64,000 nt of DNA. Origin: Streptoalloteichus hindustanus. GTDB lineage: Bacteria; Actinomycetota; Actinomycetes; Mycobacteriales; Pseudonocardiaceae. How positions within the stretch are numbered: the first letter of the stretch is position 1; each line of letters starts with the position of its first letter. The notes under the pieces were generated by a model. That model made no database searches. It was not told where the DNA came from and saw only the letters and a program-made list of their open reading frames with translations. The translations under genes and the position numbers were made by a program. The stretch is taken from contig NZ_FQVN01000002.1 of the NCBI RefSeq assembly GCF_900129375.1, forward strand, positions 803,022 through 867,021, read 5' to 3'. Shown here in pieces: positions 1-64,000 of this stretch.

Positions 1-2
1 GT

Positions 3-27
3 GGTTCCCCGCCCACACCGGGGAACC
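3..27. terminator. Hairpin at the window edge
   Basis: A perfect 9-bp stem (GGTTCCCCG pairing with CGGGGAACC) around a 7-base loop lies just before the first gene. It probably ends whatever transcript lies to the left. Its shape recalls type I-E CRISPR repeats, but no second copy is visible. Confidence 0.5.
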
Positions 28-47
28 GGGACGGACGGGAGGAACGG

Positions 48-908
48 ATGATCGGCGACAGCTACCGGGACGCCTTCCCGGTGGAGCTGGACGGCGGACC
101 GGTCGTGCTCGTCCGGCGGGGGAGCGGGCCGCCCGTGGTGCTGCTGCACGGAATTCCGCTGTCCCTGCTCACCTGGCGGCACAACGTGGACCAGTTGGCC
201 ACCTCGTTCACCGTCCACGCCGTGGATCTGCGCGGCTACGGCAGGTCGGCCAAGCCCCCGACCGCCGACTACAGCGTTCCCACGTTGGCCAAGGTCGTGG
301 AGAGGGTGCTCGACCGGCTGGGGCTGCCGGCGGCCAGTCTGGTCGGCAGTTCCTTCGGTTGCGCGGTCGCGATCACGCTGGCGCACCTGTCACCTCGGCG
401 GGTGGACAAGCTCGTCCTGATCAATCCGGTGTGCTACCCGCGCGGCCGTCGCGGCCTGACCCGCCTGGCCAGGAACGGTGCGCTGGCGGCATTGCGCCGT
501 TCCGCGCTGCGCGCCTCGGGGCTGGGACCGCGCGTGCTGGCGAGGCCGTTGCGGCGCTCCTACGCCAATCCGCGCCTGGCGACCCGGGAACTGGTTGCGG
601 CGCACCACTCCCTGCTCGTGCACGACTCCGGCGAACGGACCTACCTGGCCACCCTGCGGGCGTTGGACGAGGCGGAGGTGGCGCGCCGGGTGCCGGAGCT
701 GCGGCAGGACACGCTGGTCATCTGGGGTGAGCGGGACCGGGTGCTGCCCGCGTCCCACGCCAGCCGGATGGCGGAGGAACTGCGCAACGCCCGGGTGGAA
801 CTGGTGCCGGCCACCGGGCACTTCCCGCACGAGGAGTCGCCCGCCGTCGTGAACCAGCTCATCACCGCGTTCCTCGCCGGGGCCGGCCGGGCGGAAGGAG
901 CGGGGTGA
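48..908 (+). CDS. Alpha/beta hydrolase
   Basis: This 286-residue protein is a single-domain alpha/beta hydrolase of normal length. Visible family marks are the oxyanion-region HGIPLS near residue 35, the strand DLRGYGRS, the nucleophile elbow GSSFG with Ser at about 102, an acid residue in WGERDRVLP near 229 and the catalytic His in GHFPHEE near 257. It has no signal peptide, so it should act in the cytoplasm on an ester, amide or similar bond; the substrate cannot be told from sequence. The ATG follows a good GGGAGGAACGG ribosome site. Its stop overlaps the next GTG start by 4 bp, so it is translationally coupled to the methyltransferase, and the two probably act in the same small pathway. 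Confidence 0.85.
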   Translation: MIGDSYRDAFPVELDGGPVVLVRRGSGPPVVLLHGIPLSLLTWRHNVDQLATSFTVHAVDLRGYGRSAKPPTADYSVPTLAKVVERVLDRLGLPAASLVGSSFGCAVAITLAHLSPRRVDKLVLINPVCYPRGRRGLTRLARNGALAALRRSALRASGLGPRVLARPLRRSYANPRLATRELVAAHHSLLVHDSGERTYLATLRALDEAEVARRVPELRQDTLVIWGERDRVLPASHASRMAEELRNARVELVPATGHFPHEESPAVVNQLITAFLAGAGRAEGAG

Positions 909-1645
909 CGATGCCGCTGGCGCGCGGGTGGATGGTCTGGGCCGAGCGGGCGCCGGAGCGCTACGACTGGGCGGTCCGGGTGATGACCCTCGGTCGGCTC
1001 GACCGGATCAAGGACGAGATCGCGGAGCGGGTCGGTGTCGGGGACGCGGTGCTCGACATCGGTTGCGGCACCGGAACTCTCGCGGCGCGCTGCCTGGCGA
1101 GGGGCGCGCGGGTCACCGGGTTGGACGCCTCGGAGCCCATGCTGCGCCGAGCCGCTGTCCGGGCCGCGAACGAGGGGCGCGCCGAGCGGCTGACCCTGGT
1201 GCACGACAACGTCGTTCGGATCGCCCAGCACTTCCGGGACAACCAGTTCGACGTCGTCACCGCGACGATGGTGCTCGGCGAGATCCCCCGGGAGCGCCTA
1301 CGCCCCGTGTTCCGGGAGTGTTGGCGGGTCCTGAAACCCGGTGGCCGGCTGGTCGTGGCCGACGAGTGCTGGCCCCGCACGCGGCCGGCCCGTGCGCTGT
1401 ACCGGCTGGGGATGGCCGTCCTCTGGATTCCGCAGCTCCTCCTGCTGCGACGGCCGCTGTTCCCCGTCCACGACCTGGAGGGCACCGTCCGCGACGCCGG
1501 TTTCCGGCTGGTGGAGTCCCGGGCCTACCCGGGCACCTCCTTCCGACTCGTCGCGGCGGTCAAGATGCCCGACGCGACGCCCGTGCTGAACCGGTGCGCG
1601 CCCGGCGTGGCGGCGGTCGGCGTCGGCGAGGCGTGGGTGGTGTGA
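905..1645 (+). CDS. Class I SAM-dependent methyltransferase
   Basis: A 246-residue class I methyltransferase. Motif I (VLDIGCGTGTLA, near residue 48) and the acidic loop VTGLDASEPM, which should bind S-adenosylmethionine, are clear. The region DVVTATMVLGEIP then LRPVFRECWRVLKPGG is the usual UbiE/COQ5-like fold continuation. The C-terminal part carries a hydrophobic stretch (VLWIPQLLLL), which hints at membrane contact or a lipophilic substrate. The GTG start overlaps the hydrolase stop by 4 bp, and no better start is seen. The methyl acceptor is unknown. The arrangement hydrolase, methyltransferase, oxygenase-amidinotransferase points to a small tailoring pathway. Confidence 0.85.
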   Translation: MTMPLARGWMVWAERAPERYDWAVRVMTLGRLDRIKDEIAERVGVGDAVLDIGCGTGTLAARCLARGARVTGLDASEPMLRRAAVRAANEGRAERLTLVHDNVVRIAQHFRDNQFDVVTATMVLGEIPRERLRPVFRECWRVLKPGGRLVVADECWPRTRPARALYRLGMAVLWIPQLLLLRRPLFPVHDLEGTVRDAGFRLVESRAYPGTSFRLVAAVKMPDATPVLNRCAPGVAAVGVGEAWVV

Positions 1646-1706
1646 CGATGCGAGCGATCGAGCACCGCTTCTGGCTGTCGCTGTGGGAGAGCTCCCACAT
1701 CTTGCA

Positions 1707-1719
1707 GTCCACTGTGGAC
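1707..1719. repeat. GTCCACTGTGGAC palindrome (copy 1)
   Basis: This exact 13-bp palindrome sits in the 120-bp gap between the methyltransferase and the fusion gene. The same 13-mer recurs at 20005, 38446, 60112 and 62075. Apart from this the gap shows nothing beyond the ribosome site of the next gene. Confidence 0.7.
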
Positions 1720-1765
1720 GGCCCAAGAGGACGGTCCACGGCCGAACTACCGTGAGGACACGGCG

Positions 1766-4099
1766 ATGAACCGTCAGACTGATCTTGATGGGATCGTGCG
1801 GCTCTCCCCGGAGGACACGCGGAGGATCGCGGCGGTGGCCAACGAACTCGACGTCGACCCCCAGCCCCGGGCGCGCTCCGCCGCCGAGTGGGCCGAGTTC
1901 GCGGCCTCGGTGGCCACCGCGATGCCGGCCGCGCTGACCCAGGCGGCACAGCGGTTCGCCACCGACGGCGCGCCGAACCACGTGCTGGTGGTGCGCGGTC
2001 TTCCTGTCGACGAGCACCTCCAGCCCACACCGACGGCGGACGACCACCGCGAACTGGGCGGCACGGCACGACGCGGTGTGCTCGCCGCGCTGGGGGTTCT
2101 CGCCCTGCTCGGCCGGCCTCCGGCGTCGACGACGCCGACGGCCTCGACGGGGCCACGGGAGATCCCGGTCGCGCGGCACATCACCCCGGCGCTCGGCCAG
2201 AAGCGGGCGGGCGGACCCGGCGAGGCGGTTCTCCTGTGGCGTGGCGCGGACATCCCCGGCGACGCGAGCCGGGCGCACTTCGGCCTGCTCTGCCTGCGCG
2301 GTCGTCCCACCACGTTGTTCGCGACAGCCCGTTCCCTCGCCCTGGAAGCGCGGTGGGAACAGGTGTTGCGCGACACCCGGTTCGTGCTCCACCCCAACGG
2401 CGCCGAACCCCACCCCCGCACCGTGCTGTCCGGACCCCGGTCCGATCCGCGGATCGGGTACGACTCGCTTCTCCTGCGTCCCCACCGACCCGACGACGCC
2501 GAGGCCGTGGAGGCGTTGCGGCGCTTGGCCGTCGAACTCCGACGCGTCGCCCGGAGGCACGTTCTGGAACCGGGAGACTTCCTCCTGGTGGACAACCACC
2601 GCACCGTGCACGCCCACCTCTTCCCCCGCGCCGACCGCGACAACGCCGACTGGTGGCTGTCCCGTGTCCTGGCTCCCGCCGTACCTCCTGCCCCCACCGC
2701 GCCTGCCGCGCCTGCCGCGCCAACGGCGAGGCACCGGAGGAGCACGGCACCAGCTCCTACTCCTCCGGCGGCCCCCGCCGGCAGCGCCCCACCCACGAAC
2801 GCCCCACGGACCAGCGCCCCACCGACCACGAAGGTCCCACCCACCAGCACTCCGTCGACCGGTGTTCCGCCCGCCAGTGCCTCACCAACCAGTGCCCCGC
2901 CGACCAGTGCCGGGCCTCCGGCCCCGCCGACCGCTGCCCGGCACCCGGCCCCGCGGCCAGCACCTGTGCGGACCGCCGAGCGCGGGGCTCCGGCGTCGGG
3001 CCCGCCCCCGGTTTCCCGTCAGCAGCCCGAAAAACCGCGGCCGGCCCACTCCCACGACGAGTTCTCCCCGTTGCGGGAGGTCATCGTGGGCGACGCGGCC
3101 AACGCCCGGATCCCAGATCTCCAGCGGGACCCCTCCGCCTGGCTCGCCTTCTACCCCGACCTCACCGCGGCCGAACTGACCAGGGTGCGGACGGGCCGGT
3201 TCCCGGACCGCGTGCTGGCGGAGACCGAGGAGGACCTGGACCGCCTGGTGGGGAGTCTGCGGGAGCTCGGGGTGGTGGTGCACCGGCCAGCCCCGGTGGA
3301 CCACGACCTCATGTTCGTCACGCCGGACTGGTCCTCCTCCGGCGTGACCTCCTACTGCCCCCGCGACCTGACGCTGGTCCTCGGCTCGACGATCATCGAG
3401 GCGCCGAGCCCCACCCGGTCGCGCCAGCACGAGCTGTCCGCGTTCCGCGCGCTGTTCCGCCGTTATCTGGCGGCGGGGTCGACCTGGATCTCCGCGCCCC
3501 GCCCGGAACTGCGGGACGAACTGTACGGAGTGGACGATCAGGGGCACCCGACCCTCGGCGAGGCGGAGCCGGCCTTCGACGCGGCGAACGTCCTCCGCTG
3601 CGGCCGTGACCTGTTCTACCAGGTGTCGGTCTCGGGGAACGAGGCCGGACTCCGGTGGCTGCGCTCGGTGGTGTCACTGCTCGGGGACTACCGGGTCCAC
3701 CCCATGCACGCGACCTGCCCGGGCTCCCACGTGGACACCGCGCTGGCGCTGATCCGGCCGGGGCTGTTGCTGGCCAACCCGACCTCGTTCACCGACGACA
3801 CCCTGCCGAAGCCGTTGCGGCGGTGGGAGGTGCTGTGGTGCCCGCCGATGCGGGAGGCGGCGCCGCTCGCCACCCCGTGGCCGCTCGCCTCGTCCTGGGT
3901 CGGGATGAACCTGCTGATGGTCGCCCCGGACCTGGCGATCGTCGACGCGGCGCAGGGCGAGCTGATCGCCACGCTGGAGCGGCACGGGGTGCGGGTGCTC
4001 CCGCACTCCCTGCGGCACGCCCGCGTCCTGGGTGGAGGGTTCCACTGCGTCACCCTCGACACCGTGCGGGACGGGGAACTGCGCGACTACTGCGGCTGA
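1766..4099 (+). CDS. Degenerate 2OG-oxygenase-like domain fused to an amidinotransferase
   Basis: 777 residues in two parts. Residues 1-305 resemble Fe(II)/2-oxoglutarate oxygenases of the clavaminate-synthase/arginine-hydroxylase type. The distal part NHRTVHAHLFPR and the following Arg are present, but the proximal HxD/E iron motif is not: WRG stands where HTE is expected. A Pro/Thr/Ala-rich linker of about 120 residues follows. From about 428 to the end is a full glycine-amidinotransferase-like domain (FSPLREVIVGD), with the likely catalytic triad Asp near 605 (FDAAN), His near 655 (GSHVD) and Cys near 761 (FHCVTLD). Their spacing fits the family. The domain should move an amidino group, probably from arginine, to an amine. 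The oxygenase half is probably inactive or structural. The last 13 bp overlap the convergent ligase gene. Confidence 0.8.
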   Translation: MNRQTDLDGIVRLSPEDTRRIAAVANELDVDPQPRARSAAEWAEFAASVATAMPAALTQAAQRFATDGAPNHVLVVRGLPVDEHLQPTPTADDHRELGGTARRGVLAALGVLALLGRPPASTTPTASTGPREIPVARHITPALGQKRAGGPGEAVLLWRGADIPGDASRAHFGLLCLRGRPTTLFATARSLALEARWEQVLRDTRFVLHPNGAEPHPRTVLSGPRSDPRIGYDSLLLRPHRPDDAEAVEALRRLAVELRRVARRHVLEPGDFLLVDNHRTVHAHLFPRADRDNADWWLSRVLAPAVPPAPTAPAAPAAPTARHRRSTAPAPTPPAAPAGSAPPTNAPRTSAPPTTKVPPTSTPSTGVPPASASPTSAPPTSAGPPAPPTAARHPAPRPAPVRTAERGAPASGPPPVSRQQPEKPRPAHSHDEFSPLREVIVGDAANARIPDLQRDPSAWLAFYPDLTAAELTRVRTGRFPDRVLAETEEDLDRLVGSLRELGVVVHRPAPVDHDLMFVTPDWSSSGVTSYCPRDLTLVLGSTIIEAPSPTRSRQHELSAFRALFRRYLAAGSTWISAPRPELRDELYGVDDQGHPTLGEAEPAFDAANVLRCGRDLFYQVSVSGNEAGLRWLRSVVSLLGDYRVHPMHATCPGSHVDTALALIRPGLLLANPTSFTDDTLPKPLRRWEVLWCPPMREAAPLATPWPLASSWVGMNLLMVAPDLAIVDAAQGELIATLERHGVRVLPHSLRHARVLGGGFHCVTLDTVRDGELRDYCG

Positions 4100-5481
4100 A
4101 CCGGCTGGTCCCCGCTCAGCGGGATGATCGTGCGGTACTTGCCGCCAGGGGACTGCTGCGGCGGTTCCTCGGCGAGCTCGACCGAGACGTGCTCGGCGCG
4201 GTAGTCGGCGAGCAGGCGGCGGATCTGGTCGCGCACCGCCGGCCACACCTGGACCGGGTCGGCGCCGTGCGAGTACCGCAGCCGCACGCGCAGGCTGATC
4301 GGCGTGGTCTGCACGATCTGGAACAGCTCGATGCCCGGTGTGCGGTCGACCAGGGTGCCGAAGGCCAGGGGCGGCACGCTGACCTGCCCGCCGTCGCTGG
4401 CGGGGAACGACACGATGTCGCCGGCCCGACCGCGCACCTTGATCGCGGGGAGGGGGCTGCCGCAGGGACAGGGATCGGGCCGCATCAGGATGCCGTCGCC
4501 CAGGTCGTACCGCAGGATGGGCTGGACCCTGTTGGCCAGGTTGCTGATCAGGACGGTGTGCGAGACCTCGCCCGGCGGTGTGGGCCGGTGGTCGGCGTCG
4601 ACCGGCTCCAACACCACCCAGTCGCTGTTGACGTGCAACCAGCCCTGCCGGCAGCTCGACGCCATGAACGGGCACTCGGTCGCGCCGTACACGGTGCCGA
4701 TCGCCGCCTGGAACGTGGTGGCGATGCGCTCGAACTCCTTGGCGCTCAACGACTCCCCGGCCGGCTGCACGAGGACCGGGTTGATGCGCAGGCGGCCGGC
4801 CTCCTGTTCCCCGGCCAGCATCGCGACGACGCTCGCGTAGCCGATGAGGACCACGGGGCGGTACCGGTTGAGCTGCTCGACCAGCTCCGGAAGCGGGGTG
4901 TGGACGGAGAGAACGCGCATCACCTTGCCGCGCCAGCTGCTTTCCTCACCGGCCCGCATCGCGCCGGTGTACCCGAGGAAGTGGCCGTTGGTCGCCATCA
5001 GCAACGCGGTGCGCGCGCCGTGGAGGACGGTGCGCATGACGTCGCCGGTGCTCAGCCACGTGGGTGCGCCCCGCGAGCTGAGGGCCATGTGCACGGCCAT
5101 GTTCCGGTCGTCCAACAGGAAGATCCCGCGACGACCGGTGGTGCCCGACGTCGTGGCCAGCAGGTACTTGTCGTGGAAGCGCCGGCCGATGAGGTCGGGG
5201 CTGGCGGCGAACGCCTCCGCCTGCTTCAGGGTGACCGCGCGGTCGGTCACCCAGTCGTCGAAGCGGTCCATCAGCTTGACCTTGTTGGTGACCGGCAGAA
5301 CGGTGGGGTCCGTCACCTGGTCGGGCAGACCCCGGTACAGCTCCCGGTAGTACGGCGAGTGGGCGCGGGCGTGGGCGACCATCTCCGCCAGCCGGGCGAG
5401 TTGCCGTCGTCGCAGGCCCGCCGTCCCCTCCTTCTTGGCCTGTCGCACGTCGTGCTTCAAGCTCCGTTCGCTTTCGCTCAT
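4087..5481 (-). CDS. PaaK-like adenylate-forming enzyme
   Basis: 464 residues of the phenylacetate-CoA ligase-like group of adenylate-forming enzymes. The P-loop region reads LLATTSGTTGRRG near residue 110. VYGATECPF (adenine-binding region) and RYDLGDGILMRPDPCPCGSPLP follow, then the small C-terminal domain with VSVELAEEPPQQSPGGKYR, where the Lys is the expected catalytic one. It should activate a carboxylic acid as an acyl adenylate; aryl or small acids are typical for the family. The ATG has a GAAAGG-type ribosome site. It is convergent with and overlaps the fusion gene by 13 bp, so it is a separate transcript. Whether it transfers to CoA or to a carrier is unknown; no carrier gene is adjacent. 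Confidence 0.85.
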   Translation of the reverse strand: MSESERSLKHDVRQAKKEGTAGLRRRQLARLAEMVAHARAHSPYYRELYRGLPDQVTDPTVLPVTNKVKLMDRFDDWVTDRAVTLKQAEAFAASPDLIGRRFHDKYLLATTSGTTGRRGIFLLDDRNMAVHMALSSRGAPTWLSTGDVMRTVLHGARTALLMATNGHFLGYTGAMRAGEESSWRGKVMRVLSVHTPLPELVEQLNRYRPVVLIGYASVVAMLAGEQEAGRLRINPVLVQPAGESLSAKEFERIATTFQAAIGTVYGATECPFMASSCRQGWLHVNSDWVVLEPVDADHRPTPPGEVSHTVLISNLANRVQPILRYDLGDGILMRPDPCPCGSPLPAIKVRGRAGDIVSFPASDGGQVSVPPLAFGTLVDRTPGIELFQIVQTTPISLRVRLRYSHGADPVQVWPAVRDQIRRLLADYRAEHVSVELAEEPPQQSPGGKYRTIIPLSGDQPVQPQ

Positions 5482-5615
5482 GGCACAGGGTGGCCTTTCT
5501 GTTCCGTGGTTGGGTTTTCGGTGGTTCTGGTGCCGCTGCCCGCATCGCGCGGAGGGCGCAGGGCAGCGCTGATCCCCGTTGAGGTGATCTCAGACAGGGG
5601 AGGATTGGGGCAGGG

Positions 5616-5652
5616 TCAGCCAGGACGAGAGCGACGGTCTCGTCCTGGCTGA
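5616..5652 (-). terminator. Strong terminator hairpin downstream of the P450
   Basis: A perfect 15-bp stem with a 7-base loop lies in the 250-bp gap between two minus-strand genes, the P450 and the PaaK-like gene. A second hairpin (CTGACGG/CCGTCAG, 5702-5725) sits right after the P450 stop. Together they should isolate the two genes. Nothing else coding is seen in 5482-5733. Confidence 0.75.
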
Positions 5653-5733
5653 GGCCACCGGACGCGGTGCGGGCGCGGGATTCGACGCGCCCGCACCGGA
5701 TCTGACGGCCGGTCCCGACCGTCAGCGGCCGTG

Positions 5734-6933
5734 CTACCAGGCGACGGGGAGTTCGTGAACGCCGTAGACGGCCATGTCGGTGCGCAACCGGACCTCCTCG
5801 GGAGCGACCGTCAGGCGCAGGTTCGGGAAGCGGCGCAACAGCGCGGGATAGGCGACGCGCATCTCGACCCTGGCGAGCTGTTGGCCGAGGCACTGGTGCA
5901 CGCCGTGGCCGAACGCGAGGTGGCCGGAGGTGCGACGGGTGAGGTCGAGCCGCTCAGGCTCCGGGAACTTGGCGGGGTCCCAGTTCGCGGCCGGCACCGA
6001 GACGGTCACCGACTCGCCCGCTCTGATGAGCTGTCCCTCGATCTCCACGTCCGCGACCGCGGTCCTGACCGGTCCGATGTGGACGATGCTCAGGTAGCGC
6101 ATCAGCTCCTCGACCGCGTTGGCGGCGAGGTCGGGGTCAGCGCGGAGCGCGGCGAGCTGGTCGGGGTGCCGAAGCAGCGCGAACACCCCGAGCGCGATCA
6201 TGTTGGCGGTGGTCTCGTGCCCGGCGATCAGCAGCATGATCCCGATGTTGGCCGCTTCCTGGTCGGTGAGCTCGTCATCGGTCAGCAGCCCGCTGATCAG
6301 GTCGTCCTCGGGCGCGGACCGCTTGCGCCGCACCAGGTCCAGCAGGAAGCTCTCCAGCTCCTTGAAGGCCGCCATGCTCTGCTCCGGCGTCGCCGTCAGG
6401 TCGAACAACGTGTTGCTGTTGCGCTGGAACTGCTCCCGGTCGGCGTACGGGACGCCCAGCAGCTCGCAGATCACCAGGGACGGGATGGGCAACGCGTACG
6501 CCGTCACCAGGTCGGTCGGCGGACCGGCCTGTTCCATGGCGTCCAGGTGCTCCTCGGTGATCTGCTCGATCCGCGAGGTGAGCTGGTTCATCCGGCGCAC
6601 GGTGAACTGCCCGGTCAGCAGCCGCCGGTACCGGGTGTGCTCCGGCGGGTCGAACTCGGTCAGGATGCCCGGCGCGGCCTGGGGATCGCGGCGCGCGGGC
6701 GGCGGAAGAGGCGCGGGCGAGCGGAACAGCTCCGGGCGGGAGCTGAACCGGACGTCGGCGAGCACGGCGCGCGCGGCGGCGTGTCCGGTCACCAGCCAGC
6801 CCTCGTGGCCGCCGTGGTACATCAGGCGGCGGATCGGGCTCTCGTCCCGCAACTCGGTGAGCCCCGTCGGCGGGGAGAACGGACAGCTCCGTTCGATGGG
6901 TAACTCCCGCACGACCTGTGGGTCGGAAGCCAT
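5734..6933 (-). CDS. Cytochrome P450
   Basis: 399 residues, a normal bacterial soluble P450. It carries the I-helix oxygen-binding motif AGHETT near residue 235, the K-helix ExxR as EELMR, and the haem-binding loop FGHGVHQCLG near 345 with the Cys thiolate. It should hydroxylate or epoxidise a small molecule, and it needs ferredoxin and reductase, neither of which is encoded nearby. The start at 6933 (MASDPQ) is chosen because upstream codons run into the TetR gene and this ATG gives the normal family N-terminus. It lies 41 bp downstream of the TetR gene on the same strand, so the two are probably one operon under that repressor. Confidence 0.9.
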   Translation of the reverse strand: MASDPQVVRELPIERSCPFSPPTGLTELRDESPIRRLMYHGGHEGWLVTGHAAARAVLADVRFSSRPELFRSPAPLPPPARRDPQAAPGILTEFDPPEHTRYRRLLTGQFTVRRMNQLTSRIEQITEEHLDAMEQAGPPTDLVTAYALPIPSLVICELLGVPYADREQFQRNSNTLFDLTATPEQSMAAFKELESFLLDLVRRKRSAPEDDLISGLLTDDELTDQEAANIGIMLLIAGHETTANMIALGVFALLRHPDQLAALRADPDLAANAVEELMRYLSIVHIGPVRTAVADVEIEGQLIRAGESVTVSVPAANWDPAKFPEPERLDLTRRTSGHLAFGHGVHQCLGQQLARVEMRVAYPALLRRFPNLRLTVAPEEVRLRTDMAVYGVHELPVAW

Positions 6934-6974
6934 GGTCTTCTCCCTCTCGCGCTCGTGGTGGTGGCGGAGTCTGT

Positions 6975-7583
6975 TCACGGTCCCGGCGGAGCCGGTCGGT
7001 ACCCGACCTGTCGGAGCGCCGTGGCGAGGTACTCCCTGATCTCGTCGGCCCCGGTGGTGTCGGGGTACGCGCCGAGGTGGTGCAGGACCGCGCCGCTGAG
7101 CAGTTGCTGGAGGAAGTCGATGTCGACGTCCGCCGGGAGGTGCCCGGCCTCGCGCGCGCGGTGCAGCGTGTCGCGGACGCCCTCGGCGCGCCGGCGGCCG
7201 TAGGACTCGTGGTAGGCCGCCAGCAGCTCCGGGAAGTCGTCCAGCGCGCCGTAGAGGCGGCGCAGTATGCGGCGGTGCCGGGAATGGCCGAGGTATCCGG
7301 CCCAGTCGTCGAGCATCCGGTCGACGTTCGGCCAGGTCAGCGCGCTCTCGCTCTGGGCGCCGTTCTCCGCCTCGACCGCCTGCACCAGCAGTTGGGTCTT
7401 GTCGCGGAACCTGCGGTACACGGTGGCCCTGGTGACGCCGGCGCGCTGGGCGATCTGCTCGATGCTGGCCTCGCCGGCGCCGCGCTCGACCAACAGGTCG
7501 ACCGCCGCCCGCAGGATCGCCGCGTCCGCCTCCTGGCTGCGCGGCCGGCCGGGACGCCGCTGCGTGGCGGTGCCCTCGCTCAT
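6975..7583 (-). CDS. TetR-family repressor upstream of the P450
   Basis: 202 residues. The N-terminal helix-turn-helix is typical (ILRAAVDLLVERG, then IEQIAQRAGVTRATVYRRF, residues 25-65), followed by a variable ligand-binding domain with a C-terminal Pro tail. The ATG at 7583 is preferred over the longer frame because GGGAAGGAAC precedes it at good spacing. It is the first gene of a probable operon with the P450. A dyad 63 bp upstream is the likely autoregulatory operator. The ligand is unknown but is probably a P450 substrate or a drug. Confidence 0.85.
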   Translation of the reverse strand: MSEGTATQRRPGRPRSQEADAAILRAAVDLLVERGAGEASIEQIAQRAGVTRATVYRRFRDKTQLLVQAVEAENGAQSESALTWPNVDRMLDDWAGYLGHSRHRRILRRLYGALDDFPELLAAYHESYGRRRAEGVRDTLHRAREAGHLPADVDIDFLQQLLSGAVLHHLGAYPDTTGADEIREYLATALRQVGYRPAPPGP

Positions 7584-7645
7584 GTCGGATGTTCCTTCCC
7601 CCGGTGCGCGCCCGCTCGGCCGCGTGATCACCTTGCCCGACCAAC

Positions 7646-7666
7646 AATACGGTACAGCTCTGTATT
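7646..7666. promoter_or_regulatory. Probable TetR operator
   Basis: Nested inverted repeats TACAG-CT-CTGTA inside AATAC...GTATT form a dyad about 20 bp long. It lies 63 bp upstream of the TetR start in unusually AT-rich sequence for this window, as expected for an operator over the promoter. Confidence 0.55.
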
Positions 7667-7721
7667 TGATCTAGAGTGTGCTCGGGGTCACTGTCGGGGT
7701 CCACGTCTCCGGACAGTCCTG

Positions 7722-7955
7722 AACTCCTTCGACTACTTCGCCGGTTTCGAGTCCGCGGCCCCGCGGCAGTTCACCGTGTACGACAGCCCGGTGAGCTGGG
7801 GAGCGGACCTGGCCGCGCTGGTTCGGCTCACCGCGACCGGTCGTCTGCACCCGCAGATCGACCACCACCTCCCGTGGTCACGGGTCGGTGACGCGCTCAC
7901 GATGCTGGCCGAGCGGCGGTTGCGGGGCAAGGCGGTCTTCCACCTCGGTGACTGA
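7722..7955 (+). pseudogene. C-terminal remnant of a zinc-type (MDR) oxidoreductase
   Basis: About 77 codons in one frame look like the end of a medium-chain dehydrogenase/quinone oxidoreductase. They run from FDYFAGFESAAP through PVSWGADLAALVRL, GRLHPQIDHHLPWS and ALTMLAERRLRGKAVFHLG to a stop. The NADP-binding domain and any start codon are missing, and the sequence upstream runs into the TetR promoter. I read it as a deletion remnant, not a gene. Confidence 0.6.
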
Positions 7956-8049
7956 CACGGCGCTTCGGCGTCCTCAGTGGACGCATCTGTCAACAGGAAA
8001 ATCCACAGTAGACACATGCCGAATCTCGGTCTGACGCGCGGGATTGCGG

Positions 8050-9504
8050 TCAGATCGCCAGGGGAGCGAGTGTGGTGGGCGGGTCCGCCGACGGGCTGTA
8101 GTCGCGCCACGCCCCTGCCAGCTGGCGCACGGCTTTCCCCAACTCGTCGGGTGGAGCGAGGAAGGGAATGCGCAGACACGCGGCACTGCCGCCGGAGACG
8201 TCCAACGAGCCGCCGGGCAGCAGGGCGATTCCGTGCCGGAGGGCGAGTTGGGCGAACGAGACCGCGTCGCCGTGCGGTAGCCGCACCCACAGGGTCTGAC
8301 CACCGGCGGCGGGACGGAACCGCCAGTCGGGAAGTCGGGCGCCCAACTCGGCGCGGAGCCGGTCGTGCCGTCGCCGGAGCTCGCCGGCGCGGCGTGCCCG
8401 GATGGCGTCGAGATCGGCGAGCAGGTCGACGGCGGCGAGCTGGCTGGCCACGTCGCTGCCGAGGTCGTGGACGGCCTTGAGCCTGGCCAGGCGGGCGACG
8501 AGCGCCGCCGACGCGCGGACCCAGCCCACCCGCAACCCACCCCACACGATCTTGCTCAGCGAGCCGACCGTGAGGACCGCGTTGTCCGGGGCGAACACGG
8601 CCAGCGGCGCCGGCTCCGCGCCGTCGAACCCGAGGTCGACGAGCGCCTCGTCGTCGACAAGGGGCACGCCGTGCACCGCCGCCACCTCGGCCACCCGGCG
8701 CCGGGCCGGGGTGGGCAGCACGGTGCCGGTCGGGTTGTGGTGGGTGGGGATCAGGTAGCCGAGAGCCGGGCGCTCCCGCCCCAGGACGTCCACGAGGGCA
8801 GGCCAGTCAAGACCGTCCACACTGGACACCGGGCGCGGGATCGCCGCTGCCTCGCGGAAGACCTCCAGTGCGCCCGGGTAGGTCGGCGCCTCCACGACCA
8901 CTTTGTCCCCTGGCCGCACCAGAAGCCTGGTCACCAGCGACAACGCCTGTTGCGCGCCGGTCGTGACCAGGATCTGGTCGGGCTCGGTGGGCAGGCCCCG
9001 CCGCGTGTAGCGCTCGGCGAGCGCCCCGCGCAACGCCGGGTGCCCTGCGGGGTGGTAGCCGAGCCCGTCGGAGCGGATGAGGGACAAGGCCCTGGTGTAG
9101 GCCGATGTCACCTCGGGCGGAACCGTCGTGGGCGTGGCGCAGGTGAGCTGGACGACGTGGTCCGGGCGTTCCAGCAGGTGCAGGAACAGCGGGTTGGCGG
9201 TGTCGCCGGCGCGGGTCCGGTCCCGGGGCAGGACCGCCGAGGCGACCCGGGTTCCGCTGCCCTGTCGGCGAACGATCTTGCCCTCCTGGCACAACACGTC
9301 GTAGGCCGCGACCACCGTGCCGCGCCCCACGGCCAGCGCCGTCGCGAACGCGCGGTCGGGCGGCAGCGGCGTGTCGGGCGGGAGTTCCCCGTCGTCGATC
9401 AGCTCCCGCAGTCGCGCGGCCAGCAGCACGTAGAGCGGCCCGCGCCCGGCCGACCACCGACCGAGTCGAGCCACCAGACCGTCGATCGCGGGTGGCTTCA
9501 ACAC
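8050..9504 (-). CDS. MocR-type (GntR/aminotransferase) regulator
   Basis: 484 residues with two parts. An N-terminal GntR winged helix (LYVLLAARLRELIDDGELPP, then LAVGRGTVVAAYDVL) is followed by an aminotransferase-like PLP domain. The PLP Lys is in SLSKIVWGG, preceded by HHNPTGTVLP and a conserved Asp/Tyr region. Such PdxR/MocR proteins sense PLP or an amino compound and act on the divergent gene. The GTG at 9504 is chosen: the longer ATG at 9567 would overlap the divergent start and swallow the promoter. It is divergent from the Cys/Met PLP enzyme across 61 bp, so it most likely controls that gene. Confidence 0.85.
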   Translation of the reverse strand: MLKPPAIDGLVARLGRWSAGRGPLYVLLAARLRELIDDGELPPDTPLPPDRAFATALAVGRGTVVAAYDVLCQEGKIVRRQGSGTRVASAVLPRDRTRAGDTANPLFLHLLERPDHVVQLTCATPTTVPPEVTSAYTRALSLIRSDGLGYHPAGHPALRGALAERYTRRGLPTEPDQILVTTGAQQALSLVTRLLVRPGDKVVVEAPTYPGALEVFREAAAIPRPVSSVDGLDWPALVDVLGRERPALGYLIPTHHNPTGTVLPTPARRRVAEVAAVHGVPLVDDEALVDLGFDGAEPAPLAVFAPDNAVLTVGSLSKIVWGGLRVGWVRASAALVARLARLKAVHDLGSDVASQLAAVDLLADLDAIRARRAGELRRRHDRLRAELGARLPDWRFRPAAGGQTLWVRLPHGDAVSFAQLALRHGIALLPGGSLDVSGGSAACLRIPFLAPPDELGKAVRQLAGAWRDYSPSADPPTTLAPLAI

Positions 9505-9508
9505 CGGA

Positions 9509-9527
9509 CCAATACTGTCAGAATTGG
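9509..9527. promoter_or_regulatory. Dyad in the MocR divergent promoter
   Basis: CCAAT-N9-ATTGG lies midway in the 61-bp space between the two divergent starts. It is the only AT-rich symmetric element there and is the natural MocR binding candidate. Confidence 0.45.
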
Positions 9528-9565
9528 CTCTGTGGCCGGCTCCGGCCGTGGTGGACGCTGGGGGC

Positions 9566-10747
9566 ATGACCTACCACCCCCAGACCAGGGCAACGAGGAT
9601 CTCCGCTCCCGTGCCGGAGGGCGGAACGCCGGTCAGCGTCCCGCTCCACCAGTCCTCGATCTACGCGTTCGACGACCACACCGCGCTGGCGACGGCGATG
9701 GCCGGTCCCGAGGGCGATTTCGCCTACAGCGCCTACAGCAGCCCCACGACAAGGGCGCTGGAGAACGTCATGGCCGACCTGGAGGGCGGCGCGGCGGCAC
9801 TCGCCACGGCCTCCGGCATGGCGGCGATCAGCACGGTGCTCCAGTCGATCCTGCGGCAGGGCGACCACGTCGTGGCGCAGAAGGCCCTCTACGGCGGGGC
9901 CTTCGCCGCGCTGCGCGACCTCGTCGAGCGCTGGGGGATCGAGATCAGCTACGTCGGGGGCGAGGACCCCGCCGAGGTCGAGGCCGCGATCCGCCCCACG
10001 ACCCGGATCCTCTACCTGGAAACCATCGCCAACCCGACCGGTCACGTCTCCGACCTGCCCGCCCTGGCCGCGGTGGCGCGCTCCGCCGGGCTGGTCACGG
10101 TGGTGGACAACACCTTCGCCACCCCGATGCTGTGCCGACCTCTTGAGCACGGCGCCGACGTCGTCGTCCACTCGGCGACCAAGTACCTCGGCGGGCACCA
10201 CGACGTGGTCGGGGGCGTCGCCGTCTTCGCCGACGTCGACCGCTACCGCGCGGCCTGGGCGCAGGCCACCAGGCTCGGCTCGACCGCCGACCCGTTCTCC
10301 TCGTGGCTGGTCCTGCGGGGTGTGAAGACGTTGCCGCTGCGGGTGCGCCAGCAGTGCGACAACTCCCTGCGCGTCGCGCGGCGACTGGCGGCTCACCCGG
10401 CCGTCGCGGCCGTGCACCACCCGGGCCTGCCGGACCACCCCAGCCACGACCGGGCCAGCCGGTTCCTGTCCGGCTACGGCGGAACCCTGGCCTTCGACGT
10501 CCGCGGGGGAGTCGACGCCGCCCACGCGTTCATGCGCGCTCTGCGGCTGGTGTTGGTCGCCGGGTCGCTCGGCGGCACCGAGACGGTCGTGATGCACCCC
10601 GCGACCACGTCGCACCGCACCCTCGACGCGCACGAGCTGCGCGCGGCCGGCATCGGTCAGGGCCTCGTCCGCGTCTCCTTCGGCATCGAGCACCACGAGG
10701 ACCTGTGGGCCGACATCGAGCAGGCCCTTGACAGCGCGACGGCCTGA
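9566..10747 (+). CDS. Cys/Met-metabolism PLP enzyme (gamma-lyase/synthase type)
   Basis: 393 residues of the trans-sulphuration family (cystathionine gamma-lyase, methionine gamma-lyase, O-acetylhomoserine sulfhydrylase). Family marks are the substrate-side YSAYSSPTTRALE, the cofactor-side VVDNTFATP, the PLP Lys in SATKYLGGH near residue 203, and SLGGTETVVMHPA near the C-terminus. It should cleave or form C-S bonds of sulfur amino acids. The exact reaction cannot be fixed from these motifs. The ATG at 9566 has GGGGG just upstream and starts the normal MTYHPQTRA N-terminus; the longer frame adds 14 unlikely residues. It is probably controlled by the divergent MocR. Confidence 0.9.
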   Translation: MTYHPQTRATRISAPVPEGGTPVSVPLHQSSIYAFDDHTALATAMAGPEGDFAYSAYSSPTTRALENVMADLEGGAAALATASGMAAISTVLQSILRQGDHVVAQKALYGGAFAALRDLVERWGIEISYVGGEDPAEVEAAIRPTTRILYLETIANPTGHVSDLPALAAVARSAGLVTVVDNTFATPMLCRPLEHGADVVVHSATKYLGGHHDVVGGVAVFADVDRYRAAWAQATRLGSTADPFSSWLVLRGVKTLPLRVRQQCDNSLRVARRLAAHPAVAAVHHPGLPDHPSHDRASRFLSGYGGTLAFDVRGGVDAAHAFMRALRLVLVAGSLGGTETVVMHPATTSHRTLDAHELRAAGIGQGLVRVSFGIEHHEDLWADIEQALDSATA

Positions 10748-10903
10748 GCGTCGTCGACCTTTTCGGTGTGGCGACGGAGAAATCGCGCCACGCGCGAGGA
10801 GGGGTTCGGGGTGTTCGTCCGGATCGCCCCCGGGGTCGGCGGCACGTGAAGAAGATCAGGATGGAGGAGTGCGCCAGCGTCGGAAACCGCCTAGGTTGGT
10901 CGT

Positions 10904-11185
10904 ATGACCCAGCAGTTCCTCGTGGAGCCCGTCGCCGAGCACGAGTACCTGGTCCGGACCGAGGCCGAGGGACAGACGGTGGAGTGCCGGTTCCACGTCG
11001 ACCCGAGTGTGTTGGAGCAGTTGGGCGTCTCCACGGCGGACGAGCAGCGGGTCGTCGAGCAGAGCGCGGTGTTCCTCGCCCAGCGGCAGCCGATCATCGA
11101 CTTCCCGTGGTTGGTCGACCTCCAGGACTTCGTCGCCAGCTACGAGGACTACCCGGAGGAGCTTCGCCGCCTGTTGGCGAGCTGA
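10904..11185 (+). CDS. Small conserved-looking protein of unknown function
   Basis: 93 residues, acidic, without a signal peptide or membrane segment. It has two halves. The first is a beta-rich start (FLVEPVAEHEYLVRTEAEGQ then VECRFHVDPSVL). The second is a helical end with DEQRVVEQSAVFL, IIDFPWLVDLQD and YPEELRRLL. I do not recognise a family. Codon use matches its neighbours and the frame is clean, so it is probably real. It stands alone, with 156 bp upstream and 365 bp downstream without genes. Confidence 0.6.
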   Translation: MTQQFLVEPVAEHEYLVRTEAEGQTVECRFHVDPSVLEQLGVSTADEQRVVEQSAVFLAQRQPIIDFPWLVDLQDFVASYEDYPEELRRLLAS

Positions 11186-11489
11186 GTTCCACCCCCTCCT
11201 CGTGGGTCGCTGGACCGGGGCGTCTCCGCCGTCCGGCGCGGGGAGCTCACGGTCGGCGTTGGCCTGGCGGCCGTCACGTCGGTGGGCACGGAGCGTGACG
11301 TGCGCGCCGCGTGGTGAACGCTGGGACCAGTCGGGGGACTGCCGGCACGGTGACGTCCTCGTCCTGGTGTCAGCGTGTTTCCCCGAACGGGGAAATCTGC
11401 TCCGGTCGGCGTTTCGGCCGGTGTCGGGGTGTGAGCGGTTCAGCCCTCCGGGTGCTGTCGCCCGAAAGGGGCGCGGTCGCGCTGCCGGC

Positions 11490-11522
11490 GGGGTCGGTCC
11501 GACCTACGGTCGGACCGACCCC
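11490..11522. promoter_or_regulatory. Perfect 15-bp inverted repeat upstream of the ferritin-like gene
   Basis: Two exact 15-bp arms around a 3-base TAC centre end 28 bp before the ATG of the ferritin-like gene. The core GTCCGACC-TAC-GGTCGGAC looks like an operator, though it could also fold in the mRNA leader. No regulator gene is adjacent. The rest of 11186-11550 shows no gene. Confidence 0.55.
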
Positions 11523-11550
11523 CGTGCGCTCCACCGTGGAAGGACCCCTC

Positions 11551-12765
11551 ATGACCTTCAACCCGTTGCGGGAACGGGGAATCCCGCTCGACCAGCAGAT
11601 CAGGAACTGGCGTGAGCTGGACGTCACGCCGATCGATCCCGACCACGCCGACCCCTACACCCGGTGCCGCGTCATCACCATGAACGGCATCGAGGTCGAG
11701 GCGGTCCTGTTCAGCCACCAGTTCGCCCGCAACTGCCTGGACCCGGACGTGCAGCGCAAGCTGGCCGAGGTGCGGTACGTGGAGCACCAGCAGCAGAAGG
11801 CGGTGAACTGGCTGCTGCCCGGCGGGGCGTCCCCGCTGGAGACCACGATCGCCTACGAGCAGGTCGCCGTCGACCTCACCGCGTGGGTGGCGCGGATGGA
11901 ACCCGACCCGTACCTGAAGCAGGCGTACCAGTTCGGGGTCCTGGAGGACTTCGACCACCTCTACCGCTACGCCAACCTGTACGAGATGGTGCAGCACCGC
12001 AAGGCCGAGAAGATCGTCGACGGCCTGACCGAGGTGATGCCGGGCCGGCCCACCAAGTACCACCACCGGCATCCCGCCGACAACGTGCGGGAGCCGTACG
12101 ACCGGAACGAGGCCTCGCCGCTGTCCAAACTGCACGCGCTGACGATCATGTCGGCCGAGCAGCAGACGATGAACTTCTACATGAACGTCGGCCCGCAGTA
12201 CATGGAGCCGATCGCGCGGCAGCTCTACCAGGAGATCGGCCTGATCGAGGAGGAGCACGTCACCCACTACGAGTCCCTGGTCGACCCCGGGGAGACCTGG
12301 TGGGAACGCCTGGTGAACCACGAGTACAACGAGTGCTACCTCTACTACTCCTTCATGGAGACCGAGTCCGACCCGAAGGTGCGGGCGATCTGGGAGCTGC
12401 ACCTGAACATGGAGCTGGAGCACCTGCGGATCGCGTGCGAGCTGATGCGCCAGAACGACGGGCGGGAGCCGGAGGAGGTCCTGGCGCCGGAGCTGCCCAA
12501 CGCGCTGACGTTCGAGCCGAACAAGGCGTACCTGCGCGAGCTGCTGGACACGCAGATCGACCTGACCACGCTCGGAGCCGGCTACGTGCGGGAGGCGCAC
12601 GAGCGGTTCGAGCGGATGCAGGAGCAGATCCACGGCGGGGAGGAGCCCCCCAGCGAGCGCGTGATCGACGAGCACCGGGAGCGGTTCGGCCGGGACTACC
12701 GGTTGGAGACCGAGGGACCGCACCCGGTGGCCCGGTTGCGCGAGGACCAGTCGGCCAGGGCCTGA
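11551..12765 (+). CDS. Ferritin-like-fold protein with several ExxH motifs
   Basis: 404 residues, helical, with carboxylate/histidine patterns typical of ferritin-like diiron or dimanganese proteins: YEQVAVDL, EDFDH, EEEHVTHYE and ELEHLRIACEL. It may contain two four-helix bundles, residues about 90-190 and 195-310. It lacks a signal peptide. The function is not known; oxygen- or peroxide-linked iron chemistry is likely from the fold. The ATG at 11551 follows GTGGAAGGACC at good spacing and begins the conserved-looking part. The longer frame adds 80 residues of low-complexity sequence. It is followed 28 bp later by a hemerythrin-like gene, so the two iron proteins probably form one operon. 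Confidence 0.65.
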   Translation: MTFNPLRERGIPLDQQIRNWRELDVTPIDPDHADPYTRCRVITMNGIEVEAVLFSHQFARNCLDPDVQRKLAEVRYVEHQQQKAVNWLLPGGASPLETTIAYEQVAVDLTAWVARMEPDPYLKQAYQFGVLEDFDHLYRYANLYEMVQHRKAEKIVDGLTEVMPGRPTKYHHRHPADNVREPYDRNEASPLSKLHALTIMSAEQQTMNFYMNVGPQYMEPIARQLYQEIGLIEEEHVTHYESLVDPGETWWERLVNHEYNECYLYYSFMETESDPKVRAIWELHLNMELEHLRIACELMRQNDGREPEEVLAPELPNALTFEPNKAYLRELLDTQIDLTTLGAGYVREAHERFERMQEQIHGGEEPPSERVIDEHRERFGRDYRLETEGPHPVARLREDQSARA

Positions 12766-12793
12766 GCGGCGCGCGTGACCAGGAGGATGCGGC

Positions 12794-13369
12794 ATGGTCG
12801 AGCAGAGTGACGAGGCTCCCGCGCAGGACGTGGTCGACCTGCTGGTGGAGCAGCACGCGCTGATCCGCGACCTGTTCGCCGAGGCGACCGGGGCGGACGG
12901 GCGGGACCGCCGACCGGCGTTCGAGCGACTGGTGCGGCTGTTGGCGATCCACGAGACCGCGGAGGAGGAGGTGGTGCACCCCCTGGCGCGGCGAGCCCTG
13001 GACGGGGGCGACGGCGTCGTCGAGGACCGGCTGGCCGAGGAGCGGGAGGCCAAGGAGATGCTGGGCCGGTTGGACGAGATGGACCCGGAGTCCCCGGAGT
13101 TCGCGCCGCTGTTGAACCAACTCCGGGACGCCGTGCTCGCGCACGCCCAGTACGAGGAGCGTTACGAGTTCCGCTACCTGCGCCAGCAGAGCACGCCGGA
13201 CCAGCTCCGCCGGCTCGTCACCGCGGTCCGCGCGGCGGAGGCGGTGGCGCCCACCCACCCGCATCCCGGCAACGAGAGCGCGACGGGAAACCTGTTGGCG
13301 GGGCCGGTTCTGGCCTTGTTCGACCGGATGAAGGACGCGGTCCAGCAGTCCAGCCGGGACGAGAGCTGA
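12794..13369 (+). CDS. Hemerythrin-like HHE-domain protein
   Basis: 191 residues. A four-helix hemerythrin HHE domain occupies about 12-130, with ligands in EQHALIRDL, IHETAEEEVVHPL and LAHAQYEERYEF, which provide the expected His and Glu residues for a di-iron site. The remaining tail is disordered and ends near DRMKDAVQQS. Such proteins bind oxygen, nitric oxide or iron in stress responses; the exact role here is unknown. An AGGAGG site precedes the ATG. It is co-directional with the ferritin-like gene 28 bp upstream. Confidence 0.85.
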   Translation: MVEQSDEAPAQDVVDLLVEQHALIRDLFAEATGADGRDRRPAFERLVRLLAIHETAEEEVVHPLARRALDGGDGVVEDRLAEEREAKEMLGRLDEMDPESPEFAPLLNQLRDAVLAHAQYEERYEFRYLRQQSTPDQLRRLVTAVRAAEAVAPTHPHPGNESATGNLLAGPVLALFDRMKDAVQQSSRDES

Positions 13370-13388
13370 CGCGGCCGACCTGTCGTCT

Positions 13389-13425
13389 CCGGGGCAGGCG
13401 TCGCAGAGGTGGACGCCTGACCCGG
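13389..13425. terminator. Bidirectional terminator hairpin
   Basis: An imperfect stem of about 13 bp (core CAGGCGTC/GACGCCTG) lies between two genes that point at each other, the hemerythrin-like gene and the erythromycin-esterase homologue. Confidence 0.65.
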
Positions 13426-13439
13426 AGCGGGTGGTCGGA

Positions 13440-14747
13440 TCAGAAGCCGAGGTCGTCGGCCACCGTGGACGCGGGGACGTGGACCACGGCGTCGAAGGCG
13501 TCGAGCACCGGGGTGTGGACGTACTCGCTGTCCATCCGGATCCGGTCCGGCTCGGTCTCGGCCTGACCGGACCGGGGCGCCTCGCGGAGGTTGACCAGGC
13601 TGAGACCGAGGTCGGCCGAGGCGAAGAGACCCTCGATGCTGCCCGGCTCCGGAGCCTCCAGCGCCACGTTCTGCAGGCTGATGCCGAACGGCTCGGCGCC
13701 GCCGGGGTACAGGGCGGCCGTGTCGCCGCCCCCGCTGGTGACGCCGATCGACACGTAGTCGTCACCGAGCATCTGCTGGAGGTGCTGACCCGTGGGCAGC
13801 GCGGTGAGCACGGGCCCGCCGTAGTACGCCGGTGTCTTCTGGATGTGGGCGTTGTGGGCCAGGAGCACGATGCGGGTGCCGGGCTCGGAGTGGTCGAGGT
13901 GCCAGCGCACGGACTCGGCCATGTAGATGTCGCGGACCGACATGTCGCCGGAGAGCGGGGTGCCGCTGATGAGGCCGAACATGGCCCGGAGGTGGTAGTC
14001 GGCCTGGCAGGCGCCGCGCAGCTGCCAGAGGGCGGTGTCGTAGCGGCGTTGGTCGCTGTGGGCGACGTGTTGCGGGGCCAGCGACTGGAACCGGAACAGC
14101 AGCCGGGCGAGGGCCGAGGTGAGGGCGTCCTGCTCGGCGGGGTCGAGCTCGCTCCAGGCCGGCGCGGCCTGCGCCAGCGAGGTGCCCGCGGTGCGCTCGG
14201 CGATGCCGAGCGCGGTGTTGAGCAGGGGCACGGAGTCCGGGTCGACGTCGGTCAGGTACTCGCGCAGCGGGAGCAGGTTGGGCAGCAGCGACCCGGCGGC
14301 CATCGGGAGGTCGATTCCGGCGAACCGGACCGGGGTGTCGGCGCGGCGGTTGCGCTCACGCATCCAGCGCAGCATCGCGCGGGCCTCGGCCGGACGGGCC
14401 AGCCCCACGGCGATGGTGCTGTCCACCAGGTGGTCGAGGTCCTCGTCGCTTCCCGCGCCCTCGATCCACGACGCCATGGTGAAACCCTCGCTGAAGCCCG
14501 ACTCGTGGGCGAGCACGGTGAATCCGCAGCGCTCGACGAGGAAACGCAGGATTCGGTGGCGCACCAGGGAGAACTCGCGGATGTAGTGGGAGTTCTCACC
14601 GATCGCGACCACCCTGGCGGAGCCGACGATCTCGCGCAGCGGCTCCAGATCGTCCAGTGGGGACGCCGGGTCGAGTCCACTGAGGACAGACGCGTTGCCG
14701 GCGAACCAGTCGGTCAGGCGGTCGTTCTCTCGAATGCGGTTGTTCAC
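13440..14747 (-). CDS. Erythromycin-esterase-family protein
   Basis: 435 residues of the erythromycin esterase (EreA/EreB-like) family. It shows IGENSHYIREF near residue 45 with the conserved Glu and His, then VLAHESGFSEG and LLAHNAHIQK later, the positions of the catalytic His/Glu set. Family members hydrolyse macrolide lactones, but many environmental homologues have other or unknown substrates. The GTG start at 14747 (VNNRIREND) is favoured because upstream residues are Cys/Arg-rich and unlike the family. An ATG at 14807 is possible, and neither start has a strong ribosome site. It could give macrolide tolerance; no macrolide pathway is visible here. Confidence 0.8.
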   Translation of the reverse strand: MNNRIRENDRLTDWFAGNASVLSGLDPASPLDDLEPLREIVGSARVVAIGENSHYIREFSLVRHRILRFLVERCGFTVLAHESGFSEGFTMASWIEGAGSDEDLDHLVDSTIAVGLARPAEARAMLRWMRERNRRADTPVRFAGIDLPMAAGSLLPNLLPLREYLTDVDPDSVPLLNTALGIAERTAGTSLAQAAPAWSELDPAEQDALTSALARLLFRFQSLAPQHVAHSDQRRYDTALWQLRGACQADYHLRAMFGLISGTPLSGDMSVRDIYMAESVRWHLDHSEPGTRIVLLAHNAHIQKTPAYYGGPVLTALPTGQHLQQMLGDDYVSIGVTSGGGDTAALYPGGAEPFGISLQNVALEAPEPGSIEGLFASADLGLSLVNLREAPRSGQAETEPDRIRMDSEYVHTPVLDAFDAVVHVPASTVADDLGF

Positions 14748-14906
14748 GGCGATTGCTCGATTCGTGGGGATGACGGCGGACGTGCATCGCGATGCGCCGG
14801 GGACCATAACCAGGGATCGACACCCGCCGCACACGATTAACCGCCAGAAGGCGTTTTGTGTTGCCGTTTCGCGTACGGCGGGTGTCCGGCGGGTTCCGCG
14901 TTGTGA

Positions 14907-15842
14907 TCAAAAGGGGTAGATCACCTCGGTGAGGCGTTCGGACGCCTCCCACAGGCGGCGTTGGTTGTCCGCGTCACGGGAGCGGGGACTGGAGGCCACG
15001 CGGCGCGGGTAGCCCTGGACTTCGAACAGCCCGCCGGGGCCGTAGTACTCGCCGCCGCGCGCCTCGGGGTCCGCCGCCGCGCGCAGGGTCGGCAGGGCGC
15101 CCATCTCGGGGGAGCGGCCGAGCAGCTTGGCGATCAGCAGGTTGGGCGCGCGGAACCAGCCGGGGGAGTTGCGGAAGATCTCGGTGCTCGCGCCGCCGGG
15201 GTGGGCGGCCAGGGCCGTGGTCGGCGCCCCCGCCGCCGACAGCCGCCGCTGGAGCTCGTAGGTGAACATCAGGTTCGCCAGCTTGGACCGGGCGTAGGTG
15301 AACACCGAGTTCTCGGGCCTGGCCCCGGTGTCGGTGTCCCGCGCGGGTCGCAGGTCGTCGACGTCGTCGATCCGCCCGTAGCGGTGGGCGATGCTGCTCA
15401 CGGTCACGACCCGGGAGCCGGGCACGGGCAGCAGGCGGTCCAGCACCAGGCCGGTGAGCGCGAAGTGGCCCAGGTGGTTGACGCCGAACTGGACCTCGAA
15501 GCCGTCGCCGGTCCGACCGCGGAGCCCGGTGATCCCGGCGTTGTTGACCAGCAGGTCGATCCGGGGGAGGCGCTCGCGGATCTCCTCGGCCGCCGCGCGG
15601 ACCGAGGCCAGCGAGGCGAGGTCCAGGCGCACCACGTCGAGCCGCGCCTCCGGGGCCGACTGGGCGATGCGGTCGACGGCGGTCCGGGCCCGGTCGAGGT
15701 CGCGGCAGGCCAGCACCACGTGGGCGCCGCGCGCGGCCAGCGCCCTGGCGGTGGCGAACCCGATGCCGGTGTTCGCCCCGGTGACGACCGCGACCCGGCC
15801 GCGCTGGTCAGGTAAGTGGTCCTCGGTCCACTCGGACATCAT
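14907..15842 (-). CDS. Short-chain dehydrogenase/reductase
   Basis: About 311 residues, a classical-to-retinol-dehydrogenase-like SDR. The cofactor loop VVTGANTGIGFATA is near residue 20, NNAG near 95, and the catalytic Ser/Tyr/Lys are visible in VVTVSSIAHRYG and FTYARSKLAN. It should interconvert an alcohol and a carbonyl with NAD(P). A GAGGAG ribosome site precedes two adjacent ATG codons; the second (15839) has slightly better spacing. It is divergent from a TetR gene across about 80 bp that holds two operator-like dyads, so it is probably the repressed target. Confidence 0.9.
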   Translation of the reverse strand: MMSEWTEDHLPDQRGRVAVVTGANTGIGFATARALAARGAHVVLACRDLDRARTAVDRIAQSAPEARLDVVRLDLASLASVRAAAEEIRERLPRIDLLVNNAGITGLRGRTGDGFEVQFGVNHLGHFALTGLVLDRLLPVPGSRVVTVSSIAHRYGRIDDVDDLRPARDTDTGARPENSVFTYARSKLANLMFTYELQRRLSAAGAPTTALAAHPGGASTEIFRNSPGWFRAPNLLIAKLLGRSPEMGALPTLRAAADPEARGGEYYGPGGLFEVQGYPRRVASSPRSRDADNQRRLWEASERLTEVIYPF

Positions 15843-15855
15843 CCACTCCTCAAGG

Positions 15856-15894
15856 TGAACGGCTGGTTCAGTTATATTGTGAACCACGGGTTCA
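15856..15894. promoter_or_regulatory. Paired TetR operators between SDR and TetR genes
   Basis: A perfect dyad TGAACC-ACG-GGTTCA (15880-15894) and a near-copy TGAACG-GCT-GGTTCA (15856-15870) are centred 24 bp apart. A TATATT -10-like element lies between them. This is the expected layout for one repressor controlling both divergent genes. Confidence 0.7.
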
Positions 15895-15923
15895 TGTTCT
15901 TGGCAAGATCGCTGGAGGGCGGA

Positions 15924-16502
15924 ATGGCCGACGCGGCAAGGCAACCGAGGCTCCGGGCGGACGCCGTGCGCAACCGCGCCGCCATCCTGCTGGCGGCCAG
16001 GAAACTGATCGCCGAGCGCGGTCCCGACGTGGGAATGGACGAGATCGCGCGCGCGGCGCACGTGGCGGTCGGCACCCTCTACCGGCACTTCCCCACGAAG
16101 ACCGACCTGGTCGGCGCGATCATGGCCGACCTCGGCGCCCAGCTCGTCGCCGTGCTCGACGCGGCCGTGGCCAGGATCGACAACGGCGTCAGCACCGGCA
16201 TGGACGAGATCGCCGCGCTCCTGCGCCGCGTGGTGGTGCACATGGGACAGGACCGCCTCCTGCGCGCGGCGGCGGCCAGCGCCGGCTCACCCCTGCCCGA
16301 CGAGGTGGCCCGGCACGCCAGGGACACCCTCGCGCACATGGTCGCCGCCGCACGACGCGACGGCGCGCTCCACCCCGACATCGCCGTCGACGATCTCGCA
16401 CTGCTCATGGCCACCGCACCCGGCGAGGAAACCCCCCAACCCGAACGCGAACGCTGGGTCGCCCTCGCCCTCCGCGCCCTCGGCCCGTCCCGTTCGGGTT
16501 GA
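15924..16502 (+). CDS. TetR-family regulator divergent from the SDR
   Basis: 192 residues. The N-terminal helix-turn-helix is standard (RAAILLAARKLIAERG, MDEIARAAHVAVGTLYRHF), with the ligand domain after about residue 75. The ATG at 15924 has GGAGG at 5-base spacing. The longer frame would begin inside the divergent SDR gene and is rejected. Its own promoter region carries two TGAAC...GTTCA dyads, so it probably represses itself and the SDR. The ligand is unknown. Confidence 0.88.
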   Translation: MADAARQPRLRADAVRNRAAILLAARKLIAERGPDVGMDEIARAAHVAVGTLYRHFPTKTDLVGAIMADLGAQLVAVLDAAVARIDNGVSTGMDEIAALLRRVVVHMGQDRLLRAAAASAGSPLPDEVARHARDTLAHMVAAARRDGALHPDIAVDDLALLMATAPGEETPQPERERWVALALRALGPSRSG

Positions 16503-16640
16503 GGTGACCGCGGTCTGCCCGGCGACGTCGTGCCTCCCGATGGCGTGCGACGGGCGGGGGGTTGCGGGGCGTGGGAACGTCGGAGGGGTTGGGTTCGCAC
16601 GCCAGATCGCTGACCGCGACGACACGGAGGTAGACCGACG

Positions 16641-17606
16641 ATGACGACCAAGCCGTTCGCGTCCTCCGCCGACCTGACGGCGAAGACCGAAACCCTGGAG
16701 GTGCTCGCCGACGGGGTGTACGCGTTGACGGCCGAGGGTGATCCGAACGTTGGCGCGATCGAGGGCGAGGACTTCCTGGTCGCGTTCGAGGCCAGGGCGA
16801 CGCCGGTCGCCGCGCGGGACTGGCTCGACAAGCTGCGCGCGCACACGGACAAGCCGGTGCGGTACCTGGTGCTCAGCCACTACCACGCCGTGCGGACGCT
16901 CGGCGCGTCCGCGTTCGACGCCGACGTGATCATCACCCACGAGAACACCCGCGAGCTGATCCGGGAGCGGGGCAGGGAGGACTGGGAGAGCGAGTACGGG
17001 CGGATGCCCCGGCTGTTCAGGGAGCCCGACTCGATCCCGGGGCTCACCTGGCCGGACGTGACGTTCGCCGACCGGCTGACGATCGACCTCGGCGGCGAGC
17101 GCGGCGACCTGGTTCTCCAGTACTGCGGGCGGGGCCACACCGCCGGAGACATCGTTGCCTGGTTGCCCCGGCAGCGCGTGCTGTTCGCCGGCGACCTGGT
17201 GGAGGCCCAGGCCGCCCTCTACACCGGGGACGCGTTCCACGTCGACTGGTCGACGACGACGTTGGACCGGGTGAAGGCGCTGGGCGCGGAGGCGCTGGTC
17301 GGCGGTCGGGGTCCGGTGACGCACGGCCGCGAGGCGGTGGACGCCGCGATCGAGCAGTCGCGCGACTTCCTGTTGGTGATGCGGGAGAAAGTCGGCGCTG
17401 TGCATGCCAGGGGCGGCACGTTGAAGGAGGCGTTCGAGGCGACGCACGCCGCGCTCGCGCCCCGCTACGGCCGCTGGCCGATCTTCGAGCACTGCCTGCC
17501 GTTCGACGTCTCGCGGCTGTGGGACGAGCTGTCGGGGGTCGACTGGCCGCGGATCTGGACCGCGCAGCGCGACCGCGAGGTGTGGGACCAGCTCCAGGGC
17601 GCCTGA
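16641..17606 (+). CDS. Metallo-beta-lactamase-fold hydrolase with altered metal motif
   Basis: 321 residues of the MBL fold. The strand YLVLSHYHAVRTLG holds the position of the usual HxHxDH motif, but Val and Arg replace Asp and the last His. Later family landmarks remain: GRGHTAGDIVAWLP near 165 and LFAGDLVEAQ near 182. A C-terminal helical extension (KEAFEATHAAL) is present, as in the quinoprotein-linked and related hydrolase groups. It may bind one metal or use a modified site. The substrate is unknown. It stands alone; a GGAGGT-type ribosome site precedes the ATG. Confidence 0.75.
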   Translation: MTTKPFASSADLTAKTETLEVLADGVYALTAEGDPNVGAIEGEDFLVAFEARATPVAARDWLDKLRAHTDKPVRYLVLSHYHAVRTLGASAFDADVIITHENTRELIRERGREDWESEYGRMPRLFREPDSIPGLTWPDVTFADRLTIDLGGERGDLVLQYCGRGHTAGDIVAWLPRQRVLFAGDLVEAQAALYTGDAFHVDWSTTTLDRVKALGAEALVGGRGPVTHGREAVDAAIEQSRDFLLVMREKVGAVHARGGTLKEAFEATHAALAPRYGRWPIFEHCLPFDVSRLWDELSGVDWPRIWTAQRDREVWDQLQGA

Positions 17607-17846
17607 CGTCCCCTTCTCCCGGTCCGGCACAAATGATCACTGTCCTCTGTGGACAGAAGAGCGCGATTTGCGTCGGAACGCACCGGTGTGTGGGACATCG
17701 TTCGGGTACAAAGGAAATCGCCGGCCGCGGCGCGGACTCGGTGTCAACCACCGAGATCCGGGCCGCGACCGGCGAATGTGCGACGGTACCGCTGGAACAG
17801 GCGGGGGCAGGCGCCGTAGCGGCGGTTCAGTGACCGTGCGGCCGGA
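17607..17846. other. Gap with no gene seen
   Basis: 240 bp between the MBL-fold gene and the small secreted peptide gene, whose 3-prime ends face each other. I see no convincing reading frame, RNA gene or strong hairpin. Confidence 0.5.
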
Positions 17847-18089
17847 TCAGCCGATCACGTCGTAGTTGTGGTACACGCCTCCGATGCACGTGGCCTTGGT
17901 CTTCCACCCGTTGTCCCAGTAGTTCTCGTACTTCACGGTTCCGCCGCCGCGCCGGCAGTCCTGCCGGGACACGCCGCCGGCATCGGCGGTGGTCACATCG
18001 GAGGTGCTGGCACTGGCGGTGCCGGCCGCCGCGAGGGCGATACCGACGGCCATCACGGTCGTGCCCACCATGGCGAGAGTGCGTCGCAT
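17847..18089 (-). CDS. Small secreted protein
   Basis: 80 residues with a clear Sec signal peptide: MRRTLAMVG, then a hydrophobic VMAVGIALAAAG and an ASA cleavage site near residue 27. The mature part is about 52 residues, carries two Cys (possible disulfide), is rich in Gly/Lys/Tyr/Trp, and ends KATCIGGVYHNYDVIG. I do not recognise the family; small secreted actinomycete proteins of this kind are often of unknown role. The GGGGAGGACCC ribosome site before the ATG supports it. Confidence 0.75.
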   Translation of the reverse strand: MRRTLAMVGTTVMAVGIALAAAGTASASTSDVTTADAGGVSRQDCRRGGGTVKYENYWDNGWKTKATCIGGVYHNYDVIG

Positions 18090-18325
18090 AGGGTCCTCCC
18101 CTGGTACCGGATCAAGCGATCACTGCCTACTGGCAGCCCACGGCGGTACGGAAGGGCCTTGACAAGGAATGCGGCTGAACGGCCGTGGCGGTTCCGACGT
18201 TGGGACGAAGGGTGCCCTGCCGTCGACATCGCATGTGCAGCAGCGCTCTACGGCAAGTACCTCAGGGAAAACTCGCGTTCCGACGCACCCTGAACCGGCC
18301 ACCGCTCTCCGAAGACGGGATTTCC

Positions 18326-18823
18326 GTGGCTGATCGCAGGAACGGTGCACCTCCGCCACCGACCGACACCACCGTGCTCGCCCGCGACTGGGAGCACACC
18401 GAGTTGTCGGGCGGGCACTACGAGCGCAAGACGTTCCTCGACGTGGACCTGATGGAGCTGTTCAACCGGGGCGCGACGTTCACCGAGTGCACGCTCCGCG
18501 GCGTGCAGTTCAGGAACGCGTCCACCCGCCAGGAGGCCGTGTTCCTGAACTGCACCTTCACCCGGTGCAAGTTCTTCGACGCGACCTCCACCGACTGCAA
18601 GATGGCCGGCAGCATGTTCGACCGCTGCTCCTACGACCTCATGGAAGTCGTCGGCGTTGACCTGGCCGACGCGTGGTCGCACAGCGCGGATCTGTCCGGT
18701 GCGGACCTGTGGGGCAGTGACCTGTCCGCGCTCGACCCGCTCACCGTGCGGCTGGCGGGCGCGGTCATCGAGCCGGACCAGGCTTTCGTGGTGGCCTCCG
18801 CCCTCGGGCTGAAGATCCGGTGA
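18326..18823 (+). CDS. Pentapeptide-repeat-like protein
   Basis: 165 residues. From about residue 35 the sequence falls into loose five-residue steps with central Leu/Phe (FTECTLRGVQFRNAS, FLNCTFTRCKF, then VDLADAWSHSADLSGADL), the pattern of a right-handed quadrilateral beta helix. It also has many Cys. The GTG start at 18326 is chosen because upstream residues are basic and unlike the repeat fold; the ribosome site is weak. Some pentapeptide proteins shield DNA gyrase, but nothing here shows that role. Confidence 0.7.
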   Translation: MADRRNGAPPPPTDTTVLARDWEHTELSGGHYERKTFLDVDLMELFNRGATFTECTLRGVQFRNASTRQEAVFLNCTFTRCKFFDATSTDCKMAGSMFDRCSYDLMEVVGVDLADAWSHSADLSGADLWGSDLSALDPLTVRLAGAVIEPDQAFVVASALGLKIR

Positions 18824-18844
18824 AACCGGCGCCGCCCGCCGGTT
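18824..18844. terminator. Terminator hairpin after the pentapeptide gene
   Basis: AACCGGC and GCCGGTT form a 7-bp stem with a 7-base loop directly after the stop, in the space where two genes converge. Confidence 0.55.
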
Positions 18845-18892
18845 CTCGGCCGACGGCACCGCGTTTTCCGCGCTGCGCCTCGTGATCGTCGC

Positions 18893-19962
18893 TCAGAGCG
18901 ACGACGGGAGGCCGAACGCCGGGAACAGGTCGGGGACGAAGCCGACCGGTTCCACGATCGCGCCGCCTTCGATCCGGAGCACGTCCAAGCGGAACGCCCG
19001 GTACTCCACCTCGCCGGGTGAGCGGACGTACACCGCGATCGCCGGCTGGTGGTTCGCGCGCGTGGGCAGGAGCCGGAACTCCATGGCGCGCGGCCCGTGC
19101 AACGCCGGTTGCCAGGCCACGAGAAGGGCTTCCCGCCCCGAGTACCAGGTGGGCTGCGCGTCGTTGTGGCCGCCGGCTCCGGATTGCTGGCCGCACCGAG
19201 CGTCCGCGTGCGGGAGCGCGCCGATCGCGGCGTTGTCCGCCCGCTCGATCGCCTCCATGTAGCGCTGGAGCACCGCGCGTTCCTCGTCGCTGGGGTTGCT
19301 GGTGGGCGCCCAGTCCAGACGTCGTGGCGGCAGGTGGCGGCGCACGGTGGGCCGTGCTCGCTGGAGGGTGCTGTTCACCGCGGCCATGCTCATCTCCAGC
19401 GTCGCGGCGGCGTCCTTGGCCGGCCAGCCCAGCACGTCTCGCAGGACCAGCACGGCGCGCTGTCGTGGCGGTAGGTGTTGGATGGCGACCAGGAATGCGA
19501 GTTCCAAGGTCTCGCGCGCGATCACCATCGCGTCCGGTTCGCCGTCCGGCGACGCGATTCCGGCCAGCAGGCGGTCCGGGTAGGGCCGCAACCACGGGAT
19601 CGCGGCCGGGGGCACGGGAATCGGCGTTGCGCCCGTCTCGTGCGCTGCCTGGCGGCGGGCGGTTGACGGTCGAGGAAGTCGAGGTAGACGTTCGTCGCGA
19701 TGCGGTAGAGCCAGGCCCGGAAGGTGGCCCTGCCCGCATAGGTCTCGCGCCCGCGCCAGGCCCGCAGGAACGTCTCCTGCACCAGGTCCTCCGCGTCCCC
19801 CACCGAACCGAGCATGCGGTAGCAGTGCACCTGGAGTTCGGCCCGGTACCGCTCGACCAGTGCGGTGAAGGCCCGCTCGTCGCCCGGTCGCGCCGCCACC
19901 ATCAACGCCCCGTCCCCGTCCCCGTTCCCGTCCTGACGAGTCTGCTGCTTGACCTCGTTCAC
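18893..19962 (-). pseudogene. ECF sigma factor with SnoaL-like C-terminus, split by a frameshift
   Basis: The gene reads as an extracytoplasmic-function sigma factor in two frames. Sigma region 2 is clear in the first part ([22 protein letters not shown], written in two overlapping pieces: [12 protein letters not shown] and [10 protein letters not shown]) and runs to [10 protein letters not shown]. Region 4 (LPPRQRAVLVLRDVLGWPAK) and a C-terminal SnoaL-like domain continue in a frame one base back. The switch falls near 19650-19665, inside a CCGCCCGCCGCC run. The GTG at 19962 has an excellent GAGGAGG site. It could be a real inactivating deletion, a sequencing error in a GC run, or, less likely, programmed slippage. 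An intact protein would be about 355 residues and control an unknown regulon. Confidence 0.7.
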
Positions 19963-20004
19963 GAATCCTCCTCCCCGGCGCGGCGCCGCCGACGCCTGTG
20001 GACC

Positions 20005-20017
20005 GTCCACTGTGGAC
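20005..20017. repeat. GTCCACTGTGGAC palindrome (copy 2)
   Basis: Exact copy of the recurrent 13-bp palindrome, 43 bp upstream of the sigma-factor start. Confidence 0.7.
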
Positions 20018-20095
20018 TGTCCGTCTCTCTCGTCCGTGTCGGGGACCGCGTGGTCGCTTGACCGACACCTGTATGACGGCGGGGGAGGGCGAAAC

Positions 20096-20854
20096 TCATT
20101 GGTCGTCGGGTTCGGCCGTGTTCTCGCGGGGGCCGGGCGGCTCGTCGCCCCTGAGGTAGTGGTGCAGGTAGCTGGCGCCTTCGAGCATGGCCGTCGCGCG
20201 CTCGGTCAGTTCGGACTGGCGGTGGGCGATGGCCACGCGGAGCGCCTCGCTGCTGCCCGTGCGGCGGAGGCCGTCGATGACCTTCCGGATCTGGGCCAGG
20301 GGATAGCCGTCCTGGCGCAACATCGTGATCATCCGGGCGTCGCGCATGTCGGCCGGGCCGAAGCGCCGGTACCCGGTCCCGCGCTCGCGCCGGGGCATGA
20401 GCAGGCCGGCGGACTCCCACAACCGGATGGTGGAGGTGCGGACGCCGAGGAGCGCGGCGATCTCGCCGATGCGCAGGCCGGACCGGGGGATCGCCGAGGT
20501 GTCCACGGCCCGCCCCGCGGCCGCCTCCAGCGCGTCGCCCGCCGCCCGGAGGGCGCGCCGCTGCTCGTGCAACGCGGCGTGGCTGGCGTCGACGAGCGCG
20601 AGCGCCCGCGGGAGGTCGTCGGCGTGGACCGCCCGCATGATCTCGCCGGCGGTCTCCCGGCCGTACCCCGCGGCGAGGGCGCGGTAGGTCAACAGGGCCC
20701 TGCGGTGCCGGAAGTCGAACTGCCGGTAGCCGGTCGGCGTCCGGGAGGTCGGGGGCAGGACGCCGGCGTCCGCGTAGTTGCGGATCTGCTGCGACGAGAC
20801 CCCCACCATGCGCCCCAGGTCGACGGGGCGAAGACCTGCTTCCCTGCGTCCCAC
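20096..20854 (-). CDS. Regulator with two MerR-type DNA-binding domains
   Basis: 252 residues carrying two complete MerR-like helix-turn-helix units. One is at about 8-75 ([21 protein letters not shown], shown here as [14 protein letters not shown], then [13 protein letters not shown]). The second is at about 128-195 ([18 protein letters not shown], then [14 protein letters not shown]). A helical tail with [15 protein letters not shown] follows. Normal MerR proteins have one such domain and dimerise, so this could recognise both half-sites with one chain. The GTG at 20854 follows AGGAGG. It is divergent from a UvrA-like gene and may regulate it. Confidence 0.85.
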
Positions 20855-20957
20855 CGGCCGGCCCTCCTGTCGTTGTCCTTCACCCGCGAGTTGAGGGTTT
20901 GGGGCCTGCGTTCCCCAGCCACTTGCGGAAATCGGTGAAAAGCCTCTACACGCAGAT

Positions 20958-20975
20958 TCAACGATAAGCTTGAAG
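20958..20975. promoter_or_regulatory. Candidate operator for the tandem-MerR protein
   Basis: TTCAA-N8-TTGAA lies 104 bp upstream of the regulator start, in the most AT-rich part of the roughly 400-bp divergent region. Confidence 0.35.
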
Positions 20976-21175
20976 CCTGTGGAAGCCGTCATGAGTGCCA
21001 ACGGACGAGGAGCCCGCACTCTCCCTGTCCCGTCGGGTTCGTGATCGGGGGAGGCGCGGTAGTCCCCGGGTGAAGCGCCCGGGTTCGCGTTCCCCCACGA
21101 GGTGTCCTCGCGGATCTTCGGGTTGTCGCGCCGGCGGGCGCTGACACCCGGTTCTGTCGGACCCCTGTGGTAGCC

Positions 21176-21244
21176 ATGACCTTCTTGGGGTGGTCGGACT
21201 GGTTCGCCCAGGCCGGGCCTGGTTTTCGCACGTGTTGTCCGTGA
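21176..21244 (+). CDS. Possible 22-codon leader peptide before the UvrA-like gene
   Basis: An ATG-to-TGA frame of 22 codons (MTFLGWSDW..., two Trp, ending in CCP) stops 16 bp before the GTG of the UvrA-like gene. Its ribosome site is weak. It may be chance. If translated, it would suit attenuation control of the downstream resistance-type gene. Confidence 0.3.
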
Positions 21245-21260
21245 ATCTCCGAGGCTGCTC

Positions 21261-23675
21261 GTGAGTGATGACGAGAGAGGCAAGAATTTGCTGGAGCACA
21301 CGCTTGTGTCGCCTGACGCCCGGCAGACGGAGCCGGTGGGGGAGGCGCGCACGAAGGCGGAGCGAGCCGACGGGGCCCGGCCGCCGGTGGCGGAGTGGAT
21401 CCGCGTGGTCGGCGCGCGCGAGCACAACCTCGCCAACATCGACGTCGAGATCCCCAAGCGCCGGCTCACCGTGGTGACCGGGGTGTCCGGGTCCGGCAAG
21501 TCGTCGCTGGTCTTCGACACGATCGCGGCGGAGGCGCAGCGCCAGCTGCACGAGACCCTGCCCGCCTTCGTCCGCGGGTTCCTGCCCAGCTACGGGCACC
21601 CCGCGGTGGACCTGATCGAGAACCTGGCCGCGGTGATCATGGTGGACCAACGCCGGCTCGGCGGCGGGGCGCGGTCCACAGTGGGCACGATCACCGACAT
21701 CGCGCCGCTGCTCCGCCTGTTGTTCTCCCGGGCCGGAACGCCGCACGTCGGCACCTCCGACGCCTTCTCGTTCAACCTGCCGGCCGGCATGTGCCCGGCC
21801 TGCGAGGGCCTCGGCACGATCACCGACGTCGACATGGACGCCTTCCTCGACCCGTCCCGCTCGCTGAACGAGGGCGCCCTGCTCGCGCCGGCGTTCAAGG
21901 TCGGGACCTGGCAGTGGCAGGTCTACGGCGGCTCGGGGCGGTTCGACCCCGACAAGCCCGTCCGGGACTACACCGAGGAGGAGCGGCACGCGCTGCTGTA
22001 CGGGACCGACGGCTCCGTGCGGATCGGGACCAACGGCCAGCAGATCAACGCGACCTACGAGGGCGCGGTGGTGAAGTTCCGGCGCCTGTACATCCAGAAG
22101 GACAGCGCCGAGATGGGGGAGCGCACCCGGCAGATGGCCGGCCGCTTCACGACCTCGGTGGGGTGCGCGGAATGCGGTGGCGCGCGTCTGTCCCGCGCGG
22201 CGCTGGACTGCCGGGTCCGGGGGCACGGCATCGCCGAGCTGTCCGCGATGGAGGCGACCCGGCTGCTCGACGTGCTGGCGACGTTCGACCTGCCGGACGT
22301 CGCGCCGGTGGTCGAGGCCCTGACCACGCGGGTCGGGCACCTCGTGGACATCGGGCTCGGCTACCTGAGCCTGGACCGGGCGACCGACACCCTCTCCGGC
22401 GGCGAGTCCCAGCGGATCAAGATCGTGCGGCACCTCGGCAGCACGCTGACCGACATGCTCTACGTGTTCGACGAGCCCAGCACCGGCCTGCACGCCAGGG
22501 ACGTGCGCCGGCTGACCGACCTCCTGCTCCGGTTGCGGGACAACGGGAACACCGTGCTGGTGGTCGAGCACGACCGCGACGTGATCGCCGCCGCCGACCA
22601 CGTCCTCGACATCGGCCCGGAGGCCGGCAGCGGCGGCGGCCGGGTGGTCTTCGCCGGCGACGTCGCCGCGCTGTCCTCGGCGGACACGCCGACCGGGCGG
22701 CACATGCGGTCCCGGACCCGGCTGAAGGACGAGGTGCGCGAGCCCACCGGCTCGCTGGCGGTCGTCGGCGCGAGGGCGCACAACCTGCGCGACCTCAGCC
22801 TGGAGATCCCCACCGGGGTGCTCACGGTGGTCTCCGGCGTCGCCGGGTCGGGCAAGTCCTCGTTGGTGCACAAGGTCTTCCTCGCCCAGCACCCCGACGC
22901 CATCGTCGTCGACCAGACGGCCCCCTCCGCCAACCGGCGGTCCACGACCGCGACCTACACCGGCGCGCTCGACCCGATCCGCAAGGCCTTCGCCAAGGCC
23001 AACGGGGTGAGCCCGGCGCTGTTCAGCGCGAACTCGGCCGGCGCGTGCCCGGCCTGCGAGGGCATGGGCGTGATCTACACGGATCTGTCCTACATGGCCG
23101 GAGTCGTCGCGCCCTGTGAGACCTGCGAGGGCCGGCGGTTCACCAGCGAGGTCCTCGCCTACCGCCTCGACGGCGCGACGATCAGCGACGTGCTGGAGAT
23201 GACCGTGGGCCAGGCCTGCGAGTTCTTCGCGAAGAACCGGTCGGTGGGGCCGATCCTGCGCGCCGTGGTCGACGTCGGCCTCGACTACCTCCGGTTGGGG
23301 CAGCCGCTCACCAGCCTGTCCGGCGGGGAGTGCCAGCGGATCAAGCTGGCCTCGTACCTGCACCGGCGCGGCGCGGTCTACGTGCTGGACGAGCCCACCA
23401 CGGGCCTGCACATGTCCGACGTGGCGCGGCTGCTGGGGGTGCTGGACCACCTGGTCGACGACCGGGCCAGCACGGTGATCGTGATCGAGCACGACCTGGA
23501 CGTCATCGCGCACGCGGACTGGGTGGTCGACCTGGGGCCGGACGGCGGCAGCGCCGGTGGTCAGCTGATGTTCCAGGGCCGGCCGGCCGACCTGCTGTCC
23601 GCGTCCGGTTCGCACACGGCGACGTACCTGCGCCATGCGCTGGGGGTTGGCGGGAACGGCGCGAGCGCGTCGTGA
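21261..23675 (+). CDS. UvrA-like ABC ATPase, short drug-resistance type
   Basis: 804 residues with two ABC ATPase units. Walker A motifs are [11 protein letters not shown] near 75 and [11 protein letters not shown] near 527. Signatures are [10 protein letters not shown] near 380 and [10 protein letters not shown] near 687. Zinc-module Cys pairs are in [17 protein letters not shown] and CPACEGMG. It is about 150 residues shorter than the repair UvrA (about 950), as in UvrA2/DrrC-like proteins that lack the UvrB-binding insertion. These are linked to tolerance of DNA-damaging drugs. The GTG start has a GAGG site 6 bases upstream. It is divergent from the tandem-MerR gene. Confidence 0.85.
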
Positions 23676-23793
23676 TCCGCTGATGTGGCGCGGGAGGGTT
23701 CCGGTGCCGGGGAAGGCGTTGGCCACGGGCACTGAGGCACCGGAATTCGTCTGTCCTCACTGGACTGTGTGAGTTGGGGGACTCACGCAGGAG

Positions 23794-23835
23794 GCCGGAC
23801 CCGCACGGGAAAGTCATCTCCCGTGCGGGTCCGGC
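23794..23835. terminator. Bidirectional terminator with a perfect 17-bp stem
   Basis: Two exact 17-bp arms around the loop AAGTCATC lie between the UvrA-like gene and a convergent secreted-peptidase gene. Nothing coding is seen in 23676-23851. Confidence 0.8.
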
Positions 23836-23851
23836 GTTTCGCCACGTGATC

Positions 23852-25393
23852 TCAGGCGGGGCAGTGCGCGCCAGGCAGGGGAAGCACACCCGTGGTCAGG
23901 TACCGGTGCACGTGGTCCCGCACGCACGCGTTCCCGCTGACGTACAGGGCGTGGCTGCCGTCGACGGGCAGCACCCGAGAACGCGGGAGCTGCGCGCCCA
24001 CCCGCTCCGCGTGCCGGAGCGGGGTGGTCGTGTCAGCGCGACCGCTGACCAGCAACACCGGCGGTAGACCGGTTGCCCGAACACGACGGGGCGCGTACTC
24101 GCCCACCCGGGGCAGTCCGCCGCAGAACAGTTGGCCGACCAGGACGGAGGCGCGCAGCCACCCCAGCCGGGGCGCGACCCGCTCGCGCATCCGGTCCTCG
24201 ATCCGCCGGACCTCGGCGTAGTCGCCGCCGTCGGGGAAGTCGGCGCAGAAGGCGAACCGGGACAGGTCGGCCGGGTCGGGCTCCAGTCCACGAGGGACGA
24301 ACCGGGACGCGTCGCCGGCCGCCGCCTCGGCGAGCGCGGTGGCGAGGGTCGGCCACCGCGTCGCGGACTCCACCCAGGCGCCGGCGCGGTGGACGATGAT
24401 CGAGACGGTGGCGGCGGACCCGCTGCCCGGCGCCGGGATCGGCGCGCGTTCGGCCGCGGCGAGGACCCTGTCCCACACGGCGAGCGCGTCCTGGCCGTGC
24501 AGGGCGCAGGTCGCGGTCTGCCCGCACCACCGCGCGAAGTCGTGCAGCCGGCGCTCCAGGGTCTCGGCCATGGGTTCGAGCCAGTCGTACCGGTCGCGCT
24601 CGGTGTGGTCGAGCACGCTGTCCAGGTACATCCGGGCGACGTTGCGGCCGAACAGCCTGGCGTACGCCTGGCCGTGGACCGTGCCGTAGGAGCTGCCGAA
24701 GTAGCGCAACCCGCGCTCGCCCAACGCGACCCGGAGAGCGTCCATGTCGTGCGCGACCTGCCAGGAGTTCAGCTTGCCGGTCAGCGACCCGATGGCCGCT
24801 TCGCAGTCCGCCGCGTAACGCCGGTTGGCTTCCGCCATGGCGTTGTACGCCTTGGCGTCGCGCGGGGGCCACGCGGCGAGCTGGGGGCTCGGCGGGCGGG
24901 AGGGGCAGGTCACCCCGCTGCTCGCGCCGATGCCCCGTGGGTCGAACACCACCACGTCGAACCACTCCGTCAACGCGGCCAGCCTGTCTCTGATCATCGG
25001 TAAGTAGGCGACCACCGGACCGGGACCGCCGAGGTTGACCAGCAGCGTTCCCTGCCGCGCCGGCTGGTGGCGGGCTGGCAACTTGCCCAGCCCGAGGGAG
25101 ATCCGCTCACCGCGCCACGGCGTCGACCAGTCCGCCGGCACCGGGAGCGATCCGCAGAGAACCCCGTCCCCGCAGGGCTGCCAGGACACCTCGCTGCCGG
25201 CGGCCACGACCTCGGTCACCGGGGTGTCAGAGGTCGGGGTGTCGAAGGCTGGGATGTCTGAGGCTGGGATGTCTGAGGCTGGGGCCGGATGGGCCGCGGC
25301 CGCGGCCGCGGTTCCGGTCGCCGCGAGGGCGGTCAGCACCACGGCGAGGCCGAGTGAGGTGAGGCGTCTCCCGCCTCCGGTGAGTCTGTTCAT
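23852..25393 (-). CDS. Secreted alpha/beta-hydrolase peptidase (tripeptidyl-aminopeptidase-like)
   Basis: 513 residues. An N-terminal signal peptide (MNRLTGGGRRL, then LGLAVVLTALAATG) is followed by a short repeated linker and an alpha/beta hydrolase of the secreted tripeptidyl-aminopeptidase-like family. Motifs are NLGGPGPV, VFDPRGIGASSG, the nucleophile in YFGSSYGT, the Asp in VSGRADTTTP and the His in VDGSHALYV. Conserved Cys pairs suggest disulfides outside the cell. It should remove short peptides or act on esters. The start at 25393 is chosen because it begins the signal peptide; the longer frame adds a charged tail before it. Confidence 0.85.
   Translation of the reverse strand: MNRLTGGGRRLTSLGLAVVLTALAATGTAAAAAAHPAPASDIPASDIPAFDTPTSDTPVTEVVAAGSEVSWQPCGDGVLCGSLPVPADWSTPWRGERISLGLGKLPARHQPARQGTLLVNLGGPGPVVAYLPMIRDRLAALTEWFDVVVFDPRGIGASSGVTCPSRPPSPQLAAWPPRDAKAYNAMAEANRRYAADCEAAIGSLTGKLNSWQVAHDMDALRVALGERGLRYFGSSYGTVHGQAYARLFGRNVARMYLDSVLDHTERDRYDWLEPMAETLERRLHDFARWCGQTATCALHGQDALAVWDRVLAAAERAPIPAPGSGSAATVSIIVHRAGAWVESATRWPTLATALAEAAAGDASRFVPRGLEPDPADLSRFAFCADFPDGGDYAEVRRIEDRMRERVAPRLGWLRASVLVGQLFCGGLPRVGEYAPRRVRATGLPPVLLVSGRADTTTPLRHAERVGAQLPRSRVLPVDGSHALYVSGNACVRDHVHRYLTTGVLPLPGAHCPA
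25226..25285 (-). repeat. Four 15-bp tandem repeats in the secreted peptidase gene
   Basis: Four copies of a 15-bp unit like GTCTGAGGCTGGGAT encode repeated SDIPA/SDTPx steps just after the signal peptide. The length is a multiple of three, so copy number can change without breaking the frame. Confidence 0.7.
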
Positions 25394-25586
25394 GGTCGCA
25401 GCGTGCCCACCGGAGGACCGATCGCACATCTGACGTTCGGCCAGTAGTCATCTGTCCACTATGGACTTCGAAGGGTGCTGGCTGGCCGAGGCGCGGGGTG
25501 CCACCCCCCTGATCGACGGCCGGACGATCTCCAGTGGATCATGTGGCGCGGACGGACGCGGTCGGCGGAAGGAGCGGGACCCCGGC

Positions 25587-26240
25587 ATGAGGCAGGTGGA
25601 GTGGGAGGGTGTCACGGACCGGTCGGACTTCCTGCCCGGGCACGTGTCCCAGATCGACCGGCTGGCCAACGCCGCGCGGAACGCGCGCTGGGCCGAGGTC
25701 CTGGACCTGCTGGCGAAGACGCCCAACGCGGTCAACCGGCCGCGGATCGGCGGCACGAGCGGCTACACCGTGCTCCACCACGCCGCCTGGAACGGCGCGC
25801 CCCCCGACGTCGTGCGGCGGCTGCTCGACCTGGGCGCGTGGCGGCGGCTCCGCTCGACCCGGGGGCAGCTCCCGGTCGACCTGGCCGCGCGGCGGGGGCA
25901 CGCCCACCTGATCGACCTCCTCCGCCCGGCGCCAGCGCACCCCGTCGCCGACGACGTGCTGGCCGCGCTCGAACAGCGGCTCCACCAGCTCGTCACGTCG
26001 CGCATGGCGGAGTTCCGCATCACCCGCGTGCTCCGCCTCCCGCAGGTCGCGCCGCTCACCGAGCTCGTCGAACCCGTGATGTGGTTCCCGGTGCCCGGCA
26101 TGTACGGCGGCTTCGCCATCGAACTCCAGGGACCGGAGCTCCAGGTGAAGAGCTGGTGCCGGGTGCTGGGCGGGTCGGCGCGGACGCACCGCATCACCGC
26201 GCGCGACATGATGATGGTCGAGTCGGGATGGGACATCTGA
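25587..26240 (+). CDS. Ankyrin-repeat protein
   Basis: 217 residues. Two ankyrin-like helices pairs are visible at about 55-115 (GYTVLHHAAWNGAPPDVVRR, then LPVDLAARRGHAHLIDLL). The C-terminal half (residues 120-217) holds LVEPVMWFPVPGMYGGFAIEL, given as WFPVPGMYGGF, and ends in MMMVESGWDI; I do not recognise it. It has no signal peptide. The start at 25587 begins the conserved part; a GGAAGGAG site lies rather far upstream, so the start is uncertain. It converges with the secreted-esterase operon, with only 26 bp between stops. Confidence 0.75.
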   Translation: MRQVEWEGVTDRSDFLPGHVSQIDRLANAARNARWAEVLDLLAKTPNAVNRPRIGGTSGYTVLHHAAWNGAPPDVVRRLLDLGAWRRLRSTRGQLPVDLAARRGHAHLIDLLRPAPAHPVADDVLAALEQRLHQLVTSRMAEFRITRVLRLPQVAPLTELVEPVMWFPVPGMYGGFAIELQGPELQVKSWCRVLGGSARTHRITARDMMMVESGWDI

Positions 26241-26266
26241 GCCGTCAGCGCGGATGCGCCGGTCTG

Positions 26267-27256
26267 TCACAGGCCGAGCCCTCGGGCGAGGACGGGCCAG
26301 GAGCGACGCAGCGCCTGGTCCCAGTAGGGCCAGCTGTGCGATCCGTTGCCGTAGTCGGTGGTCACCTCGATCCCGTTCGCGCGCAACTCCCCGGTGAAAT
26401 CCCGGGAGGACGCGTACGCGGCCGACTCCAGCGCGTCGAGCCGGTAGGGCGGGTCGAACGGGCCGGGCAGTCCGTTGCCCGAGGACACGTACAACGCCTT
26501 GCCCCGCAGGCGGTCCACGTTGTCGTGTGGGTTGTGGGAGGTCCACAGTGTCCGGTTCCGGTGTTCGTCTCCCCACAGCCCGGCCCAGTTGTGGAAGCCC
26601 TCTCTGATCAGAATGCCCTTGATGACCTCCGGCACTGTGGGCGCGAGCGTGTTCAGCAGCCCGCTGTAGGAGGCGGCCGCCGCGAAGAGGTCGGGATGGC
26701 GGAACGCGTAGTGCATCGCGCCGAAGCCGCCGACGGAGAGACCCGCGACAGCCCGCCGCGTGCCGGCCCGGTAGCCCCGTTCGAGGATCTGGCGCACCTC
26801 GGTGACGTGGAACCTCTCCCAGTCGGGCGGCCCACCTCGGCCGAAGTTCCACCAGGGGCTGTACATCCCCGCCCGCCCGCCGGTCGGCATCACGACCAGC
26901 ACGGGCAGGGACGCGGTGAACTCCGCGACGTCGGTGAACTGGGTCCACGCGCGGTAGTCGGCGGGTTCGCAGCAGCCGTGTAGCAACCAGAGCGTGGGCC
27001 AGGTGCGGTGTGGTTGCTCGGCCCAGCCCGCCGGGAGCAGCAAGCGCACCACCCCGGTGGCGCCGAGCGCCGGTGAGGCGATCTCCAGGTCGAGCGCTCG
27101 GCCCTCGGCCCTGGTCGCCCGCACCACCCGGGCGCCGTCGTCGGCCACCGCGCCGGGTTCGGTCTCCGCGAGCCCGGTTCCCGGGAACACGGCGGTGAGC
27201 GCGACTGCCAGGGCGAGCAGAACACCATGCACGCGACCTCGTTGTCGCACAACCAT
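26267..27256 (-). CDS. Secreted esterase of the antigen-85/esterase-D fold
   Basis: 329 residues. A signal peptide (RGRVHGVLLALAVALTAV, cleavage near ALAE-type site around 30) precedes an esterase domain of the family that also holds mycolyltransferases. Visible are LWLLHGCCEPADY, the nucleophile in GLSVGGFGAMHYAFRHP and the His in YGNGSHSWPYWDQAL. It is the last gene of a five-gene operon, 20 bp after the carboxylase gene, with a GAGGAG site. By analogy with the mycolate locus, it could transfer or hydrolyse the acyl chain made by the PKS outside the cell; that is inference. A general secreted esterase is the alternative. Confidence 0.78.
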   Translation of the reverse strand: MVVRQRGRVHGVLLALAVALTAVFPGTGLAETEPGAVADDGARVVRATRAEGRALDLEIASPALGATGVVRLLLPAGWAEQPHRTWPTLWLLHGCCEPADYRAWTQFTDVAEFTASLPVLVVMPTGGRAGMYSPWWNFGRGGPPDWERFHVTEVRQILERGYRAGTRRAVAGLSVGGFGAMHYAFRHPDLFAAAASYSGLLNTLAPTVPEVIKGILIREGFHNWAGLWGDEHRNRTLWTSHNPHDNVDRLRGKALYVSSGNGLPGPFDPPYRLDALESAAYASSRDFTGELRANGIEVTTDYGNGSHSWPYWDQALRRSWPVLARGLGL

Positions 27257-27276
27257 TCGCGCTCCTCGTCTGTCCG

Positions 27277-28863
27277 TCACAGCGGGATGTTCCCGTGCTT
27301 GCGCGCCGGGGTCTCCTGCCGCTTGTCGCGCAGCATGCGCAACGCGCGGGAGATTTCGATCCGGGTGGTGGCGGGGCGGATGACCCGGTCGACATAGCCG
27401 CGGTCTGCGGCGGCGTAGGGGGTGGCGAACCGCTTCCGGTAGTCGGCCACGAACCGCTGCCGCGCGGCCTCCCGCTCCGGACCGTCGAGTGCGCGCAGAG
27501 CCCTGCGGTGCAGGATGGTCACGGCGGCGTCCGCGCCCATCACCGCGATCTCGGCGGTGGGCCAGGCCAGGTTGACGTCCGCGCCCAGGTGTTTGGAGCC
27601 CATCACCGCGTACCCGCCGCCGTACGCCTTGCGCACCGCGAGTGTCACCTTGGGCACGGTGGCCTCGGCGTAGGCGTAGATGAGTTTCGCGCCCCTGCGG
27701 ATGATCCCGGCCCGTTCCTGCCCGACACCCGGCAGGTAGCCGGGAACGTCGACCAGGGTCAACAGCGGGATGCCGAAGGCGTCGCAGAAGCGGACGAACC
27801 GGCTCGCCTTCTCGGAGGCGTCGATGTCGATGACGCCGGCGAGGTGCAGCGGTTGGTTGGCGACGACGCCGACGGTCCGGCCGTCCACCCGGCCGAAGCC
27901 GCAGATGATGTTGGGGGCGAAGGTCTTCTGGACCTCCAGGAAGTCGCCGTCGTCCACCACCGCGTGGATGACCCGGCACATGTCGTAACCCTGGTGCGGG
28001 GAGTCGGGGATCAGTGTGTCCAGGGCGAGGTCGGTGGCCGTGAGCGCGGGCGCTCCGGCGCTGTCGTACACCGGGCACCCGTCGAGATTGTTGGCGGGGA
28101 GGAAGCCCAGCAACGTCCGCACCCAGTCCAGGGCGTCCTCCTCGTCCCGCGCCCGGTAGTGGACGTTGCCGGACACCTCGCTGTTCACCTCCGCGCCGCC
28201 GAGTTCCTGCGGTGAGACGGCCTCGCCGGTCACCGCGGCCACCACCTCCGGCCCGGTGACGAACATGTGCGCGACGCCGTCGACCATCACCACGAAGTCC
28301 GTCAGGGCCGGTGTGTAGACCGCCCCGCCCGCGCAGGGGCCCATGACCAGCGAGATCTGTGGGATGACCCCGGAGGCGAGGACGTTGCGCCGGCCCAACT
28401 CGGCGTAGTAGGCCAGGGAGACCACGCCCTCCTGGATGCGGGCGCCGCCGGAGTCGTTGATCCCGACGAGCGGGCAGCCGATCCGGGTCGCCAGGTCCAC
28501 CACCTTGAGCACCTTCTCCCCGAAGACCTCGCCCATGCTGCCCCCGAACACCGTGAAGTCCTGGGAGAACAGGCAGATGGGGCGTCCGTCCACTGTGGCC
28601 TGTCCCGTCACCACGCCGTCGCCGTACGGCCGGTGCGAGTCCATGTCGAAGTCGGCGCACCGGTGCCGCGCCAGCCGGTCGAACTCCAGGAACGAGCCCG
28701 GGTCGACCAGCAGGTCGACCCGCTCGCGCGCGGTCAGCTTGCCCTGCGCGTGCTGGCGGTCGGCCGACCGCTTCTCCGCGATGCGCAGGACCTCCTCGTC
28801 CCGGGCGGCGAGGTCGGCGATGCGGTAGGCCGTGCTCGGCCGGGGGAACGCGCCACTGGCCAT
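27277..28863 (-). CDS. Acyl-CoA carboxylase beta (carboxyltransferase) subunit
   Basis: 528 residues, the full length of PccB/AccD proteins. N-terminal KLTARERVDLLVDPGSF, the CoA-site GINDSGGARIQEGV near 135 and PCAGGAVYTPALTDF near 165, then VDVPGYLPGVGQE near 400 and AYGGGYAVMGSK, are all family landmarks. With a biotinylated alpha subunit (not in the window) it should carboxylate an acyl-CoA to a malonyl-type extender for the PKS. It starts 9 bp after the PKS stop with GGAGGAAG before the ATG, so both are co-expressed. In mycolate producers an AccD4-like subunit sits in the same place. Confidence 0.93.
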   Translation of the reverse strand: MASGAFPRPSTAYRIADLAARDEEVLRIAEKRSADRQHAQGKLTARERVDLLVDPGSFLEFDRLARHRCADFDMDSHRPYGDGVVTGQATVDGRPICLFSQDFTVFGGSMGEVFGEKVLKVVDLATRIGCPLVGINDSGGARIQEGVVSLAYYAELGRRNVLASGVIPQISLVMGPCAGGAVYTPALTDFVVMVDGVAHMFVTGPEVVAAVTGEAVSPQELGGAEVNSEVSGNVHYRARDEEDALDWVRTLLGFLPANNLDGCPVYDSAGAPALTATDLALDTLIPDSPHQGYDMCRVIHAVVDDGDFLEVQKTFAPNIICGFGRVDGRTVGVVANQPLHLAGVIDIDASEKASRFVRFCDAFGIPLLTLVDVPGYLPGVGQERAGIIRRGAKLIYAYAEATVPKVTLAVRKAYGGGYAVMGSKHLGADVNLAWPTAEIAVMGADAAVTILHRRALRALDGPEREAARQRFVADYRKRFATPYAAADRGYVDRVIRPATTRIEISRALRMLRDKRQETPARKHGNIPL

Positions 28864-28872
28864 GGCTTCCTC

Positions 28873-31800
28873 CTATCGCCGGGGCTGACGGGCCGGGCGC
28901 AGCGCAGCGCTGAGCCGGTCCGCGATGACGGTGACGTGCGGTGGGTCGATGACCGAGATGTGGTCGCCGGGGACCGGGACGACCTCCAGGTCCTGGCAGA
29001 ACTCGTCCCAGCCCAGTGCGGCGTCGGTCCGGAGGTAGCGGGGGTCCAGCGCGGTGGTGAGCGGGTGGGGCCGGGCCGCGCGGAACAGCAGGACCGGACC
29101 GGAGTACCGGCCAGGCCGGTAGCGCTCGCCGACCACAGCGTCCACATAGGACGTTCGTTGGTGGTCGGCGACGGCGTCGGTGATCGCGGGGACGCGATCC
29201 CGGACCCGCCGCATGACCAGCGCGAACCGCTCGTCCTCGCTGAGCGGCTTCAGCCCGTCCTCCGGCAGGTCGAGATCGACCCGGTAGCTGCGCTCGACGT
29301 GCTCGACGAACCGCCGCATCCGGCGGGCCGACAGCTCGCGCGGCGACCGGCCCTCGGCCGGGAGCGGGAGGATCGTGTCGATCAGGAACAGCAGGTCGAC
29401 CTCCGCACCGGCGGCCACGAGCTGCCGCGCGGCCTCGTAGGCGAGGCAGCCGCCGAAGGACCAGCCGCCCAGCCGGTAGGGACCGACGGGTTGGCGTTCG
29501 CGCAGCAGGTCGAGGTACCGGGCGGCCTTCGACTCGACGTCGTCGCAGCCGTCCAGCCGTTCCATGCCGTAGCACCGCACGTCAGCGGGCAGGTGCCGCA
29601 CCAGCGGCCGGTAGACCTCGGTGGGGCCGCCGGCCGGGTGGAACAGGAACAACGTGGGGCCGGATCCGCCCCTGGCCAACAGCCGGACCGGTTCCTGACC
29701 GGCTCCGTTGATCTCCGTCCGGAGGACGTCGGCCATGCCGGCGATGGTGGGCACGGCGAACAGCTCGTCGGCGCGGACCGGCCGCCCGATCTCCTCCGCC
29801 ACCAGGGATCGGAGCCGAGCGCGCTCGTTCTCCCCACCACCCGCGGTGTCGAAGGGCACGTCGACCGGGATGTCGGCGTCGCCGAGCACCTGCCGCCAGA
29901 GCCGGGCCACCCACCGCTCGGCGGGGTCGCGGGGGAGAAGTCGCGGGGCTTCGGGTTGTTCCGGCTCGACGGGTGCGTTCGGGATGTCGAGCTCGGCGGC
30001 CAGCCAGTCACACAGGTCGGTCAGGCTCGCGCCCCGCATGAGCAGGGGGAGTGGCAGGGTCCGGCCGAAGTCGCGTTCGATGGTCGCGCGGGCCCGCATG
30101 GCCAGCAACGAGTCGAATCCCCGTGATGTCAGGGGCGCCCGAACGTCCAGCGCCGCCGGGTCCTGTCGCATCAGGTCGGCGACCACGGCCGTCACGCGGC
30201 GGCTCAGCTCCTCCCTGGCCTGGCGTGGGTCGAGACGGAGAAGTTCGGCGGAGTCCCAGGCTGGTGAGGGGGAGTGGCCTGGCTGACGAGCGGAGGCCAG
30301 CTCGAAGAACGGCCGTCCGCGCAGGGCTGGGAACAGGTCCAACACCTGACCGAAGTCCAGGCGGGTGACAGCGGTTGTTCCCCGGCCGGAGGCCAGCAGC
30401 GCGCCGAGCGCGGCGAGTCCTTCCTCAGTGGACAGTGGGGACAGCAGGGGGTTGTCCTTGTTCGTCGCGCCACCGATCTCACCCCAGGCGCCCCACTGGA
30501 TGCTGACGGCTGGCCGTCCCTCGGCGCGCAGCCAGGCGACGAAGGCGTCCATCCACGCGTTCGCCGTGGCGTAGGAGAGCTGGCCTGGTGAGCCGAACAA
30601 CGCGGCGGCGGAGGAGTAGGCCAGCCACCAGTCGAGATCGTGTTCCGCGCTGGCCTCGTGAAGCCGAAGAGCGCCTTCGGTCTTCGCCCGCCACACCGCT
30701 GCCAGGTCCTCCGGTCGCAGTGACAGGAGAGCCGAGTCGGCCAGAACTCCGGCGGCGTGGACGACTCCGCGCAGGGGCACGCCGTCGGTCGTGGCTCGTG
30801 CCACCAGGCCCGAGGCGACCCCGGCCTCGGCGATGTCCCCGAGGATCACCTCCACCTCGGTCCCGTTCGCCCGCAGGTCATCGATCGCGGTTTCGGCGTC
30901 TGGGCTGGGCTTTCGCCTGCCCGACAGCACCAGGCGGGTCGCGCCGTGTTCGGCCAGCCAGCCGGCGGTGGCCAGCCCCAGACCGCCGAGTCCGCCACTG
31001 ATCACGTAGGCGCCCGCGCGGACGGGGAGATGCGTTGTGGCGGGGGCGGCCGGGACGCGGGCCAGGCGGTGGGCGAACCGTTGGCCGGAGCGCCAGGCCA
31101 CCTCGTCGTCGGCGCTGTCCGCGACCAACTCCCTGGCCGCGACCTCGGCCGAGGCCACGGCGTCGGCCGCCGGATCGAGATCCAGCCAGCTCGCCCGCGT
31201 CTCGGGGTGCTCGAACGCGAGCACCCGGACCAGACCGCGCAGGGCCGCGAGGCCGGGACTGCCGGCGTCGCCGGAGGTCGTGACCGCCGCGCCCCGGGTG
31301 AGGAGCCACAGCCTGGACCCGGACGACCCGGAGGTGACCAGCCGGCGGGCGGCGTCGGCGCTGGCCAGCACCAGTTCCCGGGACTCCGCGACCGCGCTCG
31401 GCGGAAGGGGCCGCCCCGCGACGACTACGACGCCCTCCAGCTCGGATCGCTCCGTTCCCCGCTCGGTCAGGGGCGCGTCCACCGCGTCGACGAGCGGAGC
31501 GAGGGAGGTGGTGTGGCCGGCCCTGGTCAGGCGTTTGGCGAGCGCGACCGCCAGATCTTCGCTGGTGTCGTCGTTGTCGTGGAGGACCAGCCAGGTGCGG
31601 CGCGAGGACGAGTCCACATCAGACAGATCCACAGTGGCCAGATCACCGTTCGTCCATTTTGTCTCGAAGGCGAGCTGGTGTGGAAACACGGGGAACTCGC
31701 TCGGGCGCAACGGTTGTAGTGACACGTCGCTGATGTCGACCACGACATGCCCGTCGCCGTCGAGCAGTTGGACCGAGCCGGACCGAGTTCCGTCATTCCC

Positions 31801-34800
31801 GGCTCCGGTGGACAACCACGCGCGCACTGTCGTGCCCTGAGCAGGGTTTCCGAACACCCGCACCCGACCGAAGCTGGTGGGCAACCAGAGCTGGCCAGCG
31901 AGTTTCCCGCCTCCTGCGGCGGCCAAAGCGTGCAGGCAGCTGTCACCGAGGATCGGGTGCAGAACGTAGGCGGCCGACCCGTCGGGCTGCCGCACCCGGG
32001 CCTCGGCGAATCCGGCGGACCCCACCACCGACGTGAGCCCGCGGAACGACGGACCGTAGACCTGCCCGGCCTCGTCGAGCGCCGCGTAGAGATCCACCTG
32101 TTGGGGCCGCGTCTCCGGCTGCGAACAAAGCTCCACAGTGGACATACCGGCCGACGTGGTGACACCCTCGGCGTGCAGGACCCAATCCTCGCCAGAACGG
32201 GCGAAAACGGACAGAGCGAAGCCTCCGCCAGGGCGCGGGGCCGCCTGGACGCAGACCTCTGTGCGCTCGGACAGCGGAAGCATCCGGTGCAGCACGAGGT
32301 CCCGCACTTCCAGGCCCGCCGACTCGGGCAGGAGATCACGCGCCATGGCGAGCGTCAGCTCGACGAACCCGGCCCCCGGGAAGACCGGCACACCGTGGAC
32401 GGAGTGGTCGGCGAGCCACGGGTGTGAGGTCAGCCCCACGTCGCCGAAGCGGAGCCTTCGCTCGTCCTGCGGCGGGCGCACCAGGTCAGCGAGGAAGGGA
32501 TGCCCGGGGCGGGACCGGACCGGCGCTGGTCTCCAGTGCGCGCGGTGCTCCCAGACCGGGGGAGGCAGGTCGACCACCACGCGTCGGGGGTACCGGCGTC
32601 GCAGGGTCTCGGCGTGGCCGAGCTCGTACATGGTGGCCAGCGCGCCAAGGAACCCGTCGGTCCGGTCGTCCAGGTAGCGGTGCATCGTCGGGAGGACGAC
32701 GATGTCGGACTCGCCCAGGGAGTGGGCGGTCCGCTCGACGGCCGAGGCGGCGATCGGGTGAGGCGAGATCTCCACGAAGACCCGGTGGCCGTCGCGCACG
32801 GCGGCGGTGACGGCCTGGCTGAACCGCACCGGCTCGCGGAGGTTCGCCGCCCAGTACTCCTCACCGAACTCCGGGGTCCGGCTCTGGTCCACAGTGGAGT
32901 AGAACGGCACGGACGCGGGCCTGGGCGACAGCGTCCCCAGCATCGCCCGGAACCGGTCCAGGAACGGGGAAACCGCCGCGGAGTGGCCAGCCCCGCGCAC
33001 GGCCAGCCGCCGGGCGAACCGCCCGCGCCGTTCGGCCAACGCCACCAGTGCGGCCACCTGGTCCGCCGGCCCGCTCACGGTGCACTGCGCCGGCGAGGCG
33101 TAGACGGCGATGGTGACGTCAGGGAAGTCGCCCCGCAGGTCGGACATCTCGGTCGGCGAGAACTCCACGAGAGCCATCGCGCCCGCGCCGGCCGCGTCGA
33201 TCTCGGCCAGCACCGCCGTGCGCGCCAGCATCACCCGCAGACCCTCCCGCACGTCCAGAGATCCGGCGATGACCGCCGCCGCCACCTCGCCCACCGAGTG
33301 ACCGATGACCGCCCCGGGCTCGACCCCGTGCTCCCGCCACAGCGCGGCGAGGGCGATCTGCGTGCCGAACAACGCGAGTTGCTGGACGGCCAGCTCGTCG
33401 GCCGGGTGGCTGCCGGCCAGCGCCGCCGACAGCGCGAAACCCGCGAGTTGGTCGAAGTCGGGGTCCAGAAGGCGGACCGCGTCGGCGAACGCGGGTTCCT
33501 CGGCCAGCAGCCGACGGCCCATCGCCGGCCACTGGGACCCGTGTCCGGACAGGACGAAGACCGGCGCTGTCGTCGGGGCGGGCCGCGCGGGAGCGGACCG
33601 TTGGCCGTCGGCCAGCGCCCGGAGCTGGTTCCGCAGCTCGGCCCGGTCGCCGGCGACCACGGCCGTCCGCACCGGATCGTCGTCGCACCCGTGCGCGAGC
33701 GCCGCCGCGAGGTCCACTGGGGACGGTCGCCCGCCCCACTCGTCCCCGAGCCAGCGGGCCAGCGCTGCCGCCTTCGCCCGCAGACGCGCCTCCGAACGGG
33801 CCGACAACGGGATGACCACTGGGGTTCTCGCCGAATCCCCTTCGCTCACGCGTGCGGCGCTCGGCCATTCCTCGACCACCACGTGCGCGTTCGTGCCGCC
33901 GAACCCGAACGCGGAGACACCGGCCCGCGCGACCCCCGAGTACCTCGGCCACCGCGTGGACGAGGTGACCACGCGCAAGCGCCCCGCCCTCAGGTCGATG
34001 CGCGGATTCGGTTCGGACACGTGCAGGCTTGCCGGGATCAGCGAGTGCCGCAGCGCGAGGACGACCTTGATCAGGCCCGCGATGCCGGCGGCGCCTTCGA
34101 GATGGCCGAGGTTGCTCTTGACCGAGCCCAGGAGCAGGGGACGCTCCGGGGACCGGTCGGCGCCCAGCACCGCGGCCAGCGCGCCGGCCTCGACGGGATC
34201 TCCCAGCGGCGTTCCCGTCCCGTGTGCCTCGACGTAGTCGACCGTGGCCGGCGACAGGCCCGCCGCGGTGTAGACGTCGCGCAGGAGTCGTTGCTGGGCA
34301 AGGGGATTCGGCGCGGTGATGCCGTTGGACCGCCCGTCGGAGTTCACCGCGCTGCCCCGGAGGACGGCCAGGACGCGGTCCCCGGCCCGCCGCGCGTCGG
34401 TCAGGCGGCGGAGGACGACCACGCCGCAGCCCTCGCCTCGCACGATGCCGTCGGCCGAGGCGTCGAACGGCTTGCACCTCCCCTCCGGGGACAGGACGCC
34501 GGCCGCGTGGAAGCTGGCGGTGACCGCCGGAGAGAGCAGGACGTTGACCCCGCCGACCAGTGCGGTCGACACCTCGCCCGCGTGGAGCGCGCGCATCGCC
34601 TGGTGCACGGCGACCAACGAGGACGAGCACGCCGTGTCGACGGTCATGCTCGGGCCGTGCAGACCGAGCACATAGGACAGTCGGTTCGCGGCGAGGGACG
34701 CGGCCGCGCCCGTGCTCGACCACGCGTCCACCGCCGCCAGGTCGGCCATCGCCCACTGCCCGAACTCGGTCGCCGAGAGGCCGACGAACACCCCGGTGTC

Positions 34801-35457
34801 GGTGCCGCGCAGCGTCGCCGGGGGAATGCCGGCGTGCGCGAGGGCCGCCCACGCCACCTCCAGGAGCAACCGCTGCTGCGGGTCCATGGCCTCGGCCTCG
34901 CGCGGCGTGATCCCGAAGAAGTCCGCGTCGAAACCGGTGACATCCGGCAGGAAACCGCCGAGCCGGGGCAGCTCGGGCCGCTCCCGGGAGGACAGGAACG
35001 GCTCCCAGCGCCCGTCCGGCACGGTGCTGATCGCGTCCCTGCCCTCCCGGAGCAGGGACCAGAAGTCCTCGGCGTCGGGCGCACCGGGGAACCGGCAGGC
35101 CAACCCCACCACGGCGACCGGCTCACCGGGGTCGACAGGCGTCCGCTGCGCGGACCCGGCCTGGCCGGCCCCGGAGAGCCGACGCGCCAGACCGGCCAGG
35201 GTCGGCGTCTCCCAGAGCAGGGTGTGCGGCACCTCCCGCCCGAGGAGGTTGCCGATGTCGGCGGCGAGGTTCACCGCGGCCCGGGACGACACACCGCACT
35301 CCCGCAGCGGGCGGTCCCACTCGCCCTCGGCCACCCGCCGGCCCAGCAGCTCGCCCAGCCGCGCCACCAGCCAACTCCGCCACTCGTCCTCTGTGGACGG
35401 TGTGATCCCGGTCCCGCTCCCGGTCCCGCTTCCGGTTCGGCTCACGGTGCCGCTCAT
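28873..35457 (-). CDS. Type I polyketide synthase, ACP-KS-AT-DH-KR-ACP-(ACP)-TE
   Basis: 2194 residues. N-terminal carrier: ECGVSSRAA with Ser near 58, the GxSS form seen in Pks13. KS about 115-520: [31 protein letters not shown] about 630-930: [11 protein letters not shown], with GAGHS where malonyl (HAFH) or methylmalonyl (YASH) enzymes differ. DH about 1000-1265: [15 protein letters not shown] about 1485-1690: GGLGGLG, and YATAN with the catalytic Tyr/Asn. Carrier near 1781: GFDSL. Then a carrier-like stretch near 1869 with GGGENER and no Ser. TE near 2000: GGWSFGG. The ATG overlaps the ligase stop by 4 bp. It should take an activated fatty chain, condense it with a carboxylated acyl unit, partly reduce it and release it. 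No enoyl reductase is seen. Confidence 0.92.
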
Positions 35458-37220
35458 GACGCCGTGCTCCGCCGGACGTGGGCCAGGTACTGGACCCGGC
35501 TGGCCGCGCGACTGATCTTCCCGCTGGAGGTGCGCGGGGTCTGCCCCGGCTCCAGCAACCACATGTCGTGCACGGAAACGCCGTGCGTGCTGGCGACGGC
35601 GGCCCGCGCGGCGGCGACCACGTCCGGGGTCGTCGTGCCCCAGGTCCGCTCGTCCCTGGCCCGCTCGGCGACCACGACGAGGCGTTCGCCCTCGTCGCCG
35701 GGGATGGCGAAAGCGGCCACCGAGTGCCGGCGCACCGCGGGGTGCGCCCGCTCCACGGTCAGCTCGATGTCCTGCGGGTAGTGGTTCCTGCCGTCGATGA
35801 CGATCAGGTCCTTGATCCGCCCGGTGACGAACAGCTCGCCGTCCACCACGACCCCGAGGTCGCCGGTGCGCAGCCAGCCCCGCCCGTCCTCGCCCGCCGC
35901 GAGCGGGTCGTCCGGGGCGTCGAGCGCGAGCCCGAAGGTGCGACGGGTCTCCTTGGGCCGCCCCCAGTAGCCGAGTCCGACGTTGGGCCCGCTGACCCAG
36001 ATCTCGCCGACTCTCCCGTCCGGCAGGGGTTTGCACGTGCGCGGTTCCACGATCCGCACCCGCTGGTCCACCGGCCGGCCGCAGCCGACCAGCGTCGAGC
36101 TGGGGACGCCCACCGTCTCGATCGCCCGACCGGCGGCCAACGTCCTGGCGTCGAAGGTCCGCACGCGCGGCGCCGTCCCGGCCTGGTTCGCCGTCACCAG
36201 CACGGTGGCCTCGGCGAGTCCGTAGGACGGCCGGTGCGTCTCGCGCCGCAGCCCGCACTCCGCGAAGGTGTTGTGGAAGCGGTCGATGTTGCTGGGCAAC
36301 ACCTGCTCGCTCCCGTCGACGAGGGTGACGACGTCGTCGAGCCGGAGCAGGGCGCGTTCCCGGGCCGAGCAGCGGGCCGCCGCGTAGGAGTAGGCGAAGC
36401 TGGGGGCCGCGGTGATCGCGCCGGGGTTGGCCGACAACGCCTGGAGCCAGCGGCCGGGGCGCTCCAGGAACGCCGTGGGGTCCAGCAGAACGGCCCTGGC
36501 GCCCAGCAGGACCGGCGTGGCCACCGCCAACATCAGGCCCATGTCGTGGAACAGGGGCAGCCAGGACACGTTGACCGTGCGGCCGCGTTGGGCGCCATAG
36601 CACTGCGCGGCCTGGCGCGCGTTGGCCAGGACGTTGCCGTGCGACACCATCACCCCGGCCGGCGACCGGGTGGACCCCGAGGTGTACTGGAGATACGCGA
36701 GTTCGTCCAACCGCGGCGGTTTGTCCTCGTACGGCTTTCCAGTGTCCACAGTGTCCATGGGGACGACCACGTTCCCGCGCGAACCCGTGTGGTGGCGGAA
36801 GCGGTTGATCCCGTCGACCAGGTCCGAGGTGGTCAGGATGAGGGACGGCGAGCAGTCCGCCAGGATCGCGGCGAGCCGCATGTCGTGCGGGGAACCCGGT
36901 GGGAAGAGCGGCACCGCGATCCGCCGCGCGCGCAGCACGCCGAGGAAACCGGCCACGTAGGCGAGGGACTGTCCCGCCATGATCGCGATCCGGTCGCCCG
37001 GCGCGGTGTCCGGCGCGACGCGCAGGGCGACGGCGTCGGCCATGGCGTCGAGCTCCCGCCAGGTCAGCGTCTCGGCGACGCCGCCGGGGTCCCGGGTGTA
37101 GTCGAGACGGGTCAGGGCGGGCTCGTCGCCGAGCTCGCCGGCCCACCACCGCAGCAGGGTGGCGAGGGATTCACGGGGCGCGTTCCGGGGGACGACGGGG
37201 ACGGCAGAGTGACTGTTCAT
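35454..37220 (-). CDS. Fatty acyl-AMP ligase (FadD32-like)
   Basis: 588 residues of the fatty acyl-AMP ligase class. The P-loop is YTSGSTRSPAGVMVSHGN near 175, followed by WLPLFHDMGLM near 225, SYGLAEATV near 345, GRIKDLIVIDGRNHYPQDIE near 465 and a C-terminal TSSGKISR Lys near 570. FAALs pass a fatty acid as acyl-AMP straight to a carrier protein instead of CoA, and the next gene begins with such a carrier domain. The overlap of stop and PKS start (4 bp) supports a working pair. It has the same position as FadD32 next to Pks13 in mycolate producers. Confidence 0.92.
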   Translation of the reverse strand: MNSHSAVPVVPRNAPRESLATLLRWWAGELGDEPALTRLDYTRDPGGVAETLTWRELDAMADAVALRVAPDTAPGDRIAIMAGQSLAYVAGFLGVLRARRIAVPLFPPGSPHDMRLAAILADCSPSLILTTSDLVDGINRFRHHTGSRGNVVVPMDTVDTGKPYEDKPPRLDELAYLQYTSGSTRSPAGVMVSHGNVLANARQAAQCYGAQRGRTVNVSWLPLFHDMGLMLAVATPVLLGARAVLLDPTAFLERPGRWLQALSANPGAITAAPSFAYSYAAARCSARERALLRLDDVVTLVDGSEQVLPSNIDRFHNTFAECGLRRETHRPSYGLAEATVLVTANQAGTAPRVRTFDARTLAAGRAIETVGVPSSTLVGCGRPVDQRVRIVEPRTCKPLPDGRVGEIWVSGPNVGLGYWGRPKETRRTFGLALDAPDDPLAAGEDGRGWLRTGDLGVVVDGELFVTGRIKDLIVIDGRNHYPQDIELTVERAHPAVRRHSVAAFAIPGDEGERLVVVAERARDERTWGTTTPDVVAAARAAVASTHGVSVHDMWLLEPGQTPRTSSGKISRAASRVQYLAHVRRSTAS

Positions 37221-37251
37221 CGGTCCTTCGACTTCGTGCAGGGGGAACGGG

Positions 37252-38532
37252 TCATCGGCCGGCGGCGGCAGCGGGCTCGGTGGCGGGAGAGCGGACCCGG
37301 GGCCGCAGGAGGCGCGGCGCGAGGGCCGCGCCGGCGAGCTGCGCCGCCGCGGCCAGCACGAGCCCCGCCGTGTAGCCCCGGGCCAGCTCAGGTCCCGTGA
37401 GGCCGGTGGTCTGGCCCGCGTTCACCAGGGCCAGGACGGCTCCGGTCAGGGCGATCCCCGCCGCGGCGGACACCTCGCGGGCGGCGGTCAGCAGTCCCGA
37501 GGCCACGCCGGCGTCCTCCGCGTCGACCACGTCCAGCGCGTGGGCGGTCAGCGGGGTGGTGAGGGCCGAGCCGACGCCGACCACGAGCAGGCCGACGAGG
37601 CGGGGCTCGACCGACGGCACGTGGTTCACCGCCGCCACCGCCGTCATCCCGGCGGCGACGCCCGTCAGGCCGAGGGCCACGGTCCTGGCCGGCCCCAGAC
37701 GGCGCTGGATGGCGGGCACCAGCGGCGTGGTCGCGATGACCGCGACCGCGACCACCGACAGCGGCAGACTCGCCCTGCCCGGGGACATCCCGAGGAAGTC
37801 CTGGTGCAGCAGGGGGGTGTAGAACACGACGCCGCTCGTTCCCAACCCCCACAGGAGAAGAACCGCGTTGGCGCCGAGGAAGATGGGATTTCTCCGGAGC
37901 CGCGACGCCACCGTGCTGGTGGGCGCTCCGCTCACCCGGGTCGGCGCCGGCCGCCGCACGGCGCTGTCGCCGACCCGCGGCACCAGCAGCCCGGCGGCCA
38001 GGAGAAGGGGCAGGTGCCCCAGGAAGATCCAGCTCCAGTGGGCGTGTTCGGTGAGGAAACCGCCCAGCCACGGCCCGAGCGCCAGGGCCGTCGCCACCGC
38101 CGCGGTCCAGATCGCGGCGCCCGGCGTGCGCCAGCGCGGGTCCAGCGCGGTGCGGACCAGCCGGAGGGTTCCGGGAACGACCAGCGCCGCCGCGATGCCC
38201 TGCACCACCCGTGCGGTGAGCACGGCTTCGGCCGTCTGCGCCAGCCCACCGAGCAGCGAGCCCCCGGCGAACACCGCGAGACCCGCGAGCAGAACCCGGT
38301 TCCCACCCCGGTCGACCAGGGCGCCGGCGACCAGGAGCAGACCGCCGTAGGGAAGCATGTAGCCGATGCTGAGCCAGGGCAGGGAGGACAGGCCCATCCC
38401 GAGATCGCGGCCGATGGTGGGCGCGGCCGCCACCACGACCGTGTTGTCCACTGTGGACACGAAGGCGACGAGCGCGACGACCGCGAGCGTCGCGACGTGG
38501 CGCCCAGGACGGCGCTGCGGGAGAACGCTCAC
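37252..38532 (-). CDS. MFS exporter
   Basis: 426 residues with about 12 hydrophobic helices, beginning VVALVAFVSTVDNTVVVAA. The loop LVDRGGNRVLL matches the conserved motif A region, and ARVVQGIAAALVVPGTLRL the motif C-like helix of drug:proton antiporters. It lies 31 bp before the fatty acyl-AMP ligase on the same strand and overlaps the upstream 29-codon gene by 4 bp. It is probably the exporter for the lipid product or an intermediate. GTG start. Confidence 0.88.
   Translation of the reverse strand: MSVLPQRRPGRHVATLAVVALVAFVSTVDNTVVVAAAPTIGRDLGMGLSSLPWLSIGYMLPYGGLLLVAGALVDRGGNRVLLAGLAVFAGGSLLGGLAQTAEAVLTARVVQGIAAALVVPGTLRLVRTALDPRWRTPGAAIWTAAVATALALGPWLGGFLTEHAHWSWIFLGHLPLLLAAGLLVPRVGDSAVRRPAPTRVSGAPTSTVASRLRRNPIFLGANAVLLLWGLGTSGVVFYTPLLHQDFLGMSPGRASLPLSVVAVAVIATTPLVPAIQRRLGPARTVALGLTGVAAGMTAVAAVNHVPSVEPRLVGLLVVGVGSALTTPLTAHALDVVDAEDAGVASGLLTAAREVSAAAGIALTGAVLALVNAGQTTGLTGPELARGYTAGLVLAAAAQLAGAALAPRLLRPRVRSPATEPAAAAGR
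38446..38458. repeat. GTCCACTGTGGAC palindrome (copy 3)
   Basis: Exact copy of the recurrent palindrome, here inside the MFS coding region where it spells part of a Ser-Thr-Val-Asp segment. Confidence 0.7.
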
Positions 38533-38618
38533 GGCCGCACCGCGCTCCGGACCGACTCGCGAGTGATGTCCGGCGCGGGTGGAATCGCCGCGACGAGGGC
38601 AGCACGGGCCTTGGCCAT
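38529..38618 (-). CDS. 29-residue peptide at the head of the PKS operon
   Basis: A very short gene encoding MAKARAALVAAIPPAPD plus ITRESVRSAVRP. It has one of the best ribosome sites in the window (AAAAGGAGGTCAC, 9-base spacing), and its stop overlaps the exporter GTG by 4 bp. It has no signal peptide or core-like motif. It may simply drive translation of the exporter by coupling, or be a leader peptide. I do not recognise it. Confidence 0.6.
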   Translation of the reverse strand: MAKARAALVAAIPPAPDITRESVRSAVRP

Positions 38619-38827
38619 GACCGTGACCTCCTTTTCCGCCGGAGCGCCCGTGAATCGCGCGTCGGAGCGCGACCGCGTCGCGGGAGCCCGTGGTGAGGTG
38701 GGTGACGTCGGGAACGAGAAATTCGTCAATCGCCCGAGAATGTGACGGCGAGGTTACTCATCCGCCTCAATCAGGGCAAGAAGTCGGCCGGCGGCAGACG
38801 GTCGGGACCGGTTCCGAAGGGCGAACC

Positions 38828-38843
38828 TGTCACCGGCGTGACA
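38828..38843. promoter_or_regulatory. TGTCAC-N4-GTGACA dyad, copy A
   Basis: Perfect 16-bp dyad (spacer CGGC) about 210 bp upstream of the PKS-operon head, in a roughly 675-bp divergent gap with no gene. A second copy lies 205 bp away at 39033. Confidence 0.55.
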
Positions 38844-39032
38844 ACCCGGAGCGGGTGCGGCGCTCACCGGAGGACGTGAAACCGACCTGACCTGCCTCGT
38901 CGACCGCGAGCCGCGCACGCCCGCGCCGGCCGGCGGTGAGCCGGGAGCCGTCCCGGCGGCCGAATCCCGGTGCGCCGGGCGGGTCCGCCAGCGCGGAACA
39001 GTCACGGTCGGACGAACGAGTCGGGCCGGAAC

Positions 39033-39048
39033 TGTCACCGCCGTGACA
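39033..39048. promoter_or_regulatory. TGTCAC-N4-GTGACA dyad, copy B
   Basis: Same dyad with spacer CGCC, followed directly by AAGAAGTCGGCC. That sequence also occurs at 38778 near copy A. The pairing suggests a regulator that binds both sites and serves the lipase and/or the PKS operon. Confidence 0.55.
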
Positions 39049-39080
39049 AGAAGTCGGCCCCGCGGCGGACGCTCGCCGAC

Positions 39081-39099
39081 ATACCCCCTGGTGGAGTAT
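39081..39099. promoter_or_regulatory. ATACCCC-N5-GGAGTAT dyad before the lipase gene
   Basis: A 7-bp inverted repeat with one mismatch, about 195 bp upstream of the lipase start. It resembles metal-sensor (CsoR-like) operators, but no such regulator is in the window. Confidence 0.3.
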
Positions 39100-39293
39100 T
39101 GAGCGCATTTCCGGACGCGTGCCACTCTGCGGCCCGCATCAGGTCGAATTCAATCCCCTGGCGGTCGCCGCCTATTCGGGGAATTACCGGTTCCCGCTCG
39201 CCTTCCGGCCTCGCCGCTCCGCCGTGCGCGCACGAGAAGCGGCCAGGCCCGCCTGGTGCGGTCGCGCGACGCGGAACCCGGAGAGGAAGTTCG

Positions 39294-40190
39294 ATGAACA
39301 GAGCCAATGCGCGGGGACGGCTCGGCCGCCTCCGCTGGGCCGCGCTGGTCGCCGTGGTCATGACGGGAGTCCTCGCCGGCACCGCGTCGGCGGCCCCCGG
39401 GCCGGCCCAGGACAACTTCGTGGCGGCCTTCGCCCACGCCGTCGGCAACCCGACGGCCGATCCGCCGGGTACCAACGACTTCTCCTGTCGCCCCACCCCT
39501 GCCCACCCGCACCCCGTGGTGCTCGTCCACGGGACCTGGGAGAACAAGTACGACAACTGGGCGGGACTGTCGGGCAAGCTGAAGGCGCGCGGCCACTGCG
39601 TCTTCGCGCTGAACTACGGCGGGACCGAGGGCGAGGTCATCCAGGGCACCGGGGACATCCCCACCTCCGCCCGGCAGCTCGCCGCCTTCGTCGACCGAGT
39701 CCTGGCCGCCACCGGAGCGCGCCGCGTCGACGTCGTCGGCCACTCCCAGGGCGGGATGATGCCGAGGTACTACATCAAGAACCTCGGCGGGGCCGCGAAG
39801 ATCAACACGCTCGTCGCGCTGGTCGCGACCAACCACGGCACGACGCTGCACGGCCTGGCCGAACTGGGCCGGCTGTTCCCCGCGCTCGTCGGCCCCTGCA
39901 CGGCCTGCGCCCAGCAGATCGCCGGCTCGGACTTCATCAAGGCGCTCAACGCCGGCGGTGAGACCCACCCCGCGGTGCGCTACGTCAACATCGCGACGAA
40001 GACCGACGCGATCACCACGCCGTACACCTCCGCTTTCCTGAAGCCGGCGCCCAACGTCACGAACCAGACCCTGCAGGACTTCTGCCCCGCCGACCAGACC
40101 GAGCACGTCGGCATCACCTACAACCGGCCGGCGGCGCAGCTCGTGCTCAACGCGCTTGACCCGGCAAACACCAGGCCACCGGCCTGTTGA
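39294..40190 (+). CDS. Secreted lipase
   Basis: 298 residues. A Sec signal peptide (LRWAALVAVVMTGVLAGTAS-type; cleavage near ASA) precedes a triacylglycerol-lipase domain of the actinomycete secreted class. It shows PVVLVHGTWENKYDNW near 75, the nucleophile in VVGHSQGGMMPRYY near 155, TNHGTT after it, and EHVGITYN at the end with the likely His. Paired Cys suggest disulfides. The ATG at 39294 has GAGAGGAAG before it; upstream sequence in frame is not signal-like. It is divergent from the PKS operon. The role is probably fat or ester breakdown outside the cell. Confidence 0.9.
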   Translation: MNRANARGRLGRLRWAALVAVVMTGVLAGTASAAPGPAQDNFVAAFAHAVGNPTADPPGTNDFSCRPTPAHPHPVVLVHGTWENKYDNWAGLSGKLKARGHCVFALNYGGTEGEVIQGTGDIPTSARQLAAFVDRVLAATGARRVDVVGHSQGGMMPRYYIKNLGGAAKINTLVALVATNHGTTLHGLAELGRLFPALVGPCTACAQQIAGSDFIKALNAGGETHPAVRYVNIATKTDAITTPYTSAFLKPAPNVTNQTLQDFCPADQTEHVGITYNRPAAQLVLNALDPANTRPPAC

Positions 40191-40234
40191 GGACGACGAC
40201 GATGTGAGACCTTGATCGGCACCGTGGGAAGCGG

Positions 40235-40273
40235 CCCCTCCCGGGACGGTTCGACCGGACCCCTCGGGAGGGG
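40235..40273. terminator. Terminator hairpin after the lipase gene
   Basis: CCCCTCCCG pairs with CGGGAGGGG (9-bp stem, 21-base loop) 45 bp after the lipase stop and before the next gene. Confidence 0.6.
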
Positions 40274-40368
40274 GTCCATCCGGTGCGGGGGACGCGGCGG
40301 CGGCACGGCGCCCGACCGGCGCTCGCGGCCCGGCCCAGGCCCTCGCGCCCGTCTCGCAGGGGTGTGAC

Positions 40369-41724
40369 ATGAACTCGCTTTCGTTCGGCGGGCAGGAACC
40401 CGAGGTGCACGTGCCCCGCAACGGCACCGCGGTGGCCGTGCTGCCACCACCACTGGCGGCGCCGTCAGCGCTGATGACGGGGCTGGAAGGACGCATGCGC
40501 GCCACGAACCGGCTGCTGGCCGAACTGCCCAGCACGCTCGCGTCGCTGCTGCGCCCCCACCTGGGACGGGTGGCGGGCGAGATCCTGCGGGAGATCCGGC
40601 AGTCGGTCCCGGAGTACGCCCTGCCGCTGGAGGGGACGTTCGGTCGGGTCTTCGTGCACGGGGTCGAGCAGGCCCTGTTGCAGTTCCTCGAACGCGTGGC
40701 GCACCCCACCATCCCCCGGGACCGGCGGCTGGAGCTGTTCCGGAAGCTGGGCCGGTGCGAGGTGGCGGCGGGCCGCAGCATGGACACCCTGCAGACCGCC
40801 TACCGCGTCGGCGCGCGGATCGCCTGGCGCACGTTGGCGGAGTTCGGGCAGCGGGCCCGACTTCCCCTGCCCACCATGTGTTTGCTGGCCGAGGCGCTCT
40901 TCGCCTACATCGACGAACTGTCGTCGCTGTCGGTCGAGGGGTACGCCGCCGCCCAGGCCCGCGCTGCCGGCGCTCTCGAACTCCGCAGGAAACGGTTGCT
41001 GGAGACCATTCTGGCCGTGCCGCCCGCGTCGCCCGCGAAGATCGCCGACCTCGCCGCCGCCGCGCGCTGGCCGTTGCCGGAACGCGTCACCGCGGTGGCG
41101 CTGGACCGGGGCGACGACGACCCCGGCCTGTCCACGGCCCCGGTGCTGGACGAGGTGCTGGCGGACCTGGAGGGTCCCGAGCCGTGCCTGCTGCTCTCCC
41201 GCGCCGACCAGCTCGCCGCGCTGGAGCCCGACCTGGTCGGCTGGCGCGCGGCCGTCGGCCCCGAGGTGCCGCTCGACCGGGTGGGGGACTCGCTGCGCCT
41301 GGCCCGCCAGGCGCTGACCCTGGTCCGCAGGGGCCACCTCCCCGACGTGCCCCGCACCCTGTGCTCCGACCACCTGGCCACCCTGTGGCTGCGCCAGGAC
41401 GAGTTCCTGGTGCGCCAGATGGCCGGCCGCGTCCTCGCGCCCCTGGCCGACCTCACCCCCAAGCAGCGCAAGCGGTTGGCCGAGACCCTCGTCGTGTGGT
41501 TGGGCGTGCGCGGCGGCGCACCGGAGGTCGCGGCGCGCCTCGCCGTCCACCCGCAGACCGTGCGAAGCCGCATGCGCCAGTTGGAAAAGCTCTTCGGCGA
41601 CAGCCTGAGCGATCCGGACCGCCGCTTCGAACTCGAACTCGCCCTGCGCGCCGACGCCCTGTGGGCCACTGAACCGCAACCCCACCCGGAGACCCCCGAA
41701 CCAGGAGAGCCCGACACCCCCTGA
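40369..41724 (+). CDS. PucR/CdaR-type transcription regulator
   Basis: 451 residues. The N-terminal two thirds are helical sensor-like sequence (LLAELPSTLASLLRPHL, and LGRCEVAAGRSMDTLQTAYR, given in part). The C-terminus carries the PucR-type helix-turn-helix: AETLVVWLGVRGGAPEVAAR, then LAVHPQTVRSRMRQLEKLFG near 395-420. It probably activates or represses genes in response to a metabolite. A GGGTGTGAC region precedes the ATG with only a weak ribosome site. The tail is Pro-rich. Targets are not evident. Confidence 0.85.
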   Translation: MNSLSFGGQEPEVHVPRNGTAVAVLPPPLAAPSALMTGLEGRMRATNRLLAELPSTLASLLRPHLGRVAGEILREIRQSVPEYALPLEGTFGRVFVHGVEQALLQFLERVAHPTIPRDRRLELFRKLGRCEVAAGRSMDTLQTAYRVGARIAWRTLAEFGQRARLPLPTMCLLAEALFAYIDELSSLSVEGYAAAQARAAGALELRRKRLLETILAVPPASPAKIADLAAAARWPLPERVTAVALDRGDDDPGLSTAPVLDEVLADLEGPEPCLLLSRADQLAALEPDLVGWRAAVGPEVPLDRVGDSLRLARQALTLVRRGHLPDVPRTLCSDHLATLWLRQDEFLVRQMAGRVLAPLADLTPKQRKRLAETLVVWLGVRGGAPEVAARLAVHPQTVRSRMRQLEKLFGDSLSDPDRRFELELALRADALWATEPQPHPETPEPGEPDTP

Positions 41725-41777
41725 CCCCGGACGCCCCACGCCGGCCCAGCTCAGGGAGCAACCCCCGGCCCGGTGGC

Positions 41778-42248
41778 TCAGGACCGGACCCAGTCCTGCC
41801 ACTGAACGCAACGAGGCCGTTGTCCGGTGGTCATGAACTCGTGCAACGCGGCCCGGACTCGCTCCAGAGGAAGGGCCGACGACGTCGGGAACTGGTAGGG
41901 GACGTGCTTGTCCAGGTACAGAGGTGGGGCGTCACCGACGGGAAGCTCCGTGTGAGTCACCCAGGCGCCGGTGGCGTTCTCACCGGGTTCGTCGGGATCT
42001 TCGCCGAGGTAGGCGAGGGCGCCGACATCGGCCGCGGCGCTCAGGTCGAACGTGAGCTGGTGATCCGGACGCTGTCGACGACCTCTGCGTGGTCGTTCCC
42101 TGGCGTACAGAACGGGCGGGTTGGGTTGCTCGTGCGAGGCGATGTAGTCGATCAGACTGTCGAGTTCGGCACGTGTCCGCACGATCGTGGGCTCATCGCT
42201 GTCAGCGTCGTCGTGCCGGTAGTAGTAGACGTCGAGGGCGTAGGTCAC
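41778..42248 (-). CDS. Imm1-family immunity protein
   Basis: 156 residues with the Imm1 layout: an N-terminal beta start with VYYYRHDD, then RTRAELDSLIDYI, a central AWVTH strand, and a C-terminal VRAALHEFMTTGQRP, VQWQDW. Imm1 proteins neutralise nucleic-acid deaminase and related toxins of polymorphic toxin systems. The GTG start overlaps the stop of the toxin remnant by 4 bp, the normal toxin-immunity arrangement. The immunity gene looks intact although its toxin is not, so it may now protect against relatives' toxins. Confidence 0.75.
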   Translation of the reverse strand: MTYALDVYYYRHDDADSDEPTIVRTRAELDSLIDYIASHEQPNPPVLYARERPRRGRRQRPDHQLTFDLSAAADVGALAYLGEDPDEPGENATGAWVTHTELPVGDAPPLYLDKHVPYQFPTSSALPLERVRAALHEFMTTGQRPRCVQWQDWVRS

Positions 42249-42716
42249 AGGCTCCTCCCTCGGAAGACCCTAGTCCGTCTCGGACCGTGCACGACCAGGG
42301 TCTGGCCGGGTAACAACAGGTCCGGCAGCAGTTCGACGCGGGACAGCTGGCCACGGCACATCTCGTTGTTGATCACTAGTTCGACTCGTTTGGCTCCACT
42401 GCGACGCATTCGCCACGCCACTTCGGCTTCCACGTGCTCGCTCATCACTTCGGCAGCTCCTCGCGGGTTCTGGCGGTCTCGCCCAGCGGGCCTACGGATA
42501 CGGGAGTGGACCTGGTTCCCGGAGTAGATGTGCTGTTGGTTGGGGCACTCTGCCGTAGCTGTCGGAGATCTCCTCAATCCGGTTCCGCAACGCCTGTGGA
42601 CACTGCCCCCAGCCCGCGATCACTTCGTGAGCTTGCTGCGCAAAGCTCATGGATCGCAGGGCTCGTTGCGCGAGCTGGGCCTGTACTTCCGGTACGAGTT
42701 CGGCGACCCGGGTCAG
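42245..42716 (-). pseudogene. Remnant of a DddA/SCP1.201-like deaminase toxin
   Basis: Two pieces in different frames. The downstream piece (42245-42577) ends with the deaminase C-terminus: SEHVEAEVAWRMRRSG, VINNEMC, LLPDLLLPGQTLVVHGP. It keeps the HxE motif and the first zinc Cys, but Arg replaces the second Cys. The upstream piece (42492-42716, one frame over) looks like the helical N-terminus, VAELVPEVQAQLAQ to IEEISDSYG, and has no start codon. The middle of a normal toxin is missing. A short ATG at 42445 could still yield 66 residues, but activity is unlikely. Confidence 0.6.
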
Positions 42717-42824
42717 GGGTGGTGATCGGAGCGGGACGGTGAGGGCGGGAAACCGCCAGATTCGCGGGACGGCGACTGCCAGCCTGGAGGTGACAGAGAA
42801 AACACCGCCACCGGACGGAAAACC

Positions 42825-44030
42825 TTGCCCACGAACACCGTTTCTCCCGTCTCCGAAGCCGAACCGACCCGCACGACGCTGCCCGGTTGGCTCGCTGTCG
42901 TCGCCGTGACGACCGGGATCTTCTCCATCGTCACCACCGAGATCCTGCCCATCGGCCTGCTGACGTCCATCGGAGCCAGTTTCCAGGTCTCGGACGGAAC
43001 AGCGGGCCTGATGATGACCCTGCCCGGCATCCTGGCGGCGATCGCCGCCCCGGCGGTCACCGTCACCACCGGCCGCCTCGGCCGGCGCGTGATGCTGTGC
43101 GCGCTGATGCTCCTGTTGGCGGTGGCCGACTTCCTCTCCGCCGCGGCTCCTGCCTACTGGGTCATGCTGGTCTCCCGGGTGCTGGTCGGACTGGTCATCG
43201 GCGCGTTCTGGTCCATCGGCGCCGGTCTCGCACCGCGACTGGTCCGGCCAGCACGTGTGGGCACGGCGACGGCCGTGATCTTCTCCGCGGTTCCGTTGGG
43301 TTCTGTGCTCGGAGTGCCCGCGGGAACTCTCATCGGCGATCTCGCCGGGTGGCGGATGGCGTTCGTCGCGATGGGAGTGCTGACGGTGGGTGTGTTCGCC
43401 GCGCTCGTGGCGTTCGTGCCTCCGCTGCCCGCGGGCCAGGTGACCCGGTCGCGGGTTCTCGCTGGCATGTTCGGGCGCACCGGCGCTCGCACTGGTCTGG
43501 CCGTGACGTTTCTGGTCGTGCTCGCGCATTTCGGCGCCTACACCTACGTGACCCCGTTCCTGGAACAGGTCACCCACCTCGGTCCGAGCGCGGTGACCGC
43601 GGTTCTGTTGATCTACGGTGGCGCCGGGATCGCGGGGAACTTCGTCGCCGGCACGGTCGTGTCGCGCGGTGTTCGGGGCACCTTGGCCGTCAGCGCGGGG
43701 ATGCTGGCCGTCGCCACCCTGTTGCTCCCGGTCATCGGCCGGTGGGGGATCGGCGCGGTCGTGCTCCTCGTCGTCTGGGGGGTCGCCTACGGCGCGGTGC
43801 CGGTGTGCTCGCAGACCTGGTTCGCCCGGTCGGCCCCGGAGACTCCCGAGGCGGCCTCCGTGCTCTTCACCTCGTCGTTCCAGGCGACGATCTCCCTCGG
43901 GGCGTGGGCGGGCGGTGTGGTTCTGGACGCCACGTCCCCCTCGACTGTCATGGGAATCGGTGGTGTCGCGGCGCTTCTGACGGTCCTGACAGTTCTGCTC
44001 AGCCCGTCACCGGAGACCGAAACCCGATGA
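42825..44030 (+). CDS. MFS transporter (DHA1 drug-exporter type)
   Basis: 401 residues with about 12 hydrophobic helices. It begins LAVVAVTTGIFSIVTTEILP, the usual start of the CmlR/AraJ-like exporters, and the loop TGRLGRRVMLCALM is the motif A region. The start is TTG (MPTNTVS) with GGACGGA before it; no ATG or GTG fits better. It converges with the ATP-grasp-like gene and lies at the left edge of the RiPP-like locus, so it may export the product, although a simple drug-efflux role is as likely. Confidence 0.85.
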   Translation: MPTNTVSPVSEAEPTRTTLPGWLAVVAVTTGIFSIVTTEILPIGLLTSIGASFQVSDGTAGLMMTLPGILAAIAAPAVTVTTGRLGRRVMLCALMLLLAVADFLSAAAPAYWVMLVSRVLVGLVIGAFWSIGAGLAPRLVRPARVGTATAVIFSAVPLGSVLGVPAGTLIGDLAGWRMAFVAMGVLTVGVFAALVAFVPPLPAGQVTRSRVLAGMFGRTGARTGLAVTFLVVLAHFGAYTYVTPFLEQVTHLGPSAVTAVLLIYGGAGIAGNFVAGTVVSRGVRGTLAVSAGMLAVATLLLPVIGRWGIGAVVLLVVWGVAYGAVPVCSQTWFARSAPETPEAASVLFTSSFQATISLGAWAGGVVLDATSPSTVMGIGGVAALLTVLTVLLSPSPETETR

Positions 44031-44059
44031 ACCCCGCAGAGGGGAGGAACTGGGGTGTC

Positions 44060-45403
44060 CTAAGAGGATTCGTCCACTTCGGACCCGGTGCTGTGGTCGC
44101 CGAACACGGCGTGCAGTCCTCCCGTCGGGAAGACGTCCACCAGACGCGGCGTGATGCGGCCGTTGTAGCCGACCACCCGGCCTCCACACCACACCACGCC
44201 GAGCGTGCGCCGCATCCTGCCGGTCGCCGTCTCGACGTACTGGGACGGCACGAACTCCTGCACCAGCCAACCCTCACGGGCTCCTCTGCGCACCAGATCG
44301 CGCCACTGCGCGGGACTCTGCTCCCACCCGACGAACACGCTTCTGCTCAGCACGTCGAAGGGGGCCTTGAGCACCAGGTCGGTGCGGCGCGCGACCGCCT
44401 CGCCGGCGGTGACGCCGTCGTCGAGCTTCCTGCTCCACGGTACGAGCGCGTCGATGTCCGCGTTCTGGTCCGCGGTGAACAGGGAGCGGAAACGGGGGTC
44501 CGAGAGCGCGGCGGAGACGAGCTTGTTCCCGCCGACGAAGCGGCCTCGGACGCCGTTGAAGATGATCAGCTCGCCCGAGGCGATGCGCTTCAGCAGCGGG
44601 ACGTGGCGCTCCGGGTTCTCCACGATCGCCTGGTTCGGGTACACGAGGAAAGCGAGTGGTAGCTCGTCGTCACCGAGCTGGTCGGGGACCAGGAGGGCGG
44701 GAGTTCGGCCGTGGTGCCGGATGTGCGACTCCAGCAGCCGGACCTCGGTGAACGAACGCAGTTCCGCGGTGCACAGGATGCCGATGTGGTGGACGGCGTC
44801 ACCGTCGACACCACGCCTGGCCGCCACGTCGAGCAGCTCGGCCGCCATCCACCCGGGCTCCTCGCTCCGGGCCGGCCGGTACCCCTCGGTCAGCGAGCGG
44901 ACCGCGCTGGATCGACGCCAGTATCGGTTGAGCAGACCGTTCATGTTCGAGACCGGGTAGTCGCCGCCGATCTCGAAGATCCGAACGTTGCTCAACCGGT
45001 CGCCGCCCAGGTCGAGCCGGCAGTGGTCGACGTACCGGTCCTGTCGCACGTCGGCGAGCGCGTACTCGTGGAGCAGCGGAGGCAGGTTGAGGAACCGCCG
45101 GAGCTCGGAGTCCACCTCGTAGTGCCGCGCGAGGCGTTCCACGGCGCCGAGCACACTCGTGAGCCGCCGGCCCAGAGTCCGCTCGGAGTCCGGGTCCAAC
45201 CCGGTGAGCGCGGGCGCCATCGGGATCGCGGAGTGGTCCAGGGGCAGGATGCCGTCCTGCCGTGCGAGCGACCCGAACTGCTCCCAGCCGAGCTCGTGCT
45301 CGGTGTTCTCCACGTCAGCACCAGGTTTCTTCTGCCCGAAGTGCAGATCGAAGCGGAACAGTGACGCATCGGAGCCGTCTGTCCGACTGGAGTGCTGCGC
45401 CAT
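44060..45403 (-). CDS. ATP-grasp-like (glutathionylspermidine-synthase-type) protein
   Basis: 447 residues, soluble. The C-terminal half has LVLKAPFDVLSRSVFVGWE and GWLVQEFVPSQYVE near 340-390, a Lys-containing nucleotide-binding loop and acid pair as in ATP-grasp or glutathionylspermidine-synthase-like enzymes. The middle carries FEIGGDYPVSNMNGLLN near 145 and FNGVRGRFVGGNK near 265. These enzymes join an amine to a carboxylate using ATP. ATG at 45403 with GAGAGGAGC. It is divergent from the first precursor gene, and the shared gap has a 9-bp inverted repeat. It may modify the acidic tail or free intermediates; that is inference. Confidence 0.55.
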   Translation of the reverse strand: MAQHSSRTDGSDASLFRFDLHFGQKKPGADVENTEHELGWEQFGSLARQDGILPLDHSAIPMAPALTGLDPDSERTLGRRLTSVLGAVERLARHYEVDSELRRFLNLPPLLHEYALADVRQDRYVDHCRLDLGGDRLSNVRIFEIGGDYPVSNMNGLLNRYWRRSSAVRSLTEGYRPARSEEPGWMAAELLDVAARRGVDGDAVHHIGILCTAELRSFTEVRLLESHIRHHGRTPALLVPDQLGDDELPLAFLVYPNQAIVENPERHVPLLKRIASGELIIFNGVRGRFVGGNKLVSAALSDPRFRSLFTADQNADIDALVPWSRKLDDGVTAGEAVARRTDLVLKAPFDVLSRSVFVGWEQSPAQWRDLVRRGAREGWLVQEFVPSQYVETATGRMRRTLGVVWCGGRVVGYNGRITPRLVDVFPTGGLHAVFGDHSTGSEVDESS

Positions 45404-45720
45404 CGTCTGCTCCTCTCGGGAGTGCCGCCCTTGTCGGCCAGCATGCGCCCTGACGCCCCCGGATGTCGTTGAGCCGGGCAAGTGTTGGGTGTGGCACCGC
45501 GCCCGGAGCCCGTCCGGCCCGGAGTCCGCCGGGAGGGACAGGTGGGCTAGGTACGCGGGTGCTTACGTTGCGCACACAGGTTGCCGCCTAGGTATCCCCC
45601 GGTCGTGGGAATCGCATGCTTCTTTGGCGTGACGGCCTTTTCGGGCAACCACCGTCGGGCTAACACTTGCGCGTGTGCGGCGGTCCTACACGGTCGCTGT
45701 GCCCCAGGGAGGTTCTCATC
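45404..45720. promoter_or_regulatory. Divergent control region of the RiPP-like locus
   Basis: 317 bp with no gene. GCAAGTGTT (45478-45486) and AACACTTGC (45662-45670) form a 9-bp inverted repeat, one copy near each divergent start. CTAGGTA occurs twice (45547, 45588). These are candidates for a common regulator site and promoters. Confidence 0.45.
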
Positions 45721-45840
45721 ATGGACGTGTTCCGGGTTGAGCCCTTCGCGGAGATCGCTCCGGGTGAGCCGGAGGTGGATCCCCAGACCATCCGCTCGTG
45801 CCTCGTCGCCGCGGACGTCGCGGTCGAGGCCGAGGGCTGA
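45721..45840 (+). CDS. RiPP precursor 1 (divergent member)
   Basis: 39 residues: MDVFRVEPFAEIAPGEPEV, then DPQTIRSCLVAADVAVEAEG. It keeps the family pattern F-x-E-x-x-P-x-E-P-E-V in the leader and an S-C pair and acidic Ala-rich tail at the core end, but differs from the other six in most positions. An AGGGAGG site lies 8 bases before the ATG. It is the first gene after the divergent promoter region. Too short for usual gene callers; support comes from the six relatives behind it. Confidence 0.75.
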   Translation: MDVFRVEPFAEIAPGEPEVDPQTIRSCLVAADVAVEAEG

Positions 45841-45875
45841 GCCGCGGCGTCGCCGCGGCCGCCGTCGCGGGGTTC

Positions 45876-45893
45876 GTGGGACGAACGTCCCAC
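45876..45893 (+). terminator. Hairpin after precursor 1
   Basis: GTGGGACG/CGTCCCAC starts 36 bp after the stop. A second, CCCCAG-AATC-CTGGGG, follows at 45935-45950. Position matches the hairpins after the other precursors. Confidence 0.6.
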
Positions 45894-46331
45894 CTGTGGG
45901 CCCCACACCCGTTTTCCTCGACACAGGGTCGACTCCCCAGAATCCTGGGGTCCTGAGAGGACACATCGTTGACGGCTCCGTCCTCGTTGGTCTCCTGTCC
46001 TGAAGCCTGTTCCCGGCGGTTCGAGGACTGGCGCACAGCCTCCGACGGGTCCGACCCGAACGCATCGCCGCGCACTCGTGTCCCGCTCCACACGGTCTGT
46101 CCACTGTGTATGAACCTTGACCAGTCGTTCTGGCGATCGCCGCACTCACCGATCGGCGGTCGCGTCCTCTCAGTTCCAGCGACAGGTCCGCACGCCAGTC
46201 GGAGCGATGCGGCCCCGCGATCCACGCCACGTCATCGCGGAACGTGCCCGTTGCGTGGCGGTGTGTGGGAGAGACCGCCGGCGGTGGGACACCGGAGGCG
46301 GAGAGCACGAGGCAGGAGGGAGGTGTGCATC

Positions 46332-46439
46332 ATGGATGAGCTGTTCGAGGAGGTCACTCCGCGTGAGCCGGAGGTGGTTCCGTTCAGCGCGACCTTCAGC
46401 TTCGTCGCGGCGGACGTGGAGTCCGAGGACGAGGAGTGA
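46332..46439 (+). CDS. RiPP precursor 2
   Basis: 35 residues. Leader MDELFEEVTPREPEVVP; core with alternating S-x-T-x-S (FSATFSF); tail VAADVESEDEE. A GGAGGTG site lies just before the ATG. With precursors 3 and 4 it forms the long-tail subgroup. It should be recognised through its leader by the E1-like domain of the downstream cyclodehydratase. Confidence 0.85.
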   Translation: MDELFEEVTPREPEVVPFSATFSFVAADVESEDEE

Positions 46440-46473
46440 GTCGAGATCACGCGCCTGGCTGGTCCAGGAGCCG

Positions 46474-46507
46474 GGGACCCGTAGGGCGGCCAATTCCTAC
46501 GGGTCCC
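46474..46507 (+). terminator. Terminator-like hairpin after precursor 2
   Basis: Perfect 12-bp stem with a 10-base loop, beginning 35 bp after the stop and followed within 13 bases by a run of five T. It is the most terminator-like of the seven. Confidence 0.75.
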
Positions 46508-46704
46508 TCAATACCTTTTTCGCGAGAGGTGGGCCGTGCGCCGGCCGCTGCGGTTCTCACTCTGTTCGTGGTGCGCCGGTTCCGCGGCGTCCACCAAAAG
46601 TGGAGTTTGTGAGCCTTTCTCGCTGACTGGAGATTGATGTGTGGGGCGGGGGTAACACCTCGGACGTGCCCGTGCGATCGCATAGCGGGGAGGAGGTGTG
46701 AATC

Positions 46705-46812
46705 ATGGACGAGCTGTTTGAGGAGATCACGCCACGTGAGCCGGAGATGGTGCCGCTGACCGTGACGGTCAGCTTCGTCGCCGCGGACGTGGAGTCCGAG
46801 GACGAGGAATGA
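46705..46812 (+). CDS. RiPP precursor 3
   Basis: 35 residues. Leader MDELFEEITPREPEMVP; core LTVTVSF (T-x-T-x-S); tail VAADVESEDEE identical to precursor 2. The upstream block GGGGAGGAGGTGTGAATC is shared with precursors 4, 5 and 6. The core differs from its neighbours at several hydrophobic positions, which would give a distinct product. Confidence 0.85.
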   Translation: MDELFEEITPREPEMVPLTVTVSFVAADVESEDEE

Positions 46813-46911
46813 GTGGTGGGACGGCCGGTGTGGCCGCCGGTCGTCGCGTGTCCTCGATGCTCGTGCGGAATCCGCAGTCCTTATCGCGTGATGACGGGCA
46901 GGGTCGCGGGT

Positions 46912-46942
46912 GCGACAGGGACTCCGGCTGTGTCCCGCGACC
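46912..46942 (+). terminator. Hairpin after precursor 3
   Basis: GGTCGCGGG pairs with CCCGCGACC (9 bp). It starts 100 bp after the stop, further than the 34-37 bp seen for the other six. Confidence 0.6.
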
Positions 46943-46986
46943 TCGGACGTGCCCGCGCGATCGCATGGCGGGGGGAGGTGTGAATC

Positions 46987-47094
46987 ATGGGCGAGCTGTT
47001 TGAGGAGATCACGCCGCGTGAGCCGGAGATGGTGCCGCTGAGCCTGACGGTCAGCCTCATCGCCGCGGACGTGGAGTCCGAGGACGAGGAGTGA
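46987..47094 (+). CDS. RiPP precursor 4
   Basis: 35 residues. MGELFEEITPREPEMVP leader (Gly replaces Asp at position 2), core LSLTVSL (S-x-T-x-S), tail IAADVESEDEE. GGGGGAGGTGTGAATC precedes the ATG. It is most similar to precursor 3, pointing to a duplication between them. Confidence 0.85.
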   Translation: MGELFEEITPREPEMVPLSLTVSLIAADVESEDEE

Positions 47095-47127
47095 ATCGGG
47101 ACATGGCTTCGGCCATCTGTGGTGATG

Positions 47128-47170
47128 GCGGGGTTCGTGGGTCCTCCACCGGGTGGCCCGCGAACCCCGC
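47128..47170 (+). terminator. Hairpin after precursor 4
   Basis: A perfect 10-bp outer stem (GCGGGGTTCG/CGAACCCCGC) continues inward with more pairs. It starts 34 bp after the stop. Confidence 0.7.
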
Positions 47171-47371
47171 TCCTGTGCGAACCGTGTGCGGGCCGGCGGT
47201 TGAAGCGGAAACTTCGGGCACCCGTTTCGGCGGTGAGTTTTTTGTTCGCAGCCCCTTCTTCCCTCGTCCGTGCGGTTTGGCGCTCGCTTTCGCGGGGGAG
47301 CGGTTTGGGTGCCGCCTGGCGGACGAAGCCTGGTGACGTGCCCGTACTTCTGACGGGAGGAGGTGTGAATC

Positions 47372-47464
47372 ATGGACGAGCTGTTCGAGGAGATCGCTCC
47401 GCGTGAGCCGGAGGTGGTTCCGTTCAGCGCCACCGTCTGCTTCGTGGCTGACGACGAGGAGTGA
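47372..47464 (+). CDS. RiPP precursor 5
   Basis: 30 residues. Leader MDELFEEIAPREPEVVP; core FSATVCF (S-x-T-x-C); short tail VADDEE. First member of the short-tail subgroup in which Cys replaces the last Ser. It has the shared GGGAGGAGGTGTGAATC ribosome block. It begins the 224-bp repeated unit that also holds precursors 6 and 7. Confidence 0.88.
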   Translation: MDELFEEIAPREPEVVPFSATVCFVADDEE

Positions 47465-47497
47465 GTCGCGATGCGCCTGTGTTGTTGACGGGTGGCA

Positions 47498-47536
47498 GGG
47501 GTCCGCAGGAGCGTGGTGAGACGTCCTGCGGGCCCC
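47498..47536 (+). terminator. Hairpin after precursor 5
   Basis: 13-bp stem (GGGGTCCGCAGGA against TCCTGCGGGCCCC, one G-U pair) with a 13-base loop, 34 bp after the stop. Confidence 0.75.
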
Positions 47537-47595
47537 TCTCGTCAGCGCGTGCGAGCAGCGCTCGCCGGTCGCATGTTGGGAGGGAGGTGTGAATC

Positions 47596-47688
47596 ATGGA
47601 CGAGCTGTTCGAGGAGGTCGTTCCGCGTGAGCCGGAGATGGTCCCGGTCTCGATGACGGCCTGCTTCGTGGCTGACGACGAGGAGTGA
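47596..47688 (+). CDS. RiPP precursor 6
   Basis: 30 residues. Leader MDELFEEVVPREPEMVP; core VSMTACF (S-x-T-x-C); tail VADDEE. Its flanks are nearly identical to those of precursor 5, but four of the seven core residues differ in part or whole. The ribosome block is GGGAGGGAGGTGTGAATC. Same predicted processing as its relatives. Confidence 0.88.
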   Translation: MDELFEEVVPREPEMVPVSMTACFVADDEE

Positions 47689-47721
47689 GTCGCGGTGCGC
47701 CTGTGTTGTTGACGGGTGGCA

Positions 47722-47760
47722 GGGGTCCGCAGGAGCGTGGTGAGACGTCCTGCGGGCCCC
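47722..47760 (+). terminator. Hairpin after precursor 6
   Basis: Identical copy of the precursor-5 hairpin, 34 bp after the stop, carried along in the duplicated cassette. Confidence 0.75.
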
Positions 47761-47819
47761 TCTCGTCAGCGCGTGCGAGCAGCGCTCGCCGGTCGCATGC
47801 TGGGAGGGAGGTGTGCGAC

Positions 47820-47912
47820 ATGGACGAGCTGTTCGAGGAGGTCGTTCCGCGTGAGCCCGACGTGGTTCCCGGGAGCATCACGGCCTGCTACATCGCAGCC
47901 GACGAGGAGTGA
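47820..47912 (+). CDS. RiPP precursor 7
   Basis: 30 residues. Leader MDELFEEVVPREPDVVP; core GSITACY (S-x-T-x-C); tail IAADEE. Last precursor before the modification enzymes; only a hairpin and about 140 bp separate it from the cyclodehydratase start. Its ribosome block ends GTGCGAC instead of GTGAATC. Confidence 0.88.
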   Translation: MDELFEEVVPREPDVVPGSITACYIAADEE

Positions 47913-47948
47913 GCCGCGATGCTCCGCGGTTCGTGAGAGGTAGCCAGG

Positions 47949-47984
47949 GGGTCCGCGGATCGTGACTGGGCGGTCTGCGGACCC
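47949..47984 (+). terminator. Hairpin between the precursors and the enzymes
   Basis: An 11-bp stem (GGGTCCGCGGA/TCTGCGGACCC, one G-U) starts 37 bp after precursor 7. If it acts as a leaky terminator it would keep enzyme levels below peptide levels. Confidence 0.7.
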
Positions 47985-48051
47985 TTCCTCCACTGTGATG
48001 GTCGACGCGCTGCCAGGAAGCTGGTGCCTGGTGGGGACTCGGAGAGAGCAC

Positions 48052-50175
48052 ATGGCGAGCTGGGCTTCCATAGTTCCCCGCGCTGACGTTCGCATCCAGC
48101 GCTCAGGGGACCACGTGTACGTGTGCAGCAGCGACGGTCCGCCGCTCCGCCTTCGGTTCGACACGCCCAACGATGCCGAGGTGGAGTGGCAGGACCTCCC
48201 TGACACCGCCGTCTCCGCGTTGGTGGAGCGTGGTTTGCTCGTCCCCGCGGACCAACCGCTGCGCCGCCATCCCTCCTTCGGCGCCAGCGCCACTGGTGCC
48301 GTGCACGTGCCGGGGGAGGACCCGCTGAGCGCGGCGGTCACGGCGGTACTGGGTCGGATCGGCGTCGCCGTCGAGTCGGGACTTTCGCCTCGCGTGGCGG
48401 CGGTCGTGCTACCACTGTCCACATCGGAGGATGGGCTGCGGAACCTCGCCGACTGGTCGATGCGGGAGAAGAAGCCGGTCATCACCTTCGCCGTCGCCGG
48501 TGCTCGCACCTACTTCGCGGTGCTCCGTCCCCCGCGGACAGCCTGCCCGGCGTGCCTGGAGCGCAGGATTCGGGCGACGCGCCCCGACCAGTCCCTGGCT
48601 CGGCTGCCGGTGGAGACGCTTCTCGGGGCCTGGTCCGACGACTTCTGGCCGAGCAGCACGGCGGCGGCCGGCCTGATCGCGCACCAGGTCGTGCGCGCGA
48701 TGGGCACCGGGGACGACGACTCGGCGGAGTTCTCGGAAACCAACCTGGTGGAAGCGAATCTGGACACGTGCGAGCGGATCAACCATCCCCTGCTGCACCT
48801 TCCGTTCTGCCCTGTGTGCGCCGACAGGGTTCCTCCCGTCCGCCGGGAACTGCGGGACACGTCCCCGGTCTCGACCGAGCGGAGCTGGCAGCGGATGCGG
48901 CGTGCCGTGGACCCGATCACCGGAGTCCTCTCCGGCATCCGGGTGTACGAGCCAGGCGAACCCGGCTCGACCGTCGACTCCACCGTCGTCTGGGGCCGGG
49001 GTGGCACCGACACGAGGTGGTTCTCGCCGGTGCGCGCCTCCTGCATCGGTGGTTCGACCAAACACGACCCGGTCGACGCTCGGGTGTGCGCCATCGGCGA
49101 AGTGCTCGAACGGTACGCGGCGGGGATCTACGACCCGGCCCGCTTCGTCCGGGCGTCCCTGTCCGAGCTCGGCCCGAAAGCCGTCGACCCGAGGGAACTT
49201 CCCCTCGGCTCCGAGCGCGAGTACGAGGCGGTCAGGGGTGTGCTCTTCCCCTACGAGCCGGATCTGGTGATCGACTGGGTGGAGGGCGTGGAGCTCGACA
49301 CCGGCGAATCCCGCTACGTCCCGGCGATCGCGGTCCACCTCCCCTACGTTCCCCCGAACCGCCAGGAACGGTTGCTGCACCCCAACTCCACGGGCACGGC
49401 CGCGGGAAGCGTTCTGCCGCAGGCCGTGCGCGGTGGTCTGCTGGAGATCGTCGAGCGGGACGCCGCCGCGGTCTTCTGGTACAACCAGCTCGTTGTGCCC
49501 ACTGTGGACTGGTCGACCCTCGACCCCGGTCCGGCGCGCACCGTCCTGGAGCGGATGCGGAGTCGCGGGATCGAGTTGGTGGCGAAGGACATCACCACCG
49601 ACCTCGGGATTCCCGCCATGGTCGTGCTGGGTCGCATCGACACCCCCGAACGGCCCGTCGCGCTGTGCGGCTACCGCGCGGACCTGGACCTGCGCTCGTG
49701 TCTGCTGGGCGCTGCCCAGGAACTGGAGCACGTGTTCTGCATGTACTGGCGTTCCCGGGAGCTCGGGGGAGAACCGAGCCTGGACGAGCCACGCGACATC
49801 TGGGACTTCACCACGTACTACTGCCACGAGAGTCGTGTCTCGTTGCTCGACTTCATGCGGGAAGGACCGGTGCGGCCACTGAGTGCCGAAGCACCGGAAC
49901 GGTTGTCGGACGTCGAGGCGATGGACCAGGTCGTCGAGCGTCTCTCGGTCGCCGGCCACCATCCGGTCGCCGTGGACATCACGCCGATCGACGTCGCCGA
50001 ATGCGGTGTCAGCGTCGTCCACTGCGTCGTTCCCGGCCTCCAGCCCGTGGGTTTCTCCACGACCTTCCGGCGTCTCGGCGGTCGTCGGCTCTACGAGGCT
50101 CCGGTCCGGATGGGTTTGCGGGACAGGGAACTGGCCGAGCACGAACTGACCCCGCACCCGATCCCGATGGGATAG
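48052..50175 (+). CDS. Fused E1-like/YcaO cyclodehydratase
   Basis: 707 residues. The N-terminal part (about 1-270) is the E1-like leader-binding partner. It has a winged-helix-like start (ADVRIQRSGDHVYVCSS) and two CxxC zinc pairs, CPAC near 165 and CPVC near 252. From about 290 it is a YcaO domain: SCIGGSTKHDPVDARVCAIG, GEVLERYAAG, then GGLLEIVERDAAA near 460. The C-terminus ends PHPIPMG, the Pro-rich tail needed by azoline-forming YcaOs. It should use ATP to turn Ser/Thr/Cys of the precursors into azolines. The start at 48052 (GGAGAG site) is preferred; an ATG at 47998 is possible. Confidence 0.92.
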   Translation: MASWASIVPRADVRIQRSGDHVYVCSSDGPPLRLRFDTPNDAEVEWQDLPDTAVSALVERGLLVPADQPLRRHPSFGASATGAVHVPGEDPLSAAVTAVLGRIGVAVESGLSPRVAAVVLPLSTSEDGLRNLADWSMREKKPVITFAVAGARTYFAVLRPPRTACPACLERRIRATRPDQSLARLPVETLLGAWSDDFWPSSTAAAGLIAHQVVRAMGTGDDDSAEFSETNLVEANLDTCERINHPLLHLPFCPVCADRVPPVRRELRDTSPVSTERSWQRMRRAVDPITGVLSGIRVYEPGEPGSTVDSTVVWGRGGTDTRWFSPVRASCIGGSTKHDPVDARVCAIGEVLERYAAGIYDPARFVRASLSELGPKAVDPRELPLGSEREYEAVRGVLFPYEPDLVIDWVEGVELDTGESRYVPAIAVHLPYVPPNRQERLLHPNSTGTAAGSVLPQAVRGGLLEIVERDAAAVFWYNQLVVPTVDWSTLDPGPARTVLERMRSRGIELVAKDITTDLGIPAMVVLGRIDTPERPVALCGYRADLDLRSCLLGAAQELEHVFCMYWRSRELGGEPSLDEPRDIWDFTTYYCHESRVSLLDFMREGPVRPLSAEAPERLSDVEAMDQVVERLSVAGHHPVAVDITPIDVAECGVSVVHCVVPGLQPVGFSTTFRRLGGRRLYEAPVRMGLRDRELAEHELTPHPIPMG

Positions 50176-50179
50176 GCCC

Positions 50180-52474
50180 ATGGACGCCCCGGTGTCAGCG
50201 CACTCGTTGTGCCGGTCGCGGGCGCCGTACCGGGTCGAGGTGGGCGGCGTCCTGACACCGAGCGGGATCGAGCGCGGGCGTCGCGTTCTCACGGTCCTTT
50301 CCCCGGACTCCTGGGAGATCCGGCCAACCGGTGATCCGGTCGACGCGAGCTTCCCCGAAACCCTTGTCGCGCCAGCGCTCTGCGACGCCCACGTTCACCT
50401 GCACCCGTTCGTCGATCTCGCCGAGTACGTGACGTACGGGGTGACGCGGATACGTGATCTGGGATCGCTGGTCGGTGCGGGTGAGAAACTTCCGACCGCC
50501 AGCGGTTGTGCGGACCCGGTGCCCGAGATCGTGCTCGGCGGTCCTCTGTTCGACAGGCCGGGCAAACAGCGTCTGCTCATCGCCGCCCCCTGGAGCGACG
50601 CGGCCGACCTGCCCGCCCTGTTCGACGCCGCGGTCGCGCGCGGCGCGCGGTGGATCAAGCTGTACGCGCGTTTTCCCGCCGAGCTCTACGACACCGCGGT
50701 CGCCCTCGCCCACGCCCGTGGGCTCCGAGTGGCCCTGCACCCGGGTCCCGGCGACTACTCCGCGGCCGTTCGCGCGGGAGTTGACGAGCTGGAACACCTC
50801 GTCTGCCTGACTCCGGCCGGCGACGGCGTTCACGGCACCCACGCGGTGCACCGGCGGTGGGCCGATCGCCGCGATCAGGACACCTGGCCCTGTCTCCCGC
50901 CGGGAACCGCGGTGTGCCCGACGCTGATCGTCAACCACCACCTGGTGGCTGAGGCGGAACGCGGGTGGTCGTTTCCCGGGCACGACCCGACGATGGTCCG
51001 GTTCTGGCGTGAACTCACCGTCGTGTCCCGGCCCTGGACCGAGGAGGAACTGGCGGCCGGCCGCGCGGCCGTCGCCCGGATGGCCGCCGCGATCCCCGAA
51101 CTGGACCGGGCCGGTGTGCGGTGGGTGATCGGCAGCGACACCCCGAACCCCGGCGTCCGACCGGGAAGGAGCCTGTGGGAGGAGATGAACCTCCTCGTCG
51201 CCGCCGGGCTGGACCGCATGGCGGTCTACCGCGCGGCCGCCGTCGCGCGGGGCCTGGGCGAGACGGGCGCCGACTCCCTCGTCCTGCTTCCACTGTCCAC
51301 TTTCGACTCGCCGGTCTTCCCGGTCGAGCCCCCCACCGCCGTTCTGCTGCGAGGTTGCCTGTTCGTCGCCAACCGTGAGACGGAGGCCGTGATGACGACC
51401 CGATACCGACGCAATCCCTGGCTGCTCGTGGAATGGGACGACGGCGACCGCGTCGTGGTCGTGAACTCCCGGTCCCAGCGCAGGTTCCGGATCGAGCCTG
51501 AGTTGTTGTGGCTGCTCAACCAGATCTCGAAGACCAGGGCGCCCGAAGAGCTCGACCTGCCGGGCTACTCGGCCGACCAGCTCGCGGGACTGCTCACCCG
51601 GTTGGCCGAGGCCGGCATCGTGCAACCCGTCAACAGCGTCAACGGGGAGAGCCCCGCCGACCGGAACGAGTGGACGGCCTGCGAGCTCGCGGTCCACGCG
51701 CAGGCGTCCCGGGGCGGCAAGCCGAAGATGAAGCTGCGGGACATCCCGTCCGCCCGCCTGAACCACGCCGAGGCGACGCGGACGATCCCGTTGTCCTCGC
51801 CGTCGCCGCCGAGTCGGCCGCTGGCCGAGGTGCTCCGCGCCCGCCGCAGCATCCGCGACTTCGCCCCGGCCCCGTTGCTCCTGGACGAACTGTCGGCCTT
51901 CCTCGACCGCGCGGCCCGGGTGGAGGGGTGGCTCGGGCGGGACGAGTGGCAGACCACCCGGCGGCCCAGCGCCTCGGGCGGCGGCCGGCACAGCATCGAG
52001 CTCTACCTCGTGGTGCGGAACGTGGACGGACTCGAACCGGGCGCCTACCACTACGACCCGTTCGCCCACGCGCTGGAACAACTCCAGCCCTGGTCGTCCG
52101 AACTGGACGATCTCCAGCACCGGCTGCTGTGCCGGGCGATGATGGTCGAGAAGCCGCCGCAGGTCAGCTTCTACCTCGCCTCGTACTTCCGGCGGGTGCA
52201 GTGCAAGTACGGCGGCATGACGCTCAGCGTGATCTACCGGGACACCGGCTGCCTCATCCAGACCTTCTACCTCGTGGCCACGGACCTGGGGTTGGCCCGG
52301 TGCGCGACCGCGACCATCGAGGCGGAGCCGACCCCCAGCTTCCTCGGCGCGTACCGCGACTCCTTCATCCACACCGCGAACTTCGCGCTCGGCCTGCCCG
52401 CGTCCGAGGAACCCTCGAACCCCGACTTCCGGCCGCTGACCAACGGGACGGCCACCGGAGAGGAGCGGCGGTGA
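50180..52474 (+). CDS. Amidohydrolase fused to a SagB-type FMN dehydrogenase
   Basis: 764 residues, 4 bp after the YcaO stop. Residues 1-400 are a metal amidohydrolase: DAHVHLHP near 70, Lys in WIKLYARF, His in VALHPGP and DELEHLV, Asp in VIGSDTPNPG. Residues about 405-490 look like the winged-helix/RRE-like start of SagB proteins (YRRNPWLLVEWDDGD). From about 545 is the nitroreductase-fold dehydrogenase (EVLRARRSIRDF, SGGGRHSIELYLVV, TDLGLARCATATIE). The dehydrogenase should oxidise azolines to azoles. The amidohydrolase may cut the leader or another amide. GGAGG followed by ATG at 51392 offers an internal start for a free dehydrogenase. Confidence 0.88.
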   Translation: MDAPVSAHSLCRSRAPYRVEVGGVLTPSGIERGRRVLTVLSPDSWEIRPTGDPVDASFPETLVAPALCDAHVHLHPFVDLAEYVTYGVTRIRDLGSLVGAGEKLPTASGCADPVPEIVLGGPLFDRPGKQRLLIAAPWSDAADLPALFDAAVARGARWIKLYARFPAELYDTAVALAHARGLRVALHPGPGDYSAAVRAGVDELEHLVCLTPAGDGVHGTHAVHRRWADRRDQDTWPCLPPGTAVCPTLIVNHHLVAEAERGWSFPGHDPTMVRFWRELTVVSRPWTEEELAAGRAAVARMAAAIPELDRAGVRWVIGSDTPNPGVRPGRSLWEEMNLLVAAGLDRMAVYRAAAVARGLGETGADSLVLLPLSTFDSPVFPVEPPTAVLLRGCLFVANRETEAVMTTRYRRNPWLLVEWDDGDRVVVVNSRSQRRFRIEPELLWLLNQISKTRAPEELDLPGYSADQLAGLLTRLAEAGIVQPVNSVNGESPADRNEWTACELAVHAQASRGGKPKMKLRDIPSARLNHAEATRTIPLSSPSPPSRPLAEVLRARRSIRDFAPAPLLLDELSAFLDRAARVEGWLGRDEWQTTRRPSASGGGRHSIELYLVVRNVDGLEPGAYHYDPFAHALEQLQPWSSELDDLQHRLLCRAMMVEKPPQVSFYLASYFRRVQCKYGGMTLSVIYRDTGCLIQTFYLVATDLGLARCATATIEAEPTPSFLGAYRDSFIHTANFALGLPASEEPSNPDFRPLTNGTATGEERR

Positions 52475-54150
52475 GCACGGTCGAGGACCGCTCGGCGTCC
52501 GTTCTCGCACACTCCCTGCGGCACGGGTTGAGGCTGGGCGACAACCCTTTCGTTCTCCCGGCTGGCGGCGTGGACGACGGACGGCGGAGGGCGATCCTCA
52601 CCACGTTGACCGACCACTTCGCCGCGAAGCTGCGGGTGCTCCAGGGCTCCCGGAGCGACCGGGGCGTTGACTACCAGGCCGACCTGGGGGTGTTGCTCAA
52701 CTTCCCGTTCGCCTACATCGGCGATCCTTTCGAGGAGTCGGACTTCGCGCCCTACCTCAAGGCCGTCGAGCGGGAGGTGGTCGACTACTTCGCCCGGTTG
52801 TGGCACGCCGGTCCTCGCTCGGACGACGTCACCGACAAGGATGCCTACTGGGGGTACGTGCTCACGATGGGCTCCTCCGAGGGCATCCTCTACGCGTTGT
52901 GGGCCGCACGGGACCACCTCTCCGGCAAGTCGCTCGTGTCCGATGTGGACGACCACGGCAGTCCGGTGTGGATGTGGGTTCAGGACACTCCGCCGGACGG
53001 TGCTGAGAACGCCTACTCGCCGGTGGCCTTCCACTCCGCGGACTCCCACTACTCGATCAGCAAAGCCCTCCGGGTCCTGGGAATCCCGACGTTCTACGAG
53101 GTGGGGTCCGAGCGGTACCCGGAGGCCAACCCGCTGGCCCCGGGGCAGCCGTGGCCGACCGAGGCGCCGTGCCAGGGCGGAGCCTTCGGCTCGGGCCGCG
53201 TCGACGTCGGGAAGCTGGTCGCCCTCGTCGAGTTCTTCGCCGGCAAGGGACATCCGATCCTGTTGGTCCTCAACTACTTCACCTCGTTCAAGGGCGCCTA
53301 CGACGACGTCGAGGAGATCTGCGCGCGGCTTCGGCCGGTCTTCGCCCGGCACGGCCTCGACCGGCGCGCGGTTCGCCACGGTCTGGACGCGAACGGCGGA
53401 GATCTGACCGACGAGCGGACCGGCTACTGGGTCCACGTCGACGGCGCCATGGGCGGCATGTCCGCCGCGTTCCTGCGCAGGGCCGCCGAACAGGGCAGAG
53501 CCGTGGAGCGGGACGCCGACGGCCGGCCGCTCCGGTTCCCGAGGTTCGACTTCGAGGTGCCCGAGGTCTGCTCGATCGTCTCCAGTGGACACAAGTACAC
53601 CGAATCGCCTTGGCCGTCCGGGATTCTGCTGACCAAGCGCGGGCTCCACATGACCCCCCACTGCCAGCCCGACGCGACCAGTGTCGGCGACACCACGTTC
53701 GGCGGCTCACGCAGTGCTCTCGTTCCGATAGCCCTGTGGGACTTCCTGGCCAGCAACTCCGAACAGGACCAGGTCGACCAGGCCGTCCACGTCTGGGAGC
53801 GGGCCAGGGAGGTCGAGCGGACGCTGCGCGAGCTCGGACCCGAGTGGGACGTCCGCCGCAACGCCTGGTCGCCGATGGTCTGGTTCCGGAAGCCACCGCA
53901 GGAGATCGTCAACGAGTGCTGGTTGCTCACCGCCGAACTCCGCGAGGCAGCGGAAACACGGGAGTACGCGTGCTTCAATGCCGCGATGCACACCGGGCCC
54001 GAACGCCTCGCCCGGCTCGTCGAGCGGATGGCCCAGGCGACACCTGAACCACCGAGGTCCAACGCCCCCAACGCCCCTGCGAGAAGGGCCGACGGGCACG
54101 GCCCCGTGCGGCGGCTGGCCATGGTGCCCCTGCACCGGCGATGCCTCTGA
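52471..54150 (+). CDS. PLP-dependent (group II) amino-acid decarboxylase
   Basis: 559 residues of the aspartate aminotransferase-fold decarboxylases that include histidine, glutamate and aromatic decarboxylases. Landmarks are GYVLTMGSSEGILYALWAAR near 130, SADSHYSISKALRVLG near 190, the cofactor Asp in WVHVDGAMGG near 325 and the PLP Lys in SSGHKY at 375. GTG start overlapping the previous stop by 4 bp, so it is coupled to the azole enzymes. It could make an amine building block or decarboxylate the peptide end; neither is established. The C-terminal 40 residues are Pro/Arg-rich and extra to the fold. Confidence 0.85.
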   Translation: MSTVEDRSASVLAHSLRHGLRLGDNPFVLPAGGVDDGRRRAILTTLTDHFAAKLRVLQGSRSDRGVDYQADLGVLLNFPFAYIGDPFEESDFAPYLKAVEREVVDYFARLWHAGPRSDDVTDKDAYWGYVLTMGSSEGILYALWAARDHLSGKSLVSDVDDHGSPVWMWVQDTPPDGAENAYSPVAFHSADSHYSISKALRVLGIPTFYEVGSERYPEANPLAPGQPWPTEAPCQGGAFGSGRVDVGKLVALVEFFAGKGHPILLVLNYFTSFKGAYDDVEEICARLRPVFARHGLDRRAVRHGLDANGGDLTDERTGYWVHVDGAMGGMSAAFLRRAAEQGRAVERDADGRPLRFPRFDFEVPEVCSIVSSGHKYTESPWPSGILLTKRGLHMTPHCQPDATSVGDTTFGGSRSALVPIALWDFLASNSEQDQVDQAVHVWERAREVERTLRELGPEWDVRRNAWSPMVWFRKPPQEIVNECWLLTAELREAAETREYACFNAAMHTGPERLARLVERMAQATPEPPRSNAPNAPARRADGHGPVRRLAMVPLHRRCL

Positions 54151-54199
54151 GTGACGCGGGTCACGATTAACTCTCGGCGTTCGTGCGGTAGAAACTCTA

Positions 54200-54229
54200 A
54201 CGAGTGTTCAACTTGTTACGAGTGTTCAA
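54200..54229. repeat. Two direct repeats before the MFS gene
   Basis: ACGAGTGTTCAA occurs at 54200 and 54218, 18 bp apart, about 70-95 bp upstream of the exporter start. They are candidate binding sites for the TetR encoded after the exporter. Confidence 0.5.
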
Positions 54230-54295
54230 GAAGTTGCCGCACGGAGGATGTCGTGTCGTCGCTCCCGTCCACCACCGCACCGGGAGGCAGGTGCA

Positions 54296-55534
54296 GTGGC
54301 TAACCCCTACCGCGACCTGTTCTCCGCTCCCGGAGCCGTCGCCTTCACCCTGACCGGTTTCCTCGCCCGGCTGCCGGCGGCCATGCTCGGCATCGGGCTG
54401 ATCACGATGCTGGCCGAGCTGCGGGGCTCCTACGGGCTCGCCGGCGCCGTCTCGGCCACGTTCACCGTGTCCACCGCGGTCCTCGGCCCGCAGATCTCCC
54501 GGCTGGTCGACCGGGTCGGCCAGCGGCGGGTGATCCTGCCGGCGGCCCTGGTCAGCGCGGCGGCGCTCGCGGCGCTGCTGCTGTCCGCCAGGGCCGACGC
54601 CCCGGACTGGACGCTGTTCGTGCTCGCGGCCGTGGCGGGGTGCCTGCCCAACATGTCCGCGATGGTGCGGGCCCGGTGGACCGAGGTGTACCGGAACTCC
54701 CCGCGCCTGCACACCGCCTACTCCTTCGAGTCCGTCGTCGACGAGCTGACCTTCGTGATCGGGCCCGCGCTCGCGGTCTCACTGTCCACAATGGCCTTCT
54801 CCGAGTCGGGTCCGCTGGTCGCGACGGCGCTGCTCCTGGTCGGCGTCCCGCTGTTCGCGCTCCAGCGGAGCACGGAGCCGCCGGCCAGCGCGGACGCCGG
54901 GACCGGCGGCAGGTCGGCGATCCGGTCCGGCCCGATGGTCCTGCTCGTCCTGACGCTGCTCGCCGGCGGGATCATCGTCGGCACCGTGGACGTGGTCAGC
55001 GTCGCCTTCGCCGAACACCTCGGCAGCACGGCCAGCGCCGGCGTGGTGGTGTCCGTCTACGCGGTCGGCTCCGGTCTGTCCGGGCTGGTCTTCGGCACCC
55101 TCCGGATCGGCCTGCCGCTGCCCAGGCAGCTCGTGCTGTTCGTCATCGGCACCGCCGTCACCACCCTGCCGCTGCTGCTGGTCACCGGCATCGTCGGCAT
55201 GTCGGTCACGGTGTTCCTCGCCGGCGTCTTCTTCGCCCCCACCATGATCACGGTCATGGGCCTGGTCGAGAAGATCGTTCCCGCCGAGCGGCTCACCGAG
55301 GGTATGACCTGGGCGATCACCGGCCTGAGCGCCGGTGTGGCGCTCGGCGCGGCGGTGTCGGGGCGGGCGGTCGACGCCTTCGGCCCCCGGGGCGGTTTCG
55401 TGGTGGCCATCGCCGCCGGTGGCGTCGCCCTTCTCCTGGTGCTGTTCGGTCAACCGCTGCTGACCAGGCGGCTGCGCGCCATCGCGCGCGACCAGGAGGA
55501 GACCGTCGACGCCCAGCGAACGAGTGTCGCGTAA
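54296..55534 (+). CDS. MFS exporter of the RiPP-like locus
   Basis: 412 residues, about 12 hydrophobic helices, starting ANPYRDLFSAPGAVAFTLTG (given in part as NPYRDLFSAPGAVAF). The loop SRLVDRVGQRRVIL is the motif A region. GTG start with CGGGAGG upstream. The longer ATG frame adds a basic tail and is rejected. It is separated from the decarboxylase by 145 bp that contain paired direct repeats, so it has its own control, probably by the TetR gene that follows. Likely exporter and self-resistance for the locus product. Confidence 0.87.
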   Translation: MANPYRDLFSAPGAVAFTLTGFLARLPAAMLGIGLITMLAELRGSYGLAGAVSATFTVSTAVLGPQISRLVDRVGQRRVILPAALVSAAALAALLLSARADAPDWTLFVLAAVAGCLPNMSAMVRARWTEVYRNSPRLHTAYSFESVVDELTFVIGPALAVSLSTMAFSESGPLVATALLLVGVPLFALQRSTEPPASADAGTGGRSAIRSGPMVLLVLTLLAGGIIVGTVDVVSVAFAEHLGSTASAGVVVSVYAVGSGLSGLVFGTLRIGLPLPRQLVLFVIGTAVTTLPLLLVTGIVGMSVTVFLAGVFFAPTMITVMGLVEKIVPAERLTEGMTWAITGLSAGVALGAAVSGRAVDAFGPRGGFVVAIAAGGVALLLVLFGQPLLTRRLRAIARDQEETVDAQRTSVA

Positions 55535-55670
55535 GGGATTCGACCCGCACCTGGTCGCCGGCACCGCTCCGCCCCCGCTTCCGCGGGACGGGGACGGGAC
55601 CGGCGACCAGGTACGGTTCTCGCCGGAACCGGCCGCGCGGAGCGGGCCGGTCCGGCACGAAAGGCCACAA

Positions 55671-55760
55671 CACCGGGGAACGCGGCAACAAGGAACACAG
55701 CACCGGGGAATGCGGCACCGGGGAACGCGGTGTCAGGGAACGCGGTGTCAGGGAACGGGA
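55671..55760. repeat. Six tandem 15-bp repeats before the TetR gene
   Basis: Six 15-bp units (consensus near CACCGGGGAACGCGG, later TGTCAGGGAACGCGG) fill most of the exporter-TetR gap and end 5 bp before the ATG. Copy number could alter the untranslated leader of the regulator. Two 12-bp repeats (ACCAACGAGGTG) continue inside the coding start. Confidence 0.75.
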
Positions 55761-55765
55761 GACCG

Positions 55766-56359
55766 ATGACCAACGAGGTGACCAACGAGGTGACCACCGA
55801 CGGCCGGCGGCTGAAGGGGGAACGCCGTCGGCGGGACCTCATCGAGGCGACCCTGCGGGTCGTCGCCCGCGAGGGAGTCGCCGGCGTGAGTCACCGGACC
55901 GTGGCCCGCGAGGCGGGTGTGCCGGCCACCGCCGCCGCCTACTACTTCCACGGCATCGACGACCTGCTCACCGCCGCCCTCAGCATCTGCATGGACGAGG
56001 ACGCCGACCGGTTGCGGGCGATCGCCGCCGCCGCCGACGGAACTCCCCGGGGCCTGCGGGCGCTGGCCGAGCTGATGGGCGAGATCGTCACGCCGCAGCC
56101 CAGCCGGTTGCTCGCCGAGTACGAGCTGTTCCTGCTCGCGGCCAGGGCGCCGGAGCTGCGCAAGCCCGTCCGCCGCTGGATGGACGGCCTGGTCGAGTTC
56201 GCCCGGTGCTACGTCGACAGCCCGGTCCGGGTCCAGGCCTTCGTCGGCGCCTTCGACGGCCTCCTGCTCCAGGCGATGCTGGTCGACCAGCCACCCACGG
56301 TCGACGAGTTCGAGGCTGTCCTGCGGGATCTCCTCCTGCCGAAGCAAGAATCACGGTGA
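55766..56359 (+). CDS. TetR-family regulator after the RiPP-locus exporter
   Basis: 197 residues. Helix-turn-helix at about 18-62 (LIEATLRVVAREGVAGVSHR, then TVAREAGVPATAAAYYFHGI), with a typical ligand domain after it. The protein starts MTNEVTNEVT because of a short DNA repeat. The ATG at 55766 has GGGAACGGGAG before it. It converges with an SDR gene. It probably represses the exporter upstream and responds to the exported compound. Confidence 0.87.
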   Translation: MTNEVTNEVTTDGRRLKGERRRRDLIEATLRVVAREGVAGVSHRTVAREAGVPATAAAYYFHGIDDLLTAALSICMDEDADRLRAIAAAADGTPRGLRALAELMGEIVTPQPSRLLAEYELFLLAARAPELRKPVRRWMDGLVEFARCYVDSPVRVQAFVGAFDGLLLQAMLVDQPPTVDEFEAVLRDLLLPKQESR

Positions 56360-56368
56360 GGAGTGTCC

Positions 56369-57226
56369 TCACAGGACACTGCCATCCCGGAGACCGCCGT
56401 TGCCCGACTCGCGACGGGCGAGGAGCGCCCGAGTCAGATCACGAAGCCGGGACGCGGCGACGGGATCGAAGTCGTTGGGCGCCAAGCCGATCCGCTGTTC
56501 CTCCACGAACGCGCTCAGCGGTTCGGCGGGCGGCGCGTCGATCCGGGCGGTGATCGGCGCGATGCCCTCGTGCACGGGTTTGCCGAACCTCTTCAGCATT
56601 TCGACGTGGGCCAACGTCTCCGCGTCGTACTCGCCGGAGAAGCTGGTGGCCACCCCGCCCGGATTGACCAGCACGTACCGGATCGGTCCCGGAGCGTGCT
56701 CCGCCGCGAAGGCGACCCCGAGCAGGTCGTTCGCCCTGCCCGCCTGCGTCTGCGCGGTCACGCCGTCGTAGCCCCGCCGGAGCCCGGGATCGGCCCACCG
56801 GATCTCGGGTTTCGGCATGCCGGGGCCGGACACGTTCACGATGACCGGAGCGGCGGCCTTGCGCAGCGGCTCCACCAGCCCGTGGCCGAACAGGAAGCGG
56901 CTCAGGTACTCCAGGGCGAAGGTGGCCTCGAACCCGTCGGCCGTCTCCCTCCGCGTCGAGCGGAAGTGCCGCGCGCACAACACGAGGGCGTCCACGACGG
57001 GGAAGAGCTCCCGGATTCGCCGAATGATCCGCTCGTTTTCCTCGATTTCACTCAGGTCCGCCTGGAAGAAGAAGGCCCGCCCAGCACCCTCGGCGGCGTC
57101 GAGGAACGCCTGTCCCTTGGCCGTATCCCGGCCGATGACGGCGACGGTGTCTCCGCGCCGCAGGTAGGTGCGGGCGAGGGCGTTGCCCATGCCGTCGGTC
57201 CCACCGGTGATCACGATCGTCTTCAC
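56369..57226 (-). CDS. SDR-family oxidoreductase
   Basis: 285 residues. N-terminal TIVITGGTDGMGNALAR is the NAD(P) loop; DALVLCARHF takes the place of the usual NNAG; VNVSGPGMP and GVTAQTQAGRANDLL lie near the expected Ser and Tyr/Lys region, but a clear YxxxK is not seen, so it is an atypical member of the protochlorophyllide-reductase-like branch. The GTG start overlaps the upstream exporter stop by 4 bp, so the pair is one operon. Confidence 0.8.
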   Translation of the reverse strand: MKTIVITGGTDGMGNALARTYLRRGDTVAVIGRDTAKGQAFLDAAEGAGRAFFFQADLSEIEENERIIRRIRELFPVVDALVLCARHFRSTRRETADGFEATFALEYLSRFLFGHGLVEPLRKAAAPVIVNVSGPGMPKPEIRWADPGLRRGYDGVTAQTQAGRANDLLGVAFAAEHAPGPIRYVLVNPGGVATSFSGEYDAETLAHVEMLKRFGKPVHEGIAPITARIDAPPAEPLSAFVEEQRIGLAPNDFDPVAASRLRDLTRALLARRESGNGGLRDGSVL

Positions 57227-58731
57227 TGGGAGGCTCCTTCGTTGGTAGCCCTGGGATTGTTGGTGGCGGGGGAGTGCGCTGCCGCGCGGCCGGGCAGGAA
57301 AGCGGCGGCGGCGAGGACGACCAGGAACGCGCCGAACGAGAACCAGTAGACGCCGTGGAAGCCGGCCAGCCCGTCGTCCGCGGTCCCCAGGACGACCGCG
57401 ACGACCGCGATGCCCACCGACGCCCCGAGCTGGTTGAGCATGTAGAGCACGGAACTTCCCTGGGGCACAAGCGAAGCCGGCAGCGCGCGGTACAGCGACC
57501 CCATGGCCGGCGGGCCGACGAGCGCCAGCCCGACGCCGATCGCGAGCGCGGCGAGCACCACCCAGATCTCGGCGGTCCGGCCGTCGATCCTGGTGACGGC
57601 GAGGGCGCTGAGCGCGGCCAGGATTCCGCCGGCCACCGCGAGGTTCCGTGACCCGATGCGGTCGCTGATCCGGCCGGCCAGCGGCGCGGCGAGCGCCGAG
57701 CCCACGCCGAGCGGCGCGACGAGCAGGCCGGCGACGAGCGCGCCGCGCTGCTGGCTCTGCTGGAAGTACAGCGGCAGTACGAAAAGGCTGGCGTACATCG
57801 ACAGGCCGGTGAGCGACATGATGGTCACGCTCGCGGTGAAGCCGCCCCTGGCGAACAGCCGAAGGTCGATCAGCGGCGGGGTGCTTCGCCGGCGCAGCGC
57901 GTCGATCGCGTAGACGACCAGCAGGACGACACCGATCACCAACGGCGCGAGCGCGGACCACGACGCGAGGTCGGTGTGGTCGGCGGTTCGGGACAGGGTC
58001 AGCAGAACGCCGGCGAAGCCGGGGCCGAGCAGGGCCACGCCGAGGACGTCCAGTCGGGTTCGCGTCCGCTCGGGCGGCGGCGCGTCGGAGGGCATGATCC
58101 GCAGCGAGAGCAGGATCGCCAGCGCGCCAAGGGGAACGTTGACGAGGAACATCCAGCGCCAGTCCAGGCCATGGAGGACGATGCCGCCCACGACCGGGCC
58201 GAGCACCGGGCCGAGCGAGAACACCGAGGACATCAGGCCCATGACGCGCCCCGCGCGGTGCGCGCCGGCGGCGCGGGCCAACAGAACCAGCACGAGCGGG
58301 TCGAGGATGCCGGCTCCGACGCCCTGGACGAGCCGGAAGGCGATCAGGCTGCCCACGTTCCACGCCAGGCCGGCGGCGAGCGAGCCGAGCGTGAACAGGC
58401 CGAGGCCGAGCACCCACAGCCGCCGGCCGCCGAGCCGGTCCACGGCCCAGCCGGTGACCGGGATGGTGACCGTGACCGCGAGCAGGAACCCGCTGGAGAC
58501 CCAGCCGACGGTGCCCAGCGAGGTGTCGAGCGCCGTGGTGAGCCGGTCGATCCCGACGGACACCATCGTGCTGTTGAGGATGCCCAGGATTCCGCCCAGC
58601 AGGATCACCGAGATCAGCCGGCGCAGCGCCGGGTCCAGACGGGCGTCCCGCGCCTTGCCGGCGACCTGCCCGGCCGGGGCGGGTGGAGGTGTGGCGGGGC
58701 TGCCCGCGTCCACCTCTCGGATACGTGACAT
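57223..58731 (-). CDS. MFS exporter (DHA2, 14-helix type)
   Basis: 502 residues with about 14 hydrophobic helices. GWAVDRLGGRRLWVLGLG is motif A, RLVQGVGAGILDPLVLVLL the second-half marker of the family, and LGPVLGPVVGGIVLHGLDWR motif C. It belongs to the QacA/EmrB-like drug exporters. Divergent from a TetR gene over 129 bp with two clear dyads, so it is almost certainly controlled by it. The SDR gene follows with a 4-bp overlap. Confidence 0.9.
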   Translation of the reverse strand: MSRIREVDAGSPATPPPAPAGQVAGKARDARLDPALRRLISVILLGGILGILNSTMVSVGIDRLTTALDTSLGTVGWVSSGFLLAVTVTIPVTGWAVDRLGGRRLWVLGLGLFTLGSLAAGLAWNVGSLIAFRLVQGVGAGILDPLVLVLLARAAGAHRAGRVMGLMSSVFSLGPVLGPVVGGIVLHGLDWRWMFLVNVPLGALAILLSLRIMPSDAPPPERTRTRLDVLGVALLGPGFAGVLLTLSRTADHTDLASWSALAPLVIGVVLLVVYAIDALRRRSTPPLIDLRLFARGGFTASVTIMSLTGLSMYASLFVLPLYFQQSQQRGALVAGLLVAPLGVGSALAAPLAGRISDRIGSRNLAVAGGILAALSALAVTRIDGRTAEIWVVLAALAIGVGLALVGPPAMGSLYRALPASLVPQGSSVLYMLNQLGASVGIAVVAVVLGTADDGLAGFHGVYWFSFGAFLVVLAAAAFLPGRAAAHSPATNNPRATNEGASQ

Positions 58732-58757
58732 GAGGAATCTCCCCGAAGACGTTGACC

Positions 58758-58831
58758 AGACTCACGGGTCTAGTTGTCTGGTCCGATGAGGGCAAACTAG
58801 CACGACCAAACAGCTAGACGCATGGGTCTAG
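58758..58831. promoter_or_regulatory. Two TetR operators between the exporter and its regulator
   Basis: CTAGAC-GCATGG-GTCTAG (58814-58831) is perfect. AGAC-TCACGG-GTCTAG (about 58758-58773) is a near copy, and it sits inside a larger repeat GACCAGAC...GTCTGGTC (58754-58783). They flank the likely divergent promoters. Confidence 0.72.
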
Positions 58832-58860
58832 TTTGACGGGCCGCACGGTATGCTCCAGGC

Positions 58861-59529
58861 ATGGGAGAAGCGGGAGCGGCAGCGCGACGGGGCCAGGTCG
58901 GCGCGCGGGGGCGCATCGACAAGCGGCAGGCGATCCTCGACGCCGCGCTCACCGTCTTCGCCCGCGAGGGATACGCCCAGGCGGGGATGGACGTCGTGGC
59001 CGCTGAGGCCGGCGTGGCCAAGGCGACGGTGTACAACCACTTCCACGACAAGGAGAACCTGCTCCGCCAGACCATCGCCGCGCTGTCCGACCAGGTGCTG
59101 GCCGAGAACCTCGGCGTCGTCGGCCGCCTCGCCGACCAGGGCGAGGACCTGCGGGACCTGCTGGAGGACGTCGGCCTCCGGCTGCTCCGCTGCTACTGCG
59201 CCGACCAGTCCTGGGCGCTGCGCCGGCTGCTGTCCGCCGAGATCGTCCAGTTCCCCGACCTGCTCGACATCGTCCACGGCCGCGCCGCCGACCCGGTCAC
59301 CGAGGCGTTGGCCGACCGCCTGGCCCGGCTGACCGTCGCGGGCCGCCTGAGCACCAGGGACCCGCTCATGGCCGCCGAGCAGTTCTGCTCCCTGCTCACC
59401 GGCCCCATGGACAAGCGCGCCCGCCTCGGCACCCGCCAGGTCCCGGACGACGAGCTGCGCGCCGTGGCCCGCGCGGCCGTCGACACCTTCCTCCAGGCGT
59501 TCGCCGCGAAACCCGCCCGGAACGGGTAG
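58861..59529 (+). CDS. TetR-family regulator divergent from the 14-helix exporter
   Basis: 222 residues. DNA-binding part: AILDAALTVFAREGYAQAGM, then VVAAEAGVAKATVYNHFHDK. The C-terminal domain matches the AcrR-like C-terminal form seen with EmrB-type pumps (RLLSAEIVQFPDLLDIVH). ATG at 58861 with CCAGGC upstream only; ATG at 58850 is in another frame. Likely represses itself and the exporter/SDR operon through the two CTAGAC dyads. Confidence 0.88.
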   Translation: MGEAGAAARRGQVGARGRIDKRQAILDAALTVFAREGYAQAGMDVVAAEAGVAKATVYNHFHDKENLLRQTIAALSDQVLAENLGVVGRLADQGEDLRDLLEDVGLRLLRCYCADQSWALRRLLSAEIVQFPDLLDIVHGRAADPVTEALADRLARLTVAGRLSTRDPLMAAEQFCSLLTGPMDKRARLGTRQVPDDELRAVARAAVDTFLQAFAAKPARNG

Positions 59530-59803
59530 TCCTCCGGTCCGAGGTGTATCGGAGAGCGCCCAGCGCACTCCTTTCCCCGGAACACGCGTTCCTGGCGCGG
59601 ACAGTGAACGTCCCGACACGATTCGGAACTCCTGACTGTTCCAGTGGGACTGTCCTGACACGACGGTCCACTGAGTGCGGTCGAACACCTCGTCCGCCGT
59701 GCCCTGTATTCAGCCGCGACCGGCCAGCCTCCTTCACCGTGTCCGCCCGCCGTGCGCGGACGGAAAGCCCGGCGGTTGCCGTCGCGACGAGGAAGGGCGC
59801 ACC
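59530..59803. other. Gap before the reductase-like gene
   Basis: 274 bp with no convincing gene. I looked for a cobalamin riboswitch or an NrdR-box pair, as often found before ribonucleotide reductases, and saw neither. Confidence 0.4.
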
Positions 59804-61501
59804 ATGCACTGCTCGACATTCCCCAGCAGCCCGATCATCGACAGGTACCTGCGGTCCGGTCGGATCACCGAGCCCGGCGAGACCGCCAGGGACATGGTGA
59901 ACCGCGTCGTGGCCACGCTCGCCTCCGCCGAGCGGCACTTCGAACCGGCGGGCGCGGACACCTTCGCGGCGCGGCTCGGGTCGGCGATGGACACCGGGCG
60001 CGTCGTGTTCTCCACACCCATCATGACCAACGCCGGCCGCTACGCGGACCGCCCGCTGGCCGCCTGCGCCGTGCCGCCGGTGGACCTGCGGGGCGACCTC
60101 GCCGCCGTGCGGTCCACTGTGGACGACTACCACCGGGCCGGCATGGGCACTGGGTTCAACCTCGACGAGCTGGACGACCCGGTGGCAGTGCTGCGGTACC
60201 TCAACGAGATCGCCGTGGCCGGGGCGAGGTCCGGGGCCGAGGACCGGCCGGTCGGCAACATGGCCGTGCTGTCCCTGAACCACCCCAGGGCGGCGGAGTT
60301 CATCCACTGCAAGGTCGGCGCGGACTCCCGGGGAGAGGAGTGGAAGTTCAACATCTCGCTGTCCTGCGCCGACGCCGAGATGCGCGCCGCCGTCACCGTT
60401 GACGGGCGGGAACGCGCACTGCTCACCGCCGCCGCGCACGCGGCGCACGCCTGCGCGGACCCCGGTCTGCTGTTCGCCGACCGGATGAACGAGGACAACC
60501 CCACGCCCGAGGTCGGCGCGTACGTGTCCACCGCGCCGTGCGCGGAGGTCGGGCTCGTGGCGGGGGAGACCTGCCAGTTCGGGTACGTCAACCTCGGCCG
60601 GTTCCACACCGGACACGGGCCGGTCCCGGTCGACCTCGACGCGCTGGCCGAGACCGTCGGGCTGCTCGTCCGCGCGCTGGACGACGCCATCGAGGCCAGC
60701 ATGTCCCACTACCCGGACCCGCTGTCGGCCCGGGTCATGGCCACCAAGCGCAAGATCGGCGTCGGGGTGTGCGGGCTGGCGGACCTCCTGCTGGCCGCCG
60801 GTCTGCCCTACGACAGCGACGCCGGCCGGCAGCTCGCGCAGGAGGTGCTGGCGTTCGTCAACTACACCTCGAAGCGGGCGTCGCTGGAGCTGGCGGCCAG
60901 CCGGGGCGCGTGCCCGGCCGTCCACACCGGACGGTCCCGGTACGCCGATCCCGGGTTCCTCAAGCGGTTCGCCGCCCTGCCGGTGCGCAGTGTCAGCGCG
61001 GCGGACTGGGCTGGACTGGCCGACGAGATCGCCGAGACCGGGATGCTGCGCAACTCCTCCACCATCGCGGTGCCGCCGACCGGGCGCAGCGCCCTGGTGG
61101 TCGGGGCCTCGACGGGGATCGAGCCGTTGTTCCAGCTCATCGACCCGTGTCTGCCGGGGTACGTGCACGCGGGCGTCCGCGCCGTGCTGGCGAAGGCCGG
61201 TCGGAACGACGTGCTCGGGCGCGTGGCGGAGCACGGCCGGCTGCCGGAGGACGTCGACCTGCCGGAGTGGCTGCGCGCGGTGCTGGCCACGGCGACGCAG
61301 ATCGCGCCGGCCGGCCACCTGGCGATGGCCGCGACGGTGCAGGGCTGCGTGGACGAGGCGGTGTCCAAGACGGTGAACCTGCCCGGCACGGTCGAGGCGG
61401 GCGAGGTCTACGACACCTACGTGTCCGCGTGGGAGGCCGGCTGCAAGGGGATTACCGTCTACGTGGACGGTTCCCGCCAGATCCAACCGAAGGCGCTGTG
61501 A
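59804..61501 (+). CDS. Ribonucleotide-reductase-like protein (class II-like large chain)
   Basis: 565 residues, shorter than most class II reductases. Fold landmarks: STPIMTNAGRYADRPLAACA near 70-88, TGFNLDEL, HCKVGAD, PCAEV with the radical-type Cys246 and Glu248, and ALVVGASTGIEPLF near 425. Differences matter: the Asn two before Cys246 is Ala, the partner redox Cys in the usual S-C-N-L-G is Val262, and the C-terminus (SRQIQPKAL) has no Cys pair to recycle the site. It may act on a nucleotide in a non-standard way. The ATG has GAGGAAGG. The Nudix gene follows at 28 bp. Confidence 0.8.
   Translation: MHCSTFPSSPIIDRYLRSGRITEPGETARDMVNRVVATLASAERHFEPAGADTFAARLGSAMDTGRVVFSTPIMTNAGRYADRPLAACAVPPVDLRGDLAAVRSTVDDYHRAGMGTGFNLDELDDPVAVLRYLNEIAVAGARSGAEDRPVGNMAVLSLNHPRAAEFIHCKVGADSRGEEWKFNISLSCADAEMRAAVTVDGRERALLTAAAHAAHACADPGLLFADRMNEDNPTPEVGAYVSTAPCAEVGLVAGETCQFGYVNLGRFHTGHGPVPVDLDALAETVGLLVRALDDAIEASMSHYPDPLSARVMATKRKIGVGVCGLADLLLAAGLPYDSDAGRQLAQEVLAFVNYTSKRASLELAASRGACPAVHTGRSRYADPGFLKRFAALPVRSVSAADWAGLADEIAETGMLRNSSTIAVPPTGRSALVVGASTGIEPLFQLIDPCLPGYVHAGVRAVLAKAGRNDVLGRVAEHGRLPEDVDLPEWLRAVLATATQIAPAGHLAMAATVQGCVDEAVSKTVNLPGTVEAGEVYDTYVSAWEAGCKGITVYVDGSRQIQPKAL
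60112..60124. repeat. GTCCACTGTGGAC palindrome (copy 4)
   Basis: Exact copy inside the reductase-like gene, again spelling a Ser-Thr-Val-Asp segment. Confidence 0.7.
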
Positions 61502-61529
61502 CCGACCGGACCGCCGAGGAGGTGAGCGG

Positions 61530-61994
61530 ATGACCGAGTACGTGTTCGACACCGAACACGACCGCTATCCGGTGGCGGCACACCTGATCCTGATCGATCA
61601 CGACGGGCGGGTGCTTCTCATGCGGCGCGCCGGAACCGGCTACGCCGACGGACTGCTTGCCCTGCCGGCCGGGCACGTCGACCTCGGGGAGACGCCGAGT
61701 GCCTGCGCCGCGCGCGAAGCGGCGGAGGAGCTCGGGATCGGCGTGGACCGGGCCGCGCTGACCCCGGCCGGGGTGATGTTCCGCCGGTCCCTGGAGCCGA
61801 GGGTGGACTTCTTCTTCACCGCGACCGACTGGGCCGGCGAGCCCGAGATCAGGGAACCGCACAAGTGCGCGGAGCTGGTGTGGGCCGACCCCGCTGACCT
61901 GCCGGAGGACGCGTTGGCGTTCGTCGGGCAGGCCATCGCCAACGCCCGAACCGGCCGGCACTTCGACGAGTACGGCTGGGACGCGACGACCTGA
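61530..61994 (+). CDS. Nudix hydrolase
   Basis: 154 residues. The Nudix box is complete: GHVDLGETPSACAAREAAEE then LGI, near 50-72, with the Glu residues that bind metal. It should hydrolyse a nucleoside-diphosphate-linked substrate, releasing phosphate or pyrophosphate. GAGGAGGTGAGCGG is a very good ribosome site. Its place 28 bp after the reductase-like gene suggests it acts on that enzyme's nucleotide product, removing phosphates. Confidence 0.9.
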   Translation: MTEYVFDTEHDRYPVAAHLILIDHDGRVLLMRRAGTGYADGLLALPAGHVDLGETPSACAAREAAEELGIGVDRAALTPAGVMFRRSLEPRVDFFFTATDWAGEPEIREPHKCAELVWADPADLPEDALAFVGQAIANARTGRHFDEYGWDATT

Positions 61995-62058
61995 TTGGCG
62001 TGCTGACCAGCGATCCGGCCAGTGACCTGACCAGCGGCCTGGTCGGACGGCACGGAGC

Positions 62059-62103
62059 CGGGTTCGGCCTGGTTGTCCACTGTGGACAACCAGGCCGAAC
62101 CCG
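62059..62103. terminator. 45-bp perfect palindrome between convergent genes
   Basis: Two exact 22-bp arms around one central T, containing the recurrent GTCCACTGTGGAC at its centre. It lies between the Nudix gene and a convergent MFS gene, so it works as a terminator for both. A diverged partner is at 63800. Confidence 0.85.
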
Positions 62104-62114
62104 CTCAACCCGGC

Positions 62115-63530
62115 TTATCCGGCCGCCGCCTCGGACTCAGGGGCGGGCACGGCGATCCGCCAGGCGACCACGGCCGCGGCCACCAGTCCCGCCACGGCCA
62201 GGAGGCTGCTCGTGAGGAACGGGTTGGTGCTGGTCAACGCCGGGGCGAACCCGATGCCGACGTAGAGGGTGACCCCGGTGGAGCCGCCGAGCTGGTCGGC
62301 GGCCCGCTGCACGCCGGACGCGATGCCGGCGTCGCTCTCGGTCACCCCGGTCACGGCGGCGTACTGCAGGCCGACGATCCCGAAACCCATGCCGGCAGCG
62401 ATGAGCAGCATCGCGGGGATCATCGCGAGTCCGCTCGCCCCGAGATGCGTGACGAGGGCGATGGCGGCCATGGCCAGCCCCGTGAAGCCGATCCCGGCCA
62501 GGGCGCAGACCCGGGCTCCCCAGCGCCCGAGCAGCTTCGGGACGAAGACGGACGCCGCGATGAGCGACACGGCCAGGGGCACCATCATCAGGCCCGCTTC
62601 GAGCGGACTCGTCCCCAGCCGGTTCTGCAGGTAGTAGGTGAACAACAGGAACGAGCTGGACAGCGCCGCGCTCAGGAGGGCGGTCGCGAGGTTCGCCAGA
62701 ACCCGCGGCCGGTTGCGGAAGAAGCTGAGCGGGATCAGCGGGTTGGCCGCGCGCCGCTCCACCCTGACGAACAGGAACCCCGCGATCACCGCGCCGAGCA
62801 GTGCCGCCGGCGGTAGCCACGGGAGCGCGCCGTCCTTCTCGCCCGCCTCGGCGACGCCGTAGGTGAACAGCAGCGGAGCCGCGGTCAGCAGGAGCGATCC
62901 GGGCAGGTCCAGCGGAGTCCGCTCGACCGGCGGGTCGGCGGGGACGAGGAGGGCCACCCCGACGAGCACGACCACGATGAAGGGCACGGCAACGAGGAAG
63001 ATCCACCGCCAGCCGACCAGCTCCGTGATGACCCCGGAGAGCACGGAACCGAGGACCAGACCGCAACTCGCGACGGCCGCCCACACGCCCAGCGCCCGGG
63101 TCCGGCGCGGCCCCTCCGGGAACATCAGCACGATCACGGCCATCGCCGCCGGAGACGCGATGGCCTCACCGGCCCCCTGCGACAGCCGCGCCGCGACGAG
63201 GAGGGGGAACGACGGCGCGAGCCCGGCCAGCAGCGACGCGGCCCCGAAGACCGCCGTCCCGAGCAACAGCATGCGGCGTCGGCCGAGCACGTCACCGAGC
63301 CGGCCGCCGAGCATGAGCAGCCCGCCGCCGGTGATCGTGTACCCGACGACCACCCAGGTCAGCTGAAGACCGCTGACGTCGAAGTCGGCGCCGATCGACG
63401 GGAGCGCGACGTTGACCACCGTCACGTCGACGGCGATGAGGAACTGCAGCATGGCCACGCAGCACAGCGTCAGCCACGCCCGGGCCGAGGACGACGAGTC
63501 CTGGCGCTCGGGGAGAATGCCTGGAAGCAC
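62115..63530 (-). CDS. MFS exporter (DHA2, 14-helix type)
   Basis: 471 residues with about 14 hydrophobic helices. GGRLGDVLGRRRMLLLGT is motif A and RLSQGAGEAIASPAAMAVIV lies in the next helices; VLGSVLSGVITELVGWRW is motif C. Actinorhodin-exporter and EmrB-like proteins are its kin. The GTG at 63530 has CGGAGC 7 bases upstream and gives a normal N-terminus; the longer ATG adds 22 unlike residues. No regulator is next to it. It may export a nucleoside from the neighbouring pair, but that is only position-based. Confidence 0.88.
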   Translation of the reverse strand: MLPGILPERQDSSSSARAWLTLCCVAMLQFLIAVDVTVVNVALPSIGADFDVSGLQLTWVVVGYTITGGGLLMLGGRLGDVLGRRRMLLLGTAVFGAASLLAGLAPSFPLLVAARLSQGAGEAIASPAAMAVIVLMFPEGPRRTRALGVWAAVASCGLVLGSVLSGVITELVGWRWIFLVAVPFIVVVLVGVALLVPADPPVERTPLDLPGSLLLTAAPLLFTYGVAEAGEKDGALPWLPPAALLGAVIAGFLFVRVERRAANPLIPLSFFRNRPRVLANLATALLSAALSSSFLLFTYYLQNRLGTSPLEAGLMMVPLAVSLIAASVFVPKLLGRWGARVCALAGIGFTGLAMAAIALVTHLGASGLAMIPAMLLIAAGMGFGIVGLQYAAVTGVTESDAGIASGVQRAADQLGGSTGVTLYVGIGFAPALTSTNPFLTSSLLAVAGLVAAAVVAWRIAVPAPESEAAAG

Positions 63531-63799
63531 GAGAAAGCTCCGTTGCTCGGAAGAGGAATTCCGGGCAGCGCAAGAAGGCCGCTCCGGTCCGACCACGAAG
63601 CGACAGAGCGTTCAGCGGAAGTGAGTCGAACGCCCCGCCGCTAGCGGAGCGTCCGGGTCACAGCGGCGGCGGCCGCGGCCGCGCACGAAGCACCAGACAT
63701 GATCGAGACCCTATCAGAGCCGTGAGTGGCGTCGGAGAGCGCTCTCGCCGCACGGCTCGGCCGCGACCATCCGGTCCAGGGGACCGCGGAAACACACCA
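63531..63799. other. Gap upstream of the exporter
   Basis: 269 bp with no convincing gene. It probably holds the exporter promoter. A 20-codon Ala-rich frame at 63641-63700 on the minus strand is not convincing. Confidence 0.4.
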
Positions 63800-63842
63800 A
63801 GGTTCGGTCTGGTCGTCCATTGTGGACGACCAGACCGAACCT
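63800..63842. terminator. 43-bp palindrome, diverged partner of the one at 62059
   Basis: 20-bp perfect arms around a 3-base centre (TTG) where the strict GTCCACTGTGGAC has become GTCCATTGTGGAC. Compared with the copy at 62059 it differs by paired changes that keep the stem. It lies just after the end of the last, minus-strand gene. Confidence 0.8.
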
Positions 63843-63906
63843 CGCTCCCCCTTGTGCGTTGGCGCTGGGCGAGGCGGCACCGGTGCTCGCGGCCCGGTGC
63901 TCCTCG

Positions 63907-64000
63907 TCAGGCGAACTGGCCGACGACGTAGCTCCCGGCGGGCTGCTGGATCGCGACGTTGACCCGGTTGAACGTGTTGATCAGAGCGATGAGCGACACC
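63907..64000 (-). CDS. C-terminus of an AhpD/carboxymuconolactone-decarboxylase-like protein (partial)
   Basis: The last 31 codons of a gene entering from the right edge: SLIALINTFNRVNVAIQQPAG then SYVVGQFA and stop. The ALINTFNR segment is typical of the C-terminal helix of AhpD-like carboxymuconolactone decarboxylase family proteins. The catalytic CxxC part lies outside the window, so the activity cannot be judged. Confidence 0.6.
   Translation of the reverse strand, partial: VSLIALINTFNRVNVAIQQPAGSYVVGQFA

Follow-up and report, generated by a model that had tools for sequence, protein, structure and literature searches.

The sequence features give good support to reading the locus described here as one for azole RiPPs, with up to seven products, and overall it would work like an azole RiPP pathway with a bottromycin-type end that is finished in a novel way. 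A likely role for each of its amidohydrolase, decarboxylase and ATP-grasp proteins can now be proposed from relatives. The route tentatively preferred, held with a little less than even confidence, comprises azole formation, azoline-directed removal of the follower and ligation of an amine onto the azole acid thereby exposed. A preliminary description had put forward azole peptides made as up to seven products from the window, that is, the whole 64-kb stretch of DNA analysed, which belongs to a 7.28-Mb genome; this part stands, with the restriction that the number of seven precursors is specific to this strain.

Enzyme genes and related loci

The seven small genes are followed by five larger ones and preceded by a divergent one:

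44060..45403, minus strand: ATP-grasp ligase (ATG start chosen; the frame stays open up to 45481)
48052..50175, plus strand: E1-YcaO cyclodehydratase fusion of 707 aa with C-terminal PHPIP (TIGR03604, TIGR03882), predicted azoline synthase
50180..52474, plus strand: amidohydrolase (residues 1 to ~400, PurAH match) and SagB dehydrogenase (~405-764, TIGR03605) in one ORF
52471..54150, plus strand: PLP decarboxylase, L-methionine-decarboxylase-like (7cif, E 4.8e-107; start by homology)
54248..55534, plus strand: MFS exporter (PF07690)
55730..56359, plus strand: TetR-family regulator (PF00440, PF17940)

The downstream set had been named in the preliminary description and is borne out by profiles and homology. 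The divergent gene is also present as described, its product being recognized as an ATP-grasp protein by predicted fold only. The tight spacing claimed for the three enzyme genes consists of a 4-nt gap between the YcaO stop and the amidohydrolase-SagB start, and then of a 4-nt overlap with the decarboxylase gene, provided that the latter starts at GTG 52471, a start picked by homology in a frame that is open farther upstream. For YcaO, ATG 48052 is the more likely start, since the homologues begin at the same place.

The YcaO part scores 256.6 bits with the SagD-type profile TIGR03604 (cut-off 219.25), the E1 part 43.2 bits with TIGR03882 (cut-off 36.9) and the SagB part 122.9 bits with TIGR03605 (cut-off 78.4). 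The CxxC pairs and PxPxP tail, which we take to be azoline-forming signatures, are kept in the YcaO proteins of all six loci compared below. The KY motif, presumably the mark of a flavin-dependent azoline dehydrogenase, occurs in the SagB parts of all four loci examined for it (window, L001, L002 and L037). The features of the azol(in)e RiPPs (TOMM/LAP), namely a SagD-type E1 plus YcaO, a flavin azoline dehydrogenase and short precursors with Ser/Thr/Cys cores adjoining the enzymes, are thus found together, as had been claimed for the enzyme set, and azole rings in the product are predicted from the enzyme families.

A scan of genome contigs gave at least 11 loci, of which L001–L003 were used; when the other eight listed were searched by tblastn with the proteins of the cluster (E <= 1e-8), L004 and L011 each showed a partial amidohydrolase match of 34%, and nothing else was found. 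Six loci from five genomes were compared: the window, L001 and L003 (both from Streptoalloteichus tenebrarius), L002 (Actinopolyspora biskrensis), L037 (genome G116) and L038 (genome G399). Identity to the window is 59-78% in L001 (ATP-grasp, YcaO, fusion, decarboxylase, MFS and TetR), 47-61% in L002 (ATP-grasp, YcaO, fusion region and decarboxylase), 56-63% in L037 (ATP-grasp, YcaO and fusion), 48-51% in L003 and 50-56% in L038 (YcaO, amidohydrolase and SagB in both). The 21-kb stretch of L003 has no match to the ATP-grasp protein or the decarboxylase. MFS and TetR genes at this position are common to the window and L001 only. A single ORF encodes amidohydrolase and SagB in three loci (window, L001, L037); in L002 a stop separates them, and in L003 and L038 they have an ORF each, the two overlapping. 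The fusion, noted earlier as a trait of the locus, is therefore real here but not essential, with two ORFs in three of the six loci.

The distribution is narrow. The amidohydrolase part occurs in 5 of 390 family genomes and the ATP-grasp protein in 6. In a first comparison with 59 other genomes, the amidohydrolase part was found in one, of the same genus, the remaining matches being to SagB alone. The ATP-grasp protein was found in 1 of 397 genomes of an order sample, the window's own, and in 2 of 394 of a class sample, namely the window's own and one partial match (E 3e-21). No relatives were found in viral contigs, and plasmid records gave 7 matches at E <= 1e-30, each below 60% identity.

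Precursor peptides and their core rule

All seven precursor genes lie on the plus strand and each is followed by an inverted repeat, listed without strand:

45721..45840, plus strand: precursor 1, 39 aa, divergent, core QTIRSC
45841-45859: inverted repeat after precursor 1, GC-rich
46332..46439, plus strand: precursor 2, 35 aa, core FSATFS
46474..46507: inverted repeat after precursor 2, GC-rich
46705..46812, plus strand: precursor 3, 35 aa, core LTVTVS
46883-46961: inverted repeat after precursor 3, weak, 71%
46987..47094, plus strand: precursor 4, 35 aa, core LSLTVS
47128-47170: inverted repeat after precursor 4, GC-rich
47372..47464, plus strand: precursor 5, 30 aa, core FSATVC
47497-47537: inverted repeat after precursor 5, GC-rich
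47596..47688, plus strand: precursor 6, 30 aa, core VSMTAC
47721-47761: inverted repeat after precursor 6, GC-rich
47820..47912, plus strand: precursor 7, 30 aa, core GSITAC
47949-47984: inverted repeat after precursor 7, GC-rich

T-tract terminators were looked for at these repeats and not found. The seven genes of 30-39 codons reported earlier form a single seven-copy repeat family with GGAGG upstream of each. As a correction to the single leader family also reported, precursor 1 is divergent in sequence. A search of both strands of the window for a Pro, 5-11 residues, [STC][FYL][VIA] and an acidic end within 24-60 codons gave 14 rows, every one an alternative start of the seven ORFs, and no further precursor-like ORF elsewhere in the window. 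Conservation of the small frames in related loci, set as a test beforehand, was observed, as they recur in the five further loci, giving 19 precursors (window 7, L001 5, L002 2, L003 3, L037 1, L038 1).

All 19 share one layout, in which a leader with a terminal Pro, 16-23 residues long before the core, is followed by the core and by [FYL][VIA] plus a follower, acidic in most. The core has six residues in 17 of them, eight in one (LTVCLSLS) and eleven in one, a degenerate S. tenebrarius copy. Among the 15 cores of the four loci that carry ATP-grasp, 12 conform exactly to (x[STC])3, lacking any extra Ser/Thr/Cys (6 of 7 in the window), and one is (x[STC])4; window precursor 1 and the degenerate copy break the alternation. 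In the two loci without ATP-grasp, all four cores are x[STC]5. Shuffling residues within cores (20000 trials) gave a mean of 0.65 (x[STC])3 cores and never reached 12, a result that overstates independence because the 15 cores are related copies and not independent events. The closing [STC] was used in delimiting the core; its length and alternation were not.

Proposed follower removal and finishing of the core

The amidohydrolase part has PurAH as its top PDB match by profile (E 1.1e-14) and as the top fold match of its predicted-structure model, and the 21% identity in the fold alignment makes it a relative rather than an orthologue of PurAH/BotAH. The predicted-structure models have pLDDT values of 82.9 and 79.8, and a fold alone names no substrate. 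PurAH removes the follower peptide in the bottromycin pathway, according to the accessible text of PMC10885120. Against a follower-removing role, PMC5103208, as far as accessible, connects BtmI, the amidohydrolase of bottromycin, with amidine formation, and its authors propose BtmH as the enzyme that removes the follower.

The decarboxylase scores 26.8 bits with its Pfam profile, slightly below the cut-off of 27. Its closest solved relative is L-methionine decarboxylase (7cif; 362 bits, residues 11-488 aligned), a near full-length match in which SGHK, HVDGA and DSHYS are aligned; these motifs, including the Lys of SGHK, we take to be functional residues of the PLP decarboxylase. The C-terminal tail of the decarboxylase is conserved in five sequences.

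The ATP-grasp protein matches the glutathionylspermidine (GspS)/glutathione-synthetase fold over its whole length, and this fold is known for intermolecular ligation. The modelled fold differs from that of the RimK/MvdD graspetide type, and the protein is predicted to be a C-terminal carboxylate-amine ligase. All six genomes that carry it have E1-like and YcaO genes in the same locus, an argument for its taking part in the peptide pathway. Besides the window, L001, L002 and L037, where E1 is fused to YcaO, the loci are those in G287 and G242. In G287, ATP-grasp, E1-like, YcaO and SagB-like genes stand in a row; in G242, two contig ends interrupt the ATP-grasp gene, one piece of which is followed by E1-like and YcaO genes. 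In both loci, the YcaO proteins score above the TIGR03604 cut-off and the E1-like proteins match TIGR03693 with sub-threshold scores; the SagB-like protein of G287 falls slightly short of the TIGR03605 cut-off. Neither gave a tblastn match (E 1e-5) to the cluster-type amidohydrolase, and the candidate small ORFs that precede their ATP-grasp genes end in ...AVTAFATFAC and ...CQCFCCAN, with no acidic follower. A ligase of C-terminal carboxylates would need an amidohydrolase only where there is a follower, which fits these two loci.

The proposed model starts with binding of the leader (e.g. MDELFEEVVPREPEMVP) by the E1 part, so that YcaO would turn Ser, Thr and Cys of the core into azolines, as the protein families predict, and the SagB part would oxidize them to azoles. 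The amidohydrolase would then cut at the constant [STC]|[FYL][VI] junction, past the final azoline, and leave a free carboxylate. The decarboxylase, by analogy with L-methionine decarboxylase, would convert a hydrophobic amino acid, aliphatic or otherwise, into an amine, and the ATP-grasp protein, with its fold for ligating amines to peptide carboxylates, would form the C-terminal amide. A host protease may take off the leader behind the constant Pro; no leader protease was found among the seven cluster proteins scanned, which counts against the model. Up to seven short products would be exported by the MFS protein, and the TetR protein probably controls the locus.

Several observations count against this amine capping. 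Genome G116 has the ATP-grasp gene and an (x[STC])3 core but no decarboxylase (whole genome, E <= 1e-20), so that the amine would have to come from elsewhere there; the same applies to the ATP-grasp stretches of G287 and G242, where tblastn (E 1e-5) found none. An unrelated amidohydrolase-like ORF lies 5 kb off in G287 (L056:15392-16459) and was also counted against it. This ORF sits beside what looks, by eye, like ffh. The alternating core, moreover, would equally suit a macrocycle. In the main rival, which we regard as rather unlikely, the ATP-grasp protein would join the N-terminus to the C-terminal azole acid after loss of follower and leader, giving head-to-tail macrolactams. The restriction of (x[STC])3 and (x[STC])4 cores to ATP-grasp loci speaks for it, together with the x[STC]5 cores of the others, where five consecutive azoles should resist closure of a six-residue ring, and with the retention of the ATP-grasp gene in the genome that lacks the decarboxylase. 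The accessible text of PMC8939145 also mentions ATP-grasp ligases for N-to-C cyclization of bacterial head-to-tail peptides. Such a macrolactam gives no role to the decarboxylase, whose gene stands with those of the pathway in three loci, and it sits poorly with the intermolecular ligation typical of the fold; six-residue cores also occur without ATP-grasp, so ring closure does not set core length.

It is improbable, though less so than a graspetide, that the products are linear azole peptides with a free acid and that the ATP-grasp protein and decarboxylase act elsewhere, for instance in capping the N-terminus or in resistance. Loci that lack these two retain YcaO, amidohydrolase and SagB, which may therefore suffice for some product, but the co-location of ATP-grasp with E1-like and YcaO genes in every holder genome weighs against it. 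A graspetide-like linkage of core Ser/Thr side chains to follower Asp/Glu, suggested by the Thr/Ser-rich core and acidic tail of most precursors, is highly improbable, since the ATP-grasp fold differs.

Comparison with known systems

Within the azol(in)e RiPP class, the locus shares the E1-YcaO and SagB set, the N-terminal leader and the Ser/Thr/Cys core, and it is set apart by the constant follower, by a core fixed at six residues and by the amidohydrolase, the ligase and the decarboxylase. Cyanobactins such as patellamide and bistratamide have alternating hydrophobic/azole hexa- and octapeptide cores like the present ones, and their cleavage and cyclization are performed by the subtilisin-type proteases PatA and PatG. 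No PatA/PatG subtilisin, nor any peptidase family, was found in the seven cluster proteins scanned, so the locus is not a cyanobactin one. It is a doubtful possibility that actinobacteria make cyclic (x-azole)3 and (x-azole)4 products by letting an azoline-reading amidohydrolase of the bottromycin type trim the follower and a glutathione-synthetase-type ATP-grasp enzyme close the ring head to tail; if true, this would be a second, protease-free bacterial way to the bistratamide/patellamide scaffold.

YM-216391 is an azole macrocycle of the telomestatin-like kind. The x[STC]5 cores of L003 and of the G399 locus resemble such macrocycles, and telomestatin shares with the present locus YcaO, a flavin oxidase and a short Ser/Thr/Cys core between leader and follower, as far as PMC5469769 was accessible. 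It differs in its core CTTSSSSS (8) and in its tlsS/tlsT peptidases, and the accessible main text of that paper has 0 mentions each of amidohydrolase, decarboxylase and ATP-grasp. Bottromycin shares the follower-removing amidohydrolase and YcaO chemistry (PMC10885120, in part). Its precursor is leaderless and its two YcaO proteins lack a cyclodehydratase partner, according to the available portions of PMC10885120 and PMC5103208; here, a leader is present, the seven proteins scanned include one YcaO, fused to E1, and the locus is therefore not a bottromycin one. SagB, to which the amidohydrolase is fused, and the alternating multi-azole core are further differences, and P450 decarboxylation there (PMC5103208, in part) stands against ATP-grasp plus decarboxylase here.

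Thiovarsolins also have an ATP-grasp ligase, VarL, within a YcaO cluster, and by their description are set apart by a YcaO-TfuA system and an amidinotransferase (PMC6511847, in part). This 2019 report is at odds with the available text of PMC8939145 (2022), to whose authors' knowledge YcaO with ATP-grasp was unreported. In E-64 biosynthesis, the ATP-grasp enzyme Cp1B has the same fold, and clusters were found via a PLP decarboxylase expected as amine source; that system is fungal and non-ribosomal, and Cp1B adds an amino acid there, attachment of the amine falling to another enzyme, an amide bond synthetase (accessible part of PMC12568646). No description of this gene set was found in the accessible open full-text literature, a scope that leaves subscription papers outside and is not proof of novelty. 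If the amine-capping model is right, azoline-sensing follower removal by an amidohydrolase would be a module wider than bottromycin, and the glutathione-synthetase-type ligase a new kind of RiPP tailoring enzyme for azole carboxylates. Six-residue cores under one rule, in seven variants, would then offer a small, testable system for chosen side chains with C-terminal amides or rings.

Upstream of the locus in A. biskrensis, a halogenase and a flavin reductase pointed to a halotryptamine cap; this was dismissed on the grounds that the halogenase matches RebH (E 5.5e-277) and that rebeccamycin-like genes lie farther upstream. These, judged by eye, comprise P450, glycosyltransferase, methyltransferase and RebO-, RebD- and RebC-like genes, profiles having been run on the halogenase and reductase only. 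The P450 of L003 was considered as a BotCYP-like decarboxylase, and the PDB matches shown for it are P450s of many pathways.

Decarboxylase tail and relatives

The PLP decarboxylase of the locus (window 52471-54150, plus strand) and its relatives P0013, P0014, P0016 and P0021 end in a conserved C-terminal tail, [VI]PxxRRC[LP]. A second decarboxylase relative, with 45% identity, is encoded outside the locus in the window's own genome (G000:C13:11234-12700), and the S. tenebrarius genome likewise harbors such a relative (G001:C38).

Related loci in other genomes

L003:5706-13427, same-family RiPP locus, second in S. tenebrarius
L056:5814-10787, E1-like/YcaO locus with an ATP-grasp gene of the window kind
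L057:7719 with L058:14038-18673, E1-like/YcaO locus with an ATP-grasp gene of the window kind

The first of these is a candidate polyazole RiPP locus. Its cores, the residues between the leader proline and the follower, are contiguous x[STC]5 stretches (VCSSTC, VSCSCC and ACSCCC); a P450 gene lies upstream and a gene resembling an O-methyltransferase, as judged by eye, downstream. The candidate precursors of the two ATP-grasp loci are unrelated and end in AVTAFATFAC and CQCFCCAN. Immediately adjoining the A. biskrensis locus, L048:373-16601 carries genes resembling a rebeccamycin-type cluster.

Other elements of the window

27277-38532, minus strand, carboxyltransferase (PF01039) and AMP-binding (PF00501) genes separated by a long open stretch

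This region is possibly a polyketide or related cluster. Within 45841-47984, each precursor gene is followed by a GC-rich inverted repeat that lacks a T tract, and these repeats could possibly act as transcript stabilisers, raising precursor supply.
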